In this document: in pieces, positions 1-64,000 of the stretch
Position numbering within the stretch: position 1 is the stretch's first letter
How the letters are laid out: every line of letters begins with the position of its first letter
NCBI GenBank assembly: GCA_016125495.1
Contig: WGLQ01000023.1
Span: 1-64,000, forward strand
Length of the DNA stretch: 64,000 bases
From: Hyphomicrobiales bacterium
Lineage (GTDB): Bacteria; Pseudomonadota; Alphaproteobacteria; Rhizobiales; RI-29
Direction of reading: 5' to 3'
Notes under the pieces: generated by a model
Told to the model about the DNA's origin: nothing
Seen by the model: only the letters and a program-made list of their open reading frames with translations
Databases searched by the model: none
Position numbers and translations under genes: made by a program

Positions 1-141
1 GGCGGTGCGCCGGTGACCTCCGACTGGGCCGAGAAAATCGACGCCGACGGCTATGCCGCCGATGCCGCCCACGCGGTCTCGCTCGCCAAACAGCTCGTCG
101 ACGACCTCGCCGAGGAGATGGACGGCGCGCGAAGAAACTGA
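1..141 (+). CDS. Corrinoid (B12-binding) protein, C-terminal fragment
   Basis: Only the last 46 codons are in the window; the frame is open at base 1 and ends with TGA at 139-141. The residues GGAPVTSDWAEKIDADGYA followed by a helix ending in EEMDGARRN match the C-terminal end of the Rossmann-like cobalamin-binding domain of methyltransferase corrinoid proteins (MtbC/MttC/MtgC type). In that family GGAP plus the glycine-rich loop closes over the B12 nucleotide tail. Such proteins carry methyl groups from a methylamine or betaine to a folate or CoM acceptor, which fits the methyl-transfer flavour of the region to its right. The DXHXXG motif is outside the window, so the exact subclass cannot be read. 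Confidence 0.75.
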   Translation, partial: GGAPVTSDWAEKIDADGYAADAAHAVSLAKQLVDDLAEEMDGARRN

Positions 142-283
142 ATACCCGTTCGGCGTCGCGCACGGCGCGACCGATAATGGAGCACCTCCGACTGGCCGGC
201 ATTGTTTCCTGGGCAATCCGGCCACTTTTTTTCTCTGATCGGGCTCATCGCCCGCCCGGGCCGGAGCGGAGTACGAGACCGCA

Positions 284-1204
284 ATGTCGAGCCTCGGGCA
301 GCGCAGCAGGGAATTCTGGGCGAGCATCGGCATCATCGTTGCCGGTGCCATGTGGGGGCTGTTCTGGATACCCCTGCGCGCGATCTCCGAAATCGGGTTG
401 ACGGACGCCTGGCCGGGCGCCGTCGTGGCGTTGGGCACCATGATCGTCCTGCTGCCCTATGTCATGCTGCGCCGGCACTCCATGCTGCGGCAATGGCGTC
501 AGATCGCGCTTGCCGGAATGGTGACGGTTTCGGCCTTCAGCCTCTATGCCAGCGGCCTCCTGCTCACCGACGTCGTGCGGGGAATTCTTCTCTTCTACAT
601 CACGCCGGTCTGGGGCACGCTGCTCGGCATCCTCTTTCTGGGGGAGCGCCTGACGCTGAGCCGCATCGCCGCCCTCACCTGCGGCCTCGGAGGCCTCGCC
701 GTCATACTCGGCGACACGGGTGGCTGGCCGTGGCCGCGCAACATCGGGGACTGGCTGGCTCTCGCCTCAGGCTTCACCTGGGCTTGTGGCTCGCTGCTGC
801 TTTTCCGCCTCGGCACGATCGGCGTGGCGGGACAGATGCTCGCCTTCGTGACCGGCTCGCTGATCGTCTCGATCGCGACGATCCTGATCCTCGGCGAGAC
901 CTACGGGCCCCGACCGGCACCGGCCGCCCTCGGGTCCGGTCTCCTCTGGGGGATCGCCGCGGCGCTCTACTTCGTGCCGATGCTCTTTCTGACCATCTGG
1001 CCGACCACGGTCGTGCCGCCAGCCCGCATCGGTATCCTGATGATGAGCGACGTCGTCGTCGGCGTGGTGAGCGCCGCACTCCTTTCGGGCGAACCTTTCA
1101 CCATGCGCGAAGCGATCGGCGCGGCGCTCATCATGCTGGCCTCGCTGATCGAAATCCGCTCGCGCCAGCAGATCACACCCCTTTCCCCTGCCGAAGCGAA
1201 ATGA
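284..1204 (+). CDS. EamA/DMT-superfamily transporter
   Basis: A 306-residue polytopic membrane protein of the drug/metabolite transporter superfamily, the usual length for two repeated EamA domains of five helices each. The sequence shows about ten hydrophobic segments, a conserved beginning (GAMWGLFWIPLRAISE) and the typical LGERLTLSRIAAL stretch at the end of the first repeat, with a matching SGEPFTMREAIGAALI in the second. Members export or import amino acids, amines or nucleotide-sugar-like metabolites; the substrate cannot be told from sequence. It starts 142 bases after the corrinoid gene on the same strand. The ATG has only a distant GGAG, so the start is probable rather than certain. 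Confidence 0.85.
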   Translation: MSSLGQRSREFWASIGIIVAGAMWGLFWIPLRAISEIGLTDAWPGAVVALGTMIVLLPYVMLRRHSMLRQWRQIALAGMVTVSAFSLYASGLLLTDVVRGILLFYITPVWGTLLGILFLGERLTLSRIAALTCGLGGLAVILGDTGGWPWPRNIGDWLALASGFTWACGSLLLFRLGTIGVAGQMLAFVTGSLIVSIATILILGETYGPRPAPAALGSGLLWGIAAALYFVPMLFLTIWPTTVVPPARIGILMMSDVVVGVVSAALLSGEPFTMREAIGAALIMLASLIEIRSRQQITPLSPAEAK

Positions 1205-1350
1205 GCCCGCGCCTGTCATCGACCATTACAGACCAACCCTTTTGGGTGGGGTATGAATATATTGACTTTGGAAATCGTGCATGCACTCGCTTACCGGCAT
1301 TCGGATCAGTCGTCCGATTGAACGCAATGGGATCGATGGAAGAAAGGGAA

Positions 1351-1488
1351 ATGCGCAAGCTCGCGACGGGCCGTGCCATCCGCCGGGCCGTACTCGCAGC
1401 AACTCTTCTGGCCAGCCTCACATATATTGGTTCCGCCCTTGCCGCGCCACTCGCCGGCGCCGACGCCGGAGTGCAGGTCGACCACTGA
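1351..1488 (+). CDS. Small ORF with signal peptide (45 aa), possible gene remnant
   Basis: A 45-residue ORF preceded immediately by AAAGGGAA. It begins with a basic region (MRKLATGRAIRR), continues with a hydrophobic core (AVLAATLLASLTYIGSA) and has a signal-peptidase-like LAA/A junction, leaving about 15 mature residues. This looks like an exported leader. It may be the left-over 5' end of a deleted periplasmic binding protein, or a genuine micropeptide. It lies 37 bases upstream of the molybdopterin oxidoreductase on the same strand and is in frame with a long non-coding frame. No family is recognised. Confidence 0.4.
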   Translation: MRKLATGRAIRRAVLAATLLASLTYIGSALAAPLAGADAGVQVDH

Positions 1489-1525
1489 CAATCAACGGGA
1501 AAGACAAGCAACGGGAGAGAACGCA

Positions 1526-3664
1526 ATGACCGCCCACGACAAGTCGCTCGCTGAACGGATCGCGGAAATCAAAGGCGCAACGGTCGTCAAGAGCTTCTGC
1601 TACACGTGCCCCTGGCAGTGCCCGACAGAGGTCTATGTCCGCGACGGGCGCATCGTCTATCACAAGGGCAACGAGGCCGCCCCGAACAACATCGGCACGC
1701 GCTGCGCCAAGGGCATGGCGAGCTGGTGGGTGACGCAGGACCCCGACCGCCTCAAGTTCCCGATGCTGCGCACCAGCCCCAAGGGCAGCGCGCCGCAGTT
1801 CAAGCGCATCTCGTGGGACGAAGCCTACAAATTCATCGCCGGCAAGCTGAAGGCGATCCGTGAGGCGCACGGTCCGGAGGCCGTCGCCTACATGACGCAC
1901 CACGATCCGAATTCCGGCTTCATGACGGCGCTTCTGTGCGATCTCTACGGTACGCCGAACGTCTCCGTCGGGCATGCCATGGGCTGCGAGGGTGACCGCC
2001 GGCACGCCTGCCTCACGACCTTCGGACACATCTTCCCGATGCACGATTTCGGTCCCTCGAAATACGTGATGATCTGGGGCATGAACAACCTCGGCGCCAA
2101 CCAGGGCCTATCGGAAAGCCGTGCACTGCTGCAGGCCAAGAAGAAGGGCGCCCGCCTCGTGGTGGTCGATCCCGCCTTCACGGAAACCGCGCAGAAGGCG
2201 GACGAATGGGTGCCCATCCGCCCGGGCACCGACGCCGCCCTCGCCCTTGCGATGGCCCACGTGATCGTCAGCGAAAATCTCCATGACAAGCCGTTCGTCG
2301 ACAAATATTGCGAAGGCTTCGGAGGCTATCGCGACCATCTCCTCGCCAAGGGTTACACCCCCGCCTGGGCGGCCGAGATCACCGGCATTCCCGCCGAGAC
2401 CATCGCGCGCCTCGCCCGCGAGTTCGCCGGCACCAAACCGGCGATCGCCTGCACCTTCAAGGGCGCCGGCTACTACACCAACGGCAACGACGGCTCGCGC
2501 GCGATATTCCTCCTCGACGCGATCACCGGACAGGTCGACAATCCCGGCAACATCCACCTCAAGGATTGGGCGCCGATCGGCCCCGCCGTCGCCATTCCCG
2601 AGGAGGCCAAGACGAAGCCGTCGAAGCCGCCGCTGGCGCACGCCATGGGATATCCGCTCGCGCCGCTCACCGGATATCCCGTCTATCCGGAAATCCCGAA
2701 CACGCGCCTGCCCGAAGCCATCCTCGAGGGCAAGCCCTATCCGATCCGCGGCGTTTTCGTCCACGCTTCGAACCCGATCATGAGCGATCCGAACCGCGAG
2801 CGCATGCAAGCCGCTTTCCGTGGCCTCGATCTCGCCGTCGCCATGGAACTCTACATGTCCGAGACAGCCGAGGAGTGTGACATCGTGCTCCCGGAAACCT
2901 CCTTCTACGAGCACGCCGAAATTCGCCAGGGCATGTGGATGGGCGCCGAAGCGATCCTCTGCCAACCAGCCGTCGAGCGCGTCGGGGAAGCAAAGCCGAC
3001 TTACGAGATCGTCCAGGGCATCGCACGGGAGATGGGCTGGGGCGAGCACTTCACATACGAGACCTGGGAGGACTGGGCGCGCCCGATGGTCGCCGGCCTT
3101 CCGATCACTCTGGAGGAGTTGAAGGAGCGCGGCTTCTGGGCCGGCGACATCCGCTACGGGCGCTACAAGGAAGGTTTGCCGACCCCCTCGGGCAAGATCG
3201 AGATCCGATCCGGCGCCTATGAGAGCTGCGGCCTCAATCCTTACCCCGAATGGCGCGAGCGCAGCGTGGTGCCGGACGAGGATTACCCTCTCCAGCTGAC
3301 CCACTCCAAGCTCTCCATGCACTGCAACATCGTCACCCAGAACAACCCCTATCTCATGGAGATTTGCGGCGAGAACTGGGTGGAGATCAATTCGCAGGAT
3401 GCCGCCCGCTTCGGCATCTCGGACGGCCAGTTGGTCTGGCTCGAGAGCCCGAAGGACAAGATCAGGATCACGGCCAAGGTCGTCGAAGGCGTCGTGCCGG
3501 GCTGCGTTTCCGTCCGCCACGGCCACGGGTTCGGTCATTGGGCCATGGGCGCGGTCGCGAAAGGCAAGGGCGCCCACTCGAACAATCTGATGGATTCTCA
3601 CCAGAACCCGGTGACGGGAACGAACTCCTACAACGAGTGCAAGGTGCGCGTCAGGCGGGCCTGA
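1526..3664 (+). CDS. Molybdopterin-dependent oxidoreductase, DMSO-reductase superfamily
   Basis: The 712-residue protein starts at the ATG preceded by GGGAGAGAACGCA. An N-terminal 4Fe-4S motif is complete: C25, C28, C32 and C60 in CYTCPWQC...RCAKG. The bis-MGD folds follow, with a C-terminal dinucleotide-binding domain (LTHSKLSMHCNIVTQNNP, NEC at the end). C154 in GHAMGCEGDRR sits where family members carry the Mo ligand, which points to the cysteine-liganded branch (polysulfide/thiosulfate reductase, acetylene hydratase relatives). There is no twin-arginine leader, so it should be cytoplasmic, and no iron-sulfur or membrane-anchor partner gene is adjacent. The substrate is unknown. Confidence 0.85.
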   Translation: MTAHDKSLAERIAEIKGATVVKSFCYTCPWQCPTEVYVRDGRIVYHKGNEAAPNNIGTRCAKGMASWWVTQDPDRLKFPMLRTSPKGSAPQFKRISWDEAYKFIAGKLKAIREAHGPEAVAYMTHHDPNSGFMTALLCDLYGTPNVSVGHAMGCEGDRRHACLTTFGHIFPMHDFGPSKYVMIWGMNNLGANQGLSESRALLQAKKKGARLVVVDPAFTETAQKADEWVPIRPGTDAALALAMAHVIVSENLHDKPFVDKYCEGFGGYRDHLLAKGYTPAWAAEITGIPAETIARLAREFAGTKPAIACTFKGAGYYTNGNDGSRAIFLLDAITGQVDNPGNIHLKDWAPIGPAVAIPEEAKTKPSKPPLAHAMGYPLAPLTGYPVYPEIPNTRLPEAILEGKPYPIRGVFVHASNPIMSDPNRERMQAAFRGLDLAVAMELYMSETAEECDIVLPETSFYEHAEIRQGMWMGAEAILCQPAVERVGEAKPTYEIVQGIAREMGWGEHFTYETWEDWARPMVAGLPITLEELKERGFWAGDIRYGRYKEGLPTPSGKIEIRSGAYESCGLNPYPEWRERSVVPDEDYPLQLTHSKLSMHCNIVTQNNPYLMEICGENWVEINSQDAARFGISDGQLVWLESPKDKIRITAKVVEGVVPGCVSVRHGHGFGHWAMGAVAKGKGAHSNNLMDSHQNPVTGTNSYNECKVRVRRA

Positions 3665-4079
3665 AGACCAGAGGGATTGAACTCCCGGTCTGATCGCGCG
3701 ACCTCGGCGTCCTTGTCCGAGATCGCGCGAGCCCAGCCCCCGCTCGGCGCGACAGGCTCCGTGCCCATTCGACAGACCACGTGCCGACGTGCCGGGGATG
3801 GACAGAACCGAAATGCGAATGGAGAGAGAGCCGGGGCGGAGAACCCCGTCCGGCATCACGCCATCATGCAGCCGACATCGGCGCCTTTCCCGACGGACAA
3901 TCGGCGCTGAACCTGGCTGCGACCCGGATAGCCCACGTCGCCGGCAGCGAATGGTCGACCAGGAGGTATCTGTCGATGGACCTCTTGAAGGATCACCAAT
4001 CCACCAACGCCACCGCCTGAGCCCGGGCCGGACGCCGATCAGCCAATTCCAAAGTGCGAAAAATTCTGAACACTACCTC
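3665..4079. other. Intergenic region, no gene seen
   Basis: About 415 bases between convergent genes. Open frames here are short and continue as antisense shadows of the gene to the right. A GATCGCGCGA word occurs twice near the left end (about 3692 and 3721) around a CTCGG/CCGAG inverted pair, but there is no T-tract, so a terminator cannot be called with confidence. Confidence 0.5.
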
Positions 4080-5126
4080 TCAAGCACGTTCCTCGAGCGC
4101 TGCGATCGCAATACCCGCCTCGCCACGCACAGAGTAGAGGAGCCAGATCCGGCCGTCCTCCTCGAATATCGCAGGGTCACGGAGCTGGTTGGCGTCGTCC
4201 ATCATGGCGCCGCGAAAGGATGGTGCGCGAGGCAGTCGCGCGCCTTCCCACTCCATCGCAGGTCTCAGTACCTCGTGCGGTCCCGTTGCCCGCCAGTCGT
4301 GCCAATCTCCGGCCAGATCAACCGTCGAGCAGAGAATGCGCTCCGGCGCGTCGCCGACCTTCGTCCAGAACACGTGCAACCGGTCGCCCCGATGCAGGAG
4401 AGCTGCATGTCGCTGCAAAGGCTCGTCGAAGAGGTCGGGCCCGCGTTCGAAACCACCGAGGCCGTCAGCGGAGCGAAAGATGATGCCGGGCATGACGAGG
4501 GCATAGTGGAAGCCGCCGTGCCGGAAGACGCGGAAATAAGAGGGACCGAGCACGTCCGGCCGCGCCTTGAAGGTCAGACCATCATGCGAGAGTGCAACTC
4601 GAGTGACCTGACGGCCGTAGCTTTCGAGCCCATGGTAATACATGCGGATGCAGCCTGCGGCGTGGTCCACGTGCACGTCGGGCGAGGCGATGTGAGGAAG
4701 CGTCGCATCGTCGATAGGATCAGGAACACCGGGCGTGCCTGGCGGCGCGATGCCTTCCCACTGCTGCACATCTGAGTGAACAGCGGGATCGGCAGGCGGG
4801 ATTGCGGCGTCGGTCAGGAAGCCCGAATCCGAGAGTTCCAGGACCCCCGGCCGGTGGATGGACCACGGCCCTTCCAACGCATCGGCGAAGGCGAGGCGGA
4901 TGTAGCTGCCCTTGTGATGGGCAAAGTAGAGGTAGTACCGGCCCAGCGGATCGCGCACCCAGTCGGGTACGCGGATCAGGGAGGGCCCCTGGATATTGCC
5001 GCCCATCCGCTCGTCCATACCCGGACGGATGATGGGGTTGCCGACGAGGCGGCTCGCGGTGAACAAGCTCCGTCCTCCTTGCAGCTTCGTGCACGCCTCC
5101 ACCGATGGAGGACCATGATCGGTCAT
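4080..5126 (-). CDS. Five-bladed beta-propeller protein, GH43/GH32-like
   Basis: 348 residues with the repeated blade pattern of glycosidase-type beta-propellers: RDPLGRYYLYFAHHKG near residue 60, SPDVHVDHAAGCIRMYYHG near 150, then IIFRSADG, and RDPAIFEEDGRIWLLYSV near the end. The N-terminal GNPIIRPGMDE and the RDP/DPAIF motifs resemble GH43/GH117 families, but I cannot place the acidic catalytic residues securely. No signal peptide is seen. It is the last gene of the five-gene minus-strand operon, and its ATG overlaps the stop of the DmdA-like gene by four bases, implying translational coupling. A glycosidase-like protein next to demethylase genes is unusual, and it may act on a small methoxy or glycosyl compound. 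Confidence 0.7.
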   Translation of the reverse strand: MTDHGPPSVEACTKLQGGRSLFTASRLVGNPIIRPGMDERMGGNIQGPSLIRVPDWVRDPLGRYYLYFAHHKGSYIRLAFADALEGPWSIHRPGVLELSDSGFLTDAAIPPADPAVHSDVQQWEGIAPPGTPGVPDPIDDATLPHIASPDVHVDHAAGCIRMYYHGLESYGRQVTRVALSHDGLTFKARPDVLGPSYFRVFRHGGFHYALVMPGIIFRSADGLGGFERGPDLFDEPLQRHAALLHRGDRLHVFWTKVGDAPERILCSTVDLAGDWHDWRATGPHEVLRPAMEWEGARLPRAPSFRGAMMDDANQLRDPAIFEEDGRIWLLYSVRGEAGIAIAALEERA

Positions 5127-6238
5127 TCGAACGGTAAAGCGGATACGACCCCATCCCTGCGCACGCCGTCAATGCTCTCGATGGTCACGCGCGTGCCAGG
5201 AGCCCAGGCGCCTTTCTCGATCATCGAGAGCCCGACGTTGCGCTGCAGCCGCGGCGACCAGCCAGCCGATGTGATCCGGCCGACCTCGGTCGCACCCACG
5301 AGGACCGGCCAGGGCTTGCCGCAGGGCGGGCAGGGACCACCGTCGAACAGGACGCCTCGGATCTGCCTTTCGATGCCGCGCCTTGCGATCGCCTCGAGCG
5401 CCTCGCGCCCGATGTAGTCGATCGAGCCGTCGAGCGTGCAATACCGCGCCATGCCGCATTCGAGCGGGTTGTTCGCGCGCGTGAACTCGTTGCCGTAGGA
5501 GAGGAGGCCGGCCTCGATCCGGTCGGGCAGATTGGGGCAACCGGGCGTCATCTCGAAGCGCCGGCCGGCTTGCCAGATCGTATCCCAGAGCAGGGGGCCG
5601 AGGGCGCTGTCGTCGAGGAAGATCTCGAAACCGCCGGGCCGCGAGTAGCCCGTGCGCGCGACGAGTTGGCGCGTTCCGCGAAAGTCCACATGGCCGAAGC
5701 GGAAGTAGCGGATCTGGCGAACATGCTCGCCAAAGATGCTGGCCATGAGGTCCTCGGCCTTGGGTCCCTGCACGGCAAGCGGCGAGACATCCGGCTCGTC
5801 GACCGAGACGTCGAGGCGGGCGCCGATGGCAAGACCCTTTGCCCAGAGCAACACGTCGGAATCGGCGATCGAAAGCCAGAAGCGATCCTCGGCGAGCTTC
5901 AAGAGAACGGGGTCGTTGACCATCCCGGCCGTCTCATCGATGAGCGGCACATAGAGGCACTGCCCGATCCTGGCGCGCCGCAGATCACGCGGTGTCATCC
6001 ACTGCACGAGGCGGGCGGCATCCGGCCCGGTGATCTCGACCTGACGCTGGCAGGAGACGTCCCAGATCTGCACGTGCTCGCGCAGGTGCAGGAAATCCTC
6101 CTCGACCGTCGGCCCGAAAGCCTTGGGCAGCAGCATGTGGTTGACGACCGAGAAGCCGCGCACGCCGTGCTGCTCGACCTTGTCGGTGTAGGGCGTGCGG
6201 CGGATGCGCCGCGACATGTTGAGGCCGGAGGTGGACAT
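5123..6238 (-). CDS. DmdA/GcvT-like folate-dependent demethylase
   Basis: 371 residues of the aminomethyltransferase (GcvT) fold. The opening SRRIRRTPYTDKVEQHGV, then VVNHMLLPKAF and LREHVQIWDVSCQRQVEITGP, is typical of the branch annotated as dimethylsulfoniopropionate demethylase DmdA, which moves a methyl group to tetrahydrofolate. The C-terminal barrel (GKPWPVLVGATEVGRITSAGWSP) is complete. The DmdA branch contains many proteins that do not act on DMSP, so the substrate is open. Here the operon partners are a 2-hydroxy-acid oxidase and a ThDP enzyme, not acyl-CoA genes of the DMSP route. The gene follows the HIUase-like gene by 24 bases and overlaps the next gene by four. Confidence 0.75.
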   Translation of the reverse strand: MSTSGLNMSRRIRRTPYTDKVEQHGVRGFSVVNHMLLPKAFGPTVEEDFLHLREHVQIWDVSCQRQVEITGPDAARLVQWMTPRDLRRARIGQCLYVPLIDETAGMVNDPVLLKLAEDRFWLSIADSDVLLWAKGLAIGARLDVSVDEPDVSPLAVQGPKAEDLMASIFGEHVRQIRYFRFGHVDFRGTRQLVARTGYSRPGGFEIFLDDSALGPLLWDTIWQAGRRFEMTPGCPNLPDRIEAGLLSYGNEFTRANNPLECGMARYCTLDGSIDYIGREALEAIARRGIERQIRGVLFDGGPCPPCGKPWPVLVGATEVGRITSAGWSPRLQRNVGLSMIEKGAWAPGTRVTIESIDGVRRDGVVSALPFE

Positions 6239-6262
6239 GGTGCCGCGTTGTCCTTCGAGGGC

Positions 6263-6613
6263 TCAGCTCGACCACCAGGCCGAGCAGCTGTTGGGGGAGA
6301 GAATGATCGGGAGGTGATAATGACAGGCGGGATCGGGCATGACGAAGCGGAGCACGATCTCGCGCATGATGCGGTGGCCGGGCACCTGGCGATGATCGAA
6401 GTAGCGGCCTGATGCAAAGACCAGTTCGTAGGTCGAGGACTCGTGCCCGGATGGAATCTCGACCTCGACCGAGAGCCGGCCACCGGCATCGGTTTCGCGC
6501 TCGAACAAAGCTGTCCGCGCTCCCGATGAATCGAGCCTGAAGAGCCGGACACCGACACCGCCGGCATGCGTGCCGTTGCTGCCGTCGAGGGTGTGAGTGG
6601 TGAGCGTCGCCAT
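6263..6613 (-). CDS. Transthyretin-like protein / 5-hydroxyisourate hydrolase homologue
   Basis: 116 residues, the normal length for the HIUase/transthyretin-related family, with a clear AGGAGG before ATG. Family residues are visible: TTHTLDG with H7, AGGR with R46, and HYHLPIILSP near 97-106. The diagnostic C-terminal YRGS is replaced by WWSS, so the final serine is kept but the tyrosine, arginine and glycine are not. HIUases normally act in uric-acid breakdown beside other purine genes; none are here. It lies between a ThDP enzyme (10-base gap) and a DmdA-like gene, so a recruited hydrolase for another cyclic substrate is possible. Confidence 0.75.
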   Translation of the reverse strand: MATLTTHTLDGSNGTHAGGVGVRLFRLDSSGARTALFERETDAGGRLSVEVEIPSGHESSTYELVFASGRYFDHRQVPGHRIMREIVLRFVMPDPACHYHLPIILSPNSCSAWWSS

Positions 6614-6622
6614 CGCCGCCTC

Positions 6623-8368
6623 CTATTCGATCGAAGCCTTGTCGCGCTTGCTGGTCGTCGCCAGTACGATCGGGCTGATGACGCCCTTGGCCTTCACATT
6701 GACGCAGGCCGTCTTGCCACTCGCCATGGCGCGCGCGAGCGCGGGTGCCAGTTCCTCGCGTCGCTCGACGAGTTCACCGTGGCCACCGAGGCCCTCGAAC
6801 ATCTTGTGGAACGGGATGTCGCGGAAGTCGGTCGCAAAGTGCTTACCGCTCGCGAACAGCCGCTCCTGCTGCTGCGAAATGCAATCGAGCCCGCCATTGT
6901 TGTCGATCACGACGGTGATCGGCAGGTCCTCCTGGAATGCCGCCTCGATCGAGAGGCCGCCCGAAAGGAAGGCACCGTCTCCGCTGATGAGCACGACATT
7001 CGCGTCTCGATGCGTGTTCTTTGCCGCGAGCGCGAGCGAGACGCCGACGCCGAGCAGGCTGAAACTGCCGGGATGCAGGATGCCGGCGAGCCGTTGGCCC
7101 CGCGCGCCCGCGAGGTTGACCGCGATCTCGGACCAGAAATGCGTGTTGCCGCCGTCGAAGACGAGCCAGTCGCTCGCGCCCATGGCGGCCTGCACGTCGA
7201 GGGAGAGCTGCAGGGGATGAATTTTTCCGCCGGTCCGCGCCGCTTCGTCGGTGTCGCGCTTCAAGTCGGCGAGCGTCTCATCCACCCACGTGTCGCGCCA
7301 GGCACGGTTCGTCTCGATCCAGGAGCGGGGCAGCGTCCAGGCGCCCGCCGCCGCAAGACCCATCAGGGCATCGAGAAAAGCTCCCGGGTCGGAAAGCAGG
7401 ACATGGTCGGCTGCCCGGTTCATCTCCAGCTCCTCGTGCGAGCCATTGACGCAGACGAGCTCGGTCGAGGCGGGGAAAAGCGGTGGATTGCCGAAGCTCA
7501 TCTGATTGTCCAGCCGCCCGCCGACCATGATCGCAACGTCGGCAATCTCGAGCGCCTGCCTGGATGGCTGGTACTGGTGGATGTCGGCGAGGCCCATGTA
7601 GGCGTCACTCTCCTCACCGAGCAGCTTTTGATGATAGGGCACGTTGAAGACGGGGATGCCGAGCAGGCGACCGGCCGCCTCGAGCTTGGCTTCGGCGCCC
7701 GACCACCAGACCCCATGCCCACCGATCAGGATCGGTCGCCGAGCCGCGGCGATCCGCTCCAGCAGTGGTGCCAGCACCGCCGGATCGGGCCAAGCCCGCG
7801 GCGGCGGTGATGCGCGGCGGATGAACGGACGTTCCTCGCGCCCCGCATCCTCGTCGTAGGAGGAAAACATGATGTCGACCGGCACGCTCAGATGCACAGG
7901 TCCCGGATAGCCGCTGGTTGCGATCTTCCAGGCCCGGTCGACGAACTCCCCGATCCGCTCGCCATCTGTGACACTGCTGCTGTGCTTGGTGAGGGGGTTG
8001 GCGATCGAAACGTCGTCGATCTCCTTGAAGCCGCCGGCACCGCGCCGCTTCAGGGTGCTCGATCCGGTGATGAAGATGACGGGCGAGCGCTCGCCCCAGG
8101 CTTCCATCATGGCGGGCACGGCATTGGCGAAACCCTCCGGTCCGACGAGGCAGACGGCGGGCTTGCGCGTAATGCGCGTGTGGGCGTCGGCCAAGTGCCC
8201 CGCGACCTGCTCGTGCGGGCAGTTGATCACCCGCATCTGACATTCCATGAAGCCCTCCAGCGCGGGATTGCAGAAGCCGCCCGCCAGCGTGAAGACGTGC
8301 TCGACGCCCTTCTCCTGGAGGGCGCGGGCGAGCAGATGGCCGCCACGGATTCGTCGCTTGCCGGTCAT
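6623..8368 (-). CDS. Thiamine-diphosphate-dependent enzyme, acetolactate-synthase-like
   Basis: A 581-residue protein with the three-domain layout of the acetolactate synthase/benzoylformate decarboxylase superfamily. The N-terminal Pyr domain carries the cofactor-activating glutamate E53 in CPHEQVAGHLADAH. A central Rossmann-like domain follows (RPILIGGHGVWWSG). The C-terminal PP domain has GDG at 463-465 and NN at 490-491, the metal-diphosphate motif. The chosen ATG has GGAGG upstream and overlaps the stop of the preceding oxidase gene by four bases. Paired with a 2-hydroxy-acid oxidase, it could decarboxylate or carboligate the resulting 2-oxo acid. Whether it makes acetolactate cannot be said; no small regulatory subunit is present. 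Confidence 0.85.
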   Translation of the reverse strand: MTGKRRIRGGHLLARALQEKGVEHVFTLAGGFCNPALEGFMECQMRVINCPHEQVAGHLADAHTRITRKPAVCLVGPEGFANAVPAMMEAWGERSPVIFITGSSTLKRRGAGGFKEIDDVSIANPLTKHSSSVTDGERIGEFVDRAWKIATSGYPGPVHLSVPVDIMFSSYDEDAGREERPFIRRASPPPRAWPDPAVLAPLLERIAAARRPILIGGHGVWWSGAEAKLEAAGRLLGIPVFNVPYHQKLLGEESDAYMGLADIHQYQPSRQALEIADVAIMVGGRLDNQMSFGNPPLFPASTELVCVNGSHEELEMNRAADHVLLSDPGAFLDALMGLAAAGAWTLPRSWIETNRAWRDTWVDETLADLKRDTDEAARTGGKIHPLQLSLDVQAAMGASDWLVFDGGNTHFWSEIAVNLAGARGQRLAGILHPGSFSLLGVGVSLALAAKNTHRDANVVLISGDGAFLSGGLSIEAAFQEDLPITVVIDNNGGLDCISQQQERLFASGKHFATDFRDIPFHKMFEGLGGHGELVERREELAPALARAMASGKTACVNVKAKGVISPIVLATTSKRDKASIE

Positions 8369-9540
8369 GGGTTGGGAACCTCCGCTTGAGGGGGGGACAA
8401 ATCTAGCCGCGATGAGGCGGGCGCACGCTCGGCGAGCACCTCCGCGTCGATGTCGGAGACGCTCACTCGCCCGATCTGGGCGAGCGTTATGGCAATTTCT
8501 TCCGCCAGCATGTCGAGGAAGGCGCAAAGGCCACCGGCGCCGCCCGCAGCTATGGCAAAGAGGAATGGCCGGCCCAGCATGGCGATATTGGCGCCGCAGG
8601 CGAGCGCCTTGACGATATCCTCACCGCAGCGGATGCCACCATCCACGAGGAGAGGATAATCACGGCCGACGGCAGCGCGGATCGCCGGCAGCACGGCGAT
8701 GGAGGACGGAGCGCTATCGAGCTGGCGGCCGCCGTGGTTGGAGACCCAAACCGCATCGGCCCCTGCGTTCCTGATCCGCCTTGCATCCTCGACGGCCATG
8801 ACACCCTTGACGATGAGCATGCCCCTCCAGCGTGCGCGCAACCGGTCGAGGAACTCCCAGTTGGCACCGGTACGGCTCGCATTGCGGTCGAAGCCGTTGG
8901 CTCCGGACGCGGGGAAATTCGCGGGCCGCGGTATGCCCGCCGCGATCGTCGCGAGCGTCCAGCGTGGGTGGAGCGCGAGGTCGAGCGCCTGGCCGGGCCC
9001 GATCCGGAAGGGCAACCCGAAGCCGTTGCGCACGTCGCGAGGGCGACGCGCGACCCGGGGAACGTCGACCGTGAAAACGAGGGTCCGATAGCCGGCGACA
9101 GCGGCGCGGTCCGCAAGCGCGAGCCCCTCCTCGGCGCTCGCGCTGACATAGAGCTGGAACCAGGCCCGCTCGCCGGCGATGCGACGGCTCTCTTCGAGCG
9201 GGGTCGATGCCGCGGTCGACAGGCAGTGCGCAATGCCGCGCCCGCCGGCCTCCGCGGCGAGCAGACGGTCCGCTCCCGGCCAGGCGAGATCGCAAAGGCC
9301 CATCGGCGCGATGCCGAGCGGCAGGCGCCAGTCGCTGCCGAGAAAGTGCGTCGAAAGGGTTGGCCGATCCGTGCTCGTGAGCACGCGAGGCTGGAGCCTG
9401 AGGCGCACGAGGTCGCTGCGGTTGAAAGAAGCAGCCGTCTCCGTCCCGGCGGCACCGTCGATGAAATCGAACACCATGCGTGGCAGACGTCGCCTCGCAG
9501 CGTTACGGAGATCGTCGAAAAATGGGATGGCACCGCTCAC
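8365..9540 (-). CDS. FMN-dependent alpha-hydroxy-acid oxidase/dehydrogenase
   Basis: 391 residues of the glycolate oxidase/L-lactate/mandelate dehydrogenase family. Seen are APMGLCDLAWPGAD, QLYV with Y131, VFTVDVPR, the FMN-binding K245 in LIVKGV and the active-site SNHGGRQLD with H269 and R272. It oxidises an (S)-2-hydroxy acid to the 2-oxo acid with FMN. It is the promoter-proximal gene of the minus-strand operon and overlaps the ThDP gene by four bases. Residue 24 in the N-terminal VFDFIDG, where plant glycolate oxidase has tyrosine, is phenylalanine. The ATG lacks a strong ribosome-binding site, so a nearby alternative start is possible. Confidence 0.88.
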   Translation of the reverse strand: MSGAIPFFDDLRNAARRRLPRMVFDFIDGAAGTETAASFNRSDLVRLRLQPRVLTSTDRPTLSTHFLGSDWRLPLGIAPMGLCDLAWPGADRLLAAEAGGRGIAHCLSTAASTPLEESRRIAGERAWFQLYVSASAEEGLALADRAAVAGYRTLVFTVDVPRVARRPRDVRNGFGLPFRIGPGQALDLALHPRWTLATIAAGIPRPANFPASGANGFDRNASRTGANWEFLDRLRARWRGMLIVKGVMAVEDARRIRNAGADAVWVSNHGGRQLDSAPSSIAVLPAIRAAVGRDYPLLVDGGIRCGEDIVKALACGANIAMLGRPFLFAIAAGGAGGLCAFLDMLAEEIAITLAQIGRVSVSDIDAEVLAERAPASSRLDLSPPQAEVPNP

Positions 9541-9602
9541 CGGATGCCCCCATGATGCAGACTGGACTCAAAACGCGATCGTGCGAACCGGGTGATTGTC
9601 CA

Positions 9603-10700
9603 ATGAACGGCGAGCAAGCCCTCGAGCTGGTGCGGACCTATGCCGGCATGGGCCCGCATCGCACCGGCTCGCCCGGCGGGACCGCGGCCCTGACCTGGCT
9701 CGGGGGGCTCATGGCGGAACGAGGCGCGCGCGTCGAGTTGGCCTCGTTCGACTACCCGCACTTCGAGGGAACAGCGAGCGTCGTGCTCGCCGGCCAGCCG
9801 ATCGAGGCGATGCCGCTCTGGTTTTCGGCGACCGGCACGTTCGAGATCGTGAAACCTCTGACCGGTGAAATCGACGCCCATGCCGACGAGCATGTCATCT
9901 CCGACGCAATCGCCGCACTCGTGGAGCAAGCGAGGTCGAGCGGCCATGATGGCCTGATCCTGGCCACCCGCTGTCCGAGCGAGGCGCTCTGCGCCATCAA
10001 CCGATCGACCAGCGACCGGATCGATTGGCCCGTCGCCCTCGTCGCAGGAGGCGAGGCTAACAGGTTGCGGTCGGCGAATCCGATCGCCCGATTTACCACG
10101 CAGTCCCGCGCGGCCACGGCCTCCAACCTCATCGCTCACTTTCCTGGCCCGAAAGGCCGTCGCCCGGTGATCGTGACAACTCCGCTCTCGGGGTGGTTCC
10201 ATTGCGCCGGCGAGCGCGGCACGGGAATTGCCGTTGCAGCTCATCTGGCTGAGCTCCTCTCTCGTGAGCATAGGGTTCTCTTCCTCGGCGCGACTGGGCA
10301 CGAACTGGGCTTCCTGGGCGGCCACCAGCTCGCCGCGATGCTCACGGAAGAGCCAGCGTCCGTCATTCACATCGGCTCCTGCATCGCCAATCTGGAGAGC
10401 GATCTGGTCTCGATCTGCTCGGCGAGTAGCGGCACGCATGCCGCGATCGCGGCAACGCTCCATGAACTGGACGTCGAGGTGGGTTCGCCCGATTGGCCCC
10501 GCGACCCGGCGTGTTGGATCGGTGAATCGAAATGCTGGGCGGAGCGCGGCTGCCCGATGCTCTCGATCGCCGGCATCGCACCGCACTTCCACACGCCCGG
10601 CGACCTGCCCGAAGCCGTGACCACACCCGAGCTTCTTCAGCGCGCGCTCACGACCATCGGGGCGGCCGCGCGCCTCATTGCCCGGGAGGAGGGAGCATGA
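9603..10700 (+). CDS. M28-peptidase-like protein with incomplete metal site
   Basis: 365 residues resembling the alpha/beta core of M28 metallopeptidases. The middle reads TPLSGWFHCAGERGTGIAVAAHLAELL, then LFLGATGHELGFLGG, and the end has PHFHTPGDLPEAV. In active M28 enzymes the first stretch carries a metal-binding His and Asp (HxD...ND) and the second a Glu-Glu pair. Here the His and Asp are missing and the pair is His-Glu, while the C-terminal His is kept. It may bind a ligand without cleaving, or use a different metal set. It is transcribed divergently from the oxidase operon. The start is uncertain: ATG codons at 9554 and further upstream are in frame. Confidence 0.65.
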   Translation: MNGEQALELVRTYAGMGPHRTGSPGGTAALTWLGGLMAERGARVELASFDYPHFEGTASVVLAGQPIEAMPLWFSATGTFEIVKPLTGEIDAHADEHVISDAIAALVEQARSSGHDGLILATRCPSEALCAINRSTSDRIDWPVALVAGGEANRLRSANPIARFTTQSRAATASNLIAHFPGPKGRRPVIVTTPLSGWFHCAGERGTGIAVAAHLAELLSREHRVLFLGATGHELGFLGGHQLAAMLTEEPASVIHIGSCIANLESDLVSICSASSGTHAAIAATLHELDVEVGSPDWPRDPACWIGESKCWAERGCPMLSIAGIAPHFHTPGDLPEAVTTPELLQRALTTIGAAARLIAREEGA

Positions 10701-10730
10701 GGCGCGCACGGACCCCGGTCTGCCGTCAGC

Positions 10731-12323
10731 TCACGCGAACCACCAGCGCTCGATGAAGCGCATGCCATCGAGGTCCCAGTTGGCGGCGAGCTTCTCGCCA
10801 TGGGCGATTTTCGTCGAAGTCGCGAAGACGTAGCTCGCGAACATGGGCAAAACGACGCCACCTTCGTTGCTGACGATCCTCTGCATCTCGACATAAAGCT
10901 CCCGCCGCTTGGCTTCGTCGAGCATCGAGCGTGCTTCCTTGAGGAGCCGGTTGAAGCGTTCGTGCGACCAGAAGGTATCGTTCCATGCGGCACCTTCCGA
11001 GTAGACCGTCGTGAACATCCAGTCCTCTGTCGGACGACCGCCCCAGTAGACTGCCGACCAGGGCTTTTTCATCCAGACCTTGGACCAATAGCCGTCATCG
11101 GCCTCGCGCAGAACGTCGAGGTTGATGCCTGCTCTGGCAGCTTTCTCCTTGTAGAGGATGCCAGCATCCACCGCCCCCGCGAAGGCGGCATTCGCCACCG
11201 AGAGCTGCACATCGAGCTGTTCCATCCCGGCCTTCTTCAGGTGGTACTTCGCCCGGTCGGGGTCGTAGCTGCGCTGCGGCAGCTCGGCTTCGCTGGCGTG
11301 GAAACGGTTGGAAGTCGCGATCGGGTGGTCATTGCCGAGCTTGCCGTAGCCGAACAGCACCTTGTCGAGGATTTCCTGTCGGTCGATGCCCAGCTTCAGG
11401 GCCATGCGGACGTCGTTGTTGTCGAATGGCGCGACCGTCGTATTCATGGCGAACGTGTAGTGCTGCGTGCCCGTCGTCTGCTCGATGCGAACCGCCGGAT
11501 TGGCCTTCAGCAGGTGCACGGTCTTGAGGTCCACGCGGTCCGCGACATCGACCGCGCCGGTGGAAAGGGCGTTGACCCGCGCCGCGACGTCCGCGATCGT
11601 CAGCATTTCGACCTCGTCGAACCAGGCGCGATCCGGCTTGAAATAATTGGGATTGCGCTTCAGCAGGGCGCGCACACCCGGCTCCCAATTCTCGACGATG
11701 TAACCGCCGGTGCCGATGCCGGAGTTGAAATCGGGCTTGCCGTCCTTGGCCTGGTAGATCGCCAGGTGATAGCCCGACATGAGGAAGGGGAAGTCGGCGT
11801 TGCCGTCCTCCAGCGTGACGACGACCGTATCCTTGCCATCGGCCTTGATGTCGGTGATCGGCTTGACGATGGCTTTGGCCGCCGATTTCGAATCCGGCGC
11901 CCGGTGGTAGTTGAGCGAGGCGATCACATCCTCCGCATCGAGAGACTTGCCGTTATGGAAGGTGACGCCATTGCGGAGCTTGAAGGTCCAGACCTTTGCG
12001 TCGGGAGACGACGACCAGGACTCGGCGAGTTCGCCAGCGAGCGAGCCATCGGGCTCGATCACGGTCAGCATGTTGGCAAGCGAGTTGATGAAGCCCTGCA
12101 CGAAGAAGTTGGTGTAGGTCGAGGGATCATAATTATCCGTGGTCGAGCCGTGACCGTGGCCAGACCGGAGCCGGCCGCCGCGCTTTGGCGTCGAAGCGAG
12201 CGCGGCCGAGAACATGCTGTTGGCCGAGGCTGCGGTGATGCCGGCTGCGAGTGCGAGCTGGACGAAGTCCCTTCGGCTCATGCGACCTGCGGCAGCAAGA
12301 CGCTTCATGTCGAACAGGCGCAT
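10731..12323 (-). CDS. ABC transporter substrate-binding protein, family 5 (peptide/opine type)
   Basis: About 530 residues. A twin-arginine export signal, SRRDFVQ followed by LALAAGITAASA, sits near the N-terminus, then a mature SBP_bac_5 domain (LRSGHGHGSTTDNYDPSTY; WTFKLRNGVTFHNGKSLDAEDV; FDNNDVRMALKLGIDRQEIL). These lipobox-free periplasmic proteins bind peptides, opines or other polar compounds for uptake. The second of two close ATGs is preferred because GGGAGG lies seven bases before it; the first, at 12329, is too close. No permease or ATPase gene of this transporter class is in the window, so it is an orphan here. Its gene lies immediately downstream of the LysR gene, convergent with the M28-like gene. 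Confidence 0.88.
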   Translation of the reverse strand: MRLFDMKRLAAAGRMSRRDFVQLALAAGITAASANSMFSAALASTPKRGGRLRSGHGHGSTTDNYDPSTYTNFFVQGFINSLANMLTVIEPDGSLAGELAESWSSSPDAKVWTFKLRNGVTFHNGKSLDAEDVIASLNYHRAPDSKSAAKAIVKPITDIKADGKDTVVVTLEDGNADFPFLMSGYHLAIYQAKDGKPDFNSGIGTGGYIVENWEPGVRALLKRNPNYFKPDRAWFDEVEMLTIADVAARVNALSTGAVDVADRVDLKTVHLLKANPAVRIEQTTGTQHYTFAMNTTVAPFDNNDVRMALKLGIDRQEILDKVLFGYGKLGNDHPIATSNRFHASEAELPQRSYDPDRAKYHLKKAGMEQLDVQLSVANAAFAGAVDAGILYKEKAARAGINLDVLREADDGYWSKVWMKKPWSAVYWGGRPTEDWMFTTVYSEGAAWNDTFWSHERFNRLLKEARSMLDEAKRRELYVEMQRIVSNEGGVVLPMFASYVFATSTKIAHGEKLAANWDLDGMRFIERWWFA

Positions 12324-12419
12324 GTTCATTCCTCCCTCAATTCGTGATCCGGTTGACCGGGTTCCGACCCGGTCGAGCTTAGGGGATGACGAGCAATAGG
12401 GGAAATAGAATTAATTCGC

Positions 12420-13334
12420 CTATTTATTCGGTGACGCTATGGACCGTAACTTGGTCGCGAGTTCCGCGATCAGCTCGTTGGCGAGTTCTCGGGCGGTGAG
12501 GGACAAGGTATCGGGACCGCGGGCGATGATGACGAGCGGTGTTGCCACCTTCTGTTTGACCCGGCGGATCACGATCCCGCCGAGCGCGACCGCGGCCGCT
12601 GCCGAGTAGGGATCGACGACGGCCAGCTTGCCCGTCGCACGTGCGAGCGCCGCGACAGCGGGTGTCGAGGGCGACGTGAGGGTCGGATTGAAGCCAGCGA
12701 ATTCGGCATCCGCGAGCGGCCCGCCAACCAGGCTGCGGTTGACCGCGTCGTACATGACGAACTCGTTCGGGGCTATGCTGGTGAGGTCGAGCGGTTCGGA
12801 GTTGCGTGCCTCGGGATGGTATTCCGGAACGATGCAGACGTGCCGAAGCATCATTTCGTGGATCACGAAGAGCTGCTCGGGCAGCCGGCGTGGGCTGATC
12901 ACGGCAAGGTCGATCTGCTGCAGAGAGACCGCCTCGATGAGCGCCGGCGTGTTGCGCACTCTCACCTCGATCCTGAGGTCTGGCCGCATGGCATGCACGC
13001 GCGCCACAGCCTCGGGCATGACCCTATAGGTCAGGGCCGGGATGATGCCGAGCGTAACCTCTCCTGCCGTGGTCTCGCGGATCGAGGCTGCAACCTCCTT
13101 CAGCCGATCGATGCCGATGAACATGCTCTCGACGGCGGAGTTGAGCCGGCGTGCCTCGATGGTCGCGATGATGCCGCGCCCGTTGCGCGCAAAGAGCTGA
13201 AAGCCCACCGAGCGCTCGAGGTCCCCGATGAGGCGGCTGACACTCGGTTGGGAGATGTTGAGCAGGCGGGCGGCTCCGCTGATCGAGCCGGCGCGCATCG
13301 CAGCCCGGAATGCCTCGAGCTGGCGAGCATTCAT
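12420..13334 (-). CDS. LysR-family transcriptional regulator
   Basis: 304 residues with the N-terminal winged helix-turn-helix (MNARQLEAFRAAMRAGSISGAARLLNISQPSVSRLI) and a periplasmic-binding-like effector domain from about residue 90. The ATG at 13334 is chosen over one five codons upstream because AGGAGA lies just before it. It faces the dioxygenase gene across a short region with an imperfect inverted repeat at 13367-13389, the classic arrangement for control of a divergent gene. The downstream binding protein, on the same strand, could also be a target. The effector is unknown. Confidence 0.9.
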   Translation of the reverse strand: MNARQLEAFRAAMRAGSISGAARLLNISQPSVSRLIGDLERSVGFQLFARNGRGIIATIEARRLNSAVESMFIGIDRLKEVAASIRETTAGEVTLGIIPALTYRVMPEAVARVHAMRPDLRIEVRVRNTPALIEAVSLQQIDLAVISPRRLPEQLFVIHEMMLRHVCIVPEYHPEARNSEPLDLTSIAPNEFVMYDAVNRSLVGGPLADAEFAGFNPTLTSPSTPAVAALARATGKLAVVDPYSAAAAVALGGIVIRRVKQKVATPLVIIARGPDTLSLTARELANELIAELATKLRSIASPNK

Positions 13335-13366
13335 GGCATCTCCTGACATTCGCCGAGTCTATGGAT

Positions 13367-13389
13367 CGACGAAATCATTCTATTTGTCG
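13367..13389. promoter_or_regulatory. Imperfect inverted repeat, candidate LysR operator
   Basis: The sequence reads CGACGAAAT, six bases, then ATTTGTCG: a dyad with one base slipped, AT-rich against the GC-rich surroundings. It lies in the 106-base gap between the divergent LysR gene and the dioxygenase gene. LysR proteins usually bind an interrupted T-N11-A dyad in exactly this place. The function is inferred from position. Confidence 0.45.
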
Positions 13390-13440
13390 TATGGCGGATC
13401 CCTGTCAATCCTGCCTCATGGAACTTCGCTGGAGGTTGCA

Positions 13441-14640
13441 ATGGTTGGGAGTTCGACGATTTCGCGAGATGCCTGGACCCTTCGATCGGTCGAACCGGGC
13501 CCCGAGGGGCTGTCGGTTGAGTATGCCAACGGCCGGCGATCGCTGTTCCACTCGATCTGGCTCCGCGACAACTGCCGGTGCGACGCCTGCGGCATGCCCG
13601 AGACCGGTCGACGCACGCTGAGGCTGACCGGCCTCGATCTCTCCGTCGTTGCCACCAGGGCGGTCATCGGTCGCGACGATACGCTCGAGATCGACTGGTC
13701 GGACGGTCACCGGAGCCGGTTCACCGGCGAGTGGCTGAAGACCCATGCCTACGACGATGCCGCGCGGCGCGAGCGCGCCTTCAGGCCACGCATCTGGGAC
13801 GACGCCGTTCGCAAGAGCCCACCCGTGATGAGCTTTCCGGAGGTCGCCGGTGACGATCGACTTTATCTTCGGATGCTACAGACGGTGCGCGACCTCGGCC
13901 TCTGCTTTCTGCGCGGCGCGCCTGCCGAGGCCGGCCGCCTCGAGCCATTCGCGCGCCGGATCGGCCCCATCCAGGAGAGTAATTTCGGCCGCATCCAGGA
14001 TCTCGTGGTCGACGAGACGAAACAGAGCGTCGCCAATCGGACGATCGCGCTGAAGCCACATACGGACGAGCCCTATCGGGCATCGCCACCGGGCATTCTT
14101 CTCTTTCACTGCATTGCGACCGACGTGACGGGCGCCGGGTCCTCGACCTTCATGGACGGCTTCGAGCTGGCTGAGATCCTTCGCGCCGAGGACCCGGAGG
14201 GATTTGCCGCACTCACTCGCAACCGCATGGCCTTCCGTCGGCATTTCGCAGGCGACGTCGACATCATCACCGAGTTCCCGGCGCTCTCGGTCGATGAATT
14301 CGGAAACCTGATGGGAGTGCGCATCAATGACCGGGTGGCCGCCCCGCTCGCCATCCGGCCGGACGAGGTGGCCGCCCATTATCGCGGCATGAAGCGCCTT
14401 CTCGAACTCGCCGAGGATCCGGCTCGCATGCTTCTGCTCACACTTCGACCCGGGGACGTTGCCGTCTTCGACAATCATCGCATGCTGCACGGGCGCACCG
14501 AGCTCACCATGAAGGGCAAACGCTGGCTGCAATGGCTGCAGGTCGAGCGCGGCGACTTCCACTCGACGCTGAGGGTTCTCGCCGACAGACTCGGCGAAAC
14601 CCGCGATGCCAAGCCACTGCTGCGCGGCGCCTATGGCTGA
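13441..14640 (+). CDS. Gamma-butyrobetaine dioxygenase-like 2OG/Fe(II) oxygenase
   Basis: 399 residues starting at the ATG behind GGAGG. The N-terminal domain has WLRDNCRCDAC with C45, C47 and C50 and a following WLKTH, the zinc-binding set of gamma-butyrobetaine and trimethyllysine dioxygenases. The TauD-like barrel supplies H207 and D209 (KPHTDEP) and H350 (MLHGR), the iron triad. The family hydroxylates trimethylammonium carboxylic acids using 2-oxoglutarate and oxygen. It forms a two-gene unit with the SDR nine bases downstream, which could oxidise the new hydroxyl. The substrate need not be gamma-butyrobetaine, since no carnitine gene set is seen. Confidence 0.85.
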   Translation: MVGSSTISRDAWTLRSVEPGPEGLSVEYANGRRSLFHSIWLRDNCRCDACGMPETGRRTLRLTGLDLSVVATRAVIGRDDTLEIDWSDGHRSRFTGEWLKTHAYDDAARRERAFRPRIWDDAVRKSPPVMSFPEVAGDDRLYLRMLQTVRDLGLCFLRGAPAEAGRLEPFARRIGPIQESNFGRIQDLVVDETKQSVANRTIALKPHTDEPYRASPPGILLFHCIATDVTGAGSSTFMDGFELAEILRAEDPEGFAALTRNRMAFRRHFAGDVDIITEFPALSVDEFGNLMGVRINDRVAAPLAIRPDEVAAHYRGMKRLLELAEDPARMLLLTLRPGDVAVFDNHRMLHGRTELTMKGKRWLQWLQVERGDFHSTLRVLADRLGETRDAKPLLRGAYG

Positions 14641-14649
14641 GGGGCGATA

Positions 14650-15408
14650 ATGACCGCGCTCGTCGTGACCGGCGCGAGCCGGGGAATCGGGGCGGAGATC
14701 GCGAGGCGGGCCGCGGCTACCGGCCGACCGGTCGCCCTCAACTACAACCGTTCCCGCGCCGAGGCCGAGGAGGTCGTTACGAGCATCAGGACAGCCGGCG
14801 GCCGGGCGCTCGCGGTTGCAGCCGATGTCTCTGATCCCGAGCAGGTCGAGGCCATGTTCGCCCACATCGACCGCGATCTCGGACCCATCACGGGCCTCGT
14901 CAACAACGCGGGCGTCAACGGCTCATCCGGCCGGGTCGAGGCGCTCGATCCGAAGGCAACCGCACGCCTCCTGTCGGTCAACGTTCTCGGCCCATTCCTT
15001 TGCGCCGGAGCCGCAATCCGTCGCATGGCGAGGCGCCATGGTGGGCAGGGCGGTGTGATCGTCAACATCTCCTCGGCTGCTGCCCGCCACGGCGGCCCGG
15101 GCTCCTATGTGGACTATGCCGCGTCCAAGGGGGCACTCGACACATTCACGATCGGCCTCGCACGCGAGCAGGCGAGCGAGGGCATCCGTGTCAATGGCCT
15201 GAGGCCCGGCGCCACAATGACCGAACTCAGCCGCGAATGGATGCGCTCCCACCCCGATTGGGAGAGCTGGGTCATCGGACAAGTGCCGCTCGGGCGCCCG
15301 GCTCGTATGGAGGAGATCGCGCGCGCCGCGCTCTTCCTTCTCTCGGAGGATGCCTCCTACATCACTGGAGCCATCCTCGATGCCTCGGGCGGCTGGGTCA
15401 GTCCTTAG
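14650..15408 (+). CDS. SDR-family NAD(P)-dependent oxidoreductase
   Basis: 252 residues of a classical short-chain dehydrogenase: TGASRGIG cofactor loop at the N-terminus, NNAGVNG, the SSAA catalytic serine region, the YAASK tyrosine-lysine pair (YVDYAASKGALDTF), and a C-terminal ITGAILDASGGW as in the 3-oxoacyl-ACP reductase branch. It starts nine bases after the dioxygenase stop and should be cotranscribed with it. A likely role is oxidation of the alcohol made by that oxygenase. Confidence 0.88.
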   Translation: MTALVVTGASRGIGAEIARRAAATGRPVALNYNRSRAEAEEVVTSIRTAGGRALAVAADVSDPEQVEAMFAHIDRDLGPITGLVNNAGVNGSSGRVEALDPKATARLLSVNVLGPFLCAGAAIRRMARRHGGQGGVIVNISSAAARHGGPGSYVDYAASKGALDTFTIGLAREQASEGIRVNGLRPGATMTELSREWMRSHPDWESWVIGQVPLGRPARMEEIARAALFLLSEDASYITGAILDASGGWVSP

Positions 15409-15717
15409 CGGCACGTGCCTGCTCGCCGCGGACAACCACCGGCCACCGGGGCAATGCGGCCCCCCGAACCACGACGCCGGGGTGCCGGAGCGCCAGGTGA
15501 ATGACCAGTCCGCTCTATAGCGCAGTTCTTGGCAAAGGATCGGGCGAGACAGGTTCCTCGTTCCAGCCGTCGGCTCCTCGGAGCCTCGTATCGCTTGGCT
15601 CGGAGCACTGCCCGCAAATCCACAGCGCATCACCGCGCGGAAACAAACTCTCGAGGCAATGACCTTGCGGGAGCGGGTCTTGGACGCGGTGGCGGTGGTC
15701 TCGAAGTCGAGACGGCG
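15409..15717. other. Intergenic region between convergent genes
   Basis: About 309 bases with no credible gene. A short GC hairpin (GGGGC, six bases, GCCCC at 15448-15463) is present without a following T-run; it might help end the SDR transcript. Confidence 0.4.
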
Positions 15718-17178
15718 TCAATTGCGCGGGCGAATGGCGAATGCGACGTTCTTGGTCTGCACGTAGTTCCAGAGCGCTTCACGGCCCTTCTCTCGGCCGT
15801 AGCCGGACTTCCCAAAGCCGCCGAAAGGCGTTTCGACGCCGCCCGCATACCACTCGTTGACGAAGACCTGGCCCGCGCGCAGATCGCGAGCGGTACGTGT
15901 CGCGCGACCGAGGTCGCGCGTGAAGACGCCGGCGACGAGCCCGTAGTCGGTTCCGTTGGCGATCGCGATCGCTTCCTGCTCGGTTCTGAAAGGCATGACG
16001 GCGACCACCGGTCCAAAAACCTCCTCGCGTGCGATCGTCATGTCTGGAGTGACGTCCGTCAGAACGGTCGGCTCGAAGAAGGCGCCGGGCCGGTTCAATT
16101 TGCGTCCGCCAGCCGCGGTCCGGGCACCATCGGCGAGCGCCTTGGCGACCATTGCCTCGGTACGGTCGCGTTGGGCCTCGCTCACCATCGAGCCCATGTT
16201 GGCACCACAAGCGGGTCGCTCGAGCCCTGGCCCGACCGAAAGTCCTTTCGCGATTGCGGCCGCACGCTCCACGAGTTCGGCGAGCCGGCTCTCATGCACG
16301 AGCACGCGCGACATCGCCGAGCAGACCTGGCCCGCGTTGAAGAAGATGCCCCACCTGAGGTCGCTCTCGAAGGCTTCGAGGTCGGCGTCATCGTAGACGA
16401 TCGCGGCCGACTTGCCGCCGAGTTCGAGCACGCAGGGAACGACGTTGCCCGCCGCCGCCCGTGCGATCGAAATCCCGGTTGCGACCGAGCCGGTAAAGAC
16501 GATCTGGTTCACGCCCGGATGGCCGGCGAGCGCGGCGCCCGCCTCCTGTCCGAGCCCGCAGATCACATTGACCGCGCCCGCAGGAAGGCCGGCCGCCTCG
16601 GCCGCCTCCGCGATGAAGCCGATGGCGAGGGGCGTCAGTTCGGGCGACTTGACGACGACGGCGTTGCCCGTCGCGAGCGCGGCCGACAGGGATCGCGCCG
16701 TCATCTCGATCGGATAATTCCAGGGAATGATCTGCGCCGAGACGCCGTAGGGCTCGTGCACCGTAAAATCGAGGTAGCCGCGACCGAGCGGGATCGAGCG
16801 ACCCTCGACGGTCTCGGCCTGATTGCCGTAATACTCGAAATAGCGCGCAGCCCCTTCGACCTCGAGGCGCGCCTCCCAGAGCGGCTTGCCCTGCTCGCGT
16901 GTCAGTACCTCGGCGATCTCGTCGATCCGCTCGAGGAGATGGCGCCCGATCGCCTGGACCATGCGCCCGCGCTCGACCGGACGCAGTCCCGAGAGCGCTC
17001 CGGAGCGGTGCAACTCGCGGGCGGCGGCCACGGCCCGTTCGACGTCGCGCGCGTCCGCCATGGCCTGCTCGGCCAGCCTCTCGCCGCTCGAAGGATCGCT
17101 GACCGCGAGCCGCCCGCCGCCGCCGTCCACCCAGGCGCCAGCGATGTAGTTTTGCCAGTAGGGCCTGATGTCAGCCAT
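15718..17178 (-). CDS. Aldehyde dehydrogenase (NAD(P)+), betaine-aldehyde-dehydrogenase-like
   Basis: 486 residues, the usual length of the family. Seen are IPWNYP, KSPELTP, FTGSVATG, the general-base glutamate in ELGGKSA, the catalytic cysteine in NAGQVCSA, EEVFGPV and the C-terminal PFGGFGKSGYGREKG. It oxidises an aldehyde to the carboxylate. GGGAGG precedes the ATG. Its start overlaps the end of the Rieske oxygenase gene by eight bases, so the two are one transcript. The pairing suggests that it removes formaldehyde or an amino-aldehyde released by oxidative N-dealkylation. Confidence 0.9.
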   Translation of the reverse strand: MADIRPYWQNYIAGAWVDGGGGRLAVSDPSSGERLAEQAMADARDVERAVAAARELHRSGALSGLRPVERGRMVQAIGRHLLERIDEIAEVLTREQGKPLWEARLEVEGAARYFEYYGNQAETVEGRSIPLGRGYLDFTVHEPYGVSAQIIPWNYPIEMTARSLSAALATGNAVVVKSPELTPLAIGFIAEAAEAAGLPAGAVNVICGLGQEAGAALAGHPGVNQIVFTGSVATGISIARAAAGNVVPCVLELGGKSAAIVYDDADLEAFESDLRWGIFFNAGQVCSAMSRVLVHESRLAELVERAAAIAKGLSVGPGLERPACGANMGSMVSEAQRDRTEAMVAKALADGARTAAGGRKLNRPGAFFEPTVLTDVTPDMTIAREEVFGPVVAVMPFRTEQEAIAIANGTDYGLVAGVFTRDLGRATRTARDLRAGQVFVNEWYAGGVETPFGGFGKSGYGREKGREALWNYVQTKNVAFAIRPRN

Positions 17179-18286
17179 CGACGGCCTCCCGCATCCATTG
17201 CTGAAGCTTCGAGATGGAGTGCTCGGAATTGAGACCGCACGCGGGATCGAGCACCAGAGGGCCCGGTCGATAGCCGCGCGATTTCAATCCCCGATGGACG
17301 CTCTCGACCAGCCTTATGTCCTCTTCGACGGTCGTTGCCCGGTCCTGCCGCGCGAGCCGGTGCACGACCTCGTCGTCGGCTCCATCGATGCTGTACCAGC
17401 CGCGCCAGACGGTGCAGTTGTCGACGTCGTGCGCCCGCCAGTGGTAGGTGTTGAGGACGTTTCCGGGATAGACCTGGAACGACAACATCGGCCAGAGGAA
17501 AAAGCTGCGGTACTCGCCCGCGTGCGGTACGGACAGATCGACCGGATAGGTCATTGCCTCCATCGACTGGCACTCGGTGGTGTGGCGCAGGACGTAGCCG
17601 TCGCCGAGCGGCTGGATGTCGTAGCTCTCAGGCCGGATCACGCCGGTTGCGAACGTCGGGTGGTTGATCGTGCAGTGGTAGCACTCGGAGTAGTTCTCCA
17701 CCGAGACCTTCCAATTGCAGCGCTCGGGGATTTCGACCCACTGGAGGGGCGCCAGGCGGGCGATTTGGGGAACATATTCCGCAAGCTCCTGGCGCACGCC
17801 AGGATACCATTCGTCCATCGGCAGGGCATCGGGATCGAGGTTGACGAAAACGAAACCGTGGAAGATCTCGGTTCGCACCTCGGTGAGGCACACCGCCTTG
17901 CGGTCGAAACCCGGAACCGCACCGATGTTGGGCCCGCCGCGCAGCTCGCCGGTCAATTCATAGGTCCAGGCGTGGTAGGGACAGACGACGAGCCGAGTTG
18001 TACCGTCGCCTTCGAGCAGCCGGTGCGCGCGGTGCTGGCAGACGTTGTAGAACGTGCGCAGCGTCCCGTCCCGCCCGCGAATGGAAAAAAGGTCCTCGCC
18101 CGCGATCGAGAAGGAAAAGTAATCCCCGGCGCCGCGTGCCTGGCTCTCGTGGCCCGCGAACTGCCAAGTGCGCGAGAGGAGGCCGAGGCGTTCCCTCTCG
18201 AAGATCGTGGGGTCGGTATAGTACCGGGCCTCCAGCGAGTGGAGCGGGCCGGTCCTCGGCGCGATCGGCTGGGACGTCAGGGTCAT
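17171..18286 (-). CDS. Rieske non-heme iron oxygenase, quaternary-amine (GbcA/CntA) type
   Basis: 371 residues. The N-terminal Rieske domain binds a 2Fe-2S cluster through C83, H85, C102 and H105. The catalytic domain shows VENYSECYHCTINHP, giving iron ligands H204 and H209, with D323 as the probable third. The residue bridging cluster and iron is E201 rather than the usual aspartate, as in carnitine monooxygenase and related glycine-betaine and stachydrine demethylases. It probably N-demethylates or cleaves a quaternary ammonium acid. The reductase partner is not in the window. It overlaps the regulator gene by four bases and the aldehyde dehydrogenase gene by eight. Confidence 0.88.
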   Translation of the reverse strand: MTLTSQPIAPRTGPLHSLEARYYTDPTIFERERLGLLSRTWQFAGHESQARGAGDYFSFSIAGEDLFSIRGRDGTLRTFYNVCQHRAHRLLEGDGTTRLVVCPYHAWTYELTGELRGGPNIGAVPGFDRKAVCLTEVRTEIFHGFVFVNLDPDALPMDEWYPGVRQELAEYVPQIARLAPLQWVEIPERCNWKVSVENYSECYHCTINHPTFATGVIRPESYDIQPLGDGYVLRHTTECQSMEAMTYPVDLSVPHAGEYRSFFLWPMLSFQVYPGNVLNTYHWRAHDVDNCTVWRGWYSIDGADDEVVHRLARQDRATTVEEDIRLVESVHRGLKSRGYRPGPLVLDPACGLNSEHSISKLQQWMREAVDG

Positions 18287-19218
18287 CCCTCGTCCTCCTC
18301 ATCATCGTTCACGTAGATGCCGAGGGCATGGCGTTTCGCATGGAAGGAATCGATGCTGGCGACGACCTCGTCGCCGGCTTCCGCGATGACGAATGCGGTG
18401 AGCAGTTCGAAAAAGGCCGTCAGGGCGACCGTCGAGGTGAAGAATTGCGGTGTCTCGGTCGCCACGATGAAGCGGTGCTGCGCATCGGCCATGATCGGAC
18501 AGGCCGGGCTGTCGGAGATGGCGACGAGCGGCACCCGCTGCTGGCGCGCGATCGTCACGGCATCGACGACCTCACGCCGGTAGGGCCGGAAGGTCATTGC
18601 GATGAGAAGGTCGCGATGGTCGGCCCTGGCGAGGCCGTCGATCGGCAGCGTTCCGCCGTTCGGCAGCGCCCTGACCCCATCGATCGCCATGCCGGCAAGG
18701 TAAGCGAAGTTCTGCGCGACCGGATTTGCGACCCCGACCCCGAGCACATAGGTCCGCCGGGCCGCCACGATCGCGCGCGCGGCTCCAGCGATCCTCGCGT
18801 GATCCGTCGCGGCAAAGAAGCCTTCGAGATTGTCGATCGAGCTGGATGCCGTCTCGGCATAGAGGCTGCCCAGTTCGCCGCGCCGCGAGATGGACTGTAG
18901 CCATCGGGCCCGGTCGGGATAGGTCTCGCGGCCGCAGCGGATCTCGGCGCGGAAGACCTCACGCATCGCTTCGAAGCTCGGAAAGCCGGCGACATGTGCG
19001 AGGCGCACGAGGGTGTTCGGCTTGACCCCGGCGCGCATCGCGAGTTGGCGGATGGAGCTGATCCCGATCTCGTTGGGATGCTCGAGCACGAACGCGGCCG
19101 CTTTCGCCAGCTCCGGCGTCATGCCTTGGCGCTGTGCCTGCAGGCTGGCGAGCAGCTCCTGGCTACGGAGTGCGCTCGCGACATTTGGTACGTTTGTTCG
19201 ATTCATGATTGACCACAT
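18283..19218 (-). CDS. MurR/RpiR-family transcriptional regulator
   Basis: 311 residues: an N-terminal RpiR helix-turn-helix (about 25-95; FVLEHPNEIGISSIRQLAMRAG) and a C-terminal SIS sugar-phosphate-binding domain (about 135-265; YVLGVGVANPVAQNFAYLAG). It is the first gene of the minus-strand unit with the Rieske oxygenase and the aldehyde dehydrogenase, and diverges from the dimethylglycine-dehydrogenase-like gene. A start four codons in, at 19206, is equally possible because neither has a strong ribosome-binding site. RpiR-type regulators are known in betaine and hydroxyproline-betaine clusters, where the ligand is probably an imino acid rather than a sugar phosphate. Confidence 0.88.
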   Translation of the reverse strand: MWSIMNRTNVPNVASALRSQELLASLQAQRQGMTPELAKAAAFVLEHPNEIGISSIRQLAMRAGVKPNTLVRLAHVAGFPSFEAMREVFRAEIRCGRETYPDRARWLQSISRRGELGSLYAETASSSIDNLEGFFAATDHARIAGAARAIVAARRTYVLGVGVANPVAQNFAYLAGMAIDGVRALPNGGTLPIDGLARADHRDLLIAMTFRPYRREVVDAVTIARQQRVPLVAISDSPACPIMADAQHRFIVATETPQFFTSTVALTAFFELLTAFVIAEAGDEVVASIDSFHAKRHALGIYVNDDEEDEG

Positions 19219-19227
19219 AACAAACGT
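19190..19227. promoter_or_regulatory. Inverted repeat ACGTTTGTT/AACAAACGT, candidate operator
   Basis: A perfect 9-base dyad (19190-19198 and 19219-19227) with a 20-base spacer, flanked by GG and CC one base further out. It spans the start of the MurR/RpiR gene and the start of the divergent gap of about 50 bases. This is the expected place for an operator controlling both directions. Binding by that regulator is inferred. Confidence 0.5.
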
Positions 19228-19271
19228 TCCATAATCCGGTCCAGGAGAATCGCTCGAGGAGGGTGTCGCGC

Positions 19272-21710
19272 ATGGTTCCCGAACAGGCCCGGGTCGTCGT
19301 CATCGGTGGTGGCATCATGGGCTGCGGGCTTGCCTACCACCTCGCCCACGAGGGCTGGCGCGATGTCGTCCTCCTCGAAAAAGGGGAACTGACGAGCGGC
19401 TCGACGTGGCATGCGGCCGGCCAGATAACGCATTCGACCTCGAGCTTCGCCCTCGGGAAATGCGTCGGCTACAACATCGATCTCTACTCGAAAATCCTCG
19501 AAGCCGAGACCGGCCAGAGCGTGACGTGGCACGGCTGCGGCTCGCTCAGGCTCGCATACACGGACGACGAACTCGATTGGCTGCACCAGACGATCTCGGT
19601 CGGTCGCGGTCTCGGATTCGCGATGGAAATCGTCGGACCCGAGCGCATCCGCGCGCTGCACCCCTTCTACAACCTCCAAGGCGTCAAGGCGGCGCTCCAC
19701 ACCCCGGACGATGGTCACGTCGATCCGGCTGGCGCGGCCTTCGCGCTCGCCAAGGGGGCGCGGCAGCTCGGCGCCCGGGTGATCCGCCAGTGCCGCGTGA
19801 CGGGGGTCGCCCGGACGGCAGGAGGGGAATGGCTGGTCGAGACCGAAGCCGGCACCATCCGCTGCGAGCACATCGTCAACGCCGCCGGCACCTATGCCCG
19901 CCAGATCGCCCTCTGGTCCGGCTACGACCTGCCGACCACCTCGATGACACACCACTATCTCATCACCGAAACGGTGCCCGAGTTCCGCGATCTCGAGCGC
20001 GAACTGCCCGTCGTGCGCGACGACCGGCTCGTGTCGGGTTACGTACGGATGGAGCAGAAGTCGGGGCTCATCGGCATCTACGAGAAGGCCAACCCCAACA
20101 CGGTCTGGGACGAGCATTGCCCGTGGGAGGCCGAGAACGAACTCTTCGAGCCCGACTACGACCGCATCATGCCGTGGCTCGAGAATGCCATGGGGCGGAT
20201 GCCCGTCCTCGCATCGCTCGGCATCAAGCGGGCGGTGCACGGTGCCATCAGCCATCCCCCGGATGGCAATCCCCTGATCGGCCCCGCCCCAAATCTTGCC
20301 AACTACTGGTGCTGCTGCGGCACACAGATCGGTATCGGCTGGGGCCCCGGCCTGACGCGCGAGCTGGCGCGCTGGATGGTGCATGGGGCGGGCGACATCA
20401 ACATGCGCGAGTTCGACCCGCGCCGTTTCGGTCCCTACGCGACCAAGGCGTGGCAGATCGTCAAGGCCAAGGAGGATTATCTCCTGCGCCACGAGGTGCC
20501 CTTCCCCCACTTCAACCGTCTCGCGGGCCGGCCCGTCAAGACCTCGCCGATGTATGCCGATCTCATTGCCGAGGGGGCGGTCTGCGAGGAAGTTCACGGC
20601 TGGGAACGGCCGCGTTGGTTCGCGCCCGAGGGCACTGAGGCGCGCGACATCTACGGCTTTCGCCGCACCCGCCTGCACGAGATCGTGCGGGCCGAGGTGC
20701 GCGCCGTGCGCGAGCGTGCCGGGATCATGGACATTTCCGCTTTCACGAAGGTCGAGGTGGCAGGCCCCGGCGCCGCCGCCTTCCTCGACCGCCTCGTGGC
20801 GAACCGGCTGCCCGGCAAGCCTGGGCGCATCACGCTGACGCATTTTCTCAACGATCACGGACGCATCGAACTCGAGGCGACGGTGGCACGCCTCGCCAGC
20901 GATCGGTATTATGTCGTCTCGGCGGCCTTTTTCGAGCAGCGGCTCATGGACCTGCTTCAAGCAGCGGAGCCGGCTGGCGACGTCGTCATCACCAACCGCT
21001 CGCTGGAGTGGGCGGCCCTTGCATTGAACGGACCGGCCTCGCGCGACATTCTCTCCACGGTCACCGACGCCGACCTCACGAATGCCGCCTTTCCCTGGCT
21101 CACGGCCCGCGAGATCACCATCGCCGGTCGGAGCGTCTGGGCATTGCGCATGTCCTATGCGGGTGAACTCGGCTGGGAGCTGCATGGCGAGCGCGATGCG
21201 ATCCACGAGGCGTTCCGCGCGATCAAGTCGGCCGGGCGCCCGCACGGTCTCGCCAACTACGGCTCCTTCGCGATGAACTCCATGCGGATGGAAAAGGCAT
21301 TCAAGGGTGCCGTTGAACTGACCAACGAGGTCACGCTGCCCGAGGCGGACGTGATGCGCTTCGTCACCCTCGACAAGGAGTTCCGTGGAAGGGCGGCGAC
21401 GGCCGCGGCGACGGCAGCACCGCTGCGCTGGGTCTGTGCATACCTCGAGATCGACGGCGATGGGCGCTCGGACGGCAACGGCGGCGAGGCGGTGCTGGCC
21501 GCAGGCAGGCAGGTCGGCACGATTTCCTCCGTCGCCTGGGGGCACGGTGTCGACCGCCTGCTGGCCTTTGCCTATGTGCGCCCCGAACATGCGGCGCCGG
21601 GAACCCCGCTGGAGGTCGTCGTCATGGGTGAGGCTCGACCCGCGCGGGTGCTCGGCGCGCCTGCTTACGATCCATCCGGCGCCCGACCGCGCGCGAACAC
21701 AAGAGGATAG
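19272..21710 (+). CDS. Dimethylglycine/sarcosine dehydrogenase-like FAD protein with GcvT domain
   Basis: 812 residues. The N-terminal FAD domain (VVVIGGGIMGCGLAYHL) has SGSTWHAAG with H47 at the position used for covalent FAD in dimethylglycine dehydrogenase. A middle FAO domain and a C-terminal aminomethyltransferase pair follow (ADLIAEGAVCEEVHGWERP, EVRAVRERAGIMDISAFTKVEVAGPGA, SYAGELGWELH). It should oxidise an N-methyl group and pass the C1 unit to tetrahydrofolate. The start behind GAGGAGGG is preferred over a GTG three codons upstream. It heads the plus-strand operon, with four bases to the next gene. Confidence 0.87.
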   Translation: MVPEQARVVVIGGGIMGCGLAYHLAHEGWRDVVLLEKGELTSGSTWHAAGQITHSTSSFALGKCVGYNIDLYSKILEAETGQSVTWHGCGSLRLAYTDDELDWLHQTISVGRGLGFAMEIVGPERIRALHPFYNLQGVKAALHTPDDGHVDPAGAAFALAKGARQLGARVIRQCRVTGVARTAGGEWLVETEAGTIRCEHIVNAAGTYARQIALWSGYDLPTTSMTHHYLITETVPEFRDLERELPVVRDDRLVSGYVRMEQKSGLIGIYEKANPNTVWDEHCPWEAENELFEPDYDRIMPWLENAMGRMPVLASLGIKRAVHGAISHPPDGNPLIGPAPNLANYWCCCGTQIGIGWGPGLTRELARWMVHGAGDINMREFDPRRFGPYATKAWQIVKAKEDYLLRHEVPFPHFNRLAGRPVKTSPMYADLIAEGAVCEEVHGWERPRWFAPEGTEARDIYGFRRTRLHEIVRAEVRAVRERAGIMDISAFTKVEVAGPGAAAFLDRLVANRLPGKPGRITLTHFLNDHGRIELEATVARLASDRYYVVSAAFFEQRLMDLLQAAEPAGDVVITNRSLEWAALALNGPASRDILSTVTDADLTNAAFPWLTAREITIAGRSVWALRMSYAGELGWELHGERDAIHEAFRAIKSAGRPHGLANYGSFAMNSMRMEKAFKGAVELTNEVTLPEADVMRFVTLDKEFRGRAATAAATAAPLRWVCAYLEIDGDGRSDGNGGEAVLAAGRQVGTISSVAWGHGVDRLLAFAYVRPEHAAPGTPLEVVVMGEARPARVLGAPAYDPSGARPRANTRG

Positions 21711-21714
21711 CGGC

Positions 21715-22812
21715 ATGAGCAAGGGGACGGATGCGCATCCTCGAACCATGCGCGCCATGGTGACGATCGGCCACGGCGGCTTCGACAAGCTGGTCTGGCA
21801 CGAGGCCTGGCCGCGCCCGGAGCCGAGGCAGGGTGAAGTCCTGATCCGTGTCGGAGCCTGCGGCCTCAACAACACCGACATCAATACGCGCACGGGATGG
21901 TATTCCAAGGCCGTAAAGGGCGGGACCTGCGGCGAGGGCGCAGAGCGCAACGCCGGCGACGACCCGAGCTGGGGTGGTGCGACGATAAGCTTCCCCCGCA
22001 TCCAGGGCGCCGACGTCTGCGGCGAGATCGTCGCGGTCGGCGCAGGTGTCGATGCCTCGCGCATCGGCGAGCGGATCATCACGGACAACTGGCTGCGCGA
22101 TCCTGCCGATCCGCACGACAAAGGAAAGGCCGGCTATTTCGGCTCCGAACGGGATGGGGGATTCGCCGAATACTGCACGATCCCAGCCGCCAATGCGCTG
22201 CCCGTGCGCTCGTCGCTCAGCGATGCCGAATTGGCGACGTTCTCGTGTTCCTATTCCACCGCCGAAGGCATGCTGACTCGGGCCGCGGTAACGTCGGCAG
22301 ACTCGGTGCTGGTGCCCGGTGCCTCGGGCGGCGTCGGAGGCGCGCTCGTGCAGCTCGCCAAGCATCGCGGTGCCCGTGTCATTGCGATGGCTTCCGAAGC
22401 CAAGCACAGCGAAGTCCAGGCGCTGGCCCCGGATCGGCTTTTGTCCCGTGCCCCGGACGACCTGCGCGCGGCACTCGGCGGCGAGCGCATCACTGTCGTT
22501 GCGGACGTGGTCGGCGGGCCGACCTGGGCGGGCCTCATCGACGTGCTCGAGCGCGGTGGTCGCTATGTCACCGCCGGCGCGATCGCCGGACCCATCGTGC
22601 CGCTCGACCTGCGCACACTTTATCTCCGCGATTTGACCTTCTTCGGCTCGACCGTGATCGATCCTGGCGTGATGCCGCGCCTCGTCCAGCTCATCGAGAC
22701 CGGTGCCGTCCGTCCGATGCTGGCTGCAACCTATCCCCTCCGAGAACTCACGCAGGCACAGCGGGCCTTCACCGCAAAGACGCATTCCGGAAACATCGTC
22801 GTCATCCCCTAG
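21715..22812 (+). CDS. MDR-family zinc-independent alcohol dehydrogenase/quinone reductase-like
   Basis: 365 residues of the medium-chain reductase superfamily: GroES-like N-terminal domain (VLIRVGACGLNNTDINTRTG, GADVCGEIVAVGAGV), then a Rossmann domain with VPGASGGVGGALVQLAKHRGARVIA. The cysteine and histidine ligands of the zinc alcohol dehydrogenases are not evident, so it belongs with quinone-reductase/enoyl-reductase types. AAGAGGA lies before the ATG, four bases after the flavoprotein stop. In the pathway it could reduce or oxidise an enone or imine intermediate. Confidence 0.85.
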   Translation: MSKGTDAHPRTMRAMVTIGHGGFDKLVWHEAWPRPEPRQGEVLIRVGACGLNNTDINTRTGWYSKAVKGGTCGEGAERNAGDDPSWGGATISFPRIQGADVCGEIVAVGAGVDASRIGERIITDNWLRDPADPHDKGKAGYFGSERDGGFAEYCTIPAANALPVRSSLSDAELATFSCSYSTAEGMLTRAAVTSADSVLVPGASGGVGGALVQLAKHRGARVIAMASEAKHSEVQALAPDRLLSRAPDDLRAALGGERITVVADVVGGPTWAGLIDVLERGGRYVTAGAIAGPIVPLDLRTLYLRDLTFFGSTVIDPGVMPRLVQLIETGAVRPMLAATYPLRELTQAQRAFTAKTHSGNIVVIP

Positions 22813-22839
22813 AATGCATTTTTTCAAGGACCCTGCGAA

Positions 22840-23952
22840 ATGAAGATCACTCGGGTTCGCGTCTTCAGAACCGACCTGCCCTATGTCGGAGGCGCCTACG
22901 TCTGGGGGGCGGGAAATGCGATCACCGTGGCACGTGCAAGCGTCGTGGTAATCGACACGGATTCCGGCCTCCAGGGCTGCGGCGAGTTTACACCGTGCGG
23001 GGACAATTACATGGTCGCCCACTCGGAGGGCGTCGAGGCGGCCGCTCGCATCCTTGCCCCTGTCCTGCTCGGTGTGGACCCCCGCCAGGTCGCGCGTATC
23101 GAGCGGCTCATGGATGCCACCATCCAGGGACACGGCTATGCCAAGGCTCCGTTCGACGCGGCTTGCTGGGACATTCTCGGCCAATCGCTCGGCGCGCCGG
23201 TCTGGCTCTTGCTCGGCGGCAAGCTCACCGACGGGGCGCCCATGTACCGGGTGGCGCCACAGAAGGAGACCAAGGAGACGATCGCGGAGATGAACGACTA
23301 CCGCGCCCAGGGGTATCGCCAGTTCCAGATCAAGGTCGGTGGCGACTGGGCGAGCGATATCGAACGCATCCGCTCAACGGTTGCGCTCCTCGAGCCGGGC
23401 GAAAGGGCGCTCGCTGACGCGAACCAGGGCTGGCGTGTCGATAACGCGATCCGCGTCGCCCGCGCCACGCGCGATCTCGATTTCATCCTCGAGCAACCGT
23501 GCCACAGCTACGAGGAGTGCCAGCAGGTGCGGCGGGTCGCCGAGCAGCCGCTGAAGCTCGATGAATGCGTGACAGGAATGGCGGCGGCACAGCGCATCGT
23601 CGCCGATCGCGGCGCGGAGATCTGCTGCCTCAAAATCTCGAACCTCGGTGGTCTCTCCAAGGCGCGACGCGTCCGTGACTTCCTCGTCGACAATCGCATC
23701 CCCGTCGTTGCCGAGGATACCTGGGGTGGCGAGATCACGTCGGCGACCTTGGCGCATTTCGCAGCATCGACACCGCCGGAATACCTCCAGAACACGACGG
23801 ACCTCATGAACTACAACACCCGTTCGACCGGGATCGGCGGCCCATCGGCAAAGGAGGGCAAGCTCTATGCCACCGACACGCCCGGGCTCGGCGTGAGACC
23901 GGATTTCGAGAGCCTCGGTGGCGCCGTTGCGAGCTATGGAGAACCGAATTGA
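22840..23952 (+). CDS. Enolase-superfamily enzyme 1 (racemase/dehydratase)
   Basis: 370 residues of the mandelate racemase/muconate lactonizing family. Metal ligands D193 (ADANQGW), E218 (EQP) and D241 (LDEC) are present. Of the usual KxK pair only K165 is kept (QFQIK, Q163); K265 (CLKIS) sits on the other face. Two opposed lysines fit a 1,1-proton-transfer racemase/epimerase or a dehydratase. The Y100-x-K102 motif (GHGYAKAPFD) resembles cis-3-hydroxyproline dehydratases and hydroxyproline-betaine epimerase (HpbD). AAGGA precedes the ATG. It is the first of four related genes. Confidence 0.87.
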   Translation: MKITRVRVFRTDLPYVGGAYVWGAGNAITVARASVVVIDTDSGLQGCGEFTPCGDNYMVAHSEGVEAAARILAPVLLGVDPRQVARIERLMDATIQGHGYAKAPFDAACWDILGQSLGAPVWLLLGGKLTDGAPMYRVAPQKETKETIAEMNDYRAQGYRQFQIKVGGDWASDIERIRSTVALLEPGERALADANQGWRVDNAIRVARATRDLDFILEQPCHSYEECQQVRRVAEQPLKLDECVTGMAAAQRIVADRGAEICCLKISNLGGLSKARRVRDFLVDNRIPVVAEDTWGGEITSATLAHFAASTPPEYLQNTTDLMNYNTRSTGIGGPSAKEGKLYATDTPGLGVRPDFESLGGAVASYGEPN

Positions 23953-25055
23953 GGATCACGAGGATCAGCGTCTATCGCATCGACCTGCCGCTCGAGCACC
24001 CCTACTGGCTCTCGGCCGGCCGCCTCAAGTTCGAGGTCCTCGATGCCACGTTCGTCAAGCTCGAGACCGACGAGGGGCTGGTCGGTTGGGGGGAGGGCAC
24101 GCCCTGGGGCCACACGTATCTGCCGGCGCATGGACCAGGCATTCGCGCCGGCATAGGGACCATGGCCCCGTTCGTCCTCGGCCTCGATCCGCGCCGGGTC
24201 CTCGATGTCGAGCGCGCGATGGACCTCGCGCTGCCGGGGCACCTCTATGCCAAGGCGCCCATCGACATGGCCTGCTGGGACATCGCCGGCCAGGCGGCGG
24301 GCCTGCCGATCGCCGACCTTATGGGCGGCGGTTCGCGCACGCCGAGGCCGATTGCCTCCTCGGTCGGGGCCAAGACCATCGAGGAGACGCGCGAGGTGAT
24401 CGAGCGCTACCGGGCGCGCGGCTACGTCACCCACTCGATCAAGATCGGCGGAAACGTCGGCCGCGACATCGCCCGGGTCCGCGACGTCGAGAGCATCCGC
24501 CAGCCCGGCGAGATCATGCTCTACGACGCCAACCGCGGCTGGAGCCGGGCGCAGGCGCTCAAGGTTATGCGCGCGACCGACGACCTCGACGTCACCTTCG
24601 AGCAGCCCTGCGAAACGCTCGACGATATCGCCGCCATTTCCGGCAAGCATGCCGCTCCCGTCTCGGTCGACGAGAGCCTCGTGACCCTCCAGGATGCCAC
24701 GCGCATCGCCCGCGACGGGATCGCGGAGCTTTTCGGCATCAAGCTCAACCGCGTCGGCGGGCTCACGAAGGCGGCGCGGATGCGTGACGTCGCCCTTGCG
24801 CACGGCATCGAGATGTTCGTGATGGCGACGGGTGGCACCGTGCTTGCCGACACCGAGGCGCTCCATCTCGCCGCGACCATCCCCGACGAGAGCTGCCGGG
24901 CGGTCTGGGCCTGCCAGGACATGCTCACGGTCGATGTCGCCGGCGGCCGCGGGCCGCGGAACACGTCTGGCCACCTTGAACTCCCCGAAACCCCGGGCCT
25001 CGGGGTCCATCCGGACGAGGAGGTGCTCGGGGAACCGGAGGCGGTTTACGCATGA
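23949..25055 (+). CDS. Enolase-superfamily enzyme 2, TTG start
   Basis: 368 residues. D193, E218, D241, K165 (HSIKIGG, S163) and K265 (GIKLNRVGG) align at the same positions as in the neighbouring paralogue, with Y100-x-K102. The frame starts with TTG inside the stop of the preceding gene (TTGA), behind GGAG, and its translation MRITRIS matches the family's beginning, so translational coupling is likely. It ends with a four-base overlap with the next paralogue. Its late metal-site region has MATGGTVLA where paralogues 1 and 3 have an EDTWG motif, which should change specificity. Confidence 0.85.
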   Translation: MRITRISVYRIDLPLEHPYWLSAGRLKFEVLDATFVKLETDEGLVGWGEGTPWGHTYLPAHGPGIRAGIGTMAPFVLGLDPRRVLDVERAMDLALPGHLYAKAPIDMACWDIAGQAAGLPIADLMGGGSRTPRPIASSVGAKTIEETREVIERYRARGYVTHSIKIGGNVGRDIARVRDVESIRQPGEIMLYDANRGWSRAQALKVMRATDDLDVTFEQPCETLDDIAAISGKHAAPVSVDESLVTLQDATRIARDGIAELFGIKLNRVGGLTKAARMRDVALAHGIEMFVMATGGTVLADTEALHLAATIPDESCRAVWACQDMLTVDVAGGRGPRNTSGHLELPETPGLGVHPDEEVLGEPEAVYA

Positions 25056-26158
25056 AGATCACGAAGCTCTCGATCTGGCATGTGCCGCTGACCAGCCACG
25101 TCGCCTACCACATGGCAGGCGGCAAGACATGCGACACGGTGACGTCCGCCATCCTCAGGTTGGACACGGATGCCGGGGTGTCGGGCTGGGGCGAGGTCTG
25201 CCCCATTCCACGCTATCTGCCCGCCTATGCCGAGGGAGTGGCCCCGGCGCTCTCCCATCTGGCGCCCGTCGTGCTCGGTGCGGACCCGGTCGGCCCCGAA
25301 GCCCTCATGAGCGAGGTCGATGCGGCCCTTCAGGGGCACGTCTATGCGAAATCCATCCTCGACATGGCGCTCTGGGACATCACCGCACGAGCCGCTGGTC
25401 TGCCGCTTTATCGCCTTCTCGGGGGCCGTCAGGTCGCCGACATGCCGCTCTATCATTCCATCACGTGCGTTGCTCCCGATGACATGGCGCGGATGGCCCG
25501 CGAGGCGCTGCGGGAGGGCATAGGGCAGTTCCAGGTCAAGCTTGGTGCCGACAACGACTGGCAGGCCGATGTCGCCCGCTTGCGGCTCGTGCGCGAGGCG
25601 GTCGGCGACGGGCCGCTGGTCTATGGGGACTGGAACTGCGGAGCAACGCGCCTCGAGGCAACGCGCGTCGGTCGCGCCGTCGCCGATCTCGACATCATGA
25701 TGGAGCAACCCTGCCCGACGCTCGAGGATTGTGCGGCTGTACGGGCGGCAACCGGGCTTGCCATGAAGATCGACGAACTCGCCCACGATACCGCCTCGCT
25801 CCTTGCGGCTCACCGTCTCGGCTGCATGGATGCCGTTGCGATCAAGCTCTCGAAGTTCGGTGGCATCTCGGCGTCGCGGCGCGCGCGCGATCTCTGCCTC
25901 CACCTCGGTGCCAGGATGTGCATCGAGGACACCTGGGGCTCGGACGTTACGACCGCCGCATTGCTGCATCTGGCTGCAGCGACACCGGCCCGAGCGCTCC
26001 TCAATACCTGCGACCTTTCGGGCTACGTTGCCCCGCGCCTCGATCCCTCGGCACCCGTTCGCCGGGCGGGCCGCATTGCGCCGCCCGAGGGGCCGGGCCT
26101 TGGTGTGACGCCGGACCTCGAGCAACTCGGTCCGCCCGTCGCCGACTATGCTATTTGA
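25052..26158 (+). CDS. Enolase-superfamily enzyme 3, cis-3-hydroxyproline dehydratase/HpbD-like
   Basis: 368 residues. Catalytic candidates are K163 (QFQVKLGA), D193 (GDWNCGA, unusual compared with DANxGW), E218, D241 and K265 (AIKLSKFGG). The HVYAKSILD and QVKLG strings are closest of the four to hydroxyproline-betaine 2-epimerase and cis-3-hydroxy-L-proline dehydratase sequences as I know them. It overlaps the previous gene by four bases (ATGA). A racemase or dehydratase acting on a proline-type acid or betaine is the best guess. Confidence 0.87.
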   Translation: MKITKLSIWHVPLTSHVAYHMAGGKTCDTVTSAILRLDTDAGVSGWGEVCPIPRYLPAYAEGVAPALSHLAPVVLGADPVGPEALMSEVDAALQGHVYAKSILDMALWDITARAAGLPLYRLLGGRQVADMPLYHSITCVAPDDMARMAREALREGIGQFQVKLGADNDWQADVARLRLVREAVGDGPLVYGDWNCGATRLEATRVGRAVADLDIMMEQPCPTLEDCAAVRAATGLAMKIDELAHDTASLLAAHRLGCMDAVAIKLSKFGGISASRRARDLCLHLGARMCIEDTWGSDVTTAALLHLAAATPARALLNTCDLSGYVAPRLDPSAPVRRAGRIAPPEGPGLGVTPDLEQLGPPVADYAI

Positions 26159-26263
26159 GGCAGCACAGTCCGACTGGCCGCCCGCCCTTCCACCGGGCCC
26201 CAGTGCGGACTCGAGACGATACGCAGACGGATCGGATGTATTCTTGGTCGAGGAATTGAAACC

Positions 26264-27361
26264 ATGCGGATCGAAAAGATAACGGTCTGGAGTCATCCTC
26301 TCGAGCTGAAGGTTCCGTTCGGAATCTCAGGCGGACGCTCCCTTGACCGACTGGACACGACCCTGGTCGAGATGACGACCGACCAAGGGATCACCGGCTG
26401 GGGCGAGAGCTGTCCCTGGGGCGCCGATTACCTGCCCGCTTTTCCCGAGGCGGTTCGAGCCGGCATTCTGCTCGCTGCGCCTGGGATCATCGGGCTCGAC
26501 CCGCGCGACGCCCTGGCGATCGGCGACGTCGTCTCCAGGCGGCTGCGCGGCCAGCCTTCGATCGCGACCGCGCTCGATATGGCCGCAGCCGACATCGCGG
26601 CTCGCGCTGCCGGTGTTCCATTGTGGCGGTATCTCGGAGGTCGCCTGACGCGCGAACTGGTCTCGTCTGGCGGAATCGGCCAGACCCCGGGGCCGGAAGC
26701 CGAGGCACGCATCGGCCAGCATCGTGCGAATGGGGTAAAGCAGATGTCGGCCAAAGCGAACGGGCGCGCCGAGGAGGATATCGCATTCATTCGTTTCGTT
26801 CAGGAACGCCTCGAGCCGGGCGAGTTCATGAAGCTCGACGTCAATGGCGGTTGGACGCTCTACGATGCGATGCGGGTGGCCGAGGTTCTCGATCACCGGA
26901 TCCTGATCGAACAGCCGTGTGCGAGCTACGAGGACTGCCGTAACTTCGTCCGCCTATCCGGCCGCCCAGTGTACCTGGACGAGACAGTCGCGGGCGCGCA
27001 AGACATCCTGCGCGCGAGTGCCGATGGGGTTCTGGCGGGTGTCAATCTCAAGCTCGGGCGGCTGGGTGGACCGACGCCGACGCGTCTGCTGCGGGACCTT
27101 TGTGCGAGCCTTTCCCTCCCGATGTTCGTCCAGGATACCGGGGGCTCCCAGGTTGCTCTCGCCGCCACGTGCCACATGGCGTCGGGCGTTCCCACCGACC
27201 TCTTGATCAGTGTCTGGGACTGCGCAGTGATCCTGCGCGACCCCCTCGGGTCAGGTGGCGTCGACCGGCGGCCCGACTGCCTTGTTGCCGGCGACGAGCC
27301 AGGTCTCGGCGTCACCGTCGATCGCGAGCGCCTCGGCATACCGTTCGCCGTGATATCCTAG
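26264..27361 (+). CDS. Enolase-superfamily enzyme 4, divergent
   Basis: 365 residues. K164 (MSAKANG, S162), D192 (LDVNGGW), E216 (EQP), D239 (LDET) and K263 (NLKLGRLGG) are present. Unlike its three neighbours it lacks the tyrosine-lysine pair in helix GxxYAK, having GQPSIATALD there, and it has QDTGGSQ late in the barrel. It is set apart by a 105-base gap with its own GAGGA ribosome-binding site, so it could have its own promoter. The substrate is likely related but not the same. Confidence 0.85.
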   Translation: MRIEKITVWSHPLELKVPFGISGGRSLDRLDTTLVEMTTDQGITGWGESCPWGADYLPAFPEAVRAGILLAAPGIIGLDPRDALAIGDVVSRRLRGQPSIATALDMAAADIAARAAGVPLWRYLGGRLTRELVSSGGIGQTPGPEAEARIGQHRANGVKQMSAKANGRAEEDIAFIRFVQERLEPGEFMKLDVNGGWTLYDAMRVAEVLDHRILIEQPCASYEDCRNFVRLSGRPVYLDETVAGAQDILRASADGVLAGVNLKLGRLGGPTPTRLLRDLCASLSLPMFVQDTGGSQVALAATCHMASGVPTDLLISVWDCAVILRDPLGSGGVDRRPDCLVAGDEPGLGVTVDRERLGIPFAVIS

Positions 27362-27619
27362 CCCTTGAGCTGGAATCGAGGCCGGTGGCAGGCTCGTCCG
27401 GGTGCAGGTCTTGCTTCGCCGACGTTTGCGCCTTGCTGCACGTCGGCTGACCAAGCGTCTGCGAAATGAGAGAGGCTGTGCGACCGCGGGGCTGCCACCG
27501 CCACTTTTTTCCGTCGGGCGCCTGCAACAAAGCCGCAAGGGCCAGCAAGTCGGCGATGCGCAGCGAGCGGCGTTGCTCGCGGCCGGCCTCCGGTCGATCT
27601 GGGCGACGACTTATGGTTG

Positions 27620-27796
27620 ATGTCGAAGGTGTTGGAGAAACGCCGGTCGGGACAAGACGGTCCTCTCGTGGATGAGGCGGCGCTCGGCTTACAGCGAGAG
27701 GCCGACATCGTCGTCTCGAATGCGGACCCGATGCCCCTCATTGAAGCCATGCTGGCGGGCGGCGCGCTCAACTCCCGCCGCTCGCGCCTGGCGTGA
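27620..27796 (+). CDS. Possible small ORF (58 aa), unknown
   Basis: An ATG-to-TGA frame whose second half (GLQREADIVVSNADPMPLIEAMLAGG) has a protein-like pattern, although no ribosome-binding site is evident. It could be the last piece of a decayed gene. No family is recognised and it may not be expressed. Confidence 0.2.
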   Translation: MSKVLEKRRSGQDGPLVDEAALGLQREADIVVSNADPMPLIEAMLAGGALNSRRSRLA

Positions 27797-27832
27797 TCGC
27801 GCTGGTGATCGGTTCCGGGGCCATGAGATTTA

Positions 27833-27869
27833 GTCTCACGTGAGCCGTGAGACGTGAGACCAGTCTCAC
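27833..27869. repeat. Cluster of four GTGAGAC/GTCTCAC words
   Basis: GTCTCAC at 27833, GTGAGAC at 27847 and again immediately at 27854, then GTCTCAC at 27863. The pair at 27845-27853 and 27863-27871 forms a perfect 9-base dyad (CCGTGAGAC/GTCTCACGG). The dense mix of direct and inverted copies could form alternative hairpins or bind a protein. It lies about 50 bases left of the tRNA 3' end. Confidence 0.6.
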
Positions 27870-27917
27870 GGCTGCCCTGCTGTTCTTCAAATTATTGACT
27901 TAACTTATTGAAATCAT

Positions 27918-27993
<76 letters not shown>

Positions 27994-28366
27994 GAGCGCC
28001 CGAGGCGTCAGAGAGCCGCATATAGCCGCTGGTGGCGGCGACGTCCAGAGTGCAGGCGCGGTGATTGTTGCCCTTTGGCGCATTGTGCGTGCCCCACCAC
28101 CGCGCCGGCGTTCTTTGCTCTCGTCCCGGTCGGGCCGGGACGGCCGACGGGCGACCGGCGCGCGCCTCGCCAAGTGGTGCGGACCCGTTGGCGAAGTGCG
28201 CTCGGGCGTGCGGGCAGATCGATCCTGCATCGAGGTGTGCCGGTCGCCGAGACACGAAATCGCCGGATTCGGCATGAACCACGGGCTGCGGTGCCGCACG
28301 CCATCGATCACAGTCCACGCGCGCGGGCGTTCGAGATTCGAATCGACGCAAGGAGCCCGGCCCCCC
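27994..28366. other. Intergenic region, no gene seen
   Basis: About 370 bases between the tRNA and the transglycosylase. The transglycosylase frame extends through here without a plausible signal or start, so this is best read as leader and promoter DNA for both flanking genes. Confidence 0.5.
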
Positions 28367-30550
28367 ATGCGAGCCACTCGAGCAGGGCACGCGCTGAGAC
28401 GGTTGGCGATCGCCGCGCTCGTGGCCATGGTCGTTGCCGCCGCTCTCCTGGTCGCGAGCCCGGCCCTGCGCGAACACGTCGTCGAGGGGATCGAACGGGC
28501 GGGCGAACTGGCAGGTGTGCACATTCGGACACCGAATCTCGAGGAGCGCCTCGCCAGTGCGCCCGACGCGGTCGCCACCTACGACGCCGCCGTCGCTCCT
28601 CTCCTGCGGGCCTCGCAAAGCGCGGCCGCGCTCGAAGCCCTGCGTGACGCGCTCGATGCGGCACGGCGCGGTGAGTTGATCAAGGCCCGCGAACTCGACG
28701 ATCCGCTCGCACGCCAGCTCGCAACCTGGCTCGCACTCCGTCAGTCGTCAGGCAACGCGGGGTTCGAGGAGCTGGACCGATTCATCGCCGCGAACCCCGG
28801 CTGGCCGACCGGACGTCTCGCCGATCTCGCCGAAGCACGCCTGCTCACTGCCGCGCCACCGGCCGAGGCGGTCATGCGCCACTTCGCCGCCGCCCCACCA
28901 CGCTCGCTCGCCGGCCACGTCATTCTCGCGCGCGCTGCACTCGAGGCCGGTGACCGCGAACTGGCGCTGACGCACGCCCGCCGAGCCTTGCTCGATCCCG
29001 CCCTCGGCGCGCAGCTCGAGGCCAGCCTGCTCGATGCTTTCGGCGGCCTCCTCGCGCCAGCCGACCTCGCCCTACGCGTCGATATCCACCTGATGGAGGC
29101 GGCCCGTTCGCGGGCCTCGCGCAAGAGGCATACGGCCGCTGCCGGGCGGCTCATCGCGCTGCTGCCCGAAGACTCGCGCGCGCCTTTCAACGCCCGTATC
29201 GCCCGTCTCGAGGGCGCAAAGGACGCGGAAGGCCTCGTTGCCGCGCTCGGCGACGAGGCCCGCGCGACGCCCGGTTTCGCCTTCGAGGAGGCACTGCGGC
29301 TGCGCCGCGCCGAAAAGAAGCCTGAGGCATGGCGTGTCCTTGCCGCCGCCGTTGCGACAGGCGCCCCGCTCGCGAATGGCGAACGCTGGTGGCGTGAGCT
29401 ACGGATCAACGCATTCGAAGCGCTGCAGGCGGGCGACATCGCGACCGCCTACGCGCTCGCCGACGTCGAGGTCGAGTTGCCGATCGAATCGAAGCTCGAC
29501 CAGCACGTCACGGCCGGCTGGATCGCGCTCCGCCTACTCGCCGATCCGAGCCGCGCGGAGCCGCACTTCAGAGCCCTCGGAGCCGCCGCCAACGGCCCGG
29601 CGTCGCGCTCGGAATCGGCCTATTGGCTGGCCCGGCTCCACGAAGCGCGCGGCGAAGGCGAACCGGCACTCGAGCAGGCGCGTCGCGCGGCCCGCGAGTT
29701 CTCCACATTCTATGGCCAGATGGCGCTCGAGCGCCTGTCGCCGCAGGAGCGGCGCGCCAACCTGCCGCTTCGCGAGGCGCTGACGCGCTCGGCGGTCGAC
29801 CGGTTCCGGGCGAGCGAACCGGTGCGCGCGGTCGCTCTCGCCTCGGCCGCCGGGCGAGCCGACGTCGCGCGGCTGCTGCTGACCGACATCAGGGGGGCAT
29901 CCGAGGATGGTCCCGAACTCGCGCTGCTCGCGCATCTCGCAACGCGGCTCGGCGACATCCAGATGGGCGTGCGGATCGCCAAGAAGGGGCTCTTTCACGG
30001 GCACAAGGTCGTGTACTGGGCCTATCCGGTCGATCGCCTTCCGGATTATGAGCCGCTGCGCGCACCACCCGAGGAGGCGATCCTCTATGCGATCGCCCGC
30101 CAGGAAAGCGAATTCAACACCGAGATCGAATCGACGGCCGGCGCCAAGGGCCTCCTCCAGGTGATGCCGGCAACCGCTCGCCACGTCTGCCGCCAGCACG
30201 CGATCGCTTGCCCGATCGACCAGCTGCGGAGCGACCCGGCGTTCAACCTGCGGTTGGCCAGCGCCTACCTCTCCGAGCTGATCGAGGGCTTCGACGGCTC
30301 CTACATCCTGGCGATCGCCGGCTATAATGCGGGACCCGGCCGGGCTCGCGGCTGGATCAGGGAGAACGGCGACCCGCGCAAGGCGGGCATCGATCCGATC
30401 GATTGGATCGAGCGCATCAGCTACCTCGAGACCCGTGAATACGTGAAGAAGGTGATGGCCAACCTCCAGATCTACCGCGCGCTGCTCGGCGATCCGGGGC
30501 GCGACGGACGCATCGCCGACGACCTCGCGCGCGCCCGCAGCGCAAGCTGA
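28367..30550 (+). CDS. Soluble lytic murein transglycosylase
   Basis: 727 residues. An N-terminal signal/anchor (RRLAIAALVAMVVAAALLV) is followed by a long alpha-helical superhelix and a C-terminal SLT domain. The catalytic glutamate is E580 in ARQESEFN, with GAKGLLQVMPATA and the AGYNAGPGRA motif after it. It cleaves peptidoglycan glycan strands in the periplasm to 1,6-anhydro products. The ATG with AAGGAG upstream and a proper signal sequence is chosen, although the frame is open 102 codons further up. Architecture matches the Slt70 group. Confidence 0.88.
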   Translation: MRATRAGHALRRLAIAALVAMVVAAALLVASPALREHVVEGIERAGELAGVHIRTPNLEERLASAPDAVATYDAAVAPLLRASQSAAALEALRDALDAARRGELIKARELDDPLARQLATWLALRQSSGNAGFEELDRFIAANPGWPTGRLADLAEARLLTAAPPAEAVMRHFAAAPPRSLAGHVILARAALEAGDRELALTHARRALLDPALGAQLEASLLDAFGGLLAPADLALRVDIHLMEAARSRASRKRHTAAAGRLIALLPEDSRAPFNARIARLEGAKDAEGLVAALGDEARATPGFAFEEALRLRRAEKKPEAWRVLAAAVATGAPLANGERWWRELRINAFEALQAGDIATAYALADVEVELPIESKLDQHVTAGWIALRLLADPSRAEPHFRALGAAANGPASRSESAYWLARLHEARGEGEPALEQARRAAREFSTFYGQMALERLSPQERRANLPLREALTRSAVDRFRASEPVRAVALASAAGRADVARLLLTDIRGASEDGPELALLAHLATRLGDIQMGVRIAKKGLFHGHKVVYWAYPVDRLPDYEPLRAPPEEAILYAIARQESEFNTEIESTAGAKGLLQVMPATARHVCRQHAIACPIDQLRSDPAFNLRLASAYLSELIEGFDGSYILAIAGYNAGPGRARGWIRENGDPRKAGIDPIDWIERISYLETREYVKKVMANLQIYRALLGDPGRDGRIADDLARARSAS

Positions 30551-30627
30551 GGAAGCCGCCCCCTTGCGCCGCTGCCGCCGTCGTGGTTCCTCTCAGCGAT
30601 GATTGGCGCTGCAGGAAGGCCGCGACG

Positions 30628-31545
30628 ATGAATGACGGCTGGCACGACATCTTCTTTACGGTCCGCGACGGCCTTCGACTGCACGCCCGCCATTATCCGG
30701 CCCACGCCAGCCCGCGCCGTCCGCTCGTCTGTCTGCCGGGGCTGACGCGCAACGCCCGCGATTTTCATCGCATCGCGGAGCGTCTCAGCGATCCCAACCG
30801 GCACAGGCGCGCCGTCTATGCGCTCGACTATCGCGGCCGCGGCCTTTCGGACCACGACCCGGATTGGAAGAATTATTCACCCTATATCGAGGCGCTCGAC
30901 GTTCTCGATTTCCTTTCCATGCAGCGCCTGCACGACGTTGCCATCCTCGGCACTTCGCGCGGTGGCATCATCGCAATGATCATCGCCACGCTGCGCCCGA
31001 CGGCGATCGGGGCGGCCATTCTCAACGACATCGGCCCTGTGATCGAGCGCGACGGTCTCGCGCGCATCATCGGCTACGTCGGCAAGGTGCCGGTGCCGGA
31101 GACCTGGCAGGAGGCGCGCGATCTCGTCAGGGAAATGAACCGCCGGGATTTTCCGTCTCTTTCGAACGACGACTGGATGGCCGTCGCCCGCCAGATGTTC
31201 AACGACGACAACGGCGCGCCGGCATCGAGCTACGACCGGGCCCTCTCGCGGGCCTTCAGCAACCTCGATCTCGAGGGGCCGATCCCGCAAATGTGGCCGC
31301 AGTTCCGGGCGCTGGCGCGCAACCCGGTGCTCGCCATTCGTGGCGCCAACTCCGACATCCTCAGCGAGGCAACCCTCGAGCGCATGGTTGCCGAAGCTCC
31401 AGACCTTCGTGCGCACCGCGTGGCCGGCGAAGGGCATGCGCCGCTCCTTCGTGATGCTCCCACCATCACCGCGATCGAGGAGTTCCTGTTCAAGACCGAC
31501 GAGCGGCGCCTCGGCCACCTCCCGAGCGCGACGGTTGCCGCCTGA
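30628..31545 (+). CDS. Alpha/beta hydrolase
   Basis: 305 residues of the alpha/beta-hydrolase fold. Seen are RPLVCLPGLTRNARDF (oxyanion region), YRGRGLSD, the nucleophile serine in LGTSRGG and the catalytic histidine in AGEGHAP. It resembles general esterase/lyase family members that hydrolyse small carboxylic esters; no substrate can be given. The start is the ATG after the GGAAGG-rich stretch. It follows the transglycosylase by 77 bases. Confidence 0.85.
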   Translation: MNDGWHDIFFTVRDGLRLHARHYPAHASPRRPLVCLPGLTRNARDFHRIAERLSDPNRHRRAVYALDYRGRGLSDHDPDWKNYSPYIEALDVLDFLSMQRLHDVAILGTSRGGIIAMIIATLRPTAIGAAILNDIGPVIERDGLARIIGYVGKVPVPETWQEARDLVREMNRRDFPSLSNDDWMAVARQMFNDDNGAPASSYDRALSRAFSNLDLEGPIPQMWPQFRALARNPVLAIRGANSDILSEATLERMVAEAPDLRAHRVAGEGHAPLLRDAPTITAIEEFLFKTDERRLGHLPSATVAA

Positions 31546-31728
31546 GGGCTCGGCCGACGGACGAAGTGGCGTGGGCGCCTGGCGCCGCCTCGTTCGCGCG
31601 TGATCTTGCGCATTGCCCTTGCCCCCTTTGACGTCGTGCGTCAGGGGTATTGCGCATTGCCGACTTGCCAGCCGTTCGAAGGTCCCTCAAGTCCTGATTG
31701 CCAATGCACGTGGGGAGGCGTCGAGATC

Positions 31729-32694
31729 GTGCCATCGATCCTGGATACTGCGGTCGCCAATCTGACCTCGCCCATGATCCTGTTCTTTGCGCTCGGCCTC
31801 GTGGCTGCGCTCGTGCGCTCCGATCTCTCCATCCCCGAGGCGATCGCCAAGGGCATGTCGCTCTATCTGATGCTGGCGATCGGCTTCAAGGGTGGGGCGG
31901 CCGTCGCCGAGCAGGGCACGGATGGCCATCTTTTGCTGGCGCTGCTCGCCGGCATCGTGCTCAGCGCGCTGGTGCCGCTGATCGGCTTTCGGCTCCTTCT
32001 CGCCACCTCGAGCCTCTCACGCTTCGATGCCGCCGCGATCGCGGCGCACTACGGTTCGATCTCGATCGTGACATTCCTGGCCGCGACGCAGGTTCTCGAT
32101 GCCGCCGGGATCGCCTACGAGGGCTTCATGGTTGCGGTCGCCGCCGCCATGGAAACGCCGGCCATCATCATGGCGCTCTATCTCGCCAAGGGCGGGGCCG
32201 GCGCGTTCGACCGCACGACCTTGCGCGAGGTTGCCCTCAACGGTTCGATCGTCCTCCTCGTCGGGGCGTTCATCATCGGTTGGATCAGTGGCCCGGCAGG
32301 CCTCGAGACGATCGCGCCGTTCATCGTCGATCCGTTCCGTGGCGTGCTGTGCCTCTTCCTGCTGGACATGGGTGTCATCGCCGGGCGTGGACTGGCGGAG
32401 GGGCGGCGGAACCTCACGTGGCCCGTCTTGGCCTTCGGCATCTACATGCCGCTGATCGGTGCCTGCTTCGGCATTCTCGCGGCCAAGATCATCCACCTCT
32501 CGCCGGGTGGCACCATCCTGCTTGCGACACTGACCGCCAGCGCCTCCTACATCGCGGTGCCGTCCGCGATGCGCCTCGCACTACCGGAAGCGCGGCCCGC
32601 ACTCTATCTTCCAATGGCGCTCGGCGTGACCTTCCCCTTCAATCTCGCCGTCGGCATACCGATCTACATCGCGGCGGTTCAACTGCTCGGCTAG
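31729..32694 (+). CDS. sbtA: SbtA-type sodium-dependent bicarbonate transporter
   Basis: 321 residues with about ten membrane segments. Family landmarks are FKGG, AAHYGSISIVTFLAAT, the TASASYIAVPSAMRLALPEA stretch and GVTFPFNLAVGIPIY. The start is taken as GTG behind GGGGAGG; the frame is open further upstream but without a fitting signal. SbtA proteins import bicarbonate with sodium. The next gene, six bases downstream, encodes a PII-like protein in the position of SbtB, and a carbonic anhydrase lies opposite, so the three form a bicarbonate-handling set. Expression in a non-photosynthetic background would serve carboxylases or pH balance. Confidence 0.85.
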   Translation: MPSILDTAVANLTSPMILFFALGLVAALVRSDLSIPEAIAKGMSLYLMLAIGFKGGAAVAEQGTDGHLLLALLAGIVLSALVPLIGFRLLLATSSLSRFDAAAIAAHYGSISIVTFLAATQVLDAAGIAYEGFMVAVAAAMETPAIIMALYLAKGGAGAFDRTTLREVALNGSIVLLVGAFIIGWISGPAGLETIAPFIVDPFRGVLCLFLLDMGVIAGRGLAEGRRNLTWPVLAFGIYMPLIGACFGILAAKIIHLSPGGTILLATLTASASYIAVPSAMRLALPEARPALYLPMALGVTFPFNLAVGIPIYIAAVQLLG

Positions 32695-32700
32695 GCTTGT

Positions 32701-33015
32701 ATGATCAAGACCCACATCAAGAAGCGCATCGAGATCACGATCGAAGCGCCCCTCGTCTCACGCGTCCTCGCCATTCTCGACCAGCAGAAGGCCACGGGCT
32801 ACACGGTCGTTCCGGCCATGGCCGGGCGTGGCGACCATGGCCGGTGGGATCGCGACGGGTTGATCGGACGGGCCGGATCGATGGTCATGGTGATCAGCAT
32901 CGTCGACGAAAAGCTGGTCGAACCGATCCTGACGCCGCTCTTTGCATTGTTGTCGCGTCAGATCGGGATCGTCACGGTGTGTGACGTACAAGTGGTGCGA
33001 CCGGAACACTTCTGA
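32701..33015 (+). CDS. sbtB: SbtB-like PII-family regulator
   Basis: 104 residues with the ferredoxin-like PII pattern: KRIEITIEAPLVSRVLAILDQQKATGYTVVPAMAGRG, then MVMVISIVDE and a final strand GIVTVCDVQVV. SbtB binds adenine nucleotides and gates SbtA. The C-terminal cysteine-pair extension of cyanobacterial SbtB is missing. It starts six bases after sbtA, and its last 44 bases overlap the 3' end of the convergent carbonic anhydrase gene. Confidence 0.8.
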   Translation: MIKTHIKKRIEITIEAPLVSRVLAILDQQKATGYTVVPAMAGRGDHGRWDRDGLIGRAGSMVMVISIVDEKLVEPILTPLFALLSRQIGIVTVCDVQVVRPEHF

Positions 33016-33628
33016 ACGCCGGATCGGCATCCTCGATGCCGAAAGCCGAACAGGAGAGGTTCCTCAACACGCCGTCGGCCAAGCTGTAGACGAGGCCGTG
33101 CACCTGCAATTCGCGCCCCGCCTCCCACGCCCTCTCGACGATCGGCGAGTTGACCACGTGGTGAACCTGCATGCGCACATTGAGTTCGCAGAGCAGGTCG
33201 ATGCGCTCTCTTTCGGTTCCGCACGCCTCGACGGCCGTGCGATGCAGCCGCGCGAGGTCACGGATCGGTTCGAGCCAGTGATTGACGAGACCCGGGGCGT
33301 TGCCTTTGAGCGCCGCCCTGACGCCGCCACAGCCGTGATGACCGCAGACGATGATCTGGCGCACCTGCAGCACTTCGACGGCGTATTGCAGAACCGACAT
33401 GCAGTTGAGATCGGCGGCGTAAACGACATTGGCGACGTTGCGGTGGACGAAAACCTCCCCCGGCTCGAGACCAGTGATCGTGTTGGCCGGCACCCGGCTG
33501 TCCGAACAGCCGATCCAGAGGTATTCCGGCGTCTGCAGGCTCTGGAGCCTCGCGAAGTAGTCCGGATCCTCGGTTCGCCGTTCGAGCGCCCACTTTGCAT
33601 TCTGCGCCAGAATACTGACGATCGACAT
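32972..33628 (-). CDS. Beta-class carbonic anhydrase
   Basis: 218 residues. Zinc ligands C41, H97 and C100 and the D43-R45 dyad (CSDSR, HRNVANVV, CGHHGCGG) are in place. It interconverts carbon dioxide and bicarbonate. GGGGGAGGG lies before the chosen ATG. The frame continues far upstream but into the start of the opposite gene and without family similarity. It is convergent with sbtB and shares 44 bases with it, so the two transcripts are antisense at their ends. Confidence 0.92.
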   Translation of the reverse strand: MSIVSILAQNAKWALERRTEDPDYFARLQSLQTPEYLWIGCSDSRVPANTITGLEPGEVFVHRNVANVVYAADLNCMSVLQYAVEVLQVRQIIVCGHHGCGGVRAALKGNAPGLVNHWLEPIRDLARLHRTAVEACGTERERIDLLCELNVRMQVHHVVNSPIVERAWEAGRELQVHGLVYSLADGVLRNLSCSAFGIEDADPAFRSVPVAPLVRHTP

Positions 33629-33784
33629 GATCGAACCCTCCCCCTCGAACCGCGATGGCGGCCCCGGACCGATCGCATCCGCATCGACTTCGCCCACCCT
33701 GGACGACCGGACCGACGCCGCGCCACACCCTTGCCGATGCGCAATGGCACCGCTTGCCAAGCTGCACAAGATAGCAGCAACTAG

Positions 33785-35140
<1,356 letters not shown>

Positions 35141-35217
35141 CGACGCCGAGGCACGATCGGGGCGCGTGTCGCTGTTACGGGTGATCGCCAAGCCACACCC
35201 CGAGTCGGGATCGCGCC

Positions 35218-37863
35218 TCATGCTCCGGCGCCGCGAGCCGGTTCGCCGGCAACGAGGGAGAGACGATTTCCGCCGAGATCATCGAAGGCGCGCTGGCGAC
35301 AGGTCAGCACGATCACCTGATGATGCTGGCCGGCCAATTCCAGGGCGGCAAAGGCGCGCGCGATCCGCTCGTCATCCGAATAGACCAGCGCATCGTCGAG
35401 GATGAGTGGCAATTCGTGCCCCTCGTCGGCGAGCAGGCGGGCGACCGCGAGGCGGGCGAGGATTGCGATCTGCTCCTGGGTGCCGTCGCTCAGATCGCCA
35501 ACCGACTCTCGAACACCGGCTCGCGCCAAGGTCGCTGGAGCGAGCCGGTCGTCGAGCCCGAGCCCCGCGCCGGGCAGCACGTGCTCGAGGTAGGGTGCGA
35601 CGCGTGCCAGCAAGGGCCTCTCGAAACGCTCGCGCGAGGCCGCGGCGACGGCGTCGAGGGTATCGCGCAGCAGCCGGTGGGCCGCCACCTCGGCTTCGAG
35701 CGCGGCAAGGCGGTCGCGCGCGCGGGCGTGCTCGACCTCGGTTTCCTCCAGGCGCCGCATCACGTCGGCCTGGCGGTCCCGTTCGAGTTCGGCATCGAGA
35801 ACCCGCATGTCGCCAGCGATGGCGGCGATCTCCGCCTCGGCCACCTCGAAGGCCTCTCGCGCTTCGGTCTCGCGGGTCACGAGGGCCCGGACGGCGACGT
35901 CATCGGGGCAGTCCTGACGGAGCGCCGCGAGATCGAGCGCGCTCTCGCGGGCCCGCTCCCGGGCCGCCATCGCCGCCGCTTCGAGCCCTGCCAGTTCGGT
36001 CTCGCGCTGGTCGAGCGGCGGCAGTACGGCGTCGACTTCCTCCGACTCCTTGCGCGCTGAAGCGAGGTTGGCACGCACCTCGGCCAGACGCTCACCGCCG
36101 GCGCGCCATTCATCCTCGGCGAGGCGCAACGCGCGCTCGGCCGCCTGCCAGGCCTCACGACAGCCCTCGAGCGCCGCTTGGAGTTCGCCACGCTGGCGGC
36201 TCGCGAACTCCTGCACAGGTACGGCGGTCAACCGCTCCGCGAGCGTTGCCACCTCGTTCTCGAGCGCCCCGGTCCCGTCGGGGGCCAGCCCCGCCAACCG
36301 CGCGCGCAACACGTCGATGCGGTGCGCGAGGTCATGCGCCTCGATGGCCCGGGCCCGTGCGCCCGCCGCATCGCTCACGCCGATCTCGACAAGGAGGGCA
36401 CCGAGCACCTGGCGATGGGCCGCAAGGTCCGCCTCGAGATCGGCGTCGTCCTCGTCGCCACGGCCGGGGGCAACGAGGATGCGGCCGATGCCGGAGATGG
36501 TGATCTCGGTCTCGCTCGTCACGGCGAAGGATTCGTCGCGCCGAACGGCGCGCCCGTCGATCGTGACACCGGCGACAGCTGCGCTGCTCAGATCGAGTGT
36601 CACCCGTGCCGCGCGCGCCCTCGTACGCGCTTCACGGGTGGTCTCGAGCGCCGCGATATCGGCGACCTCCGCCTCGAGGCGGGTCAGGAGCCGCGGATCG
36701 ATGGCCGCCGAGCTCCGCCGCCGATCGAGGTCCGCGATCTCGTCGTTCAAAAGGTGCGCCTCCTCGAGACGGCGCCGGGCCCTTTCGAGTTCGCTCTCTG
36801 CATCGAAACGTTCGAGATCCTGGCGTGCCCGCTCGCCCGCCTCGCGGTGGGCGTCGCGCGATGCGCGAATATGTTCGCTGCGCCTTGCGAGTTCGTCGTG
36901 GCGGGATGCGAGAACCTCCTCCTCGCCCAACAGGCGGCGCAGCGTCAGGTCCAGCTCATCGCGCCGGCGCGTGCTGCGCGCCAGCTCATCGAACGCCCGC
37001 TCTGCGCCGGCAAGCGCCAGCCCGTCGCGCTCGGCGAGTGCGCGTGCAACGGCGAGGCGCCGCTGGGCGGCCTCGCCGGTTTCACGGGCGCGCTGCGCCG
37101 CGTCAAGCGCGTTCTCGCGCCGCGCCCGCGCCTCCGGCCGCTCCAGCGCGGCCAATCGCTGGCCGAGTTCGCTCAACCGCGCGAGCCGCCCGTCCGCGGC
37201 CCGCGCCAGCGCGGCGACCTCCTCGAGCTGCGCCCTCGCGCGCTGCTCAGCCTCCCGGGCCAGGTGCCAGGGACCGTGCTTGGCCGGCCCCCGCGTCGTT
37301 TCGTGTTGCGCCAGCCAAGCGGCGACCCGCGCCTGGATCGCCCGGGTCCGGGCACCACCGGCGGCGGCCTCGACGCCGCGTTCGATCACGGCCGCGAGCA
37401 TGCCGCGTTCGTCCGGACCGAGCACGAACTCGCCGAGCGCCGCCCCCTGTTCGACCCAGAGCCGATCGAGCCAGCCGCGTTCGCCGATCTCGGCCTCGAT
37501 GAGGCCGGTGAGGACACCGTCGACATCGGCCCCCTCGGCGATCATGCGCCCATCGCCGAGATCGGTAATCGCCGCCTGACGGCCGCGCTCGCGATAGGTC
37601 TTGGCGATGCGCAGCAGGCGTGTGCCGAACTCGACGTCCGCTTCGATCACCGGAGCGCCCGCCCCGTTCCGGCGCAATCGCTGGACCTGCCGCGCGGTGG
37701 AGCCTGCCGGGGTGGTCAGCAGCAGCTTCAGAGCCCGCAGAATCGTGGACTTGCCGAGTTCATTCGGCCCTGCGAGCACGTTCACCCCATCGGCGATTCC
37801 CTCCACCGCGACCGGTCCGGCGAAACAGCCCGTATCACGCAATCGCAAGGCCCTGATCCTCAT
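35218..37863 (-). CDS. AAA/SMC-like ATPase, YhaN/SbcC family
   Basis: 881 residues. An N-terminal RecF/SMC-type Walker A (GPNELGKST, about 33-41) and a C-terminal ABC signature region (LSDGTQEQIAILARLAVARLL) with Walker B (LPLILDDAL) are separated by some 600 residues of coiled coil rich in Glu, Arg and Ala. No CxxC zinc hook is visible. It should form a DNA-end-processing complex with the metallophosphoesterase encoded directly upstream, like SbcCD or Mre11-Rad50. Its ATG overlaps the nuclease stop by four bases. Confidence 0.85.
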   Translation of the reverse strand: MRIRALRLRDTGCFAGPVAVEGIADGVNVLAGPNELGKSTILRALKLLLTTPAGSTARQVQRLRRNGAGAPVIEADVEFGTRLLRIAKTYRERGRQAAITDLGDGRMIAEGADVDGVLTGLIEAEIGERGWLDRLWVEQGAALGEFVLGPDERGMLAAVIERGVEAAAGGARTRAIQARVAAWLAQHETTRGPAKHGPWHLAREAEQRARAQLEEVAALARAADGRLARLSELGQRLAALERPEARARRENALDAAQRARETGEAAQRRLAVARALAERDGLALAGAERAFDELARSTRRRDELDLTLRRLLGEEEVLASRHDELARRSEHIRASRDAHREAGERARQDLERFDAESELERARRRLEEAHLLNDEIADLDRRRSSAAIDPRLLTRLEAEVADIAALETTREARTRARAARVTLDLSSAAVAGVTIDGRAVRRDESFAVTSETEITISGIGRILVAPGRGDEDDADLEADLAAHRQVLGALLVEIGVSDAAGARARAIEAHDLAHRIDVLRARLAGLAPDGTGALENEVATLAERLTAVPVQEFASRQRGELQAALEGCREAWQAAERALRLAEDEWRAGGERLAEVRANLASARKESEEVDAVLPPLDQRETELAGLEAAAMAARERARESALDLAALRQDCPDDVAVRALVTRETEAREAFEVAEAEIAAIAGDMRVLDAELERDRQADVMRRLEETEVEHARARDRLAALEAEVAAHRLLRDTLDAVAAASRERFERPLLARVAPYLEHVLPGAGLGLDDRLAPATLARAGVRESVGDLSDGTQEQIAILARLAVARLLADEGHELPLILDDALVYSDDERIARAFAALELAGQHHQVIVLTCRQRAFDDLGGNRLSLVAGEPARGAGA

Positions 37864-39038
37864 GGGCGATCGACCTCCCGCGCGAGGGAAAAGAGCAGCT
37901 CCAGCGCCCGCCCGGCGGCCGGCACACCGCCATTGGCCTGGTCGCGCAGGTGCTGAACGGCCCGCGCCAATTCGCCTTCCGCCTCGAGGTCCGCCAGCTC
38001 CTCCTCGCTCGGCCGGCCAACGAGCCCATCCAGTTTGGCCTCGACGTGGAGCGTCAAGGCCTCGAGCCGGGCGAGCCAGGCCTCGACCTCCCCCCGTTCC
38101 GCGAGCGAGACCGAGCCGGCAAGGCGCAACCGAAGCACTAGCCGACGAAGGTCGTCACCCTGTCGCCGCACCTCCTCCTCGATCGCCGACAAGGCGTCGC
38201 TCGCCGCCCGGCCACCGAGCTCGTCGGCCCGCTCGAGCCAGACGAAGTGCCCGGTGCGGTGGGCCGTGACCTGTGGCGTCGCGCCGCGCCCGGCGATGGC
38301 GACTTCGAGCACGTGGCCAGGGGCGTTGTCGCGGAAGCGGTCCGGCTCGGGACTGCCCGAATACCAGCAGCGCGCACCGATCCGTGTCATCCCGTGCCAG
38401 TCGCCGAGCGCCAGATAGTCGAGCCCGGCCCGCGCGGCGCGATCGGCGGCGATCGGAACCTGGCTCTCGCCGTCCGAGCCGAAGGACTGGACCGAGCCGT
38501 GTGCGAGGTCGATGCGCAGTGCTCCCTCCGGTGTCGGCGCGTCGTCCATCCAGGCCGTCGGGTCGATGCTGGTGGCGCGCGCCTTGAGGGTCGCGGGCAG
38601 GAGATAAATGCCGGGTTCGATCTCGACCGGGTCGTGGCCCTCGTACAGGCGCACGTTCGCCGGCGCGGCGAGACGGCGGACCCGCGACCAGACGCCCCCC
38701 ACCCGCACGGGGTCGTGGTTGCCGCCGATCAGATGCCAGATCACGCCCTTGGCCGTGGCGAGCCGCTCGAGCACCCGGCGCAAGTGCGCATCCGCCAGTG
38801 TCTCGCTGTCGAAGACGTCACCGGCAACGAGCACATGCCTCGCTTCGCGCTCCGCAGCGAGGCCGGCGATGCGATCGATCGCATCGAACCTTGCTTGATC
38901 GAGCAGAACACGGGCCCGCTCGCCGAAACGCGCGAACGGCTTGCCGATCTGCCAGTCGGCGGTGTGGATGAAGCGCAAGCCGCGCAAGGCGCCCCCCTTC
39001 GTATCGCGCACTTGGCGCCATCGCACCGGCGCGGCCAT
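37860..39038 (-). CDS. Metallophosphoesterase, YhaO/SbcD-like DNA nuclease
   Basis: 392 residues. Calcineurin-type motifs are RFIHTADWQIGKPF, VAGDVFDSE, GGNHDPV and YLALGDWHG, binding two metal ions. It is the probable exonuclease subunit partnering the downstream SMC-like ATPase. The start codon is uncertain because the conserved part begins about 20 residues in; a shorter start is possible. Confidence 0.85.
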   Translation of the reverse strand: MAAPVRWRQVRDTKGGALRGLRFIHTADWQIGKPFARFGERARVLLDQARFDAIDRIAGLAAEREARHVLVAGDVFDSETLADAHLRRVLERLATAKGVIWHLIGGNHDPVRVGGVWSRVRRLAAPANVRLYEGHDPVEIEPGIYLLPATLKARATSIDPTAWMDDAPTPEGALRIDLAHGSVQSFGSDGESQVPIAADRAARAGLDYLALGDWHGMTRIGARCWYSGSPEPDRFRDNAPGHVLEVAIAGRGATPQVTAHRTGHFVWLERADELGGRAASDALSAIEEEVRRQGDDLRRLVLRLRLAGSVSLAERGEVEAWLARLEALTLHVEAKLDGLVGRPSEEELADLEAEGELARAVQHLRDQANGGVPAAGRALELLFSLAREVDRP

Positions 39039-39330
39039 TCGCCGCGAACGTTCCCTTTATGTTTTTGAACAAATAGCGAACGAGCGAACCTTTGTCCAGC
39101 GCGTTCGTTCAGGGATACGTGCGGTCTAGCGCTTGGCTGGCCGATCGCCAGCCGCGCTCGAGCGCTCCCCATCGACCGGGATTCGGGCGGCAATGGGATG
39201 GGCTCCCGACAATCGGCTCAATCGCCCACACGGAGCGTGCGGGTTGCACCCGGCGCGACACACTGGTGCCCGACCGGGTCCTGGCCGGGTGGGCAGCGAC
39301 GGGTGGAGCGAACGTCGCACCCGATGGTGC

Positions 39331-40095
39331 TCAGTGGAGAATCTGACTGAGGAAGAGCTTGGTGCGCTCGTGGCGCGGGTTGGAGAAGAACGCGTTCGGC
39401 TCGTTCTGCTCGACGATCTGGCCCTCGTCCATGAAGATGACGCGGTCGGCGACCTGGCGGGCGAAGCCCATCTCGTGAGTGACACAGAGCATGGTCATGC
39501 CTTCCTCGGCGAGCGAGACCATAACCTCGAGGACCTCCTTGACCATCTCGGGGTCGAGCGCGGAGGTCGGCTCGTCGAACAGCATGATGCGCGGGCTCAT
39601 GCAGAGCGAGCGGGCGATCGCGACGCGCTGCTGTTGGCCGCCCGAGAGCTGACCCGGATACTTGTGGTCCTGCTCGGGAGTTTTCACCCGCTTCAGGTAG
39701 TGCATCGCGATTTCCTCGGCCTTGGCCTTGGGCATCTTGCGCACCCAGATCGGCGCGAGCGTGCAGTTCTGGAGGATCGTCAGGTGGGGAAAGAGATTGA
39801 AATGCTGGAACACCATGCCGACCTCGCGGCGGATTTCGTCGATCTTCTTGAGGTCGTTCGTCAGCTCGATGCCGTCGACGATGATCTTGCCCTTCTGGTG
39901 CTCCTCGAGACGGTTGATGCAGCGGATCAGCGTCGACTTGCCCGAGCCCGAAGGACCGCAAATGACGATCCGCTCCTTGGGCGCGACATCGAGATTGATG
40001 TCGCGCAGGACGTGGAAGTCCCCGAACCACTTGTTCATGTTCGCGATGCGGATGATCGGCTCGCCGCTCGCAGCCCGTTCTGGTGCATTCGACAT
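39331..40095 (-). CDS. aapP: General L-amino-acid ABC transporter ATPase
   Basis: 254 residues with Walker [11 protein letters not shown]-loop [11 protein letters not shown], signature LSGGQQQR, Walker B IMLFDEP and H-loop VTHEMGFA. It is the ATPase of the polar amino-acid family and the last gene of the aapJQMP order, ten bases after aapM. It drives import of a broad range of L-amino acids across the inner membrane. Confidence 0.94.
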
Positions 40096-40105
40096 GAAAG
40101 GGACC

Positions 40106-41452
40106 CTATCGCTTGTGGCCGGTGTGGAGCGTTCGCTCGATGTAATAGGAGTATTGCGACATTGAAAAGCAGAACGCCCAGAAGATGATCGCGGCGAAGA
40201 GGTAGCCGGTGTGGCTCTGAACGGTCGAGGCCCAACTCGCGTCGGTGAAGGAGAGCTGGATGATGCCGAGCAGATCGAAGAGCCCGATGATGAGGACGAG
40301 CGTGGTGTCCTTGAAGAGGGCGATGAACGAGTTCACGATGCCCGGAATGACGTGCTTGAGGGCCTGCGGCAGCACGATGAGCCCCATCATCTGCCAATAG
40401 CTGAGACCGACGGCCTGCGCCCCCTCGTACTGGCCCTTGGGGATCGCCTGGAGGCCGCCGCGCACCACCTCGGCCATGTAGGCGGAAGAAAACAGTGCGA
40501 CGCCGACGAGGGCCCGGAGCAGCTTGTTGACGGTCACCCCTTCCGGCAGGAACAGGGGGAACATGACGCTCGACATGAACAGCACGGTGATGAGCGGAAC
40601 GCCGCGCCAGAATTCGATGAAGCCGACGCAGAACGTCTTGATGATCGGCATGTCGGAGCGCCGGCCGAGCGCGAGCAGAATGCCCAGCGGCAACGAGGCG
40701 ACGATACCCGTTATCGCGATGACCAGCGTGACGAGCAAGCCGCCCCAGAGTGCCGTCTCGACCTGCTCCAGCCCGAAGTCGATCCCGGCGACCACGACGG
40801 CAAGGCCGATGATGGCGAGAATTGCCGCGACCACGATCGTCGGGACCAGCATGGCGAGCCCCGCCACCCTGCCGAACGCCAGCAACAAACCGGCGATGAC
40901 GGCGATCATGATCGACCAGTCACCGACGAAGCCCATGACGCCGCCGAGCCCCATGAGGTCGCCGAACATGCCGCCGATTCGCAGGTTGCCGCCGGTCAGC
41001 AGAACGAAAGCGACCAGAGGGTAGACCCCGAGGAGGAGAATGGCATTCAGCCGCTTGAACGGCACGAACGGGATCAGGAAGGGAATGAGCAGCGCGAGAC
41101 CGGAGTAAAAGACGATGTCCACGCGCCAGCGCTCGTCTCCCGGATAGCGACCATAGATGTATTGCCCGAGCTTGGCCTGGACCATCGGCCAGCAGGCGCC
41201 GTGCCCGTTCTCGCGGCAATCGGCATTCGTTCCCGACCAGACGGCGTCGATGATGCCGAACTGGATGATCGGCCAGACGAGCGCGTAGGTGAGGTAAATC
41301 CCGACCAGGGTAAGGATGGTATTGGAGATGCTGGAAAAGAGATTCTTGCGCGCCCAGGCCAGAAAGCCGCGCTCGAGAACGGGCGGCGCGGTCGGCGGAA
41401 CGAACGCGTCGCGGACGTAGGGTTGTGCGATGCCGACGCCGAGCTTGCTCAT
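40106..41452 (-). CDS. aapM: General L-amino-acid ABC transporter permease
   Basis: 448 residues with a long N-terminal insert typical of AapM ([23 protein letters not shown]) and a C-terminal HisMQ permease domain with the ATPase-contact loop ([24 protein letters not shown]). GGGAGGG precedes the ATG. It forms the heterodimeric channel with AapQ. Confidence 0.94.
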
Positions 41453-41471
41453 GGTGATCGCCCTCCCCCGC

Positions 41472-42704
41472 CTAGCGCTCGACCAGCGCGATGCGCGCGT
41501 TGTACCAGTTCATCACGATCGAGATGGAGATCGAAAGCGTCAGATAGACCCCCATGGTCATGAGGATGATTTCGACCGCCTGGCCCGTCTGGTTGAGAGT
41601 CGTGCCGGCGAACACGGAGACGAGATCGGGGTAGGCAATCGCCGTGGCGAGGGAGGAATTCTTCGTCAGGTTCAGATACTGGTTGGTCATCGGTGGAATG
41701 ATGACGCGCATGGCCTGCGGGATGACGACGAGGCGCAGCGTCGGTCCCCGGCGCAATCCGAGCGAGAAAGATGCCTCCGTCTGTCCGTGGTTCACCGCCT
41801 GAATGCCGGCCCGCACGATCTCGGCGATGTAGGCGGCGGTGTAGGTCGAGAGCGCGAGCAGCAGAGAGATGAATTCGGGAATGACGTTGATGCCGACGTC
41901 CTGCGTGAAGCCGCGCCGCAGCACGGGGCCCGTCTCGACGAACACCGGGTATTCCAGCGAGGCGGGCCGGCCGGTGGCAAGGAATGTGATGGCCGGAAGG
42001 GCGATGATGAGACCAAGCGCGGTCAAGCCGACCGGGAACTGCTGGCCGGTCGCCTCCTGGCGCTTCCTCGACCAGTTGGCCACGAGCATGGAGAGGACGA
42101 GCGCGACGCCGAGCGCGGTCGCCGTCATCCAGAAGCCCGGCTCGCTGACGAGCTGCGGCATGAAGACGCCCTTGACGTTCAGGAAGGCGAATCCAGGAAT
42201 GAGCGTGATCGGTTCGTCGCGCGGCTGCGGCAGACTGCGCAGAACCGCGAAATACCAGATGAAGATGTGCAGCAGCAGCGGGATGTTGCGCATGATCTCG
42301 ACATAGGCGAGCGCGATGCGCGAGATCACCCAGTTACTGGAGAGCCGCGCGACGCCGACCACGAAGCCGAGGGCCGTGGCGAGAAGGATGCCGAGCGCGG
42401 AGATCAGAATGGTGTTGAGCAGGCCGACGATGAAGGTGCGGCCGTAGCTGCTCTCCTCGGTGTAATCGACCAGTGTCTGGATGATGCCGAAGCCGGCGGT
42501 GCGGTCCAGAAAGCCGAAACCCGACGCGATCTGCTGCTTTTCGAGGTTGGCGGAGGTGTTGCGGACGATCTCGTAACCACCCCAGACGACCAGGAGGAGC
42601 AGAACGACCTGCGCGACGATCGAGCGAAAGCGCGGATCGTAAAACAGTGATGCCTTGGCCGGCGCATCGTCGTCGATGCGGCTGTCGTCTCTCGCGGCCA
42701 TCAT
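41472..42704 (-). CDS. aapQ: General L-amino-acid ABC transporter permease
   Basis: 410 residues, with N-terminal AapQ features (FGFLDRTAGFGIIQTLVDYTEESSYGR, NTILISALG) and the coupling loop EIVRAGIQAVNHGQTEASFSLGL. Two adjacent ATGs exist; the second, at 42701, is better spaced from GGGGAGGG. It follows aapJ after a 242-base gap holding a strong hairpin. Confidence 0.94.
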   Translation of the reverse strand: MMAARDDSRIDDDAPAKASLFYDPRFRSIVAQVVLLLLVVWGGYEIVRNTSANLEKQQIASGFGFLDRTAGFGIIQTLVDYTEESSYGRTFIVGLLNTILISALGILLATALGFVVGVARLSSNWVISRIALAYVEIMRNIPLLLHIFIWYFAVLRSLPQPRDEPITLIPGFAFLNVKGVFMPQLVSEPGFWMTATALGVALVLSMLVANWSRKRQEATGQQFPVGLTALGLIIALPAITFLATGRPASLEYPVFVETGPVLRRGFTQDVGINVIPEFISLLLALSTYTAAYIAEIVRAGIQAVNHGQTEASFSLGLRRGPTLRLVVIPQAMRVIIPPMTNQYLNLTKNSSLATAIAYPDLVSVFAGTTLNQTGQAVEIILMTMGVYLTLSISISIVMNWYNARIALVER

Positions 42705-42905
42705 CCCTCCCCAGGTGATTGGCTATGTCGTTCGGGCCTGACCGTCGCGGCGTTGTTCGCCGTTGTAGCACGGTTGGCCCCGGAAAAGCGGCCGCGCCGC
42801 GCTCCGATCGTCCCGTCCGCCCGCATTCCTGTCGGCTATGGTGTCCGTCTCACCGTCCGGGACAAGGGCCTCACGACCGCCGCGCCCCGGACGGTGCCAA
42901 ACCTA

Positions 42906-42936
42906 AGACCACGCCGACGATTTGTCGGCGTGGTCT
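42906..42936 (-). terminator. Strong hairpin after aapJ
   Basis: A perfect 13-bp stem (AGACCACGCCGAC with GTCGGCGTGGTCT) and 5-base loop, ten bases downstream of the aapJ stop. There is no real T-run after it on the minus strand, so it may attenuate read-through or protect the aapJ message from decay. Either action would give more binding protein than permease. Confidence 0.7.
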
Positions 42937-42946
42937 CGAATGTTGG

Positions 42947-43963
42947 TTAGCGGATCGGCGGAGCGTACTGCAGGCCGCCCTGCGACCACAGCGCGTTCGA
43001 GCCGCGAGCGAGGCCGAGCGGCGTGTTGGGGCCGACGGTGGCCTCGTAGACTTCGCCGTAGTTTCCGACCTGCTTGATGATGTTGTAGGCCCAGTCGTTC
43101 GAGAGGCCGATGGCCGTGCCGAACTCGCCCTCGGTGCCGAGGACGCGCTTGATCGACGGATCGTCGCTCGCCTTCATCTCGTCGACGTTGGCTTTCGTGA
43201 TGCCCATCTCCTCGGCGTTCACCATCGCGTAGTGGGTCCACTTCACGACATTGAACCACTGGTCGTCACCCTGGCGAACGACCGGCCCGAGCGGCTCCTT
43301 GGAGATGATTTCCGGCAGAACCATGTGCTCGTCCGGAGCGGTCAGCTTGAGGCGCTGCGCGGCGAGGCCCGAACGGTCGGTGGTGTAGACGTCACAACGT
43401 CCGGCGTCGTAGGCCTGCACGACCTCGTCGGCCTTCTCGAAGGCGACGACCTTGTACTCCAGCTTGTTGGCGCGGAAATAGTCGGCGACGTTCAGCTCCG
43501 TCGTCGTGCCGGTGTTGGTGCAGACGGCGGCGCCGGCAAGCTCCAGAGCGCTCTTCACGCCGAGGCTCTTCCTGACCATGAAGCCCTGGCCGTCGTAGTA
43601 GTTGACGCCAGCGAAGTTGAGGCCGAGCGCGGTGTCGCGGCTCATCGTCCAGGTCGTGTTGCGCGAGAGCAGATCAACTTCACCCGACTGCAGCGCGGTG
43701 AAGCGCTCTTTGGCCGACAGCGGCGTGAACTTGACCTTGGAGGCGTCGCCGAAAACCGCCGCCGCGACGGCGCGGCAGAGATCGACGTCGATGCCGGTCC
43801 AGTTCCCCTTGTCGTCGGTGTTGGAGAAGCCCGGCAGACCCTGGCTCACGCCACACTGCACGTGGCCCTTGGCGCGCACGTCGTCCAGAGTGCCCGCAGC
43901 GGCCACACCGGCGAAACCTGTCGCCACCACGGCGCCCAATGCCACCTTGGCAAATACCTTCAT
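42947..43963 (-). CDS. aapJ: General L-amino-acid ABC transporter binding protein
   Basis: 338 residues: signal peptide (MKVFAKVALGAVVATGFAGVAAA) then a mature SBP_bac_3 domain with GHVQCGVSQGLPGFSN, WTGIDVDLCRAVAAA and TVGPNTPLGLARGSNALW near the end. GGAGGG lies eleven bases before the ATG. It is the periplasmic receptor of the transporter and the first gene of the operon. Confidence 0.94.
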   Translation of the reverse strand: MKVFAKVALGAVVATGFAGVAAAGTLDDVRAKGHVQCGVSQGLPGFSNTDDKGNWTGIDVDLCRAVAAAVFGDASKVKFTPLSAKERFTALQSGEVDLLSRNTTWTMSRDTALGLNFAGVNYYDGQGFMVRKSLGVKSALELAGAAVCTNTGTTTELNVADYFRANKLEYKVVAFEKADEVVQAYDAGRCDVYTTDRSGLAAQRLKLTAPDEHMVLPEIISKEPLGPVVRQGDDQWFNVVKWTHYAMVNAEEMGITKANVDEMKASDDPSIKRVLGTEGEFGTAIGLSNDWAYNIIKQVGNYGEVYEATVGPNTPLGLARGSNALWSQGGLQYAPPIR

Positions 43964-44173
43964 GCTTATCGACCCTCCATTAGGTTCCTTCCGTCGAACG
44001 TCACCGCCCCGTAGGCCGAGGTCTGACGATCGACACTTCAGTAGGATGGCGCCCCAACGGGGCGCGCCACCCCCTAGAACGGGTATAACCAGGGCGTCAA
44101 CCAAGAACAATGACGCCAAAATGCGACACGCGATGCGCGCTTGCAACAAGCAGCCACCGCGGCATCGCCGAAT

Positions 44174-44761
44174 TCAACGCAACTCGCGGATGAGGCAGAC
44201 GAGGGTCCGGCCACCGACATCGGCTGTTGCCGCATCCGCGAATCCCACGCGCCGATAGAAGGCGACATTGCGCGCCTTTTCGGCGGTCACCACGTGCACG
44301 CCGGCGGCGCCTTCGGCGCGCGCCAGATCGAGGAACGCGCGGACCAGTCGCCCGCCGATCCCGTGCGAGCGCCATTCGGGGGCGATGTTGATGTGGAGAT
44401 GGGCGGGGGCCCGTTCGGTCACGGCCGCGAAGTGGCGATGATAGCCCTGCTCGTCCAGGATCGGATCGGCCTCGGGTGGCCGGAGGACTCCAACGAGATA
44501 ACCGACGGCGGTCCTGCCCGCTGCCCCGTCGGCGTCTCCGGAGCCGTCTCCATCGACCGCCACGAAACAGGACTGGGGAAATCGATCCAGGTACGTCGTC
44601 AGCCAGCGCCGCTCGAAAGCCCGCCGCTCGGCTGGCGAGGGAAATTCCCCGCCTCCCCGAGAGAGATGAAAAATTTCGAGGAGACGACGGCGCACGATGG
44701 ATTCATCCCCGGCATCCGGCAATGGGAGGATGACAATACCATCGACGCTCGGACGCATCAT
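44174..44761 (-). CDS. GNAT-family N-acetyltransferase
   Basis: 195 residues with the acetyl-CoA loop (INIAPEWRSHGIGGRLVRAFLDLARAEG) and the C-terminal strand (EKARNVAFYRRVGFADA) of the GNAT fold. GGAGAG precedes the tandem ATGs. The acceptor substrate is unknown. It stands alone between aapJ and a small secreted-peptide gene. Confidence 0.85.
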   Translation of the reverse strand: MMRPSVDGIVILPLPDAGDESIVRRRLLEIFHLSRGGGEFPSPAERRAFERRWLTTYLDRFPQSCFVAVDGDGSGDADGAAGRTAVGYLVGVLRPPEADPILDEQGYHRHFAAVTERAPAHLHINIAPEWRSHGIGGRLVRAFLDLARAEGAAGVHVVTAEKARNVAFYRRVGFADAATADVGGRTLVCLIRELR

Positions 44762-44954
44762 TCGCTCTCCACGCGCTGGCGCGTCGGCGACCACCGAGGG
44801 GCCAAACGCAACGGGAGCCTCTGCCGCGATGCGGACGGTGTCAAGCGCCAAGGGCGCACGTCCCTCGCGGAGACGCGCGCCCTCTCTGCGTTCGTGCCCG
44901 TCATGCCCGAACGCCAAGGCGGGCGGGCATGACGGCTCGATGTGGGGCGAATGC

Positions 44955-45107
44955 TCAGCGGCTGGTCGGCGCGGTGAAAATCTGCTGCGCCCAACCCGGC
45001 TGGCCGGCGAAGTGGTGGCTGCCCTTGCCGTACGATCCAGCCTCCGCGCTGGCCGCGGCCAGCATCATGGAGAGTGCAACCGCTGTCATGGAAAGAATGC
45101 GCGTCAT
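44955..45107 (-). CDS. Small secreted peptide (50 aa), unknown
   Basis: A 51-codon frame with TTAGGAGACGGAC directly before the ATG. The product has a textbook signal peptide (MTRILSMTAVALSMMLAAAS, then AEA) and a mature part of about 27-29 residues with GSYGKGSHHFAGQPGWAQQ. It has good start, leader and cleavage signals, and lies 193 bases upstream of the acetyltransferase gene on the same strand. The His-His pair and the Gly/aromatic content are notable. No family is recognised. Confidence 0.6.
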   Translation of the reverse strand: MTRILSMTAVALSMMLAAASAEAGSYGKGSHHFAGQPGWAQQIFTAPTSR

Positions 45108-45303
45108 GTCCGTCTCCTAACTTTCGTTGATCCTCCCGAGCACTCGGATCGCGCTCGGCTGGACCAGAGATGGAGACGGATTTCGAACTGCAAAGAGGGG
45201 CTCACGCCAACGTGGCAAGTCGAGAGCGCGCCCGTGATCGGGCGTGATCGAACGAAATTCACGGGCCAACGGATGCCGGCGTGACCGGCAGGCACGAGCC
45301 CGA

Positions 45304-46044
45304 TTACTTGTTGCGCGTCGGCATGACGACGAGTTGGGAAATGTTCACGTGAGGCGGCGCGGCAAGAGCATAGAGGATCGTCTCGGCGACATCCTCGGGG
45401 GCCAGCCGGCCCGGCGCCTTGGAATAAAACTCTGCTGCCACGGCCTCGTCCCCATGATGGCGCGCGGCAGCAAAACCGGTCTCGACGAGCCCGGGCAAAA
45501 TCTCCGTAACCCGAAGGTCCTCGGTCCGATAGTCCAGGCGCAGTTCCTCGGTGAAGGCGCGAACCGCGTACTTCGAGGGAACATATCCGCTGCCACCCGC
45601 GTAGGGCCGCAGACCGACGATCGATCCGATGGTGACGATATGCCCATTGCCGCTGGCCCGCAGGCCGTCGATGAAGGCGCGCACGAACCGGATCGTCCCA
45701 TTGACGTTCGTCTCGACAATGCCGGCGAGCGCCTCGGCGTCGCATTCATGGAAAGGCTGCCGGCCGCCGACGTCGTGGCCGGCCGCAGCGATGACCGTAT
45801 CGACCACCGGCCAACCGGCCGGAAGCCGCCGCGTGAGGCTCGCAACGCTTTCTGGATCGGCGACGTCGAGATCGAGCAGCGCGGCACGCCCCTGGCGATC
45901 CCGGCAAATGTCCTCGGCCTTGGCCAGCGAACGACCACAGACCGCGACCCGCGCCCCGGCATCGAGCAACAGGCGGGCCGTGGCCTTGCCGATCCCCGAG
46001 GTCGCACCGGAAATCACCACCGTGCGTTCTGCAAGCCGGCTCAT
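45304..46044 (-). CDS. SDR oxidoreductase, 3-hydroxy-acid dehydrogenase (YdfG)-like
   Basis: 246 residues: SGATSGIG loop, LDLDVADPES, the catalytic SIVGLRPYAGGSGYVPSKYA stretch and a C-terminal EDVAETILYALAAPPHVNISQLVVMP typical of the NADP+-dependent serine/3-hydroxy-acid dehydrogenase group. GGAGGAG lies five bases before the ATG. Confidence 0.87.
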   Translation of the reverse strand: MSRLAERTVVISGATSGIGKATARLLLDAGARVAVCGRSLAKAEDICRDRQGRAALLDLDVADPESVASLTRRLPAGWPVVDTVIAAAGHDVGGRQPFHECDAEALAGIVETNVNGTIRFVRAFIDGLRASGNGHIVTIGSIVGLRPYAGGSGYVPSKYAVRAFTEELRLDYRTEDLRVTEILPGLVETGFAAARHHGDEAVAAEFYSKAPGRLAPEDVAETILYALAAPPHVNISQLVVMPTRNK

Positions 46045-46155
46045 CACTCCTCCGTTCGATAAAGGGGCATTCCACGAAACCACCCGACGCCCCTTCGTCG
46101 TCGCCCATGGCCGGCCCGTCAAGTGCCGCGCCTTGCGAGGCGGTGCTCGCGAGCG

Positions 46156-46587
46156 CTACTGCAGACGACTGAGGAGCCGGTCGATCTGCCTGCCGATCGC
46201 TGCCGTCTGATCGCGCAGGCTTTCGAGACTCGCCTGGAATTGACGGGGGTCGGCGAGCGCGCCGTCGGGAAGCGGTCCATCTCCGTGCCCGCTGATCAGC
46301 CAGACCGGGCTCACACCGAGCAGACCGGCGAGCATGACGAGGCGATTGGCGCGGGGCTCGCTGCGGTCGCTCTCCCAGGCACTCATGGTCGCCGAGCGAA
46401 CGCCGAGGCGGCGCGCAACCTGGGCCTGCGAGAGGCCGCTCGCGAGGCGGGCGCGCTCGATGCGCCCACCGAGCGTATCCTCCCAGTCCGGCTGATCATG
46501 CTCGTCGGCTCGTCCGTCGAAATCGCCACCATGCGACAAGGCACGAAGGCGAGTCTCCGCCCCGAGGCGGTCCTGTTCGTTCGACAT
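46156..46587 (-). CDS. XRE-family helix-turn-helix regulator
   Basis: 143 residues. A helix-turn-helix_3 domain (RIERARLASGLSQAQVARRLGVRSATMSAWESDRSEPRANRL, split here by its loops) occupies about residues 40-100, followed by a C-terminal helix rich in Gln and Arg that could form a coiled coil. GAGGAG precedes the ATG chosen. Target genes are not evident. Confidence 0.85.
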   Translation of the reverse strand: MSNEQDRLGAETRLRALSHGGDFDGRADEHDQPDWEDTLGGRIERARLASGLSQAQVARRLGVRSATMSAWESDRSEPRANRLVMLAGLLGVSPVWLISGHGDGPLPDGALADPRQFQASLESLRDQTAAIGRQIDRLLSRLQ

Positions 46588-46844
46588 TTTCAACTCCTCG
46601 CTGTTTCGCCGTGGTGCGAATGGCGTCACGCCGCAAAGACGTGATCTCCCCTCATCCAACGGACGCTCGAAAGCGCCTGGTTCGCGGGGGTCCCCGGCTC
46701 ACTACGCAAGTAACGAAACCTGCCCCCAATTCGGCAGGGGGCGGGGCGGGCGAACAATGGCACGCCACGCTCGGCGCGCTGCTCACCGCTTTCGGGCTTC
46801 GCTCTGCATCGACGCCCCACGTTCTAAACGATCGGGTCGGGAAT

Positions 46845-47441
46845 TCAACCGACCTCGACCAGAACGGGCTTGATCAGCCCATCCGGCCCGTTCGTTCGCG
46901 CAATGTCCATCGGGCAGGCCGAGAACACCACGACGAGATCGCGCTCGGCGCGCAAAGTGACGCTGTCACCGACCCGCACCCCCGGCGGCTCGATCGAAAT
47001 GCGGCCGCCGGCGCCGACCACGACGTTCTGGAAGATGTTGAACGGAGCGGGCAATTCGGGCGGGACGCGACCGATCGCGGCGAGCGCCTCGAGCAGGTTG
47101 GCGGCGCAGCTGCGGTGCGGCCCGACGTGGCCGAGCAGTTCGTAGCGGCGATCGTCGCAGGCCGACATCAGGTAGTCGTGGGTGCCCGGCGAGGTGTCCT
47201 CGACAATGGTGAGGAACGGGTGGCGACGATTCGAGTAGAGCGTATCACCACACTCGATCCAGAGCTTTTCGATGCACGAGCGTGTGTGCTCGCCCGAAAG
47301 GAACTCGCCCGCGTCCCGGGCATCGAATGCCCAGCAATCGACGACCTGGGAGCCCTCGATGTCGACGACGCGAACGCTCTCGCCGGTCGCCACTTCGAAT
47401 GCCCGCCCCTCGCCCGCCGGAATGATCGTCTTTCTGCCCAC
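46845..47441 (-). CDS. DUF1989 / urea-carboxylase-associated family protein
   Basis: 198 residues starting at a GTG behind GGGAGAAGG. It has the family strings IPAGEGRAFEVATGESVRVVDIEG, CDDRRYELLGH, FNIFQNV and VRVGDSVTLRAERDLVVVFSACP. Members usually accompany urea carboxylase or allophanate hydrolase and may be aminomethyl/guanidine-metabolism hydrolases. No such gene is adjacent here. Confidence 0.8.
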   Translation of the reverse strand: MGRKTIIPAGEGRAFEVATGESVRVVDIEGSQVVDCWAFDARDAGEFLSGEHTRSCIEKLWIECGDTLYSNRRHPFLTIVEDTSPGTHDYLMSACDDRRYELLGHVGPHRSCAANLLEALAAIGRVPPELPAPFNIFQNVVVGAGGRISIEPPGVRVGDSVTLRAERDLVVVFSACPMDIARTNGPDGLIKPVLVEVG

Positions 47442-47680
47442 GGTCCTTCTCCCACAGTGTTCCGGCGCCCCGAGCGCCGCCGAACGCCATTTGCGCCCAA
47501 AGCAGGCCACTTGCACAGCCCTCGGCGAAGGGGCAAGACGGGCGGGTCGAGACGTCCCGCGAACCGGCCCGACGGTCGGATGGCGCAGTGGCGGCTCGAC
47601 TTCGCGCGGTGCGGCGCAATGCGCGCCAGCGGATTGGACGGGGCTGGACGCGGCCCATCGCTCGCACCGCGCGCCCGGCA

Positions 47681-48337
47681 ATGATGGAGGCACGTGTGGT
47701 CGGCAATTCGCAGCTCATCGAGCATTACCGGCAGGCTCATGCTTCGCGGGTGTATGGGACGTCCTCTGTCAAGTATCTGCGCTATCTGCGGCCGGAGATC
47801 GGCATCCTGCGGCCCCGTTCGGTGCTGGACTACGGATGCGGTCAGAGCCGGTTCGTCGACATGCTCGAAATCGGCTACCCGCTCGAGGTGTTGCGCTACG
47901 ATCCAGCCATACCGCAATACGCCACTCCACCGGCCCAACCGGCGGACCTCTTGATCAACATCGATGTCCTCGAGCACATCGAGGAACACGATCTCGACGC
48001 GGTGCTCGCGCACATGCGCAGCCTCTGCCGCCATGCGATCATCATCGTCGACACCAAGGCCTCGAATCACATGCTCGCGGACGGGCGCAACGCGCACGTC
48101 TCGCTGCACCCGCACGCCTGGTGGCAGGCGCGGATCGAAAAGCACTTCGGTCCGGTGCGCCGCATCGCGACGCCCCGCTCGTCACGCGCGGGTTTCGCCA
48201 CATGGCAACTCGCCCCCCGCCAGCGCCTCGCGCGTCTCGTTGCACGGGCGCGCGAAACCGGCGCCTATTGTGCGCGGCGCGCCGTCGGGCGGCACAAAAC
48301 GGCTTGGAAAGACAGCACGACGCACAACGTCGATTGA
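47681..48337 (+). CDS. SAM-dependent methyltransferase-like protein
   Basis: 218 residues with a SAM-binding motif I (VLDYGCGQSRFVDML) and DVLEHIEEHDLD (motif II region) of class I methyltransferases. Substrate-recognition parts are unfamiliar. Start ATGs are tandem at 47681 and 47684. Confidence 0.75.
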   Translation: MMEARVVGNSQLIEHYRQAHASRVYGTSSVKYLRYLRPEIGILRPRSVLDYGCGQSRFVDMLEIGYPLEVLRYDPAIPQYATPPAQPADLLINIDVLEHIEEHDLDAVLAHMRSLCRHAIIIVDTKASNHMLADGRNAHVSLHPHAWWQARIEKHFGPVRRIATPRSSRAGFATWQLAPRQRLARLVARARETGAYCARRAVGRHKTAWKDSTTHNVD

Positions 48338-48528
48338 GCATTCCGGAGAGCGGGCGTGACACAGAGGATGGCGGCGCGAACGCCAACCGCGGGCGCAGTG
48401 GCCGCAAGGGCGGGGTCGGTGAGTCGCCTGATCGGCAAGCGTATCGGCGCAAACGGCAAGCCGCGGGCCGGTCGGCGAACGTGGTCAGACATCGCGATCG
48501 GACGGCGCCACCCCGCGAGCCGCACGGC

Positions 48529-49890
48529 GTGACGACGACCCAACGCGGGCATGGCGGCGGTGCCCATCCGGCGCCGCTCTCGAGCGTCGTCATCGCGGTG
48601 CTCTGGGCGACGCAGACGTTCGCCATTTTCTACGACTCCGCCGTCCTGCAGATGCTTTCCGCTTGGCTCTTTTCGGCCTATCTCGTTGCTGGCCTCGTCC
48701 GGGGTAGCCGAGAGACCCGCTTCGTCTGGCTGATCGCGGCGATCGTCGGGAGCCTGACGCTGACGCGCCTCACTGGCGAGCGCATCTACGAGGCGGTCGT
48801 CTTTGCGATGCTCTTCACCGCCTGGTTGCCGGTTCTCCAGGCGGCACGCATCGTCGCGCGAACGGCGTCCGGGGTCATCGAGAGCCGGCGACGCATCGCC
48901 GAACTGCCGGACGGACGACGTGAACCGGGCTTCCTTTTCGGCGCCTTCGGCTTCGGCGGCTTTCTCAACACCGGCACCTATGCGTTGCTCTCGACGCTGA
49001 CCCCGAGCGATGCGACGCCGACGACCCGCAGACGCTATGCGGAGGCCTGCCTCAGGGGGGTCAATCTCACGATCCCGTGGTCTCCCTTCTTTCTGGCCAT
49101 GGCCTTCGTGCAGAGCTACCTGCCGGCCGTGCCTCTCTGGCAGGTGATCCTCACCGGGTTGCCGATTTCAATCACCGGCCTCGCCATCTCGCTCTGGCTC
49201 CATGGCGCCGTCGGTGAGCGCGGCGCGCGGGGGACGCTGCTCGGACGTGGCGGTTTGCTGGCGGCCTGCCTCCACTGCCTCGCGCCACTCGTGCCGATCC
49301 TCGTGGTTTGCGGCGGTGGTGTGGTCCTGGTTGCCGCGGCGACGGGCCTCGGCACGCTCGCAACGGTCATCGTCACGCTGCCCGTGGTGATCGCAGCGCA
49401 ACTTGCCGTCACCGGGACCGACCCGCGGCCGCTCGCGGGAGAACTCACCCGCAAACTGCCCGATCTCCAGGGCGAAATCACCCTCATCAGCGCCGGCATG
49501 ATCCTCGGCGTCCTGCTGCGCGACGAGCCGAATCTTTCCGCCTACGTCGCACCGTTGCTGGGCGGCAGCGTGCCGCTTTGGCTGACGCCGGGCCTCGTGA
49601 CGCTCGCCATGATCCTGCTCGGCATCGCCAACATCCACCCGATCATCACCGGCGCGGCGATCCTCGGGGCCATCGTGCCGGCAGCCTCGCACGCCTCGGA
49701 GATCGCCCTCTTCCATGCGGTGCTGCTTGGCTGGAGCATGTCGACGATCGTCTCACTCTCGGCGCTCTCGCTGATCATCGCGGCGAGCATGTTCCAGGTG
49801 CGCGCACTCTCGCTGGTCCTGGCCGGAAACCTGCGCTTCATACTGCTCTTCGTGCCGGTCGTGTCTTTCTACCTCGGCTGGATGGCGTGA
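48529..49890 (+). CDS. Polytopic membrane protein, unknown
   Basis: About 453 residues with some ten hydrophobic segments and conserved-looking loops (FGFGGFLNTGTYALLSTLTPSDAT; LGIANIHPIITGAAILGAIVP). The overall pattern recalls ion-transporter-superfamily permeases but no family is certain. The GTG start is tentative; the frame is open for hundreds of codons upstream and overlaps the methyltransferase gene, which it would not be expected to encode. Confidence 0.6.
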   Translation: MTTTQRGHGGGAHPAPLSSVVIAVLWATQTFAIFYDSAVLQMLSAWLFSAYLVAGLVRGSRETRFVWLIAAIVGSLTLTRLTGERIYEAVVFAMLFTAWLPVLQAARIVARTASGVIESRRRIAELPDGRREPGFLFGAFGFGGFLNTGTYALLSTLTPSDATPTTRRRYAEACLRGVNLTIPWSPFFLAMAFVQSYLPAVPLWQVILTGLPISITGLAISLWLHGAVGERGARGTLLGRGGLLAACLHCLAPLVPILVVCGGGVVLVAAATGLGTLATVIVTLPVVIAAQLAVTGTDPRPLAGELTRKLPDLQGEITLISAGMILGVLLRDEPNLSAYVAPLLGGSVPLWLTPGLVTLAMILLGIANIHPIITGAAILGAIVPAASHASEIALFHAVLLGWSMSTIVSLSALSLIIAASMFQVRALSLVLAGNLRFILLFVPVVSFYLGWMA

Positions 49891-49978
49891 CGGTGGGGAG
49901 GCAGTTCCCGGGCGACCGGCCGAGCAGCGCGGATTGCTGCCCCGCTCGGGTCGCCGCCCGGGTGATCCGCCATCACCC

Positions 49979-51112
49979 TCAGCTACCGCGCCCGGCGCGC
50001 TTGGGACGCGGACCGTCCTCGATCGGCGCATCGTCGGGAAGGTGGGCGGCCGGATCGTCGGCCTCGGCCTCGCCCTGCGTGATCGCCTTGACGATGAGCC
50101 CCGCGCTCTGGCGCACGTCACGTTCGATCGCCGCCGCGATGGCCGGGTTTTCCTTGAGGAAGGCTTTGGCGTTCTCACGCCCCTGGCCGATCTTCTGACC
50201 CTCGTAGGCGAGCCAGGCGCCCGACTTCTCGACGACGCCGGCCTTGACGCCGAGATCGATCAACTCGCCGGTGCGCGAGATCCCTTCGCCGTACATGACG
50301 TCGAACTCGACCTGGCGGAACGGCGGGGCGACCTTGTTCTTGACCACCTTGACGCGTGTCTGGTTGCCGACGGCCTCCTCGCGATCCTTGATCGAGCCGA
50401 TGCGCCGGATGTCGAGGCGGACCGAGGCATAGAATTTCAGGGCGTTGCCGCCGGTCGTCGTCTCGGGGCTGCCGAACATGACGCCGATCTTCATGCGGAT
50501 CTGGTTGATGAAGATGACCATCGTGCGCGACTTGGAGATCGAGCCGGTGAGCTTGCGCAGGGCCTGGCTCATCAGGCGCGCCTGCAGGCCGGGCAGACTG
50601 TCGCCCATCTCGCCTTCGAGTTCGGCCTTCGGGGTGAGCGCCGCCACCGAATCCACAACCAGCACATCGATCGCCCCGGAGCGGACCAGGGTGTCGGTGA
50701 TCTCGAGCGCCTGCTCACCGGTATCGGGCTGGGAGACCAGAAGCTCGTCGACGTTGACGCCCAGCTTGCGCGCATAGACCGGATCGAGCGCGTGCTCGGC
50801 ATCGACGAAGGCACAAATCCCGCCGGTCTTTTGAGCTTCCGCGATACAGTGCAGCGCCAGGGTCGTCTTGCCCGACGATTCCGGACCGTAAATCTCGATG
50901 ATGCGACCGCGCGGCAGCCCGCCGATGCCAAGCGCGATATCGAGACCGAGGGACCCGGTCGGAATCGCCTCGACATCGATCGAGTGGTTGGCGCCGAGCT
51001 TCATGATCGAGCCCTTGCCGAAGTGCTTCTCGATCTGTGAGAGCGCTGCTTCCAGCGCCTTCTGCTTGTCCATCTGCTCCCCCTCGACCACTCGAAGCTG
51101 TGGCTTGCTCAT
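49979..51112 (-). CDS. recA: Recombinase RecA
   Basis: 377 residues. Walker [10 protein letters not shown], Walker [11 protein letters not shown], loop L1 [16 protein letters not shown], loop L2 [24 protein letters not shown], and the acidic tail are all present. It catalyses strand exchange and activates LexA self-cleavage. AAGGGAT lies before the ATG. An SOS-box-like sequence is 50 bases upstream. Confidence 0.97.
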
Positions 51113-51162
51113 CTGTCGATCCCTTATCCCACGCCCTGCCTACCGCAGCAAACGGGGTTAAT

Positions 51163-51177
51163 GTACACTTTTTGTTC
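51163..51177 (-). promoter_or_regulatory. SOS (LexA) box upstream of recA
   Basis: Read towards recA, the sequence is GAACAAAAAGTGTAC: GAAC, seven bases, GTAC. This is the alphaproteobacterial direct-repeat LexA box (GAAC-N7-GAAC) with one mismatch, at the expected distance from recA. Confidence 0.7.
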
Positions 51178-51474
51178 GCACTTGGCAAATCTCCCCTATG
51201 CAACGGATATTAAAGCGTTTTCCAGTTCGTGTTCGGGAAGCGTTCACACGATGGGACGGCACTGAAGGGGGGCGCTTTGCTTCGGCGATTCGCCGTCGGC
51301 GGCAGGGACGTGCCAGGTCGAGTTGCAGATTCCGCATGCCTGCTCTGCCGCGCGCCATCACGCTGCCATATTGCACCGCAGCGAAAGAACGCGCATCTGC
51401 TGCGGCGCGCGGCTGCGCCGGTCATGCGACCGGACGGAATCGAAGGCGCCGCGCGGGTCCGTCTCCGGTGTAAA

Positions 51475-51663
51475 ATGTCCAGGCAGGTCTATACGATGGC
51501 CACCCTCTCGGGTGCCGCCGTCATCCTTTCGCTCGTGGCCATGCTGTCGCTGGCCAAGCCGGTGCGCATCGTGGCTCCGCAGGATCTCTCCCCGCCAGCC
51601 GCTCCGCTGGCGCCAGCTCTCGCGCCGAAGACGCCGCAGGGATTTGCGTCGGTCGTCCAATAA
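51475..51663 (+). CDS. Possible small membrane protein (62 aa)
   Basis: 62 residues with one transmembrane segment (GAAVILSLVAMLSLA) and a Pro/Ala-rich tail (PPAAPLAPALAPKTPQ). It has no good ribosome-binding site and lies between recA and cckA on the opposite strand. It may be real or a chance frame. Confidence 0.3.
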   Translation: MSRQVYTMATLSGAAVILSLVAMLSLAKPVRIVAPQDLSPPAAPLAPALAPKTPQGFASVVQ

Positions 51664-51739
51664 CGCCCCGGCGCGATCGAGCGGGCCACCGCCAAGAGGC
51701 CGGACGTGATCGTGATCTTCCCGATCGCGACGTCCGCGC

Positions 51740-54568
51740 TCACTTCTCGAGCACCTCCTTGACGGTCGTCACCAGATCCTTGAGCTGGAACGGTTTCGGC
51801 AGGAAGCTGAACTCGTCGCGCTCGTCGAGGCTCTTCAAGGCATCCTCGGCATAGCCGGAGATGAAAATGAACTTGAGGTCCGGGTTGGTGCTGCGCAGGC
51901 GTTTCAGCAGTGTCGGGCCGTCCATCTCCGGCATCATGATGTCGCTGACGACGAGATCGACCATCCCCTCGGCATCGTCCATGCGCTGAAGGGCCTCGGC
52001 GCCGGTCCCTGCCTCGATGACCTTGTAGCCCTGGCGTGTGAGGGCGCGGGCCGCGAAACGGCGCACCGCCTCCTCGTCCTCGACAAGCAGCACCGTGCCA
52101 GTGCCGGTCAGATCGCGCGGACGGCCACGCTGGCCGGAACGTGCCGGTGCCTCGTCGATCTGCTCGGCACCGAGATGCCGGGGCAGGTAGATGCGGAACG
52201 TCGTGCCCTCTCCGGGCTTGGTGTCGCAGAAGATATAGCCGCCGGTCTGTTTGATGATGCCGTAGACCGTGGCAAGGCCGAGCCCGGTGCCCTTGCCGAT
52301 TTCCTTGGTGGAGAAGAACGGCTCGAAAATCTTTTCCTTGATCTCGGCCGACATGCCGCAACCCGTGTCACTCACCTCGCAGGCGACGTACTCGCCGGGA
52401 ACGAAACTGTCGTCGGTCACCTGGCGGGAGGCTTCCTGGGAAAGGTTGTAGGTGCGGATCGTCAGGCAGCCGCCGTCGGGCATCGCGTCACGCGCATTGA
52501 CCGCGAGATTCATGATGACCTGCTCGAATTGCGTCTGGTCGGCCTTGACGTACCAGAGGTCGCGGCCATGGCTGACGCGCAGCTCGATCTTTTCCTCCAG
52601 GATGCGGCTCAGCCACATCGACCAGTCGGAGATGATGTCGGTCAGCGAGAGGACGCGCGGGCGCAGCGTCTGTTGGCGCGAGAAGGCGAGCAACTGGCGC
52701 ACGATGCCGGCGGCGCGGCTCGCGTTCTGCTTGATCGCCATGATGTCCTTGTGGGCGGGATCGGACGGCGGGTGGCTCGAGAGAAGGAAATCGCTGGAGA
52801 GGATGATGGTGGTCAGCACGTTGTTGAAATCGTGCGCCATGCCGCCGGCGAGTTGGCCGACGGCCTGCATCTTCTGGCTCTGGGCGAAACGCACCTCGAG
52901 CTCGCGCTGCTTGGAGAGATCGATGGCATAGACGATCGCCATCTCGCCCTTGTGGGCCGCGGGATCGCTCAGCGGGCTGACATAGAGACGGCCGACCTGA
53001 CGTGTCTCCTCACCGAACGCGATCTCGACGGGGCCGGATGCACCCTCGCCCGAGATCGCCCGCGCGAGCGCCTGGCGCACCTGCTCTCGGCAGTCGGTCT
53101 CGAGCCGATCGAGCAGACTCGAGGGCGAACGCGTCCCATCCGATCCACCGAACATCCGCTCGAAGGCGGCGTTGCCGCGCGCCACCACGCCGTCCGCTCC
53201 GACCTTGGCGATCGCGATCGGTGCGGTCTCCAGGATGTGGTCGTAGGCCGTGCGATCGAGGGCGAGCGGAGCGCCGGCCGGCTCGGTGACCGCGGCGGGC
53301 TCACTGGCGATGCGCCGGCGCGTTTCCGGCGAAGGCATGACGAGAAGGAGACCGGAGGTTGCGGTGGAGCCCGGCAGGAGAAGCGCCTTGATCTTGGCGG
53401 AGGCGGGTTGCTGAGCGGCACCCCGCGTCCCGCTCCGAGCCACATCGCCGCCTGGAACGAGCGGCGCCGAGGCGGTGTTTCCGCCGGCGACGAGCAGCTC
53501 GACGACCGTGCCGCCGGCGATGATCTCGCCGACCGGAATGCCGGCCGTGATACCGGCGCGGATCCGCTCCAGCCGATCCTTGTTGGAGGCGACCAGAAGC
53601 GCGTCGAGCCGGCCGAGCGCCTCGCGCGCCTGTTCCCCGCGCCGCCGGCCCTGGCTACCTGCCTTGCCGCTGGAAGCTTGAGCGAGCCGCGTCAGCTCGC
53701 CGGTGATGATGTCGACCGAGAAAGCCGGCCCCGGCCAGGTCTGGGCAACCTGCTCCGCCTCGCCACCCCCCGCGTGCGCGAGTGCTTCGATGTCGGCGTG
53801 AACCTGCTCGGTCACGTCCTGGATGCGCCACTCGGTGAAGCCCTTGCCGGCACCGCGCCCGCCGGCGACGGGGTGGGTTGCCGAAAGCCGGAGCCACACG
53901 GTGCCGGGCTGGCCGGCGCCGACGACACGACCGTTCACGTCCGGAGCGAAGCACTCGACCTCGTCCTCGACGTTGACACCCTGGGCGGCGGCCCGGAACA
54001 ACTCCATCACCGCCTCGGGATCGATGGCGCGGCCGGTGATCGCGATCTCGAGGTCGCGCTCACTGGTGAACGCCACCCCGGGAAAGAGACGGGCCAGCGC
54101 GGCGTTCGAGAACCGCGAAAAGCCCTCCTGGTCGAGCAACAGGATGCCGGACGGATTGGCATCGAAGTGGGCGGCGACCTCGCGCTCCTCGTCACTGGAG
54201 AAACGTGCCAGACCGACCGCGAAACTGAATATCGCGAAGACGCCGAATACGGCGAGCAACCCGAGCAGGGCGAGGACCACAGGCTCGCCGGTGTCGCGAA
54301 CGAGCACGGAAAGCGCCGCGAGCGCGGTGGCAACGCCGACCGCGATCAGGATTAGAATGCCTGCCCACCCCTCACGCGAGCCGGCAGGATTCTGTGCCGC
54401 CACGACCGAACCACCTGCTTCGACTGAGAAAACCTGGCGGGAGGATAGCTGATTCGAACCGCTAACGGCGGCCCGGGGGTGGTTCTGGATACGCTCGACG
54501 AAAGACACCACGCAACGTCCCTGGAAATCATGATGGTCGGCACATTGACGCCGGTCGACCTTGGGCAC
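51740..54568 (-). CDS. cckA: Hybrid histidine kinase CckA
   Basis: Up to 942 residues: two transmembrane segments (about 69-115), PAS-like domains, an HisKA domain with the phospho-accepting histidine in [11 protein letters not shown], an HATPase with [14 protein letters not shown] and [12 protein letters not shown], and a C-terminal receiver with [11 protein letters not shown]. In alphaproteobacteria CckA feeds ChpT and CtrA and controls the cell cycle and motility. A GTG 20 codons downstream (54508) is an alternative start. Confidence 0.92.
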
Positions 54569-54963
54569 GGGTCGCCGGGACGCACTGCGCGCCTGGCTTT
54601 GGCGCTGCGACGTCCCGTTCGCGATACGCCGATCTACGCGCCATTAGGGTTAAACTTGCGTGAAAGACGGTATATATGGGCCGGTACGGGACGCGATTCG
54701 TCGAGCCGCCCGCGGTCTCGACAGTCGGTCAGAAGGCCGATCGCAGCGCACGCGCGTGCGCGCGGTCGGTGGGTCCGCAGGTGCGGGAGCCGATGCGGCG
54801 CCCGAGGGGGGCTGCCATCGGGAACCGCGTTTCCACATCGTCACACCCGCGATCGCGTTCGGGTCGGGACGATATCCAAGGTGTGATAGTCTGCTTTGAT
54901 GTCGCCGCATTGCATTGCCAGTGACCGCGGCGCCGACACGCGGCGCAACCGGAGAACGCTCCC
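54569..54963. other. Intergenic region, no gene seen
   Basis: About 395 bases between the divergent cckA and fliO-like genes. Only shadow frames are present; it must hold the promoters of both genes. I saw no full CtrA-type TTAA-N7-TTAA box. Confidence 0.45.
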
Positions 54964-55329
54964 ATGCTCGAGACCATCCTCGTCTTCGTCGTCATCATCG
55001 CTCTGGGACTGGTCGCGGCTTGGTTCCTGCGAGGCTACCTGACGGGCAACACGGCCTCGCCCTCGATGTTCGGTGGAGGCCGCGAGAGGCGGCTCGGCGT
55101 CGTGGAGACCGCCAACGTGGACGGGCGCCGCAAGCTCGTGCTGCTTCATCGTGACGGGGTCGAGCACCTGATCATGACGGGCGGACCGATCGACGTGATC
55201 ATCGAGACCGGCATCGGCGGCCGTCGTGGCGCCTATGAACGCCAGCACGGTCCGAATGGCGAGATCGGCGAGCCGCAAGGCTTCGGTCGGGCACGCGTTG
55301 CGGCGAGTTCGCGCCCGATCGAACCTTGA
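54964..55329 (+). CDS. FliO-like flagellar biosynthesis protein
   Basis: 121 residues: an N-terminal transmembrane helix (TILVFVVIIALGLVAAWFL), then RRLGVVETANVDGRRKLVLLHRDGVEHLIMTGGP, the FliO signature of a strand-rich cytoplasmic domain. GGAGA precedes the ATG. No other flagellar gene is near, so it may be an isolated FliO or a related membrane protein. Confidence 0.65.
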   Translation: MLETILVFVVIIALGLVAAWFLRGYLTGNTASPSMFGGGRERRLGVVETANVDGRRKLVLLHRDGVEHLIMTGGPIDVIIETGIGGRRGAYERQHGPNGEIGEPQGFGRARVAASSRPIEP

Positions 55330-55412
55330 GATCGCCCGGTTCGGTCCACTCCAACCTCACACGCCGCGCCCCGCGGTCGGGCCGGCGGTATCGGTGCGCT
55401 CGAGGTGACCGG

Positions 55413-57875
55413 ATGAACCATCTCGTTCGCGCGATCATCGCCCTGGTGGCGGTCGTCCTCACTGTTGCCGCGGGCGACGGTCCCTTTGCTTGGTCCAGTC
55501 CGACCACCGCGCCCGGCCTCGTGCGCCAGGCCGCTGCCGCTGATGTTTCGATGGCCAGCGTCGAAGCGGCCGAAGCGGCAGTGCAGCGCTGGCAGGGGCT
55601 GCTCGAAACCACCTCCAAGACCCTCGATCGCGTCGCCGGTGGCGATGCCCCAATCCCCGAATTCCGTGACGAGCTGACCGGCGTGCGTTGGGAAGCCAGG
55701 GATCTTGCCGCCAGTCTGGCGCCGAGCCTCGTGGAACTGCGGGCGCAGCTCGAACGCCTCGGTCCGGCGCCGGAGGCGGGCGGCACGCCGGAATCACCGA
55801 GCGTCGCCGAATCTCGTGCCGGCCTCGAGCGTGAAGTGAGCCGGATCGATGGCCTCGTGCGTTCGGCCGAACTCATCGCCACACGATCGGAAAGTCTCAT
55901 CTCGCGCCTCGAGAACCTGCGCCGCCAGCGCTTCACCAGGGCCGTGCTCGAGCAGACCGCGAGCCCGCTGCTGCCCGAACTCTGGCGCGGCGCCTGGCAA
56001 CAACAGCTCGCGAGCCTCGACAGCCTCGCGACCATCGCGCGAGCCTGGTGGAGGCGCGCCGCACCGCAGTGGCGACTCGCACTCCTCTTCGTGGCCGCCA
56101 TCGCCATCGGGCTGCTCCTGCACCGCGGCCTCGCGCGCGTCGAGCAACAGCGCGATCGTATCGCCGCGAGCGAGCCGGCCTTCATCCGCCGGGCCGACGT
56201 CGCCCTGCAGACGGCGTTGGCGCGCGCCATACCATGGCTCGTCCCGCTGCTCGCCATCTACCTCGGCCTCGCCCACATCGATCTGCTGCCGCAGACGACG
56301 GCGCCCGTAATCGCGGCGCTCCTCTGGGGCGTTGCGATCGTCGTTTGCGTGCGCGCCCTGTCGAAGTCGCTGGTTGCGCCGCGGCGCCCGCAGTGGCGCG
56401 TCTTTCCCCTCCCCGATGACGTTGCACCACGTATCCACCGCCGCGTCGTCGCAATGGCGGGCGTCTATGCCGTCTCGGGAGTGCTGCGCGCGGTGAATGC
56501 AGCGACCCTTGCGCCGCTCCAGGTCACGATCGTTCAGGATTTCATTCTCGGCCTGATATTCTCCGCGCTGTTCGCCGCCCTCCTGATCGAGCCGTGGCGG
56601 CGCGCGCGTGACGGCGAGGGGCGCGCCTCGCGGCTCTGGCCGGCCTGGCTCAAGATCGTGGTCTGGCTGCTGGTCGCGGTCGTCGTCGCCGCCTCGGCGG
56701 CGGGCTACGTCGCCCTCGGCCAGTTCCTCATCGGCCAGGTCATCGTGACCGGGTCGGTGCTGCTCGCCGCCTGGCTCCTTCACCTCGGCATCAGCGAGCT
56801 GTCAGCGGACGTCGCCACGAAGGGGCGGCCGGCCTCGCGGCTGCTCGACGAGGTTCTCGAGGCCAGCCCGATCCAGTCGCGCTTTGCCGGTCTCGCGATC
56901 TCCGGCCTTCTCAATCTGGTCCTCATCGTGCTGGTTGTGCCGCTGGTGCTGCTGCAGTGGGGGTTTTCATTCGACCGCATCCGGGGCTGGCTCGAGGCGG
57001 CCTTCTTCGGCTTCCAGGTCGGGAGCATCAACATCTCGATCGCGCGCATCCTGGTCGCCGTCGCCCTCTTTGCCGGGGTGCTCGTACTCCTCAACCTGCT
57101 GCGGCGCTGGCTGGACGAGAACATCCTCGTTCCGCCACAGGTCGAAGCCGGTCTCGCCAATTCCATCCGCACCGGCGTCGGCTATCTCGGATATGCGCTC
57201 GCGGCGGCGGCCGGCGTCTCCTACATGGGGCTCGATTTCACCAACCTCGCAATTGTTGCCGGCGCGCTTTCGGTCGGTATCGGTTTCGGTCTGCAGAGCA
57301 TCGTCAACAATTTCGTCTCCGGACTCATCCTCCTCGTCGAGCGGCCGATCCAGGTCGGGGACTGGGTGGTGGCCGGCGATGCGGAGGGTTATGTCAAGCG
57401 TATCAGCGTGCGTTCGACGGAGATCGAAACCTTCGATCGCGCGAGCGTCATCGTGCCGAATTCCGAACTCGTCGCCGGGCGCGTCACCAATTTCACGCAC
57501 CGCAACAAGATGGGGCGCGTGGTGGTTCGCATCGGTGTCAGCTATGCCGCCGACCCCGAAGAGGTGATGGCGCTCCTCACCGAAATCGGCAGCGCACATC
57601 CACTCGTGCTGGTCTGGCCGAAGCCGACGGCGGCGTTCGAGGACTTCGGTGCCAGCTCGCTCGACTTTTCGCTGCGCGTCTTCATCGCCGACATCAACAA
57701 TATCCTTTCGGTGCGCAACGACCTCAGGATCGCCATCCTCAAGGCTCTGCGCGAGCGCAATATCGAGATCCCGTTCCCACAGCAGGATGTGCACCTGCGC
57801 GATCTCGACGACCTCAGGGCAGCACTTGCTCGCGCACGGGAGCGCGTCGCCAGCGAGCGCTCGAGCGACGAAAAA
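55413..57875 (+). CDS. Large MscS-family mechanosensitive channel (DUF3772)
   Basis: 820 residues: signal peptide, a periplasmic DUF3772-type helical region (about 40-220), several transmembrane helices, and the MscS core with GALSVGIGFGLQSIVNNFVSGLILLVERPIQVGDW and the C-terminal IEIPFPQQDVHLRD. The product releases solutes upon hypo-osmotic shock. GAGGTGA precedes the ATG. The last base pair range is the stop codon TAA. Confidence 0.9.
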
Positions 57876-57900
57876 TAAAACGGCGCGCGAGCGGTCCCCT

Positions 57901-58242
57901 TCAGTGCGTCGAGCGCACTCCGGCTTCGTGCGGCCCGATGGCACCAACGTCCCAGTCACCGAATGCCTCGGCCGCGAGTCGCATGGGGTCGAAGCGGGCC
58001 ACGCTGACCTCGATCTCGCCATCCTGGCCGTCGATGGCGACCGGCGCCACCTGGTCCGCATCGAAAGGAGTGCGCGCCTCGGCGGTCAGCGTGCAGTGAC
58101 CGGCGATGAGCGAGCGCGAGTCGAATGTGGCGGTCGTGCCGCCCGTCGAGGCGAGCAGCGCAACCATTGCAAAGAGGACGATCGCGCCACGTCGCGGCAC
58201 GCGCTTGCCGGCGAGCCCGGTTGCAGCGGCGGCATTGTTCAT
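57901..58242 (-). CDS. Small secreted/membrane-anchored hypothetical protein
   Basis: About 113 residues from the second of two close ATGs, behind GAGGACC. The N-terminus has one hydrophobic segment (GAIVLFAMVALLAST), then a Thr/Asp-rich domain ending in GEIEVSVARFDPMRLAAEAFGDWD. No family is known. It is convergent with the MscS gene and divergent from the YHS gene. Confidence 0.5.
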   Translation of the reverse strand: MNNAAAATGLAGKRVPRRGAIVLFAMVALLASTGGTTATFDSRSLIAGHCTLTAEARTPFDADQVAPVAIDGQDGEIEVSVARFDPMRLAAEAFGDWDVGAIGPHEAGVRSTH

Positions 58243-58548
58243 TTTCGAGGTCCTCATCGATGCTGCGGGACAATGGACCGAACGCCAGCGACCATGTGGC
58301 GGGACGGCGGTTCGCCCGAGAGTGCGCATCTCCGGGTTAACGAGGCGATAATGGGCGTGCCATGGTGGCACGGACGGGCGATGAGTGATCCGCCGCCGCC
58401 CCATTCAGTCCGGTGCGCACGCGGGCCTCGATGCCGCTGCTGACGAAATCGTGTTCCGACGCCGCGCGCCTTCGCACTTGCGGGCTCGTGCCTGCGCGCC
58501 GAATTTCAACCCGACCCTGTGAACACAGACGTTCCGAAAGGTATCGCC

Positions 58549-59070
58549 ATGCCCCGCTTCCTTGCCGCGCTGTTGCTCGCGACGGTCCTTGCCGCACCCG
58601 CCGCGGCCGGTCCCCAGTATGTCGACGCGAGCACGTTTGCCGCCTCCGGATACGACGTCGTCGCCTATCACGATCTCGCGCAGGTCGCGCCCGGCAAGCC
58701 ACAGCCGGCGGCGGTGCCCGGCTCGGCCGCAATCACCGCCGAAAACAACGGCGCCCTCTGGGCCTTTTCCAGCGAGGAGAACCGGGCCCGCTTCGTCGCC
58801 GACCCGGCGCGCTATGCCCCGGCCTTCGACGGCCACTGCGCATTCGGCGTCAGCAAGGGCTACAAAGTGCCCGCCAACCCGCACCTTTGGCGCATCGTCG
58901 ATGGTCGGCTCTATCTCAACTACAGCACGCAGGCGGCGCGGCTCTGGGAGCGAGGCACCGCAAAGCACATCAAGAACGGTGAGCGGGCGTGGCGGTCGGG
59001 GCTGGATGGTGGCCCGGCCAGTCGTGAAGCGGTCCCCGATCTCGACGTCGCGCAGGCCCCGCGCCCTTGA
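58549..59070 (+). CDS. YHS-domain protein with signal peptide
   Basis: 173 residues from the ATG after AAAGG: signal peptide (FLAALLLATVLAAPAAA), then an YHS-type motif (FAASGYDVVAYHDL...PGSAAITAENNGALWAFSSEENRARFVADPARYAPAFDGHCAFG, shown here in parts) that commonly binds metal. Such periplasmic YHS proteins are linked to metal handling. A GGCGCC-N6-GGCGCC hairpin follows the gene. Confidence 0.75.
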   Translation: MPRFLAALLLATVLAAPAAAGPQYVDASTFAASGYDVVAYHDLAQVAPGKPQPAAVPGSAAITAENNGALWAFSSEENRARFVADPARYAPAFDGHCAFGVSKGYKVPANPHLWRIVDGRLYLNYSTQAARLWERGTAKHIKNGERAWRSGLDGGPASREAVPDLDVAQAPRP

Positions 59071-59166
59071 AGCCCGAACTGGCGCCAGCCATGGCGCCCG
59101 CCTGGGGTAAAACGGCCTAGTGGGGTTCGACTGGGAGCTGATTGCGAAGCTTGCGAGGGCGCACGA

Positions 59167-59697
59167 TCAATCGTCGCGGTAAACGCGCTCGCGACGCTCG
59201 TGACGCTCCTGCGCCTCGATGCTCATGGTGGCGATCGGGCGGGCGTCGAGGCGTTTCAATCCGATCGGCTCGCCCGTTTCCTCGCAATAGCCGTATGAGC
59301 CGTCGTCGATTCGCGCGAGCGCGGAATCGATCTTGGCGATCAGCTTGCGCTGGCGGTCGCGGGCTCTGAGTTCGATGGCCCGGTCGGTCTCGCTGGTCGC
59401 CCGGTCGGCGATATCGGCATGCTGGCCTGCATCGGTCGTCAGGCTCGCGATCGTCTGCTGGGCTTCGCGCAGAATGTCCGCCCGCCAGTCGAGCAGCTTG
59501 CGGCGGAAGTAGAGCTTCTGGCGTTCGCTCATGAAGGGCTCGTCCTCGCTCGGACGGTAGTCCTGCGGCAGGACCTCGATGTCGTTGACGGCCGCGGTCG
59601 CGCCAGTGCTCGGCTTGCCCGGCCTCTCGGACGCCCCCTTCGAGGAGCGACGCTTCTGGGATTTTTCAGGCGTCTCGGCCATCTTCGTCCCAACCAT
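59167..59697 (-). CDS. dksA: DksA/TraR-family RNA-polymerase-binding factor
   Basis: 176 residues, alphaproteobacterial form. The coiled-coil region (RQKLYFRRKLLDWRADILREAQQT) carries the DxxDxA-like tip (DIADRATSE), and the zinc-finger region has one cysteine (YGYCEETGEPIGLKRLDARPIA), as known for this class. GGAGAA precedes the ATG. It tunes rRNA and amino-acid promoters with ppGpp. Confidence 0.93.
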   Translation of the reverse strand: MVGTKMAETPEKSQKRRSSKGASERPGKPSTGATAAVNDIEVLPQDYRPSEDEPFMSERQKLYFRRKLLDWRADILREAQQTIASLTTDAGQHADIADRATSETDRAIELRARDRQRKLIAKIDSALARIDDGSYGYCEETGEPIGLKRLDARPIATMSIEAQERHERRERVYRDD

Positions 59698-60571
59698 TGG
59701 CAAGCTTCTCCAGAGTGCCGAAGGGCCTCCGGACCGTCCGCCGTCCGGGGCGCGCAAGCGTCGTCCCGGATGCAAACGGCGTGCCCTTTAGTATTTTTGC
59801 AGCCTCTCAAGTCAAGTCACGATCTCAGCCTCGAGGGCGCCAACGCGGGTAGTGCGCGGCGACGGCCTTCTGCGGGGCGATTGTGGCTATTCTCGCATCG
59901 TAGATTGAATGCGTTGCAACCGCCCACACAACCCTTGAGTTCATTTCTCTATCGAATGCACGTTTACCGTGTGTTCAGGGATGTCTGGCAACTTCGATAT
60001 CGGTTGCGCACGAGACGAGCAAGGAGCCCGACTTGTGAACGGGATGCAAGTGGACCCATCCGGATCACCTTCCGGACGCAGGGCCCGAGACCGCCGATGC
60101 GCATCGGCGGACGCGTATCCCAATCACATGGGTCAACCGAGCCGGTTCGTTCGACAGCCGTCGTTCGATGTCCGTTCCAGGCGTATCGCGTAATTGCCTG
60201 GCAATGGGCATCCAACGGCACGAGTGTGTCATCTCTCAACGCAAGGAGGAGAACGACCACGACCTCGAGGGTCGCCATCAAGAGCACCCCGAGACCCAGG
60301 AAGAGATGAAAGCAGCTCGGGTCCGGTCGCCCCACACGACCGCAAAGAGGTCGACGGGCACCCACCCCACACACGTCCGTCCCTCGCACCCCACGATCCC
60401 GGGCGAGCTCAATCTCGGATCCGATGCCGATGGGCATCCGGAGGCGTCGCCCCACCCCACGGGCGGCGCCTCTTGCGTTCCAGGGCCCGTGCGCCCCGCC
60501 CTGCGGCAGTTGCGACCGAGGCCTCGAGCGCCTAGGGTCCGCGCGATCCAACGGGCAAGGAGGGGCACGGC
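59698..60571. other. Long intergenic region with a 20-bp palindrome
   Basis: About 870 bases between dksA and the SDR gene without a convincing gene; frames are short and lack family features. A perfect palindrome lies at 60091-60110. An RNA gene cannot be excluded. Confidence 0.5.
60091..60110. repeat. Perfect 20-bp palindrome CCGCCGATGC/GCATCGGCGG
   Basis: The two 10-base arms abut without a spacer, in a gene-free region. Such exact dyads are usual for protein-binding sites. No gene near it explains it. Confidence 0.6.
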
Positions 60572-61273
60572 ATGGCGACCGCGCTGGTCACGGGTGCGAA
60601 CCGGGGCATCGGCCTCGGACTGGTCGAGCGACTGGTCCGGCGCGGTGACCGGGTGATCGCGACCGTCCGTTCCCTCGATGGCGCACGCGAACTGGTGGCT
60701 CTCACCGACGATCCGGCGGCTGGCACCCTCGTCGAGATCGTTGCCCTCGATGTGACGGACCCTGGCTCGATCGCGGACCTCGCCCGCCATCTCGCAGGCA
60801 GACCAATCGACATCCTCATCAACAGCGCCGGCGTTCTCAACAGCTACGGCGGCATCGACGATCCGGCACACGACGCCGCGGCCTGGGCCCACGTGCTCGC
60901 GACCAATGTCACGGGTCCCTATCTCGTCACCCGCGCACTCCTCGCCAACCTCGCTCTCGCGAAAGCACCCAAGGTCGCCTTCATTTCGTCGAGCATGGCC
61001 TCGAGCACACGGGCACCGGGCAAGGCCTACCCCTACCGCGCCTCGAAGGCGGCGGTCACCAACCTCGCCGTCAATCTCGCGACCGAACTTTCGCCGCGTG
61101 GCATCGCGGTAGCGGCCATCGACCCCGGGTGGGTGCGCACGGCGATGGGCGGCGACGGCGCGGACATCGATGTGGCAACGAGCGCGGCCGGGATCGTCGC
61201 CCGGCTCGACGCTCTCACGCTCGCAACGAGCGGCACCTTCGAGACCTATGCGGGCGAGCAGGTCGCCTTTTGA
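60572..61273 (+). CDS. SDR-family oxidoreductase (sniffer/CsgA-like)
   Basis: 233 residues: TGANRGIGLGLVERLV loop, NSAGVLNSYGG, catalytic SSSMASS and YRASK motifs (YPYRASKAAVTNLAV), and DPGWVRTAMGG typical of the carbonyl-reductase-like branch. AAGGAGG lies before the ATG. A substrate cannot be given. Confidence 0.87.
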   Translation: MATALVTGANRGIGLGLVERLVRRGDRVIATVRSLDGARELVALTDDPAAGTLVEIVALDVTDPGSIADLARHLAGRPIDILINSAGVLNSYGGIDDPAHDAAAWAHVLATNVTGPYLVTRALLANLALAKAPKVAFISSSMASSTRAPGKAYPYRASKAAVTNLAVNLATELSPRGIAVAAIDPGWVRTAMGGDGADIDVATSAAGIVARLDALTLATSGTFETYAGEQVAF

Positions 61274-61359
61274 GAACGTCCCGTCAAAACCACCCGCACC
61301 GTGCGCACTGCCCCGCGATCCAACCAGCCCCGTGACAACAGCACCGGAACTGCACGCCA

Positions 61360-62205
<846 letters not shown>

Positions 62206-62367
62206 GCCCGGCACGCACCACTGCGTGGCATGAATTCAACGCGCAAAGGCACCTTGGATTTTATCCACAGATGAATGCCAGATGAACGCTCGTTTCAATC
62301 GCGGTTCACGGAAAACGCCCCATGATGCACCCAATCCTGCCAGGGTTGCGTCATCGGGAGGTCTACG

Positions 62368-62889
62368 ATGCGGCATAGCCGGGACGGCCACGAGCCCTAC
62401 ACACGCTTCGAGTTGGTGCTGCTCGCGATCTCGTTCGCGGCCGCCACGTTCGCCCTAGTCGGGCTGGCCAGTGCCACGCCCATTCGTGGCGGCGAACCCT
62501 CGACCGGCACGGCGATTGAAATCTGGAGTTTTCGGGGCGAGCCCGTGGCTTGGCGGCGCGCCGGCGGCTTTCGCTCGGAGATCACCCAGGTGGCGCATTC
62601 CGATCTCGTCGGGACCGTCAGCGCACCGGCCGTCGGCACCGGCACGATCTTTCGCGGCTGGCAGATCGGCCGTCGCCTCGTCGGGCGCGCGGAGATGAGC
62701 GTGGAGGGGTGCCCGCTCGCCTTCACGTATACCGTGCGCGGGTGGGTCTCACCGGCCGGCGACAGGGCGGTGCTGACAGGTGCGTCCCCCCGTATCCGCG
62801 ACTGCCGCATCGTCGGGGAAAACCCATTCGGAGCCGGCTCCACCATTCTTCTCGAGCGCATCGGCATTGCCAGCGCACCCGCCGACTGA
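62368..62889 (+). CDS. Membrane-anchored/secreted hypothetical protein
   Basis: 173 residues: a basic start, a hydrophobic segment (VLLAISFAAATFALVGLASA), then an exported domain with two cysteines (EGCPLAF, RDCRIVGE) that may form a disulfide. No family recognised. It lies 162 bases downstream of the MoxR gene. Confidence 0.6.
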   Translation: MRHSRDGHEPYTRFELVLLAISFAAATFALVGLASATPIRGGEPSTGTAIEIWSFRGEPVAWRRAGGFRSEITQVAHSDLVGTVSAPAVGTGTIFRGWQIGRRLVGRAEMSVEGCPLAFTYTVRGWVSPAGDRAVLTGASPRIRDCRIVGENPFGAGSTILLERIGIASAPAD

Positions 62890-62931
62890 GCCCAGAGGCG
62901 CGCCCGAGGCGCGGCGCCGCGCTTTGCCGCC

Positions 62932-63255
62932 TCAGTCGTCCTTGGCGCCGGAGCGGGACCGCTCCTCGATCTTGCGCTCCTCGTACTGGATGAACCATCC
63001 GATCATCTGACGCCAAAGCGCCTCGACGAGATCGGGCGGCAGCCCCTCGGCCTCGGCGCGCGCGCGCACTTTGTCGATCACCTGCTGGCTGCGCCAGGGA
63101 ACGTTCGCCGGAATGCCACCCGCGATCTTGATCTCCCAGGCACGCTCGACGTAGCCGAAGCGCTCGGCGATCATGGCAACGAGGGCCTGGTCGATCCGGT
63201 CGATCTCGACACGGACATCGTCCATGTCTGCGCATTCGCCAGGGGCTTTGGCCAT
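62932..63255 (-). CDS. Chorismate mutase (AroQ class)
   Basis: 107 residues, an all-helical AroQ fold: VRVEIDRIDQALVAMIAERFGYVERAWEIK carries the usual arginine and lysine binding set (divided by helices here), with a C-terminal WFIQYEERKIEE helix. It converts chorismate to prephenate. GAGGTG precedes the ATG. The related isochorismate-pyruvate lyase is a less likely alternative. Confidence 0.85.
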   Translation of the reverse strand: MAKAPGECADMDDVRVEIDRIDQALVAMIAERFGYVERAWEIKIAGGIPANVPWRSQQVIDKVRARAEAEGLPPDLVEALWRQMIGWFIQYEERKIEERSRSGAKDD

Positions 63256-63372
63256 CACCTCGTTCCTTTCCCTCGTGGCCGGAGCGCAGAGCCGCGCTTC
63301 CGCCGTGGTCATCCCCGTTCGGTGTTCGGTCGCGCTGCGGTCACGATCGGGTTCCCGCGCCCCCGACCGATC

Positions 63373-64000
63373 CTAGAGCCACCAGTGGGTGGCGGGCTCG
63401 AAACGCCCGGCAGCCTCTTCGATCACATGGCCGACCTGAAAGAGCTTATCCTCCTCGAACGGGCGTCCGATGAGCTGCAGCCCGAGCGGCAAACCGGTCG
63501 TGGAGAGCCCGGCGGGGACCGAAATCCCCGGCAGGCCCGCCATGTTGACCGTGACGGTAAAAATATCGTTGAGGTACATCTGCAGCGGATCGGCGGACAT
63601 GTCGCCGAGCGGGAAGGCCGCGTTCGGCGTCGTCGGCGTCAGCAGCACATCGACCTCCTCGAAGGCCTCGTCGAAGTCGCGCGCGATGAGCGTGCGCAGC
63701 TTCTGAGCCTTGGTGTAATAGGCGTCGTAATAGCCGGCCGAGAGCACGTAGGTGCCGATCAGGATGCGCCGTTTGACCTCCTTGCCGAAGCCTGCCGCGC
63801 GCGTCGCCTCGTACATCGAGACGATATCGTCTCCCTCGACGCGCAGGCCATAGCGCACGCCATCGTAGCGCGCGAGATTCGAGGAGGCCTCGGCGGGCGC
63901 GACGATGTAGTAGGCCGGCAGCGCATAGCGCGTATGGGGGAGGCTGACCTCCCTGATCTCGGCGCCAGCCTCGCGCAGCCATGCGACGCCCTGCTCCCAG
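63373..64000 (-). CDS. gatA: Glutamyl-tRNA(Gln) amidotransferase subunit A, C-terminal part
   Basis: Partial gene: its 5' end lies beyond the right edge. The visible 208 or so residues include [57 protein letters not shown] and [13 protein letters not shown], all typical of GatA of the amidase-signature family. The Ser-Ser-Lys catalytic triad is out of the window. It transfers ammonia to Glu-tRNA(Gln) with GatB and GatC. Confidence 0.93.

Follow-up and report, generated by a model that had tools for sequence, protein, structure and literature searches.

In the hpb layout, a single enolase-superfamily (ES) enzyme is encoded with a Rieske oxygenase, the reductase of that oxygenase and hydroxyproline downstream genes; the ES member, HpbD, is represented by PDB chains 2pmq and 4h2h. 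Rieske oxygenases of quaternary amines are marked by Glu in place of Asp at the bridging position. DddQ is a cupin DMSP lyase that releases DMS. Of the bacterial DMSP lyase genes in an ocean metagenome survey, dddP and dddQ are described as the most abundant, and linkage of dddQ to a gene for an MDR-family reductase has been published (PMC3338564, in excerpt).

The window, by which we mean the whole stretch of 64,000 nucleotides analyzed here, carries nine genes at 15718-27361, all present and of the families named in the initial annotation, as profile searches and coordinates confirm. They form two divergent units, leftward RpiR-Rieske-ALDH and rightward DMGDH-MDR-ES1-ES2-ES3-ES4, with the single operator proposed earlier between them, a 38-bp site conserved in relatives. 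Neighboring genes within a unit overlap by 4-8 bases or are separated by 4-27 bases, the exception being ES3-ES4 at 105 bases. The features are as follows.

10731-12329, minus strand: possible transporter part, solute-binding protein family 5 (PF00496), not counted as a member
15718-17178, minus strand: aldehyde dehydrogenase (ALDH), betaine-aldehyde-dehydrogenase-like (PF00171, 516 bits; TIGR01804, 412 bits against a cut-off of 669)
17171-18286, minus strand: Rieske non-haem iron oxygenase, CntA-like, Glu201 at the bridging position
18283-19218, minus strand: RpiR-family regulator (PF01418 and PF01380, HTH_6 and SIS), start codon probably at 19206
19190-19227, no strand: candidate RpiR operator, 38 bp with a perfect 9-bp inverted repeat, conserved
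19272-21710, plus strand: dimethylglycine-dehydrogenase-like (DMGDH-like) flavoprotein with DAO and GCV_T domains
21715-22812, plus strand: MDR-family reductase, homologue of the MDR beside dddQ in Roseovarius nubinhibens (locus L106), 67% to that copy
22840-23952, plus strand: ES1, 78% to PDB 2rdx
23949-25055, plus strand: ES2, nearest PDB chain 3eez (710 bits)
25052-26158, plus strand: ES3, grouping with HpbD (2pmq/4h2h)
26264-27361, plus strand: ES4, in the place taken by an aminotransferase in relatives

The cluster resembles the hpb route in pairing ES enzymes with a Rieske oxygenase, and ES3 is 36% identical to 2pmq. It differs in having four ES enzymes instead of one, a DMGDH-like demethylase, no Rieske reductase and no hydroxyproline downstream genes, and its relatives carry a class III aminotransferase. 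Membership in the hpb system was rejected on the missing reductase, transporter and hydroxyproline genes, the comparison being with the general hpb layout and PDB chains; the cluster is not a stray hpb variant. As stated earlier, the nine genes include no reductase, and none turned up in the part of the window's remaining ORFs that was scanned. The earlier statement that no transporter is present stands for the cluster itself, but not for its surroundings, where the family 5 solute-binding protein gene lies without a neighboring permease.

The best match of the Rieske protein is the carnitine monooxygenase CntA (6y8j), at 199 bits and over residues 21-363 of 371, while its best NCBIfam match, GbcA, reaches 143 bits against a cut-off of 670. 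Its bridging residue is Glu, as the initial annotation had it; this Glu201 lies in NYSECYHCTINH and aligns with ECYHC of CntA and with 3vca. Unlike CntA, it stands in a cluster without a CntB-type reductase and in a dissimilar gene context. The DMGDH-like protein resembles dimethylglycine dehydrogenases (4p9s, 5l46) in its two domains, matches 4p9s at 511 bits over nearly its full length and retains the His of the FAD-linking motif STWHAAG; it differs in lying with Rieske and ES genes. Judged by sequence, the Rieske and DMGDH-like parts are supported as nearest to enzymes of quaternary and tertiary N-methyl compounds.

The four ES genes are among 14 in the genome above the MR_MLE_C cut-off. 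All four retain the Lys-Asp-Glu-Asp-Lys (K-D-E-D-K) pentad, which is found in all 156 distinct ES proteins from the loci. In a midpoint-rooted tree with four PDB reference stretches only, ES3 groups with HpbD (2pmq; support, 0.998) and ES1 with 4mgg (support, 0.899), the latter being a dehydratase. ES2 and ES4 carry Trp at the HpbD tryptophan column, presumably a substrate-binding position, whereas ES3 has Cys-Asp at the positions of Trp-Leu in HpbD. ES1 is 43% identical to 4mgg and shares its Thr-Asp at the substrate column, but lies below the equivalog cut-off of NF043002 (403 against 500 bits), as do ES3 (334 bits), ES2 (319 bits), and ES4 (264 bits). Three PDB chains with generic names only in the PDB listing, 2rdx, 2qdd, and 2pce, are products of the R. 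nubinhibens copy of the cluster, and 3eez is, we take it, an R. pomeroyi protein.

The candidate operator overlaps a TTGAC -35-like element and the codon at which RpiR probably starts. From the sequence, RpiR probably starts at 19206 rather than 19218, since the CAT at 19204-19206 is conserved; in locus L078, the equivalent of 19206 is the first start codon of the ORF. With up to 3 mismatches allowed, the window has a single occurrence of the repeat, and 0 of 100 dinucleotide shuffles have one. Because some 9-bp arm pair arises in 28 of 2,000 plain shuffles of the 160-bp region, conservation is the stronger evidence for an operator. The core CATGRTTGAC is found in 70 of 83 divergent regions (the window and 82 relatives, with one duplicate, L039 and L068 being identical in sequence). 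Perfect 8-bp arms occur in 17 relatives, in three arm types with both arms varying jointly; the palindrome score is the highest over several frames, which makes scores of 4 to 5 of 8 meaningless, and two of the 83 regions have no scorable site. This is a real, regulated gene cluster. The site would be bound by RpiR, covering the RpiR start and the -35-like element of the DMGDH promoter, and RpiR would be released upon binding substrate or product.

The initial annotation presented a candidate new system, but novelty of the cluster as such is not supported: it is widespread, and the portion with MDR and dddQ has been published (PMC3338564, in excerpt). With the Rieske protein as the query, 584 relatives were found, of which the best 80, named here as loci, lean to Ruegeria and close relatives. 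A search for the gene order in other genomes, as proposed earlier, recovered the same cluster widely, in many members of the Rhodobacteraceae and in certain other Alphaproteobacteria. As in the window, RpiR and DMGDH are transcribed divergently in 53 of the 54 named loci of full length. At thresholds that we set, which may miss divergent copies, these best 80 of 584 contain RpiR in 74, DMGDH in 73, ES3 (the most often retained ES enzyme) in 61, the aminotransferase in 57 and ALDH in 30 cases. A core of five (RpiR, Rieske, DMGDH, ES3, and class III aminotransferase) is present in 44 of the 54 full-length loci, with at least one core gene missing from the other 10, and seven loci have this core without ES1, ES2, ES5, MDR, or DddQ. 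An MDR homologue lies directly 3' of DMGDH in 38 of the 54, as in the window, and the aminotransferase adjoins ES3 in 44. In 24 of the best 80 of 584, the Rieske gene has a gene for an arylmalonate-decarboxylase-fold protein in its vicinity. ES4 has no orthologue in these best 80 of 584 at a 45% limit, nor in any other genome among 385 at E<=1e-85.

The dddQ neighborhoods of Ruegeria pomeroyi (SPO1593, SPO1596) and R. nubinhibens (ISM_14095, dddQ1/dddQ2) are of the same operon type as the window. R. pomeroyi is taken to carry the operon because its dddQ lies beside an MDR gene (PMC3338564, in excerpt) and 3eez is the nearest chain to ES2. In R. nubinhibens (L106), RpiR-Rieske diverges from DMGDH-MDR-DddQ-DddQ-ES5-ES1-ES2-ES3. 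The window differs in lacking dddQ and ES5, in its extra ES4 and in having its aminotransferase homologue on a separate contig; four PF16867 genes lie elsewhere in the genome. Close relatives of the cluster in marine bacteria often carry dddQ too: it is in the operon in 36 of 54 full-length loci, mostly directly after MDR, whereas DddQ is missing from 18 under our limits (from 17 if any tblastn hit counts). DddQ-type genes occur in 45 of the best 80 of 584 loci. In the reverse direction, 12 of 25 dddQ regions contain partners of N-methyl amine and enolate chemistry and 10 have no core gene beside dddQ; of the regions without cluster genes, L213 starts at a contig end, L208 has an MDR homologue ~9 kb away and L224 has the CMD gene beside DddQ. 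We found no publication pairing two of dddQ, mandelate racemase, and dimethylglycine dehydrogenase.

The class III aminotransferase that follows ES3 in relatives is absent from the window operon; with dddQ missing as well, neither could be noticed in the initial annotation. Its nearest homologue in the genome (65%; C35:48027-49298, another contig) adjoins folD, an Opp-like ABC transporter and two flavoenzymes, and the presence of folD fits methyl transfer to folate. GSA aminomutase is the closest match to the aminotransferase, class III enzymes for beta-amino acids scoring lower, so that transamination of the demethylated product is a guess.

Taken together, the evidence supports the nine genes as a catabolic operon that looks inducible, has a single common operator and serves the use of an N-methylated acid. 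The reading that we favor, at a probability of about 50%, is a substrate-induced operon that breaks down an N-methylated ammonium carboxylate with release of a primary amine. Counting against it are the missing Rieske reductase, the match of the aminotransferase to GSA aminomutase, the 10 full-length loci that lack a core gene and the organosulfur link of dddQ described below. In the pathway suggested by the protein families, a quaternary ammonium carboxylate would be N-demethylated stepwise and undergo enolate chemistry at the alpha carbon, and the amine set free would be transaminated. The Rieske enzyme, with electrons from a reductase encoded elsewhere, would remove the first methyl as formaldehyde, and the DMGDH-like enzyme would pass the other methyls on to tetrahydrofolate. 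ES3 would perform proton chemistry at the carbon adjoining the carboxylate, probably inversion of a stereocenter, while ES1, which groups with a dehydratase, and MDR may form an eliminate-then-reduce side branch and ES2 and ES4 may act on other isomers. The freed amine would be taken by the GSA-aminomutase-like aminotransferase, probably from contig C35 here and in the operon in relatives, and the resulting aldehyde oxidized by ALDH. The substrate, once found, would identify an unrecognized methylated-nitrogen pathway, bear on the meaning of dddQ counts in metagenomes, and give functions to 2rdx, 2qdd, and 2pce. Among the publications listed for homarine, none ties it to such a cluster in its title or the opening of its abstract.

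The proposal of an imino acid betaine in the initial annotation survives as regards catabolism of an N-methylated acid, whereas its proline-type part is weakened. In such an hpb-like route, ES enzymes would epimerize (hydroxy)proline betaines, the Rieske enzyme would give N-methylproline and the DMGDH-like enzyme would release free (hydroxy)proline. The groupings of ES3 and ES1 and the Trp of ES2 and ES4 agree with this, but Cys-Asp in ES3 does not, and no ES enzyme reaches the NF043002 cut-off. Class III aminotransferases act on primary amines, and this core family would thus have no use for a secondary amine, which weakens a proline-type imino acid. No DHDPS-type deaminase or stand-alone D-amino acid oxidase is present in the nine genes and their 8 upstream and 2 downstream neighbors. 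Table 3 of PMC4113996 lists growth of the cluster-bearing R. nubinhibens on trans-4- and cis-4-hydroxyproline but not on cis-3-hydroxy-L-proline, despite its ES1, ES2, ES3, and ES5; this sets the cluster apart from the 4mgg system, and cis-3-hydroxyproline was rejected as the substrate. We regard a proline-type betaine as unlikely.

Less likely still is an operon for DMSP or DMSOP, in which DddQ would cleave the sulfonium compound, the other genes would process or regulate, and the window copy would be decayed, without dddQ. We know of no role in DMSP use for Rieske, DMGDH, ES, or aminotransferase enzymes, and the loci without DddQ and the dddQ regions without a core gene also argue against it, whereas the frequency of DddQ-type genes in the loci favors it. 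The excerpts of PMC5395565 report that DMSP induces dddQ of R. pomeroyi and R. nubinhibens and that DMS output falls by 97% in a dddQ mutant of R. pomeroyi; in those same excerpts, however, the R. nubinhibens mutant loses only 20% and the Km of DddQ for DMSP is 22 mM. DddQ enzymes are more efficient with DMSOP than with DMSP (PMC10686828, in excerpt), and this preference, with the induction by DMSP, suggests an organosulfur link for the operon in those strains. The R. nubinhibens MDR does not restore acrylate tolerance to an Escherichia coli yhdH mutant (PMC3338564, in excerpt). The window also contains a DmdA gene (5123-6238), which is compatible with DMSP use.

Of comparably low probability is a reading in which DddQ evolved as, and in these bacteria still mainly is, a lyase in the degradation of an N-methylated amino acid, where it would eliminate an amine or hydroxyl at the beta position relative to a carboxylate, with DMSP or DMSOP cleavage as a by-reaction. 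The compound degraded by the operon would then be a beta-ammonio acid substituted at its alpha carbon, such as hydroxymethyl-trimethyl-beta-alanine, which forms the head group of DGTA, a betaine lipid of marine origin. The Rieske and DMGDH-like enzymes would demethylate, ES enzymes invert or dehydrate the alpha carbon, and MDR reduce; a beta-transamination would follow, ALDH would oxidize, and the arylmalonate-decarboxylase-fold protein would decarboxylate.

Catabolism of carnitine, glycine betaine, or choline is the least probable: the Rieske enzyme is nearest to CntA and GbcA, ALDH is nearest to betaine aldehyde dehydrogenase and a gamma-butyrobetaine-dioxygenase-like gene lies at 13228-14640, but that gene scores 264 against a cut-off of 415, no role is left for the ES enzymes or aminotransferase, and all three substrates were rejected on the excerpts of PMC12478193, in which R. 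pomeroyi makes CdhABC, BetABC, and MtgBCD-type proteins on them.

Outside the cluster, the LysR, gamma-butyrobetaine-dioxygenase-like and SDR genes (12420-15408) were rejected as pathway parts, occurring in 0 of the best 80 of 584 loci at the identity limits used. Relatives of the solute-binding protein (44-47%) lie near the cluster in three of these best 80 of 584, ~1 kb or less from the Rieske gene in L063 and L065 and ~9 kb away in L128.

The nine genes proposed in the initial annotation are all present and correctly placed. They form a minus-strand unit, ALDH-Rieske-RpiR, and a plus-strand unit, DMGDH-MDR-ES1-ES2-ES3-ES4, where ES denotes an enolase-superfamily enzyme. Neighboring genes overlap by 4 to 8 bases at ALDH/Rieske, Rieske/RpiR, ES1/ES2, and ES2/ES3, and gaps of 4, 27, and 105 bases lie at DMGDH-MDR, MDR-ES1, and ES3-ES4, respectively. 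The Rieske sequence contains the CxH...CxxH cluster motif; its previously noted glutamate is Glu201 within NYSECYHCTINH, which lines up with CntA in the alignment. Fourteen MR_MLE_C genes score above cut-off in the genome, four of them in this cluster. Three further features were noted nearby.

Features outside the cluster in the window
1373-3664, plus strand: molybdopterin oxidoreductase, close to thiosulfate-reductase/DMSO-reductase models but under their cut-offs
5123-6238, minus strand: DmdA-type DMSP demethylase gene (NF009133, 563 bits; cut-off, 410), ~9.5 kb from the cluster, with a HIUase-like protein, a TPP enzyme, and an FMN-dependent dehydrogenase as neighbors
13228-15408, plus strand: gamma-butyrobetaine-dioxygenase-like gene (470 aa, below cut-off), then an SDR gene; the pair is convergent with the ALDH gene and occurs in 0 of the best 80 of 584 cluster relatives

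The cluster is real and conserved, and it occurs beyond this genome. The Rieske protein as query against named genomes returned 584 relatives; the best 80, judged by title mainly Rhodobacteraceae (Ruegeria, Roseovarius, Shimia, Aliiroseovarius, Defluviimonas, and others), were retained as loci, and cluster genes were located in them by tblastn.

Cluster genes in the best 80 of 584 relatives (tblastn)
RpiR: 74/80 loci
DMGDH: 73/80 loci
CMD-family protein: 64/80 loci
ES3: 61/80 loci
Class III aminotransferase: 57/80 loci
MDR: 55/80 loci
ES2: 52/80 loci
DddQ-type: 45/80 loci
ES1: 35/80 loci
ALDH: 30/80 loci
ES5 (a further ES enzyme, absent from the window): 5/80 loci
SBP5: 3/80 loci
ES4: 0/80 loci

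Among the 54 of these 80 loci with full flanks, RpiR and DMGDH are divergent in 53, the five-gene core (RpiR, Rieske, DMGDH, ES3, and aminotransferase) is complete in 44, and the aminotransferase adjoins ES3 in 44. Seven loci have the core without MDR, ES1, ES2, ES5, or DddQ, and ES1 without MDR is seen in 0 of the best 80 of 584. In the class sample, 29/385 genomes match the Rieske protein at E≤1e-60, 17 of the 29 at ≥50% identity (own genome counted); in the phylum sample, 9/398 match at E≤1e-90 (own counted), all nine from the same class. Fewer cluster genes lie nearby in the weaker relatives L046, L047, L051, L052, L056, and L057. ES3 is matched at E≤1e-120 in 5/198 other genomes of the order, one of which (locus L171) has ALDH-Rieske-RpiR//DMGDH-MDR-ES1-ES2-ES3 and then the aminotransferase at the position of the window's ES4. 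ES4 itself is unmatched at E≤1e-85 among the 384 other genomes of the class sample.

On its own, the inverted repeat at 19190-19227 (ACGTTTGTT-N20-AACAAACGT), in the RpiR-DMGDH region, is a weak case for an operator, as a 9-bp arm pair also arose in 28/2000 plain shuffles of the 160-bp region; comparison among relatives carries the candidate. The core CATGRTTGAC is present in 70 of 83 RpiR-DMGDH regions (the window and 82 regions of fetched loci, including one duplicate), and 17 fetched loci have perfect 8-bp arms. These read ACATTTGT...ACAAATGT in 15 loci, ACATATGT...ACATATGT in L126, and ACGTTTGT...ACAAACGT, the same as in the window, in L135; given three arm types among 17 loci, both arms vary jointly. 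In locus L078 the RpiR open reading frame starts from the conserved CAT, which makes 19206 the probable start of RpiR in the window. TTGAC resembles a -35 element and would belong to the DMGDH promoter. The layout fits RpiR autoregulation with joint control of both units; we infer binding there, as we do the regulation of the cluster.

The constancy of the core gene set suggests a linear route. A quaternary amine would be demethylated by the Rieske enzyme, DMGDH-type demethylation would follow, with methyls passing into folate, and the resulting primary amine would go to the class III aminotransferase, ES3 working at the alpha carbon. The aminotransferase best matches GSA aminomutase (322 bits), with D-phenylglycine and beta-phenylalanine aminotransferases less close (175 and 171 bits). 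Its closest homologue in the window's own genome, at 48027-49298 of contig C35 (65%; runner-up, 37%), neighbors folD, an Opp-like ABC transporter, and DAO-type and old-yellow-enzyme-type flavoproteins. A proline-type betaine would yield a secondary amine and leave the aminotransferase idle, so that while the N-methylated, betaine-like substrate class first proposed is plausible, its imino acid part is less so. Roseovarius nubinhibens grows on trans-4-hydroxyproline with no growth on cis-3-hydroxy-L-proline (PMC4113996), and Ruegeria pomeroyi makes other systems on glycine betaine, choline, and carnitine (PMC12478193).

The ES enzymes have structural counterparts. R. nubinhibens (L106) ES1 is identical to 2rdx at 367/367 aligned residues and its ES2 matches 2qdd at 366/367, while ES5 equals 2pce across the aligned length except the start residue; all three carry generic superfamily names only in the PDB listing. 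The catalytic pentad is complete in all four window copies and in 156/156 ES proteins of the loci, all distinct sequences. A small tree puts ES1 together with 4mgg and ES3 together with HpbD, the epimerase of hydroxyproline betaine. At the column where HpbD has a tryptophan that lines the quaternary ammonium, Trp is also present in ES2-type proteins (55/55) and Trp-Asp in window ES4; ES1 has Thr-Asp (34/34), ES3 Cys-Asp (62/62), and ES5 Leu-Asp (5/5). A possible reading places ES2 and ES4 ahead of the demethylation steps and ES1 and ES3 behind them.

The chief gain of the analysis is the cluster's tie to DddQ, a cupin DMSP lyase. The small genes that follow MDR in relatives encode cupins of the DMSP_lyase family (PF16867, as tested in two examples). 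One type scores 228 bits to DddQ chains 5jso/4la2 from Ruegeria lacuscaerulensis, and the second 168 bits to 5cu1 and 134 bits to 4b29. DddQ is present in 36/54 full-flank loci and, under looser limits, directly follows MDR in 33/54. In this subset MDR occurs in 31/36 loci with DddQ versus 8/18 without, and ES1 in 25/36 versus 2/18. Starting from DddQ instead gave a mixed picture: 26 DddQ matches, from 24/198 genomes within a single family of the class, lie in 25 regions, of which 12 fall inside this cluster, 3 have an MDR homologue alone adjoining DddQ, and 10 lack any adjoining core gene.

In the literature searched (Todd 2011 not covered), the cluster is uncharacterized as a pathway and we found no description of Rieske, DMGDH, or ES partners of dddQ. 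PMC3338564 links dddQ to an MDR028 gene in R. pomeroyi and R. nubinhibens, and reports that an E. coli yhdH mutant was not rescued for acrylate tolerance by the R. nubinhibens MDR028 gene. According to PMC5395565, DddQ has a Km of 22 mM, DMSP induces dddQ, and DMS output drops by 97% in the dddQ mutant of R. pomeroyi and by 20% in that of R. nubinhibens. The boldest reading, an improbable one, would make DddQ mainly a lyase of an N-methylated amino acid pathway. Amine addition to acrylate by the cupin lyase DddK shows that such cupins are able to handle carbon-nitrogen bonds (PMC12582016). Against the reading, and for an organosulfur substrate, counts the 2- to 83-fold greater efficiency of DddK, DddQ, and DddU on DMSOP than on DMSP (PMC10686828).

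Other loci place such genes in different settings. An MDR homologue directly adjoins DddQ, with the rest of the cluster absent, in L229 (8.6-10.3 kb), L209, and L227 (short contig), which suggests a lyase-reductase pair that may be separable from the cluster. In the window's own genome, contig C27 (L150, 7459-12225) has a PF16867 DMSP_lyase-family cupin adjoining a DMGDH-like gene and a gene for an MTTB methyltransferase, another family member in an N-methyl setting, and on contig C7 (L151, 7268-10283) a PF16867 cupin is divergent from a class III aminotransferase with 36-37% to that of the operon. A further protein recurs near the Rieske gene in 24 of the best 80 of 584 loci; in L087 (11923-12744) and 16 more loci of alignment A2 it is conserved, ~272 aa long, and adjoins a Sulfotransfer_5 gene. 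The one member tested had no Pfam or NCBIfam match. In fold, its predicted model (mean pLDDT, 86.7) comes closest to 4ix1, an uncharacterized Rhodococcus protein; arylmalonate decarboxylase and maleate isomerase rank next, again enzymes of proton transfer or decarboxylation.
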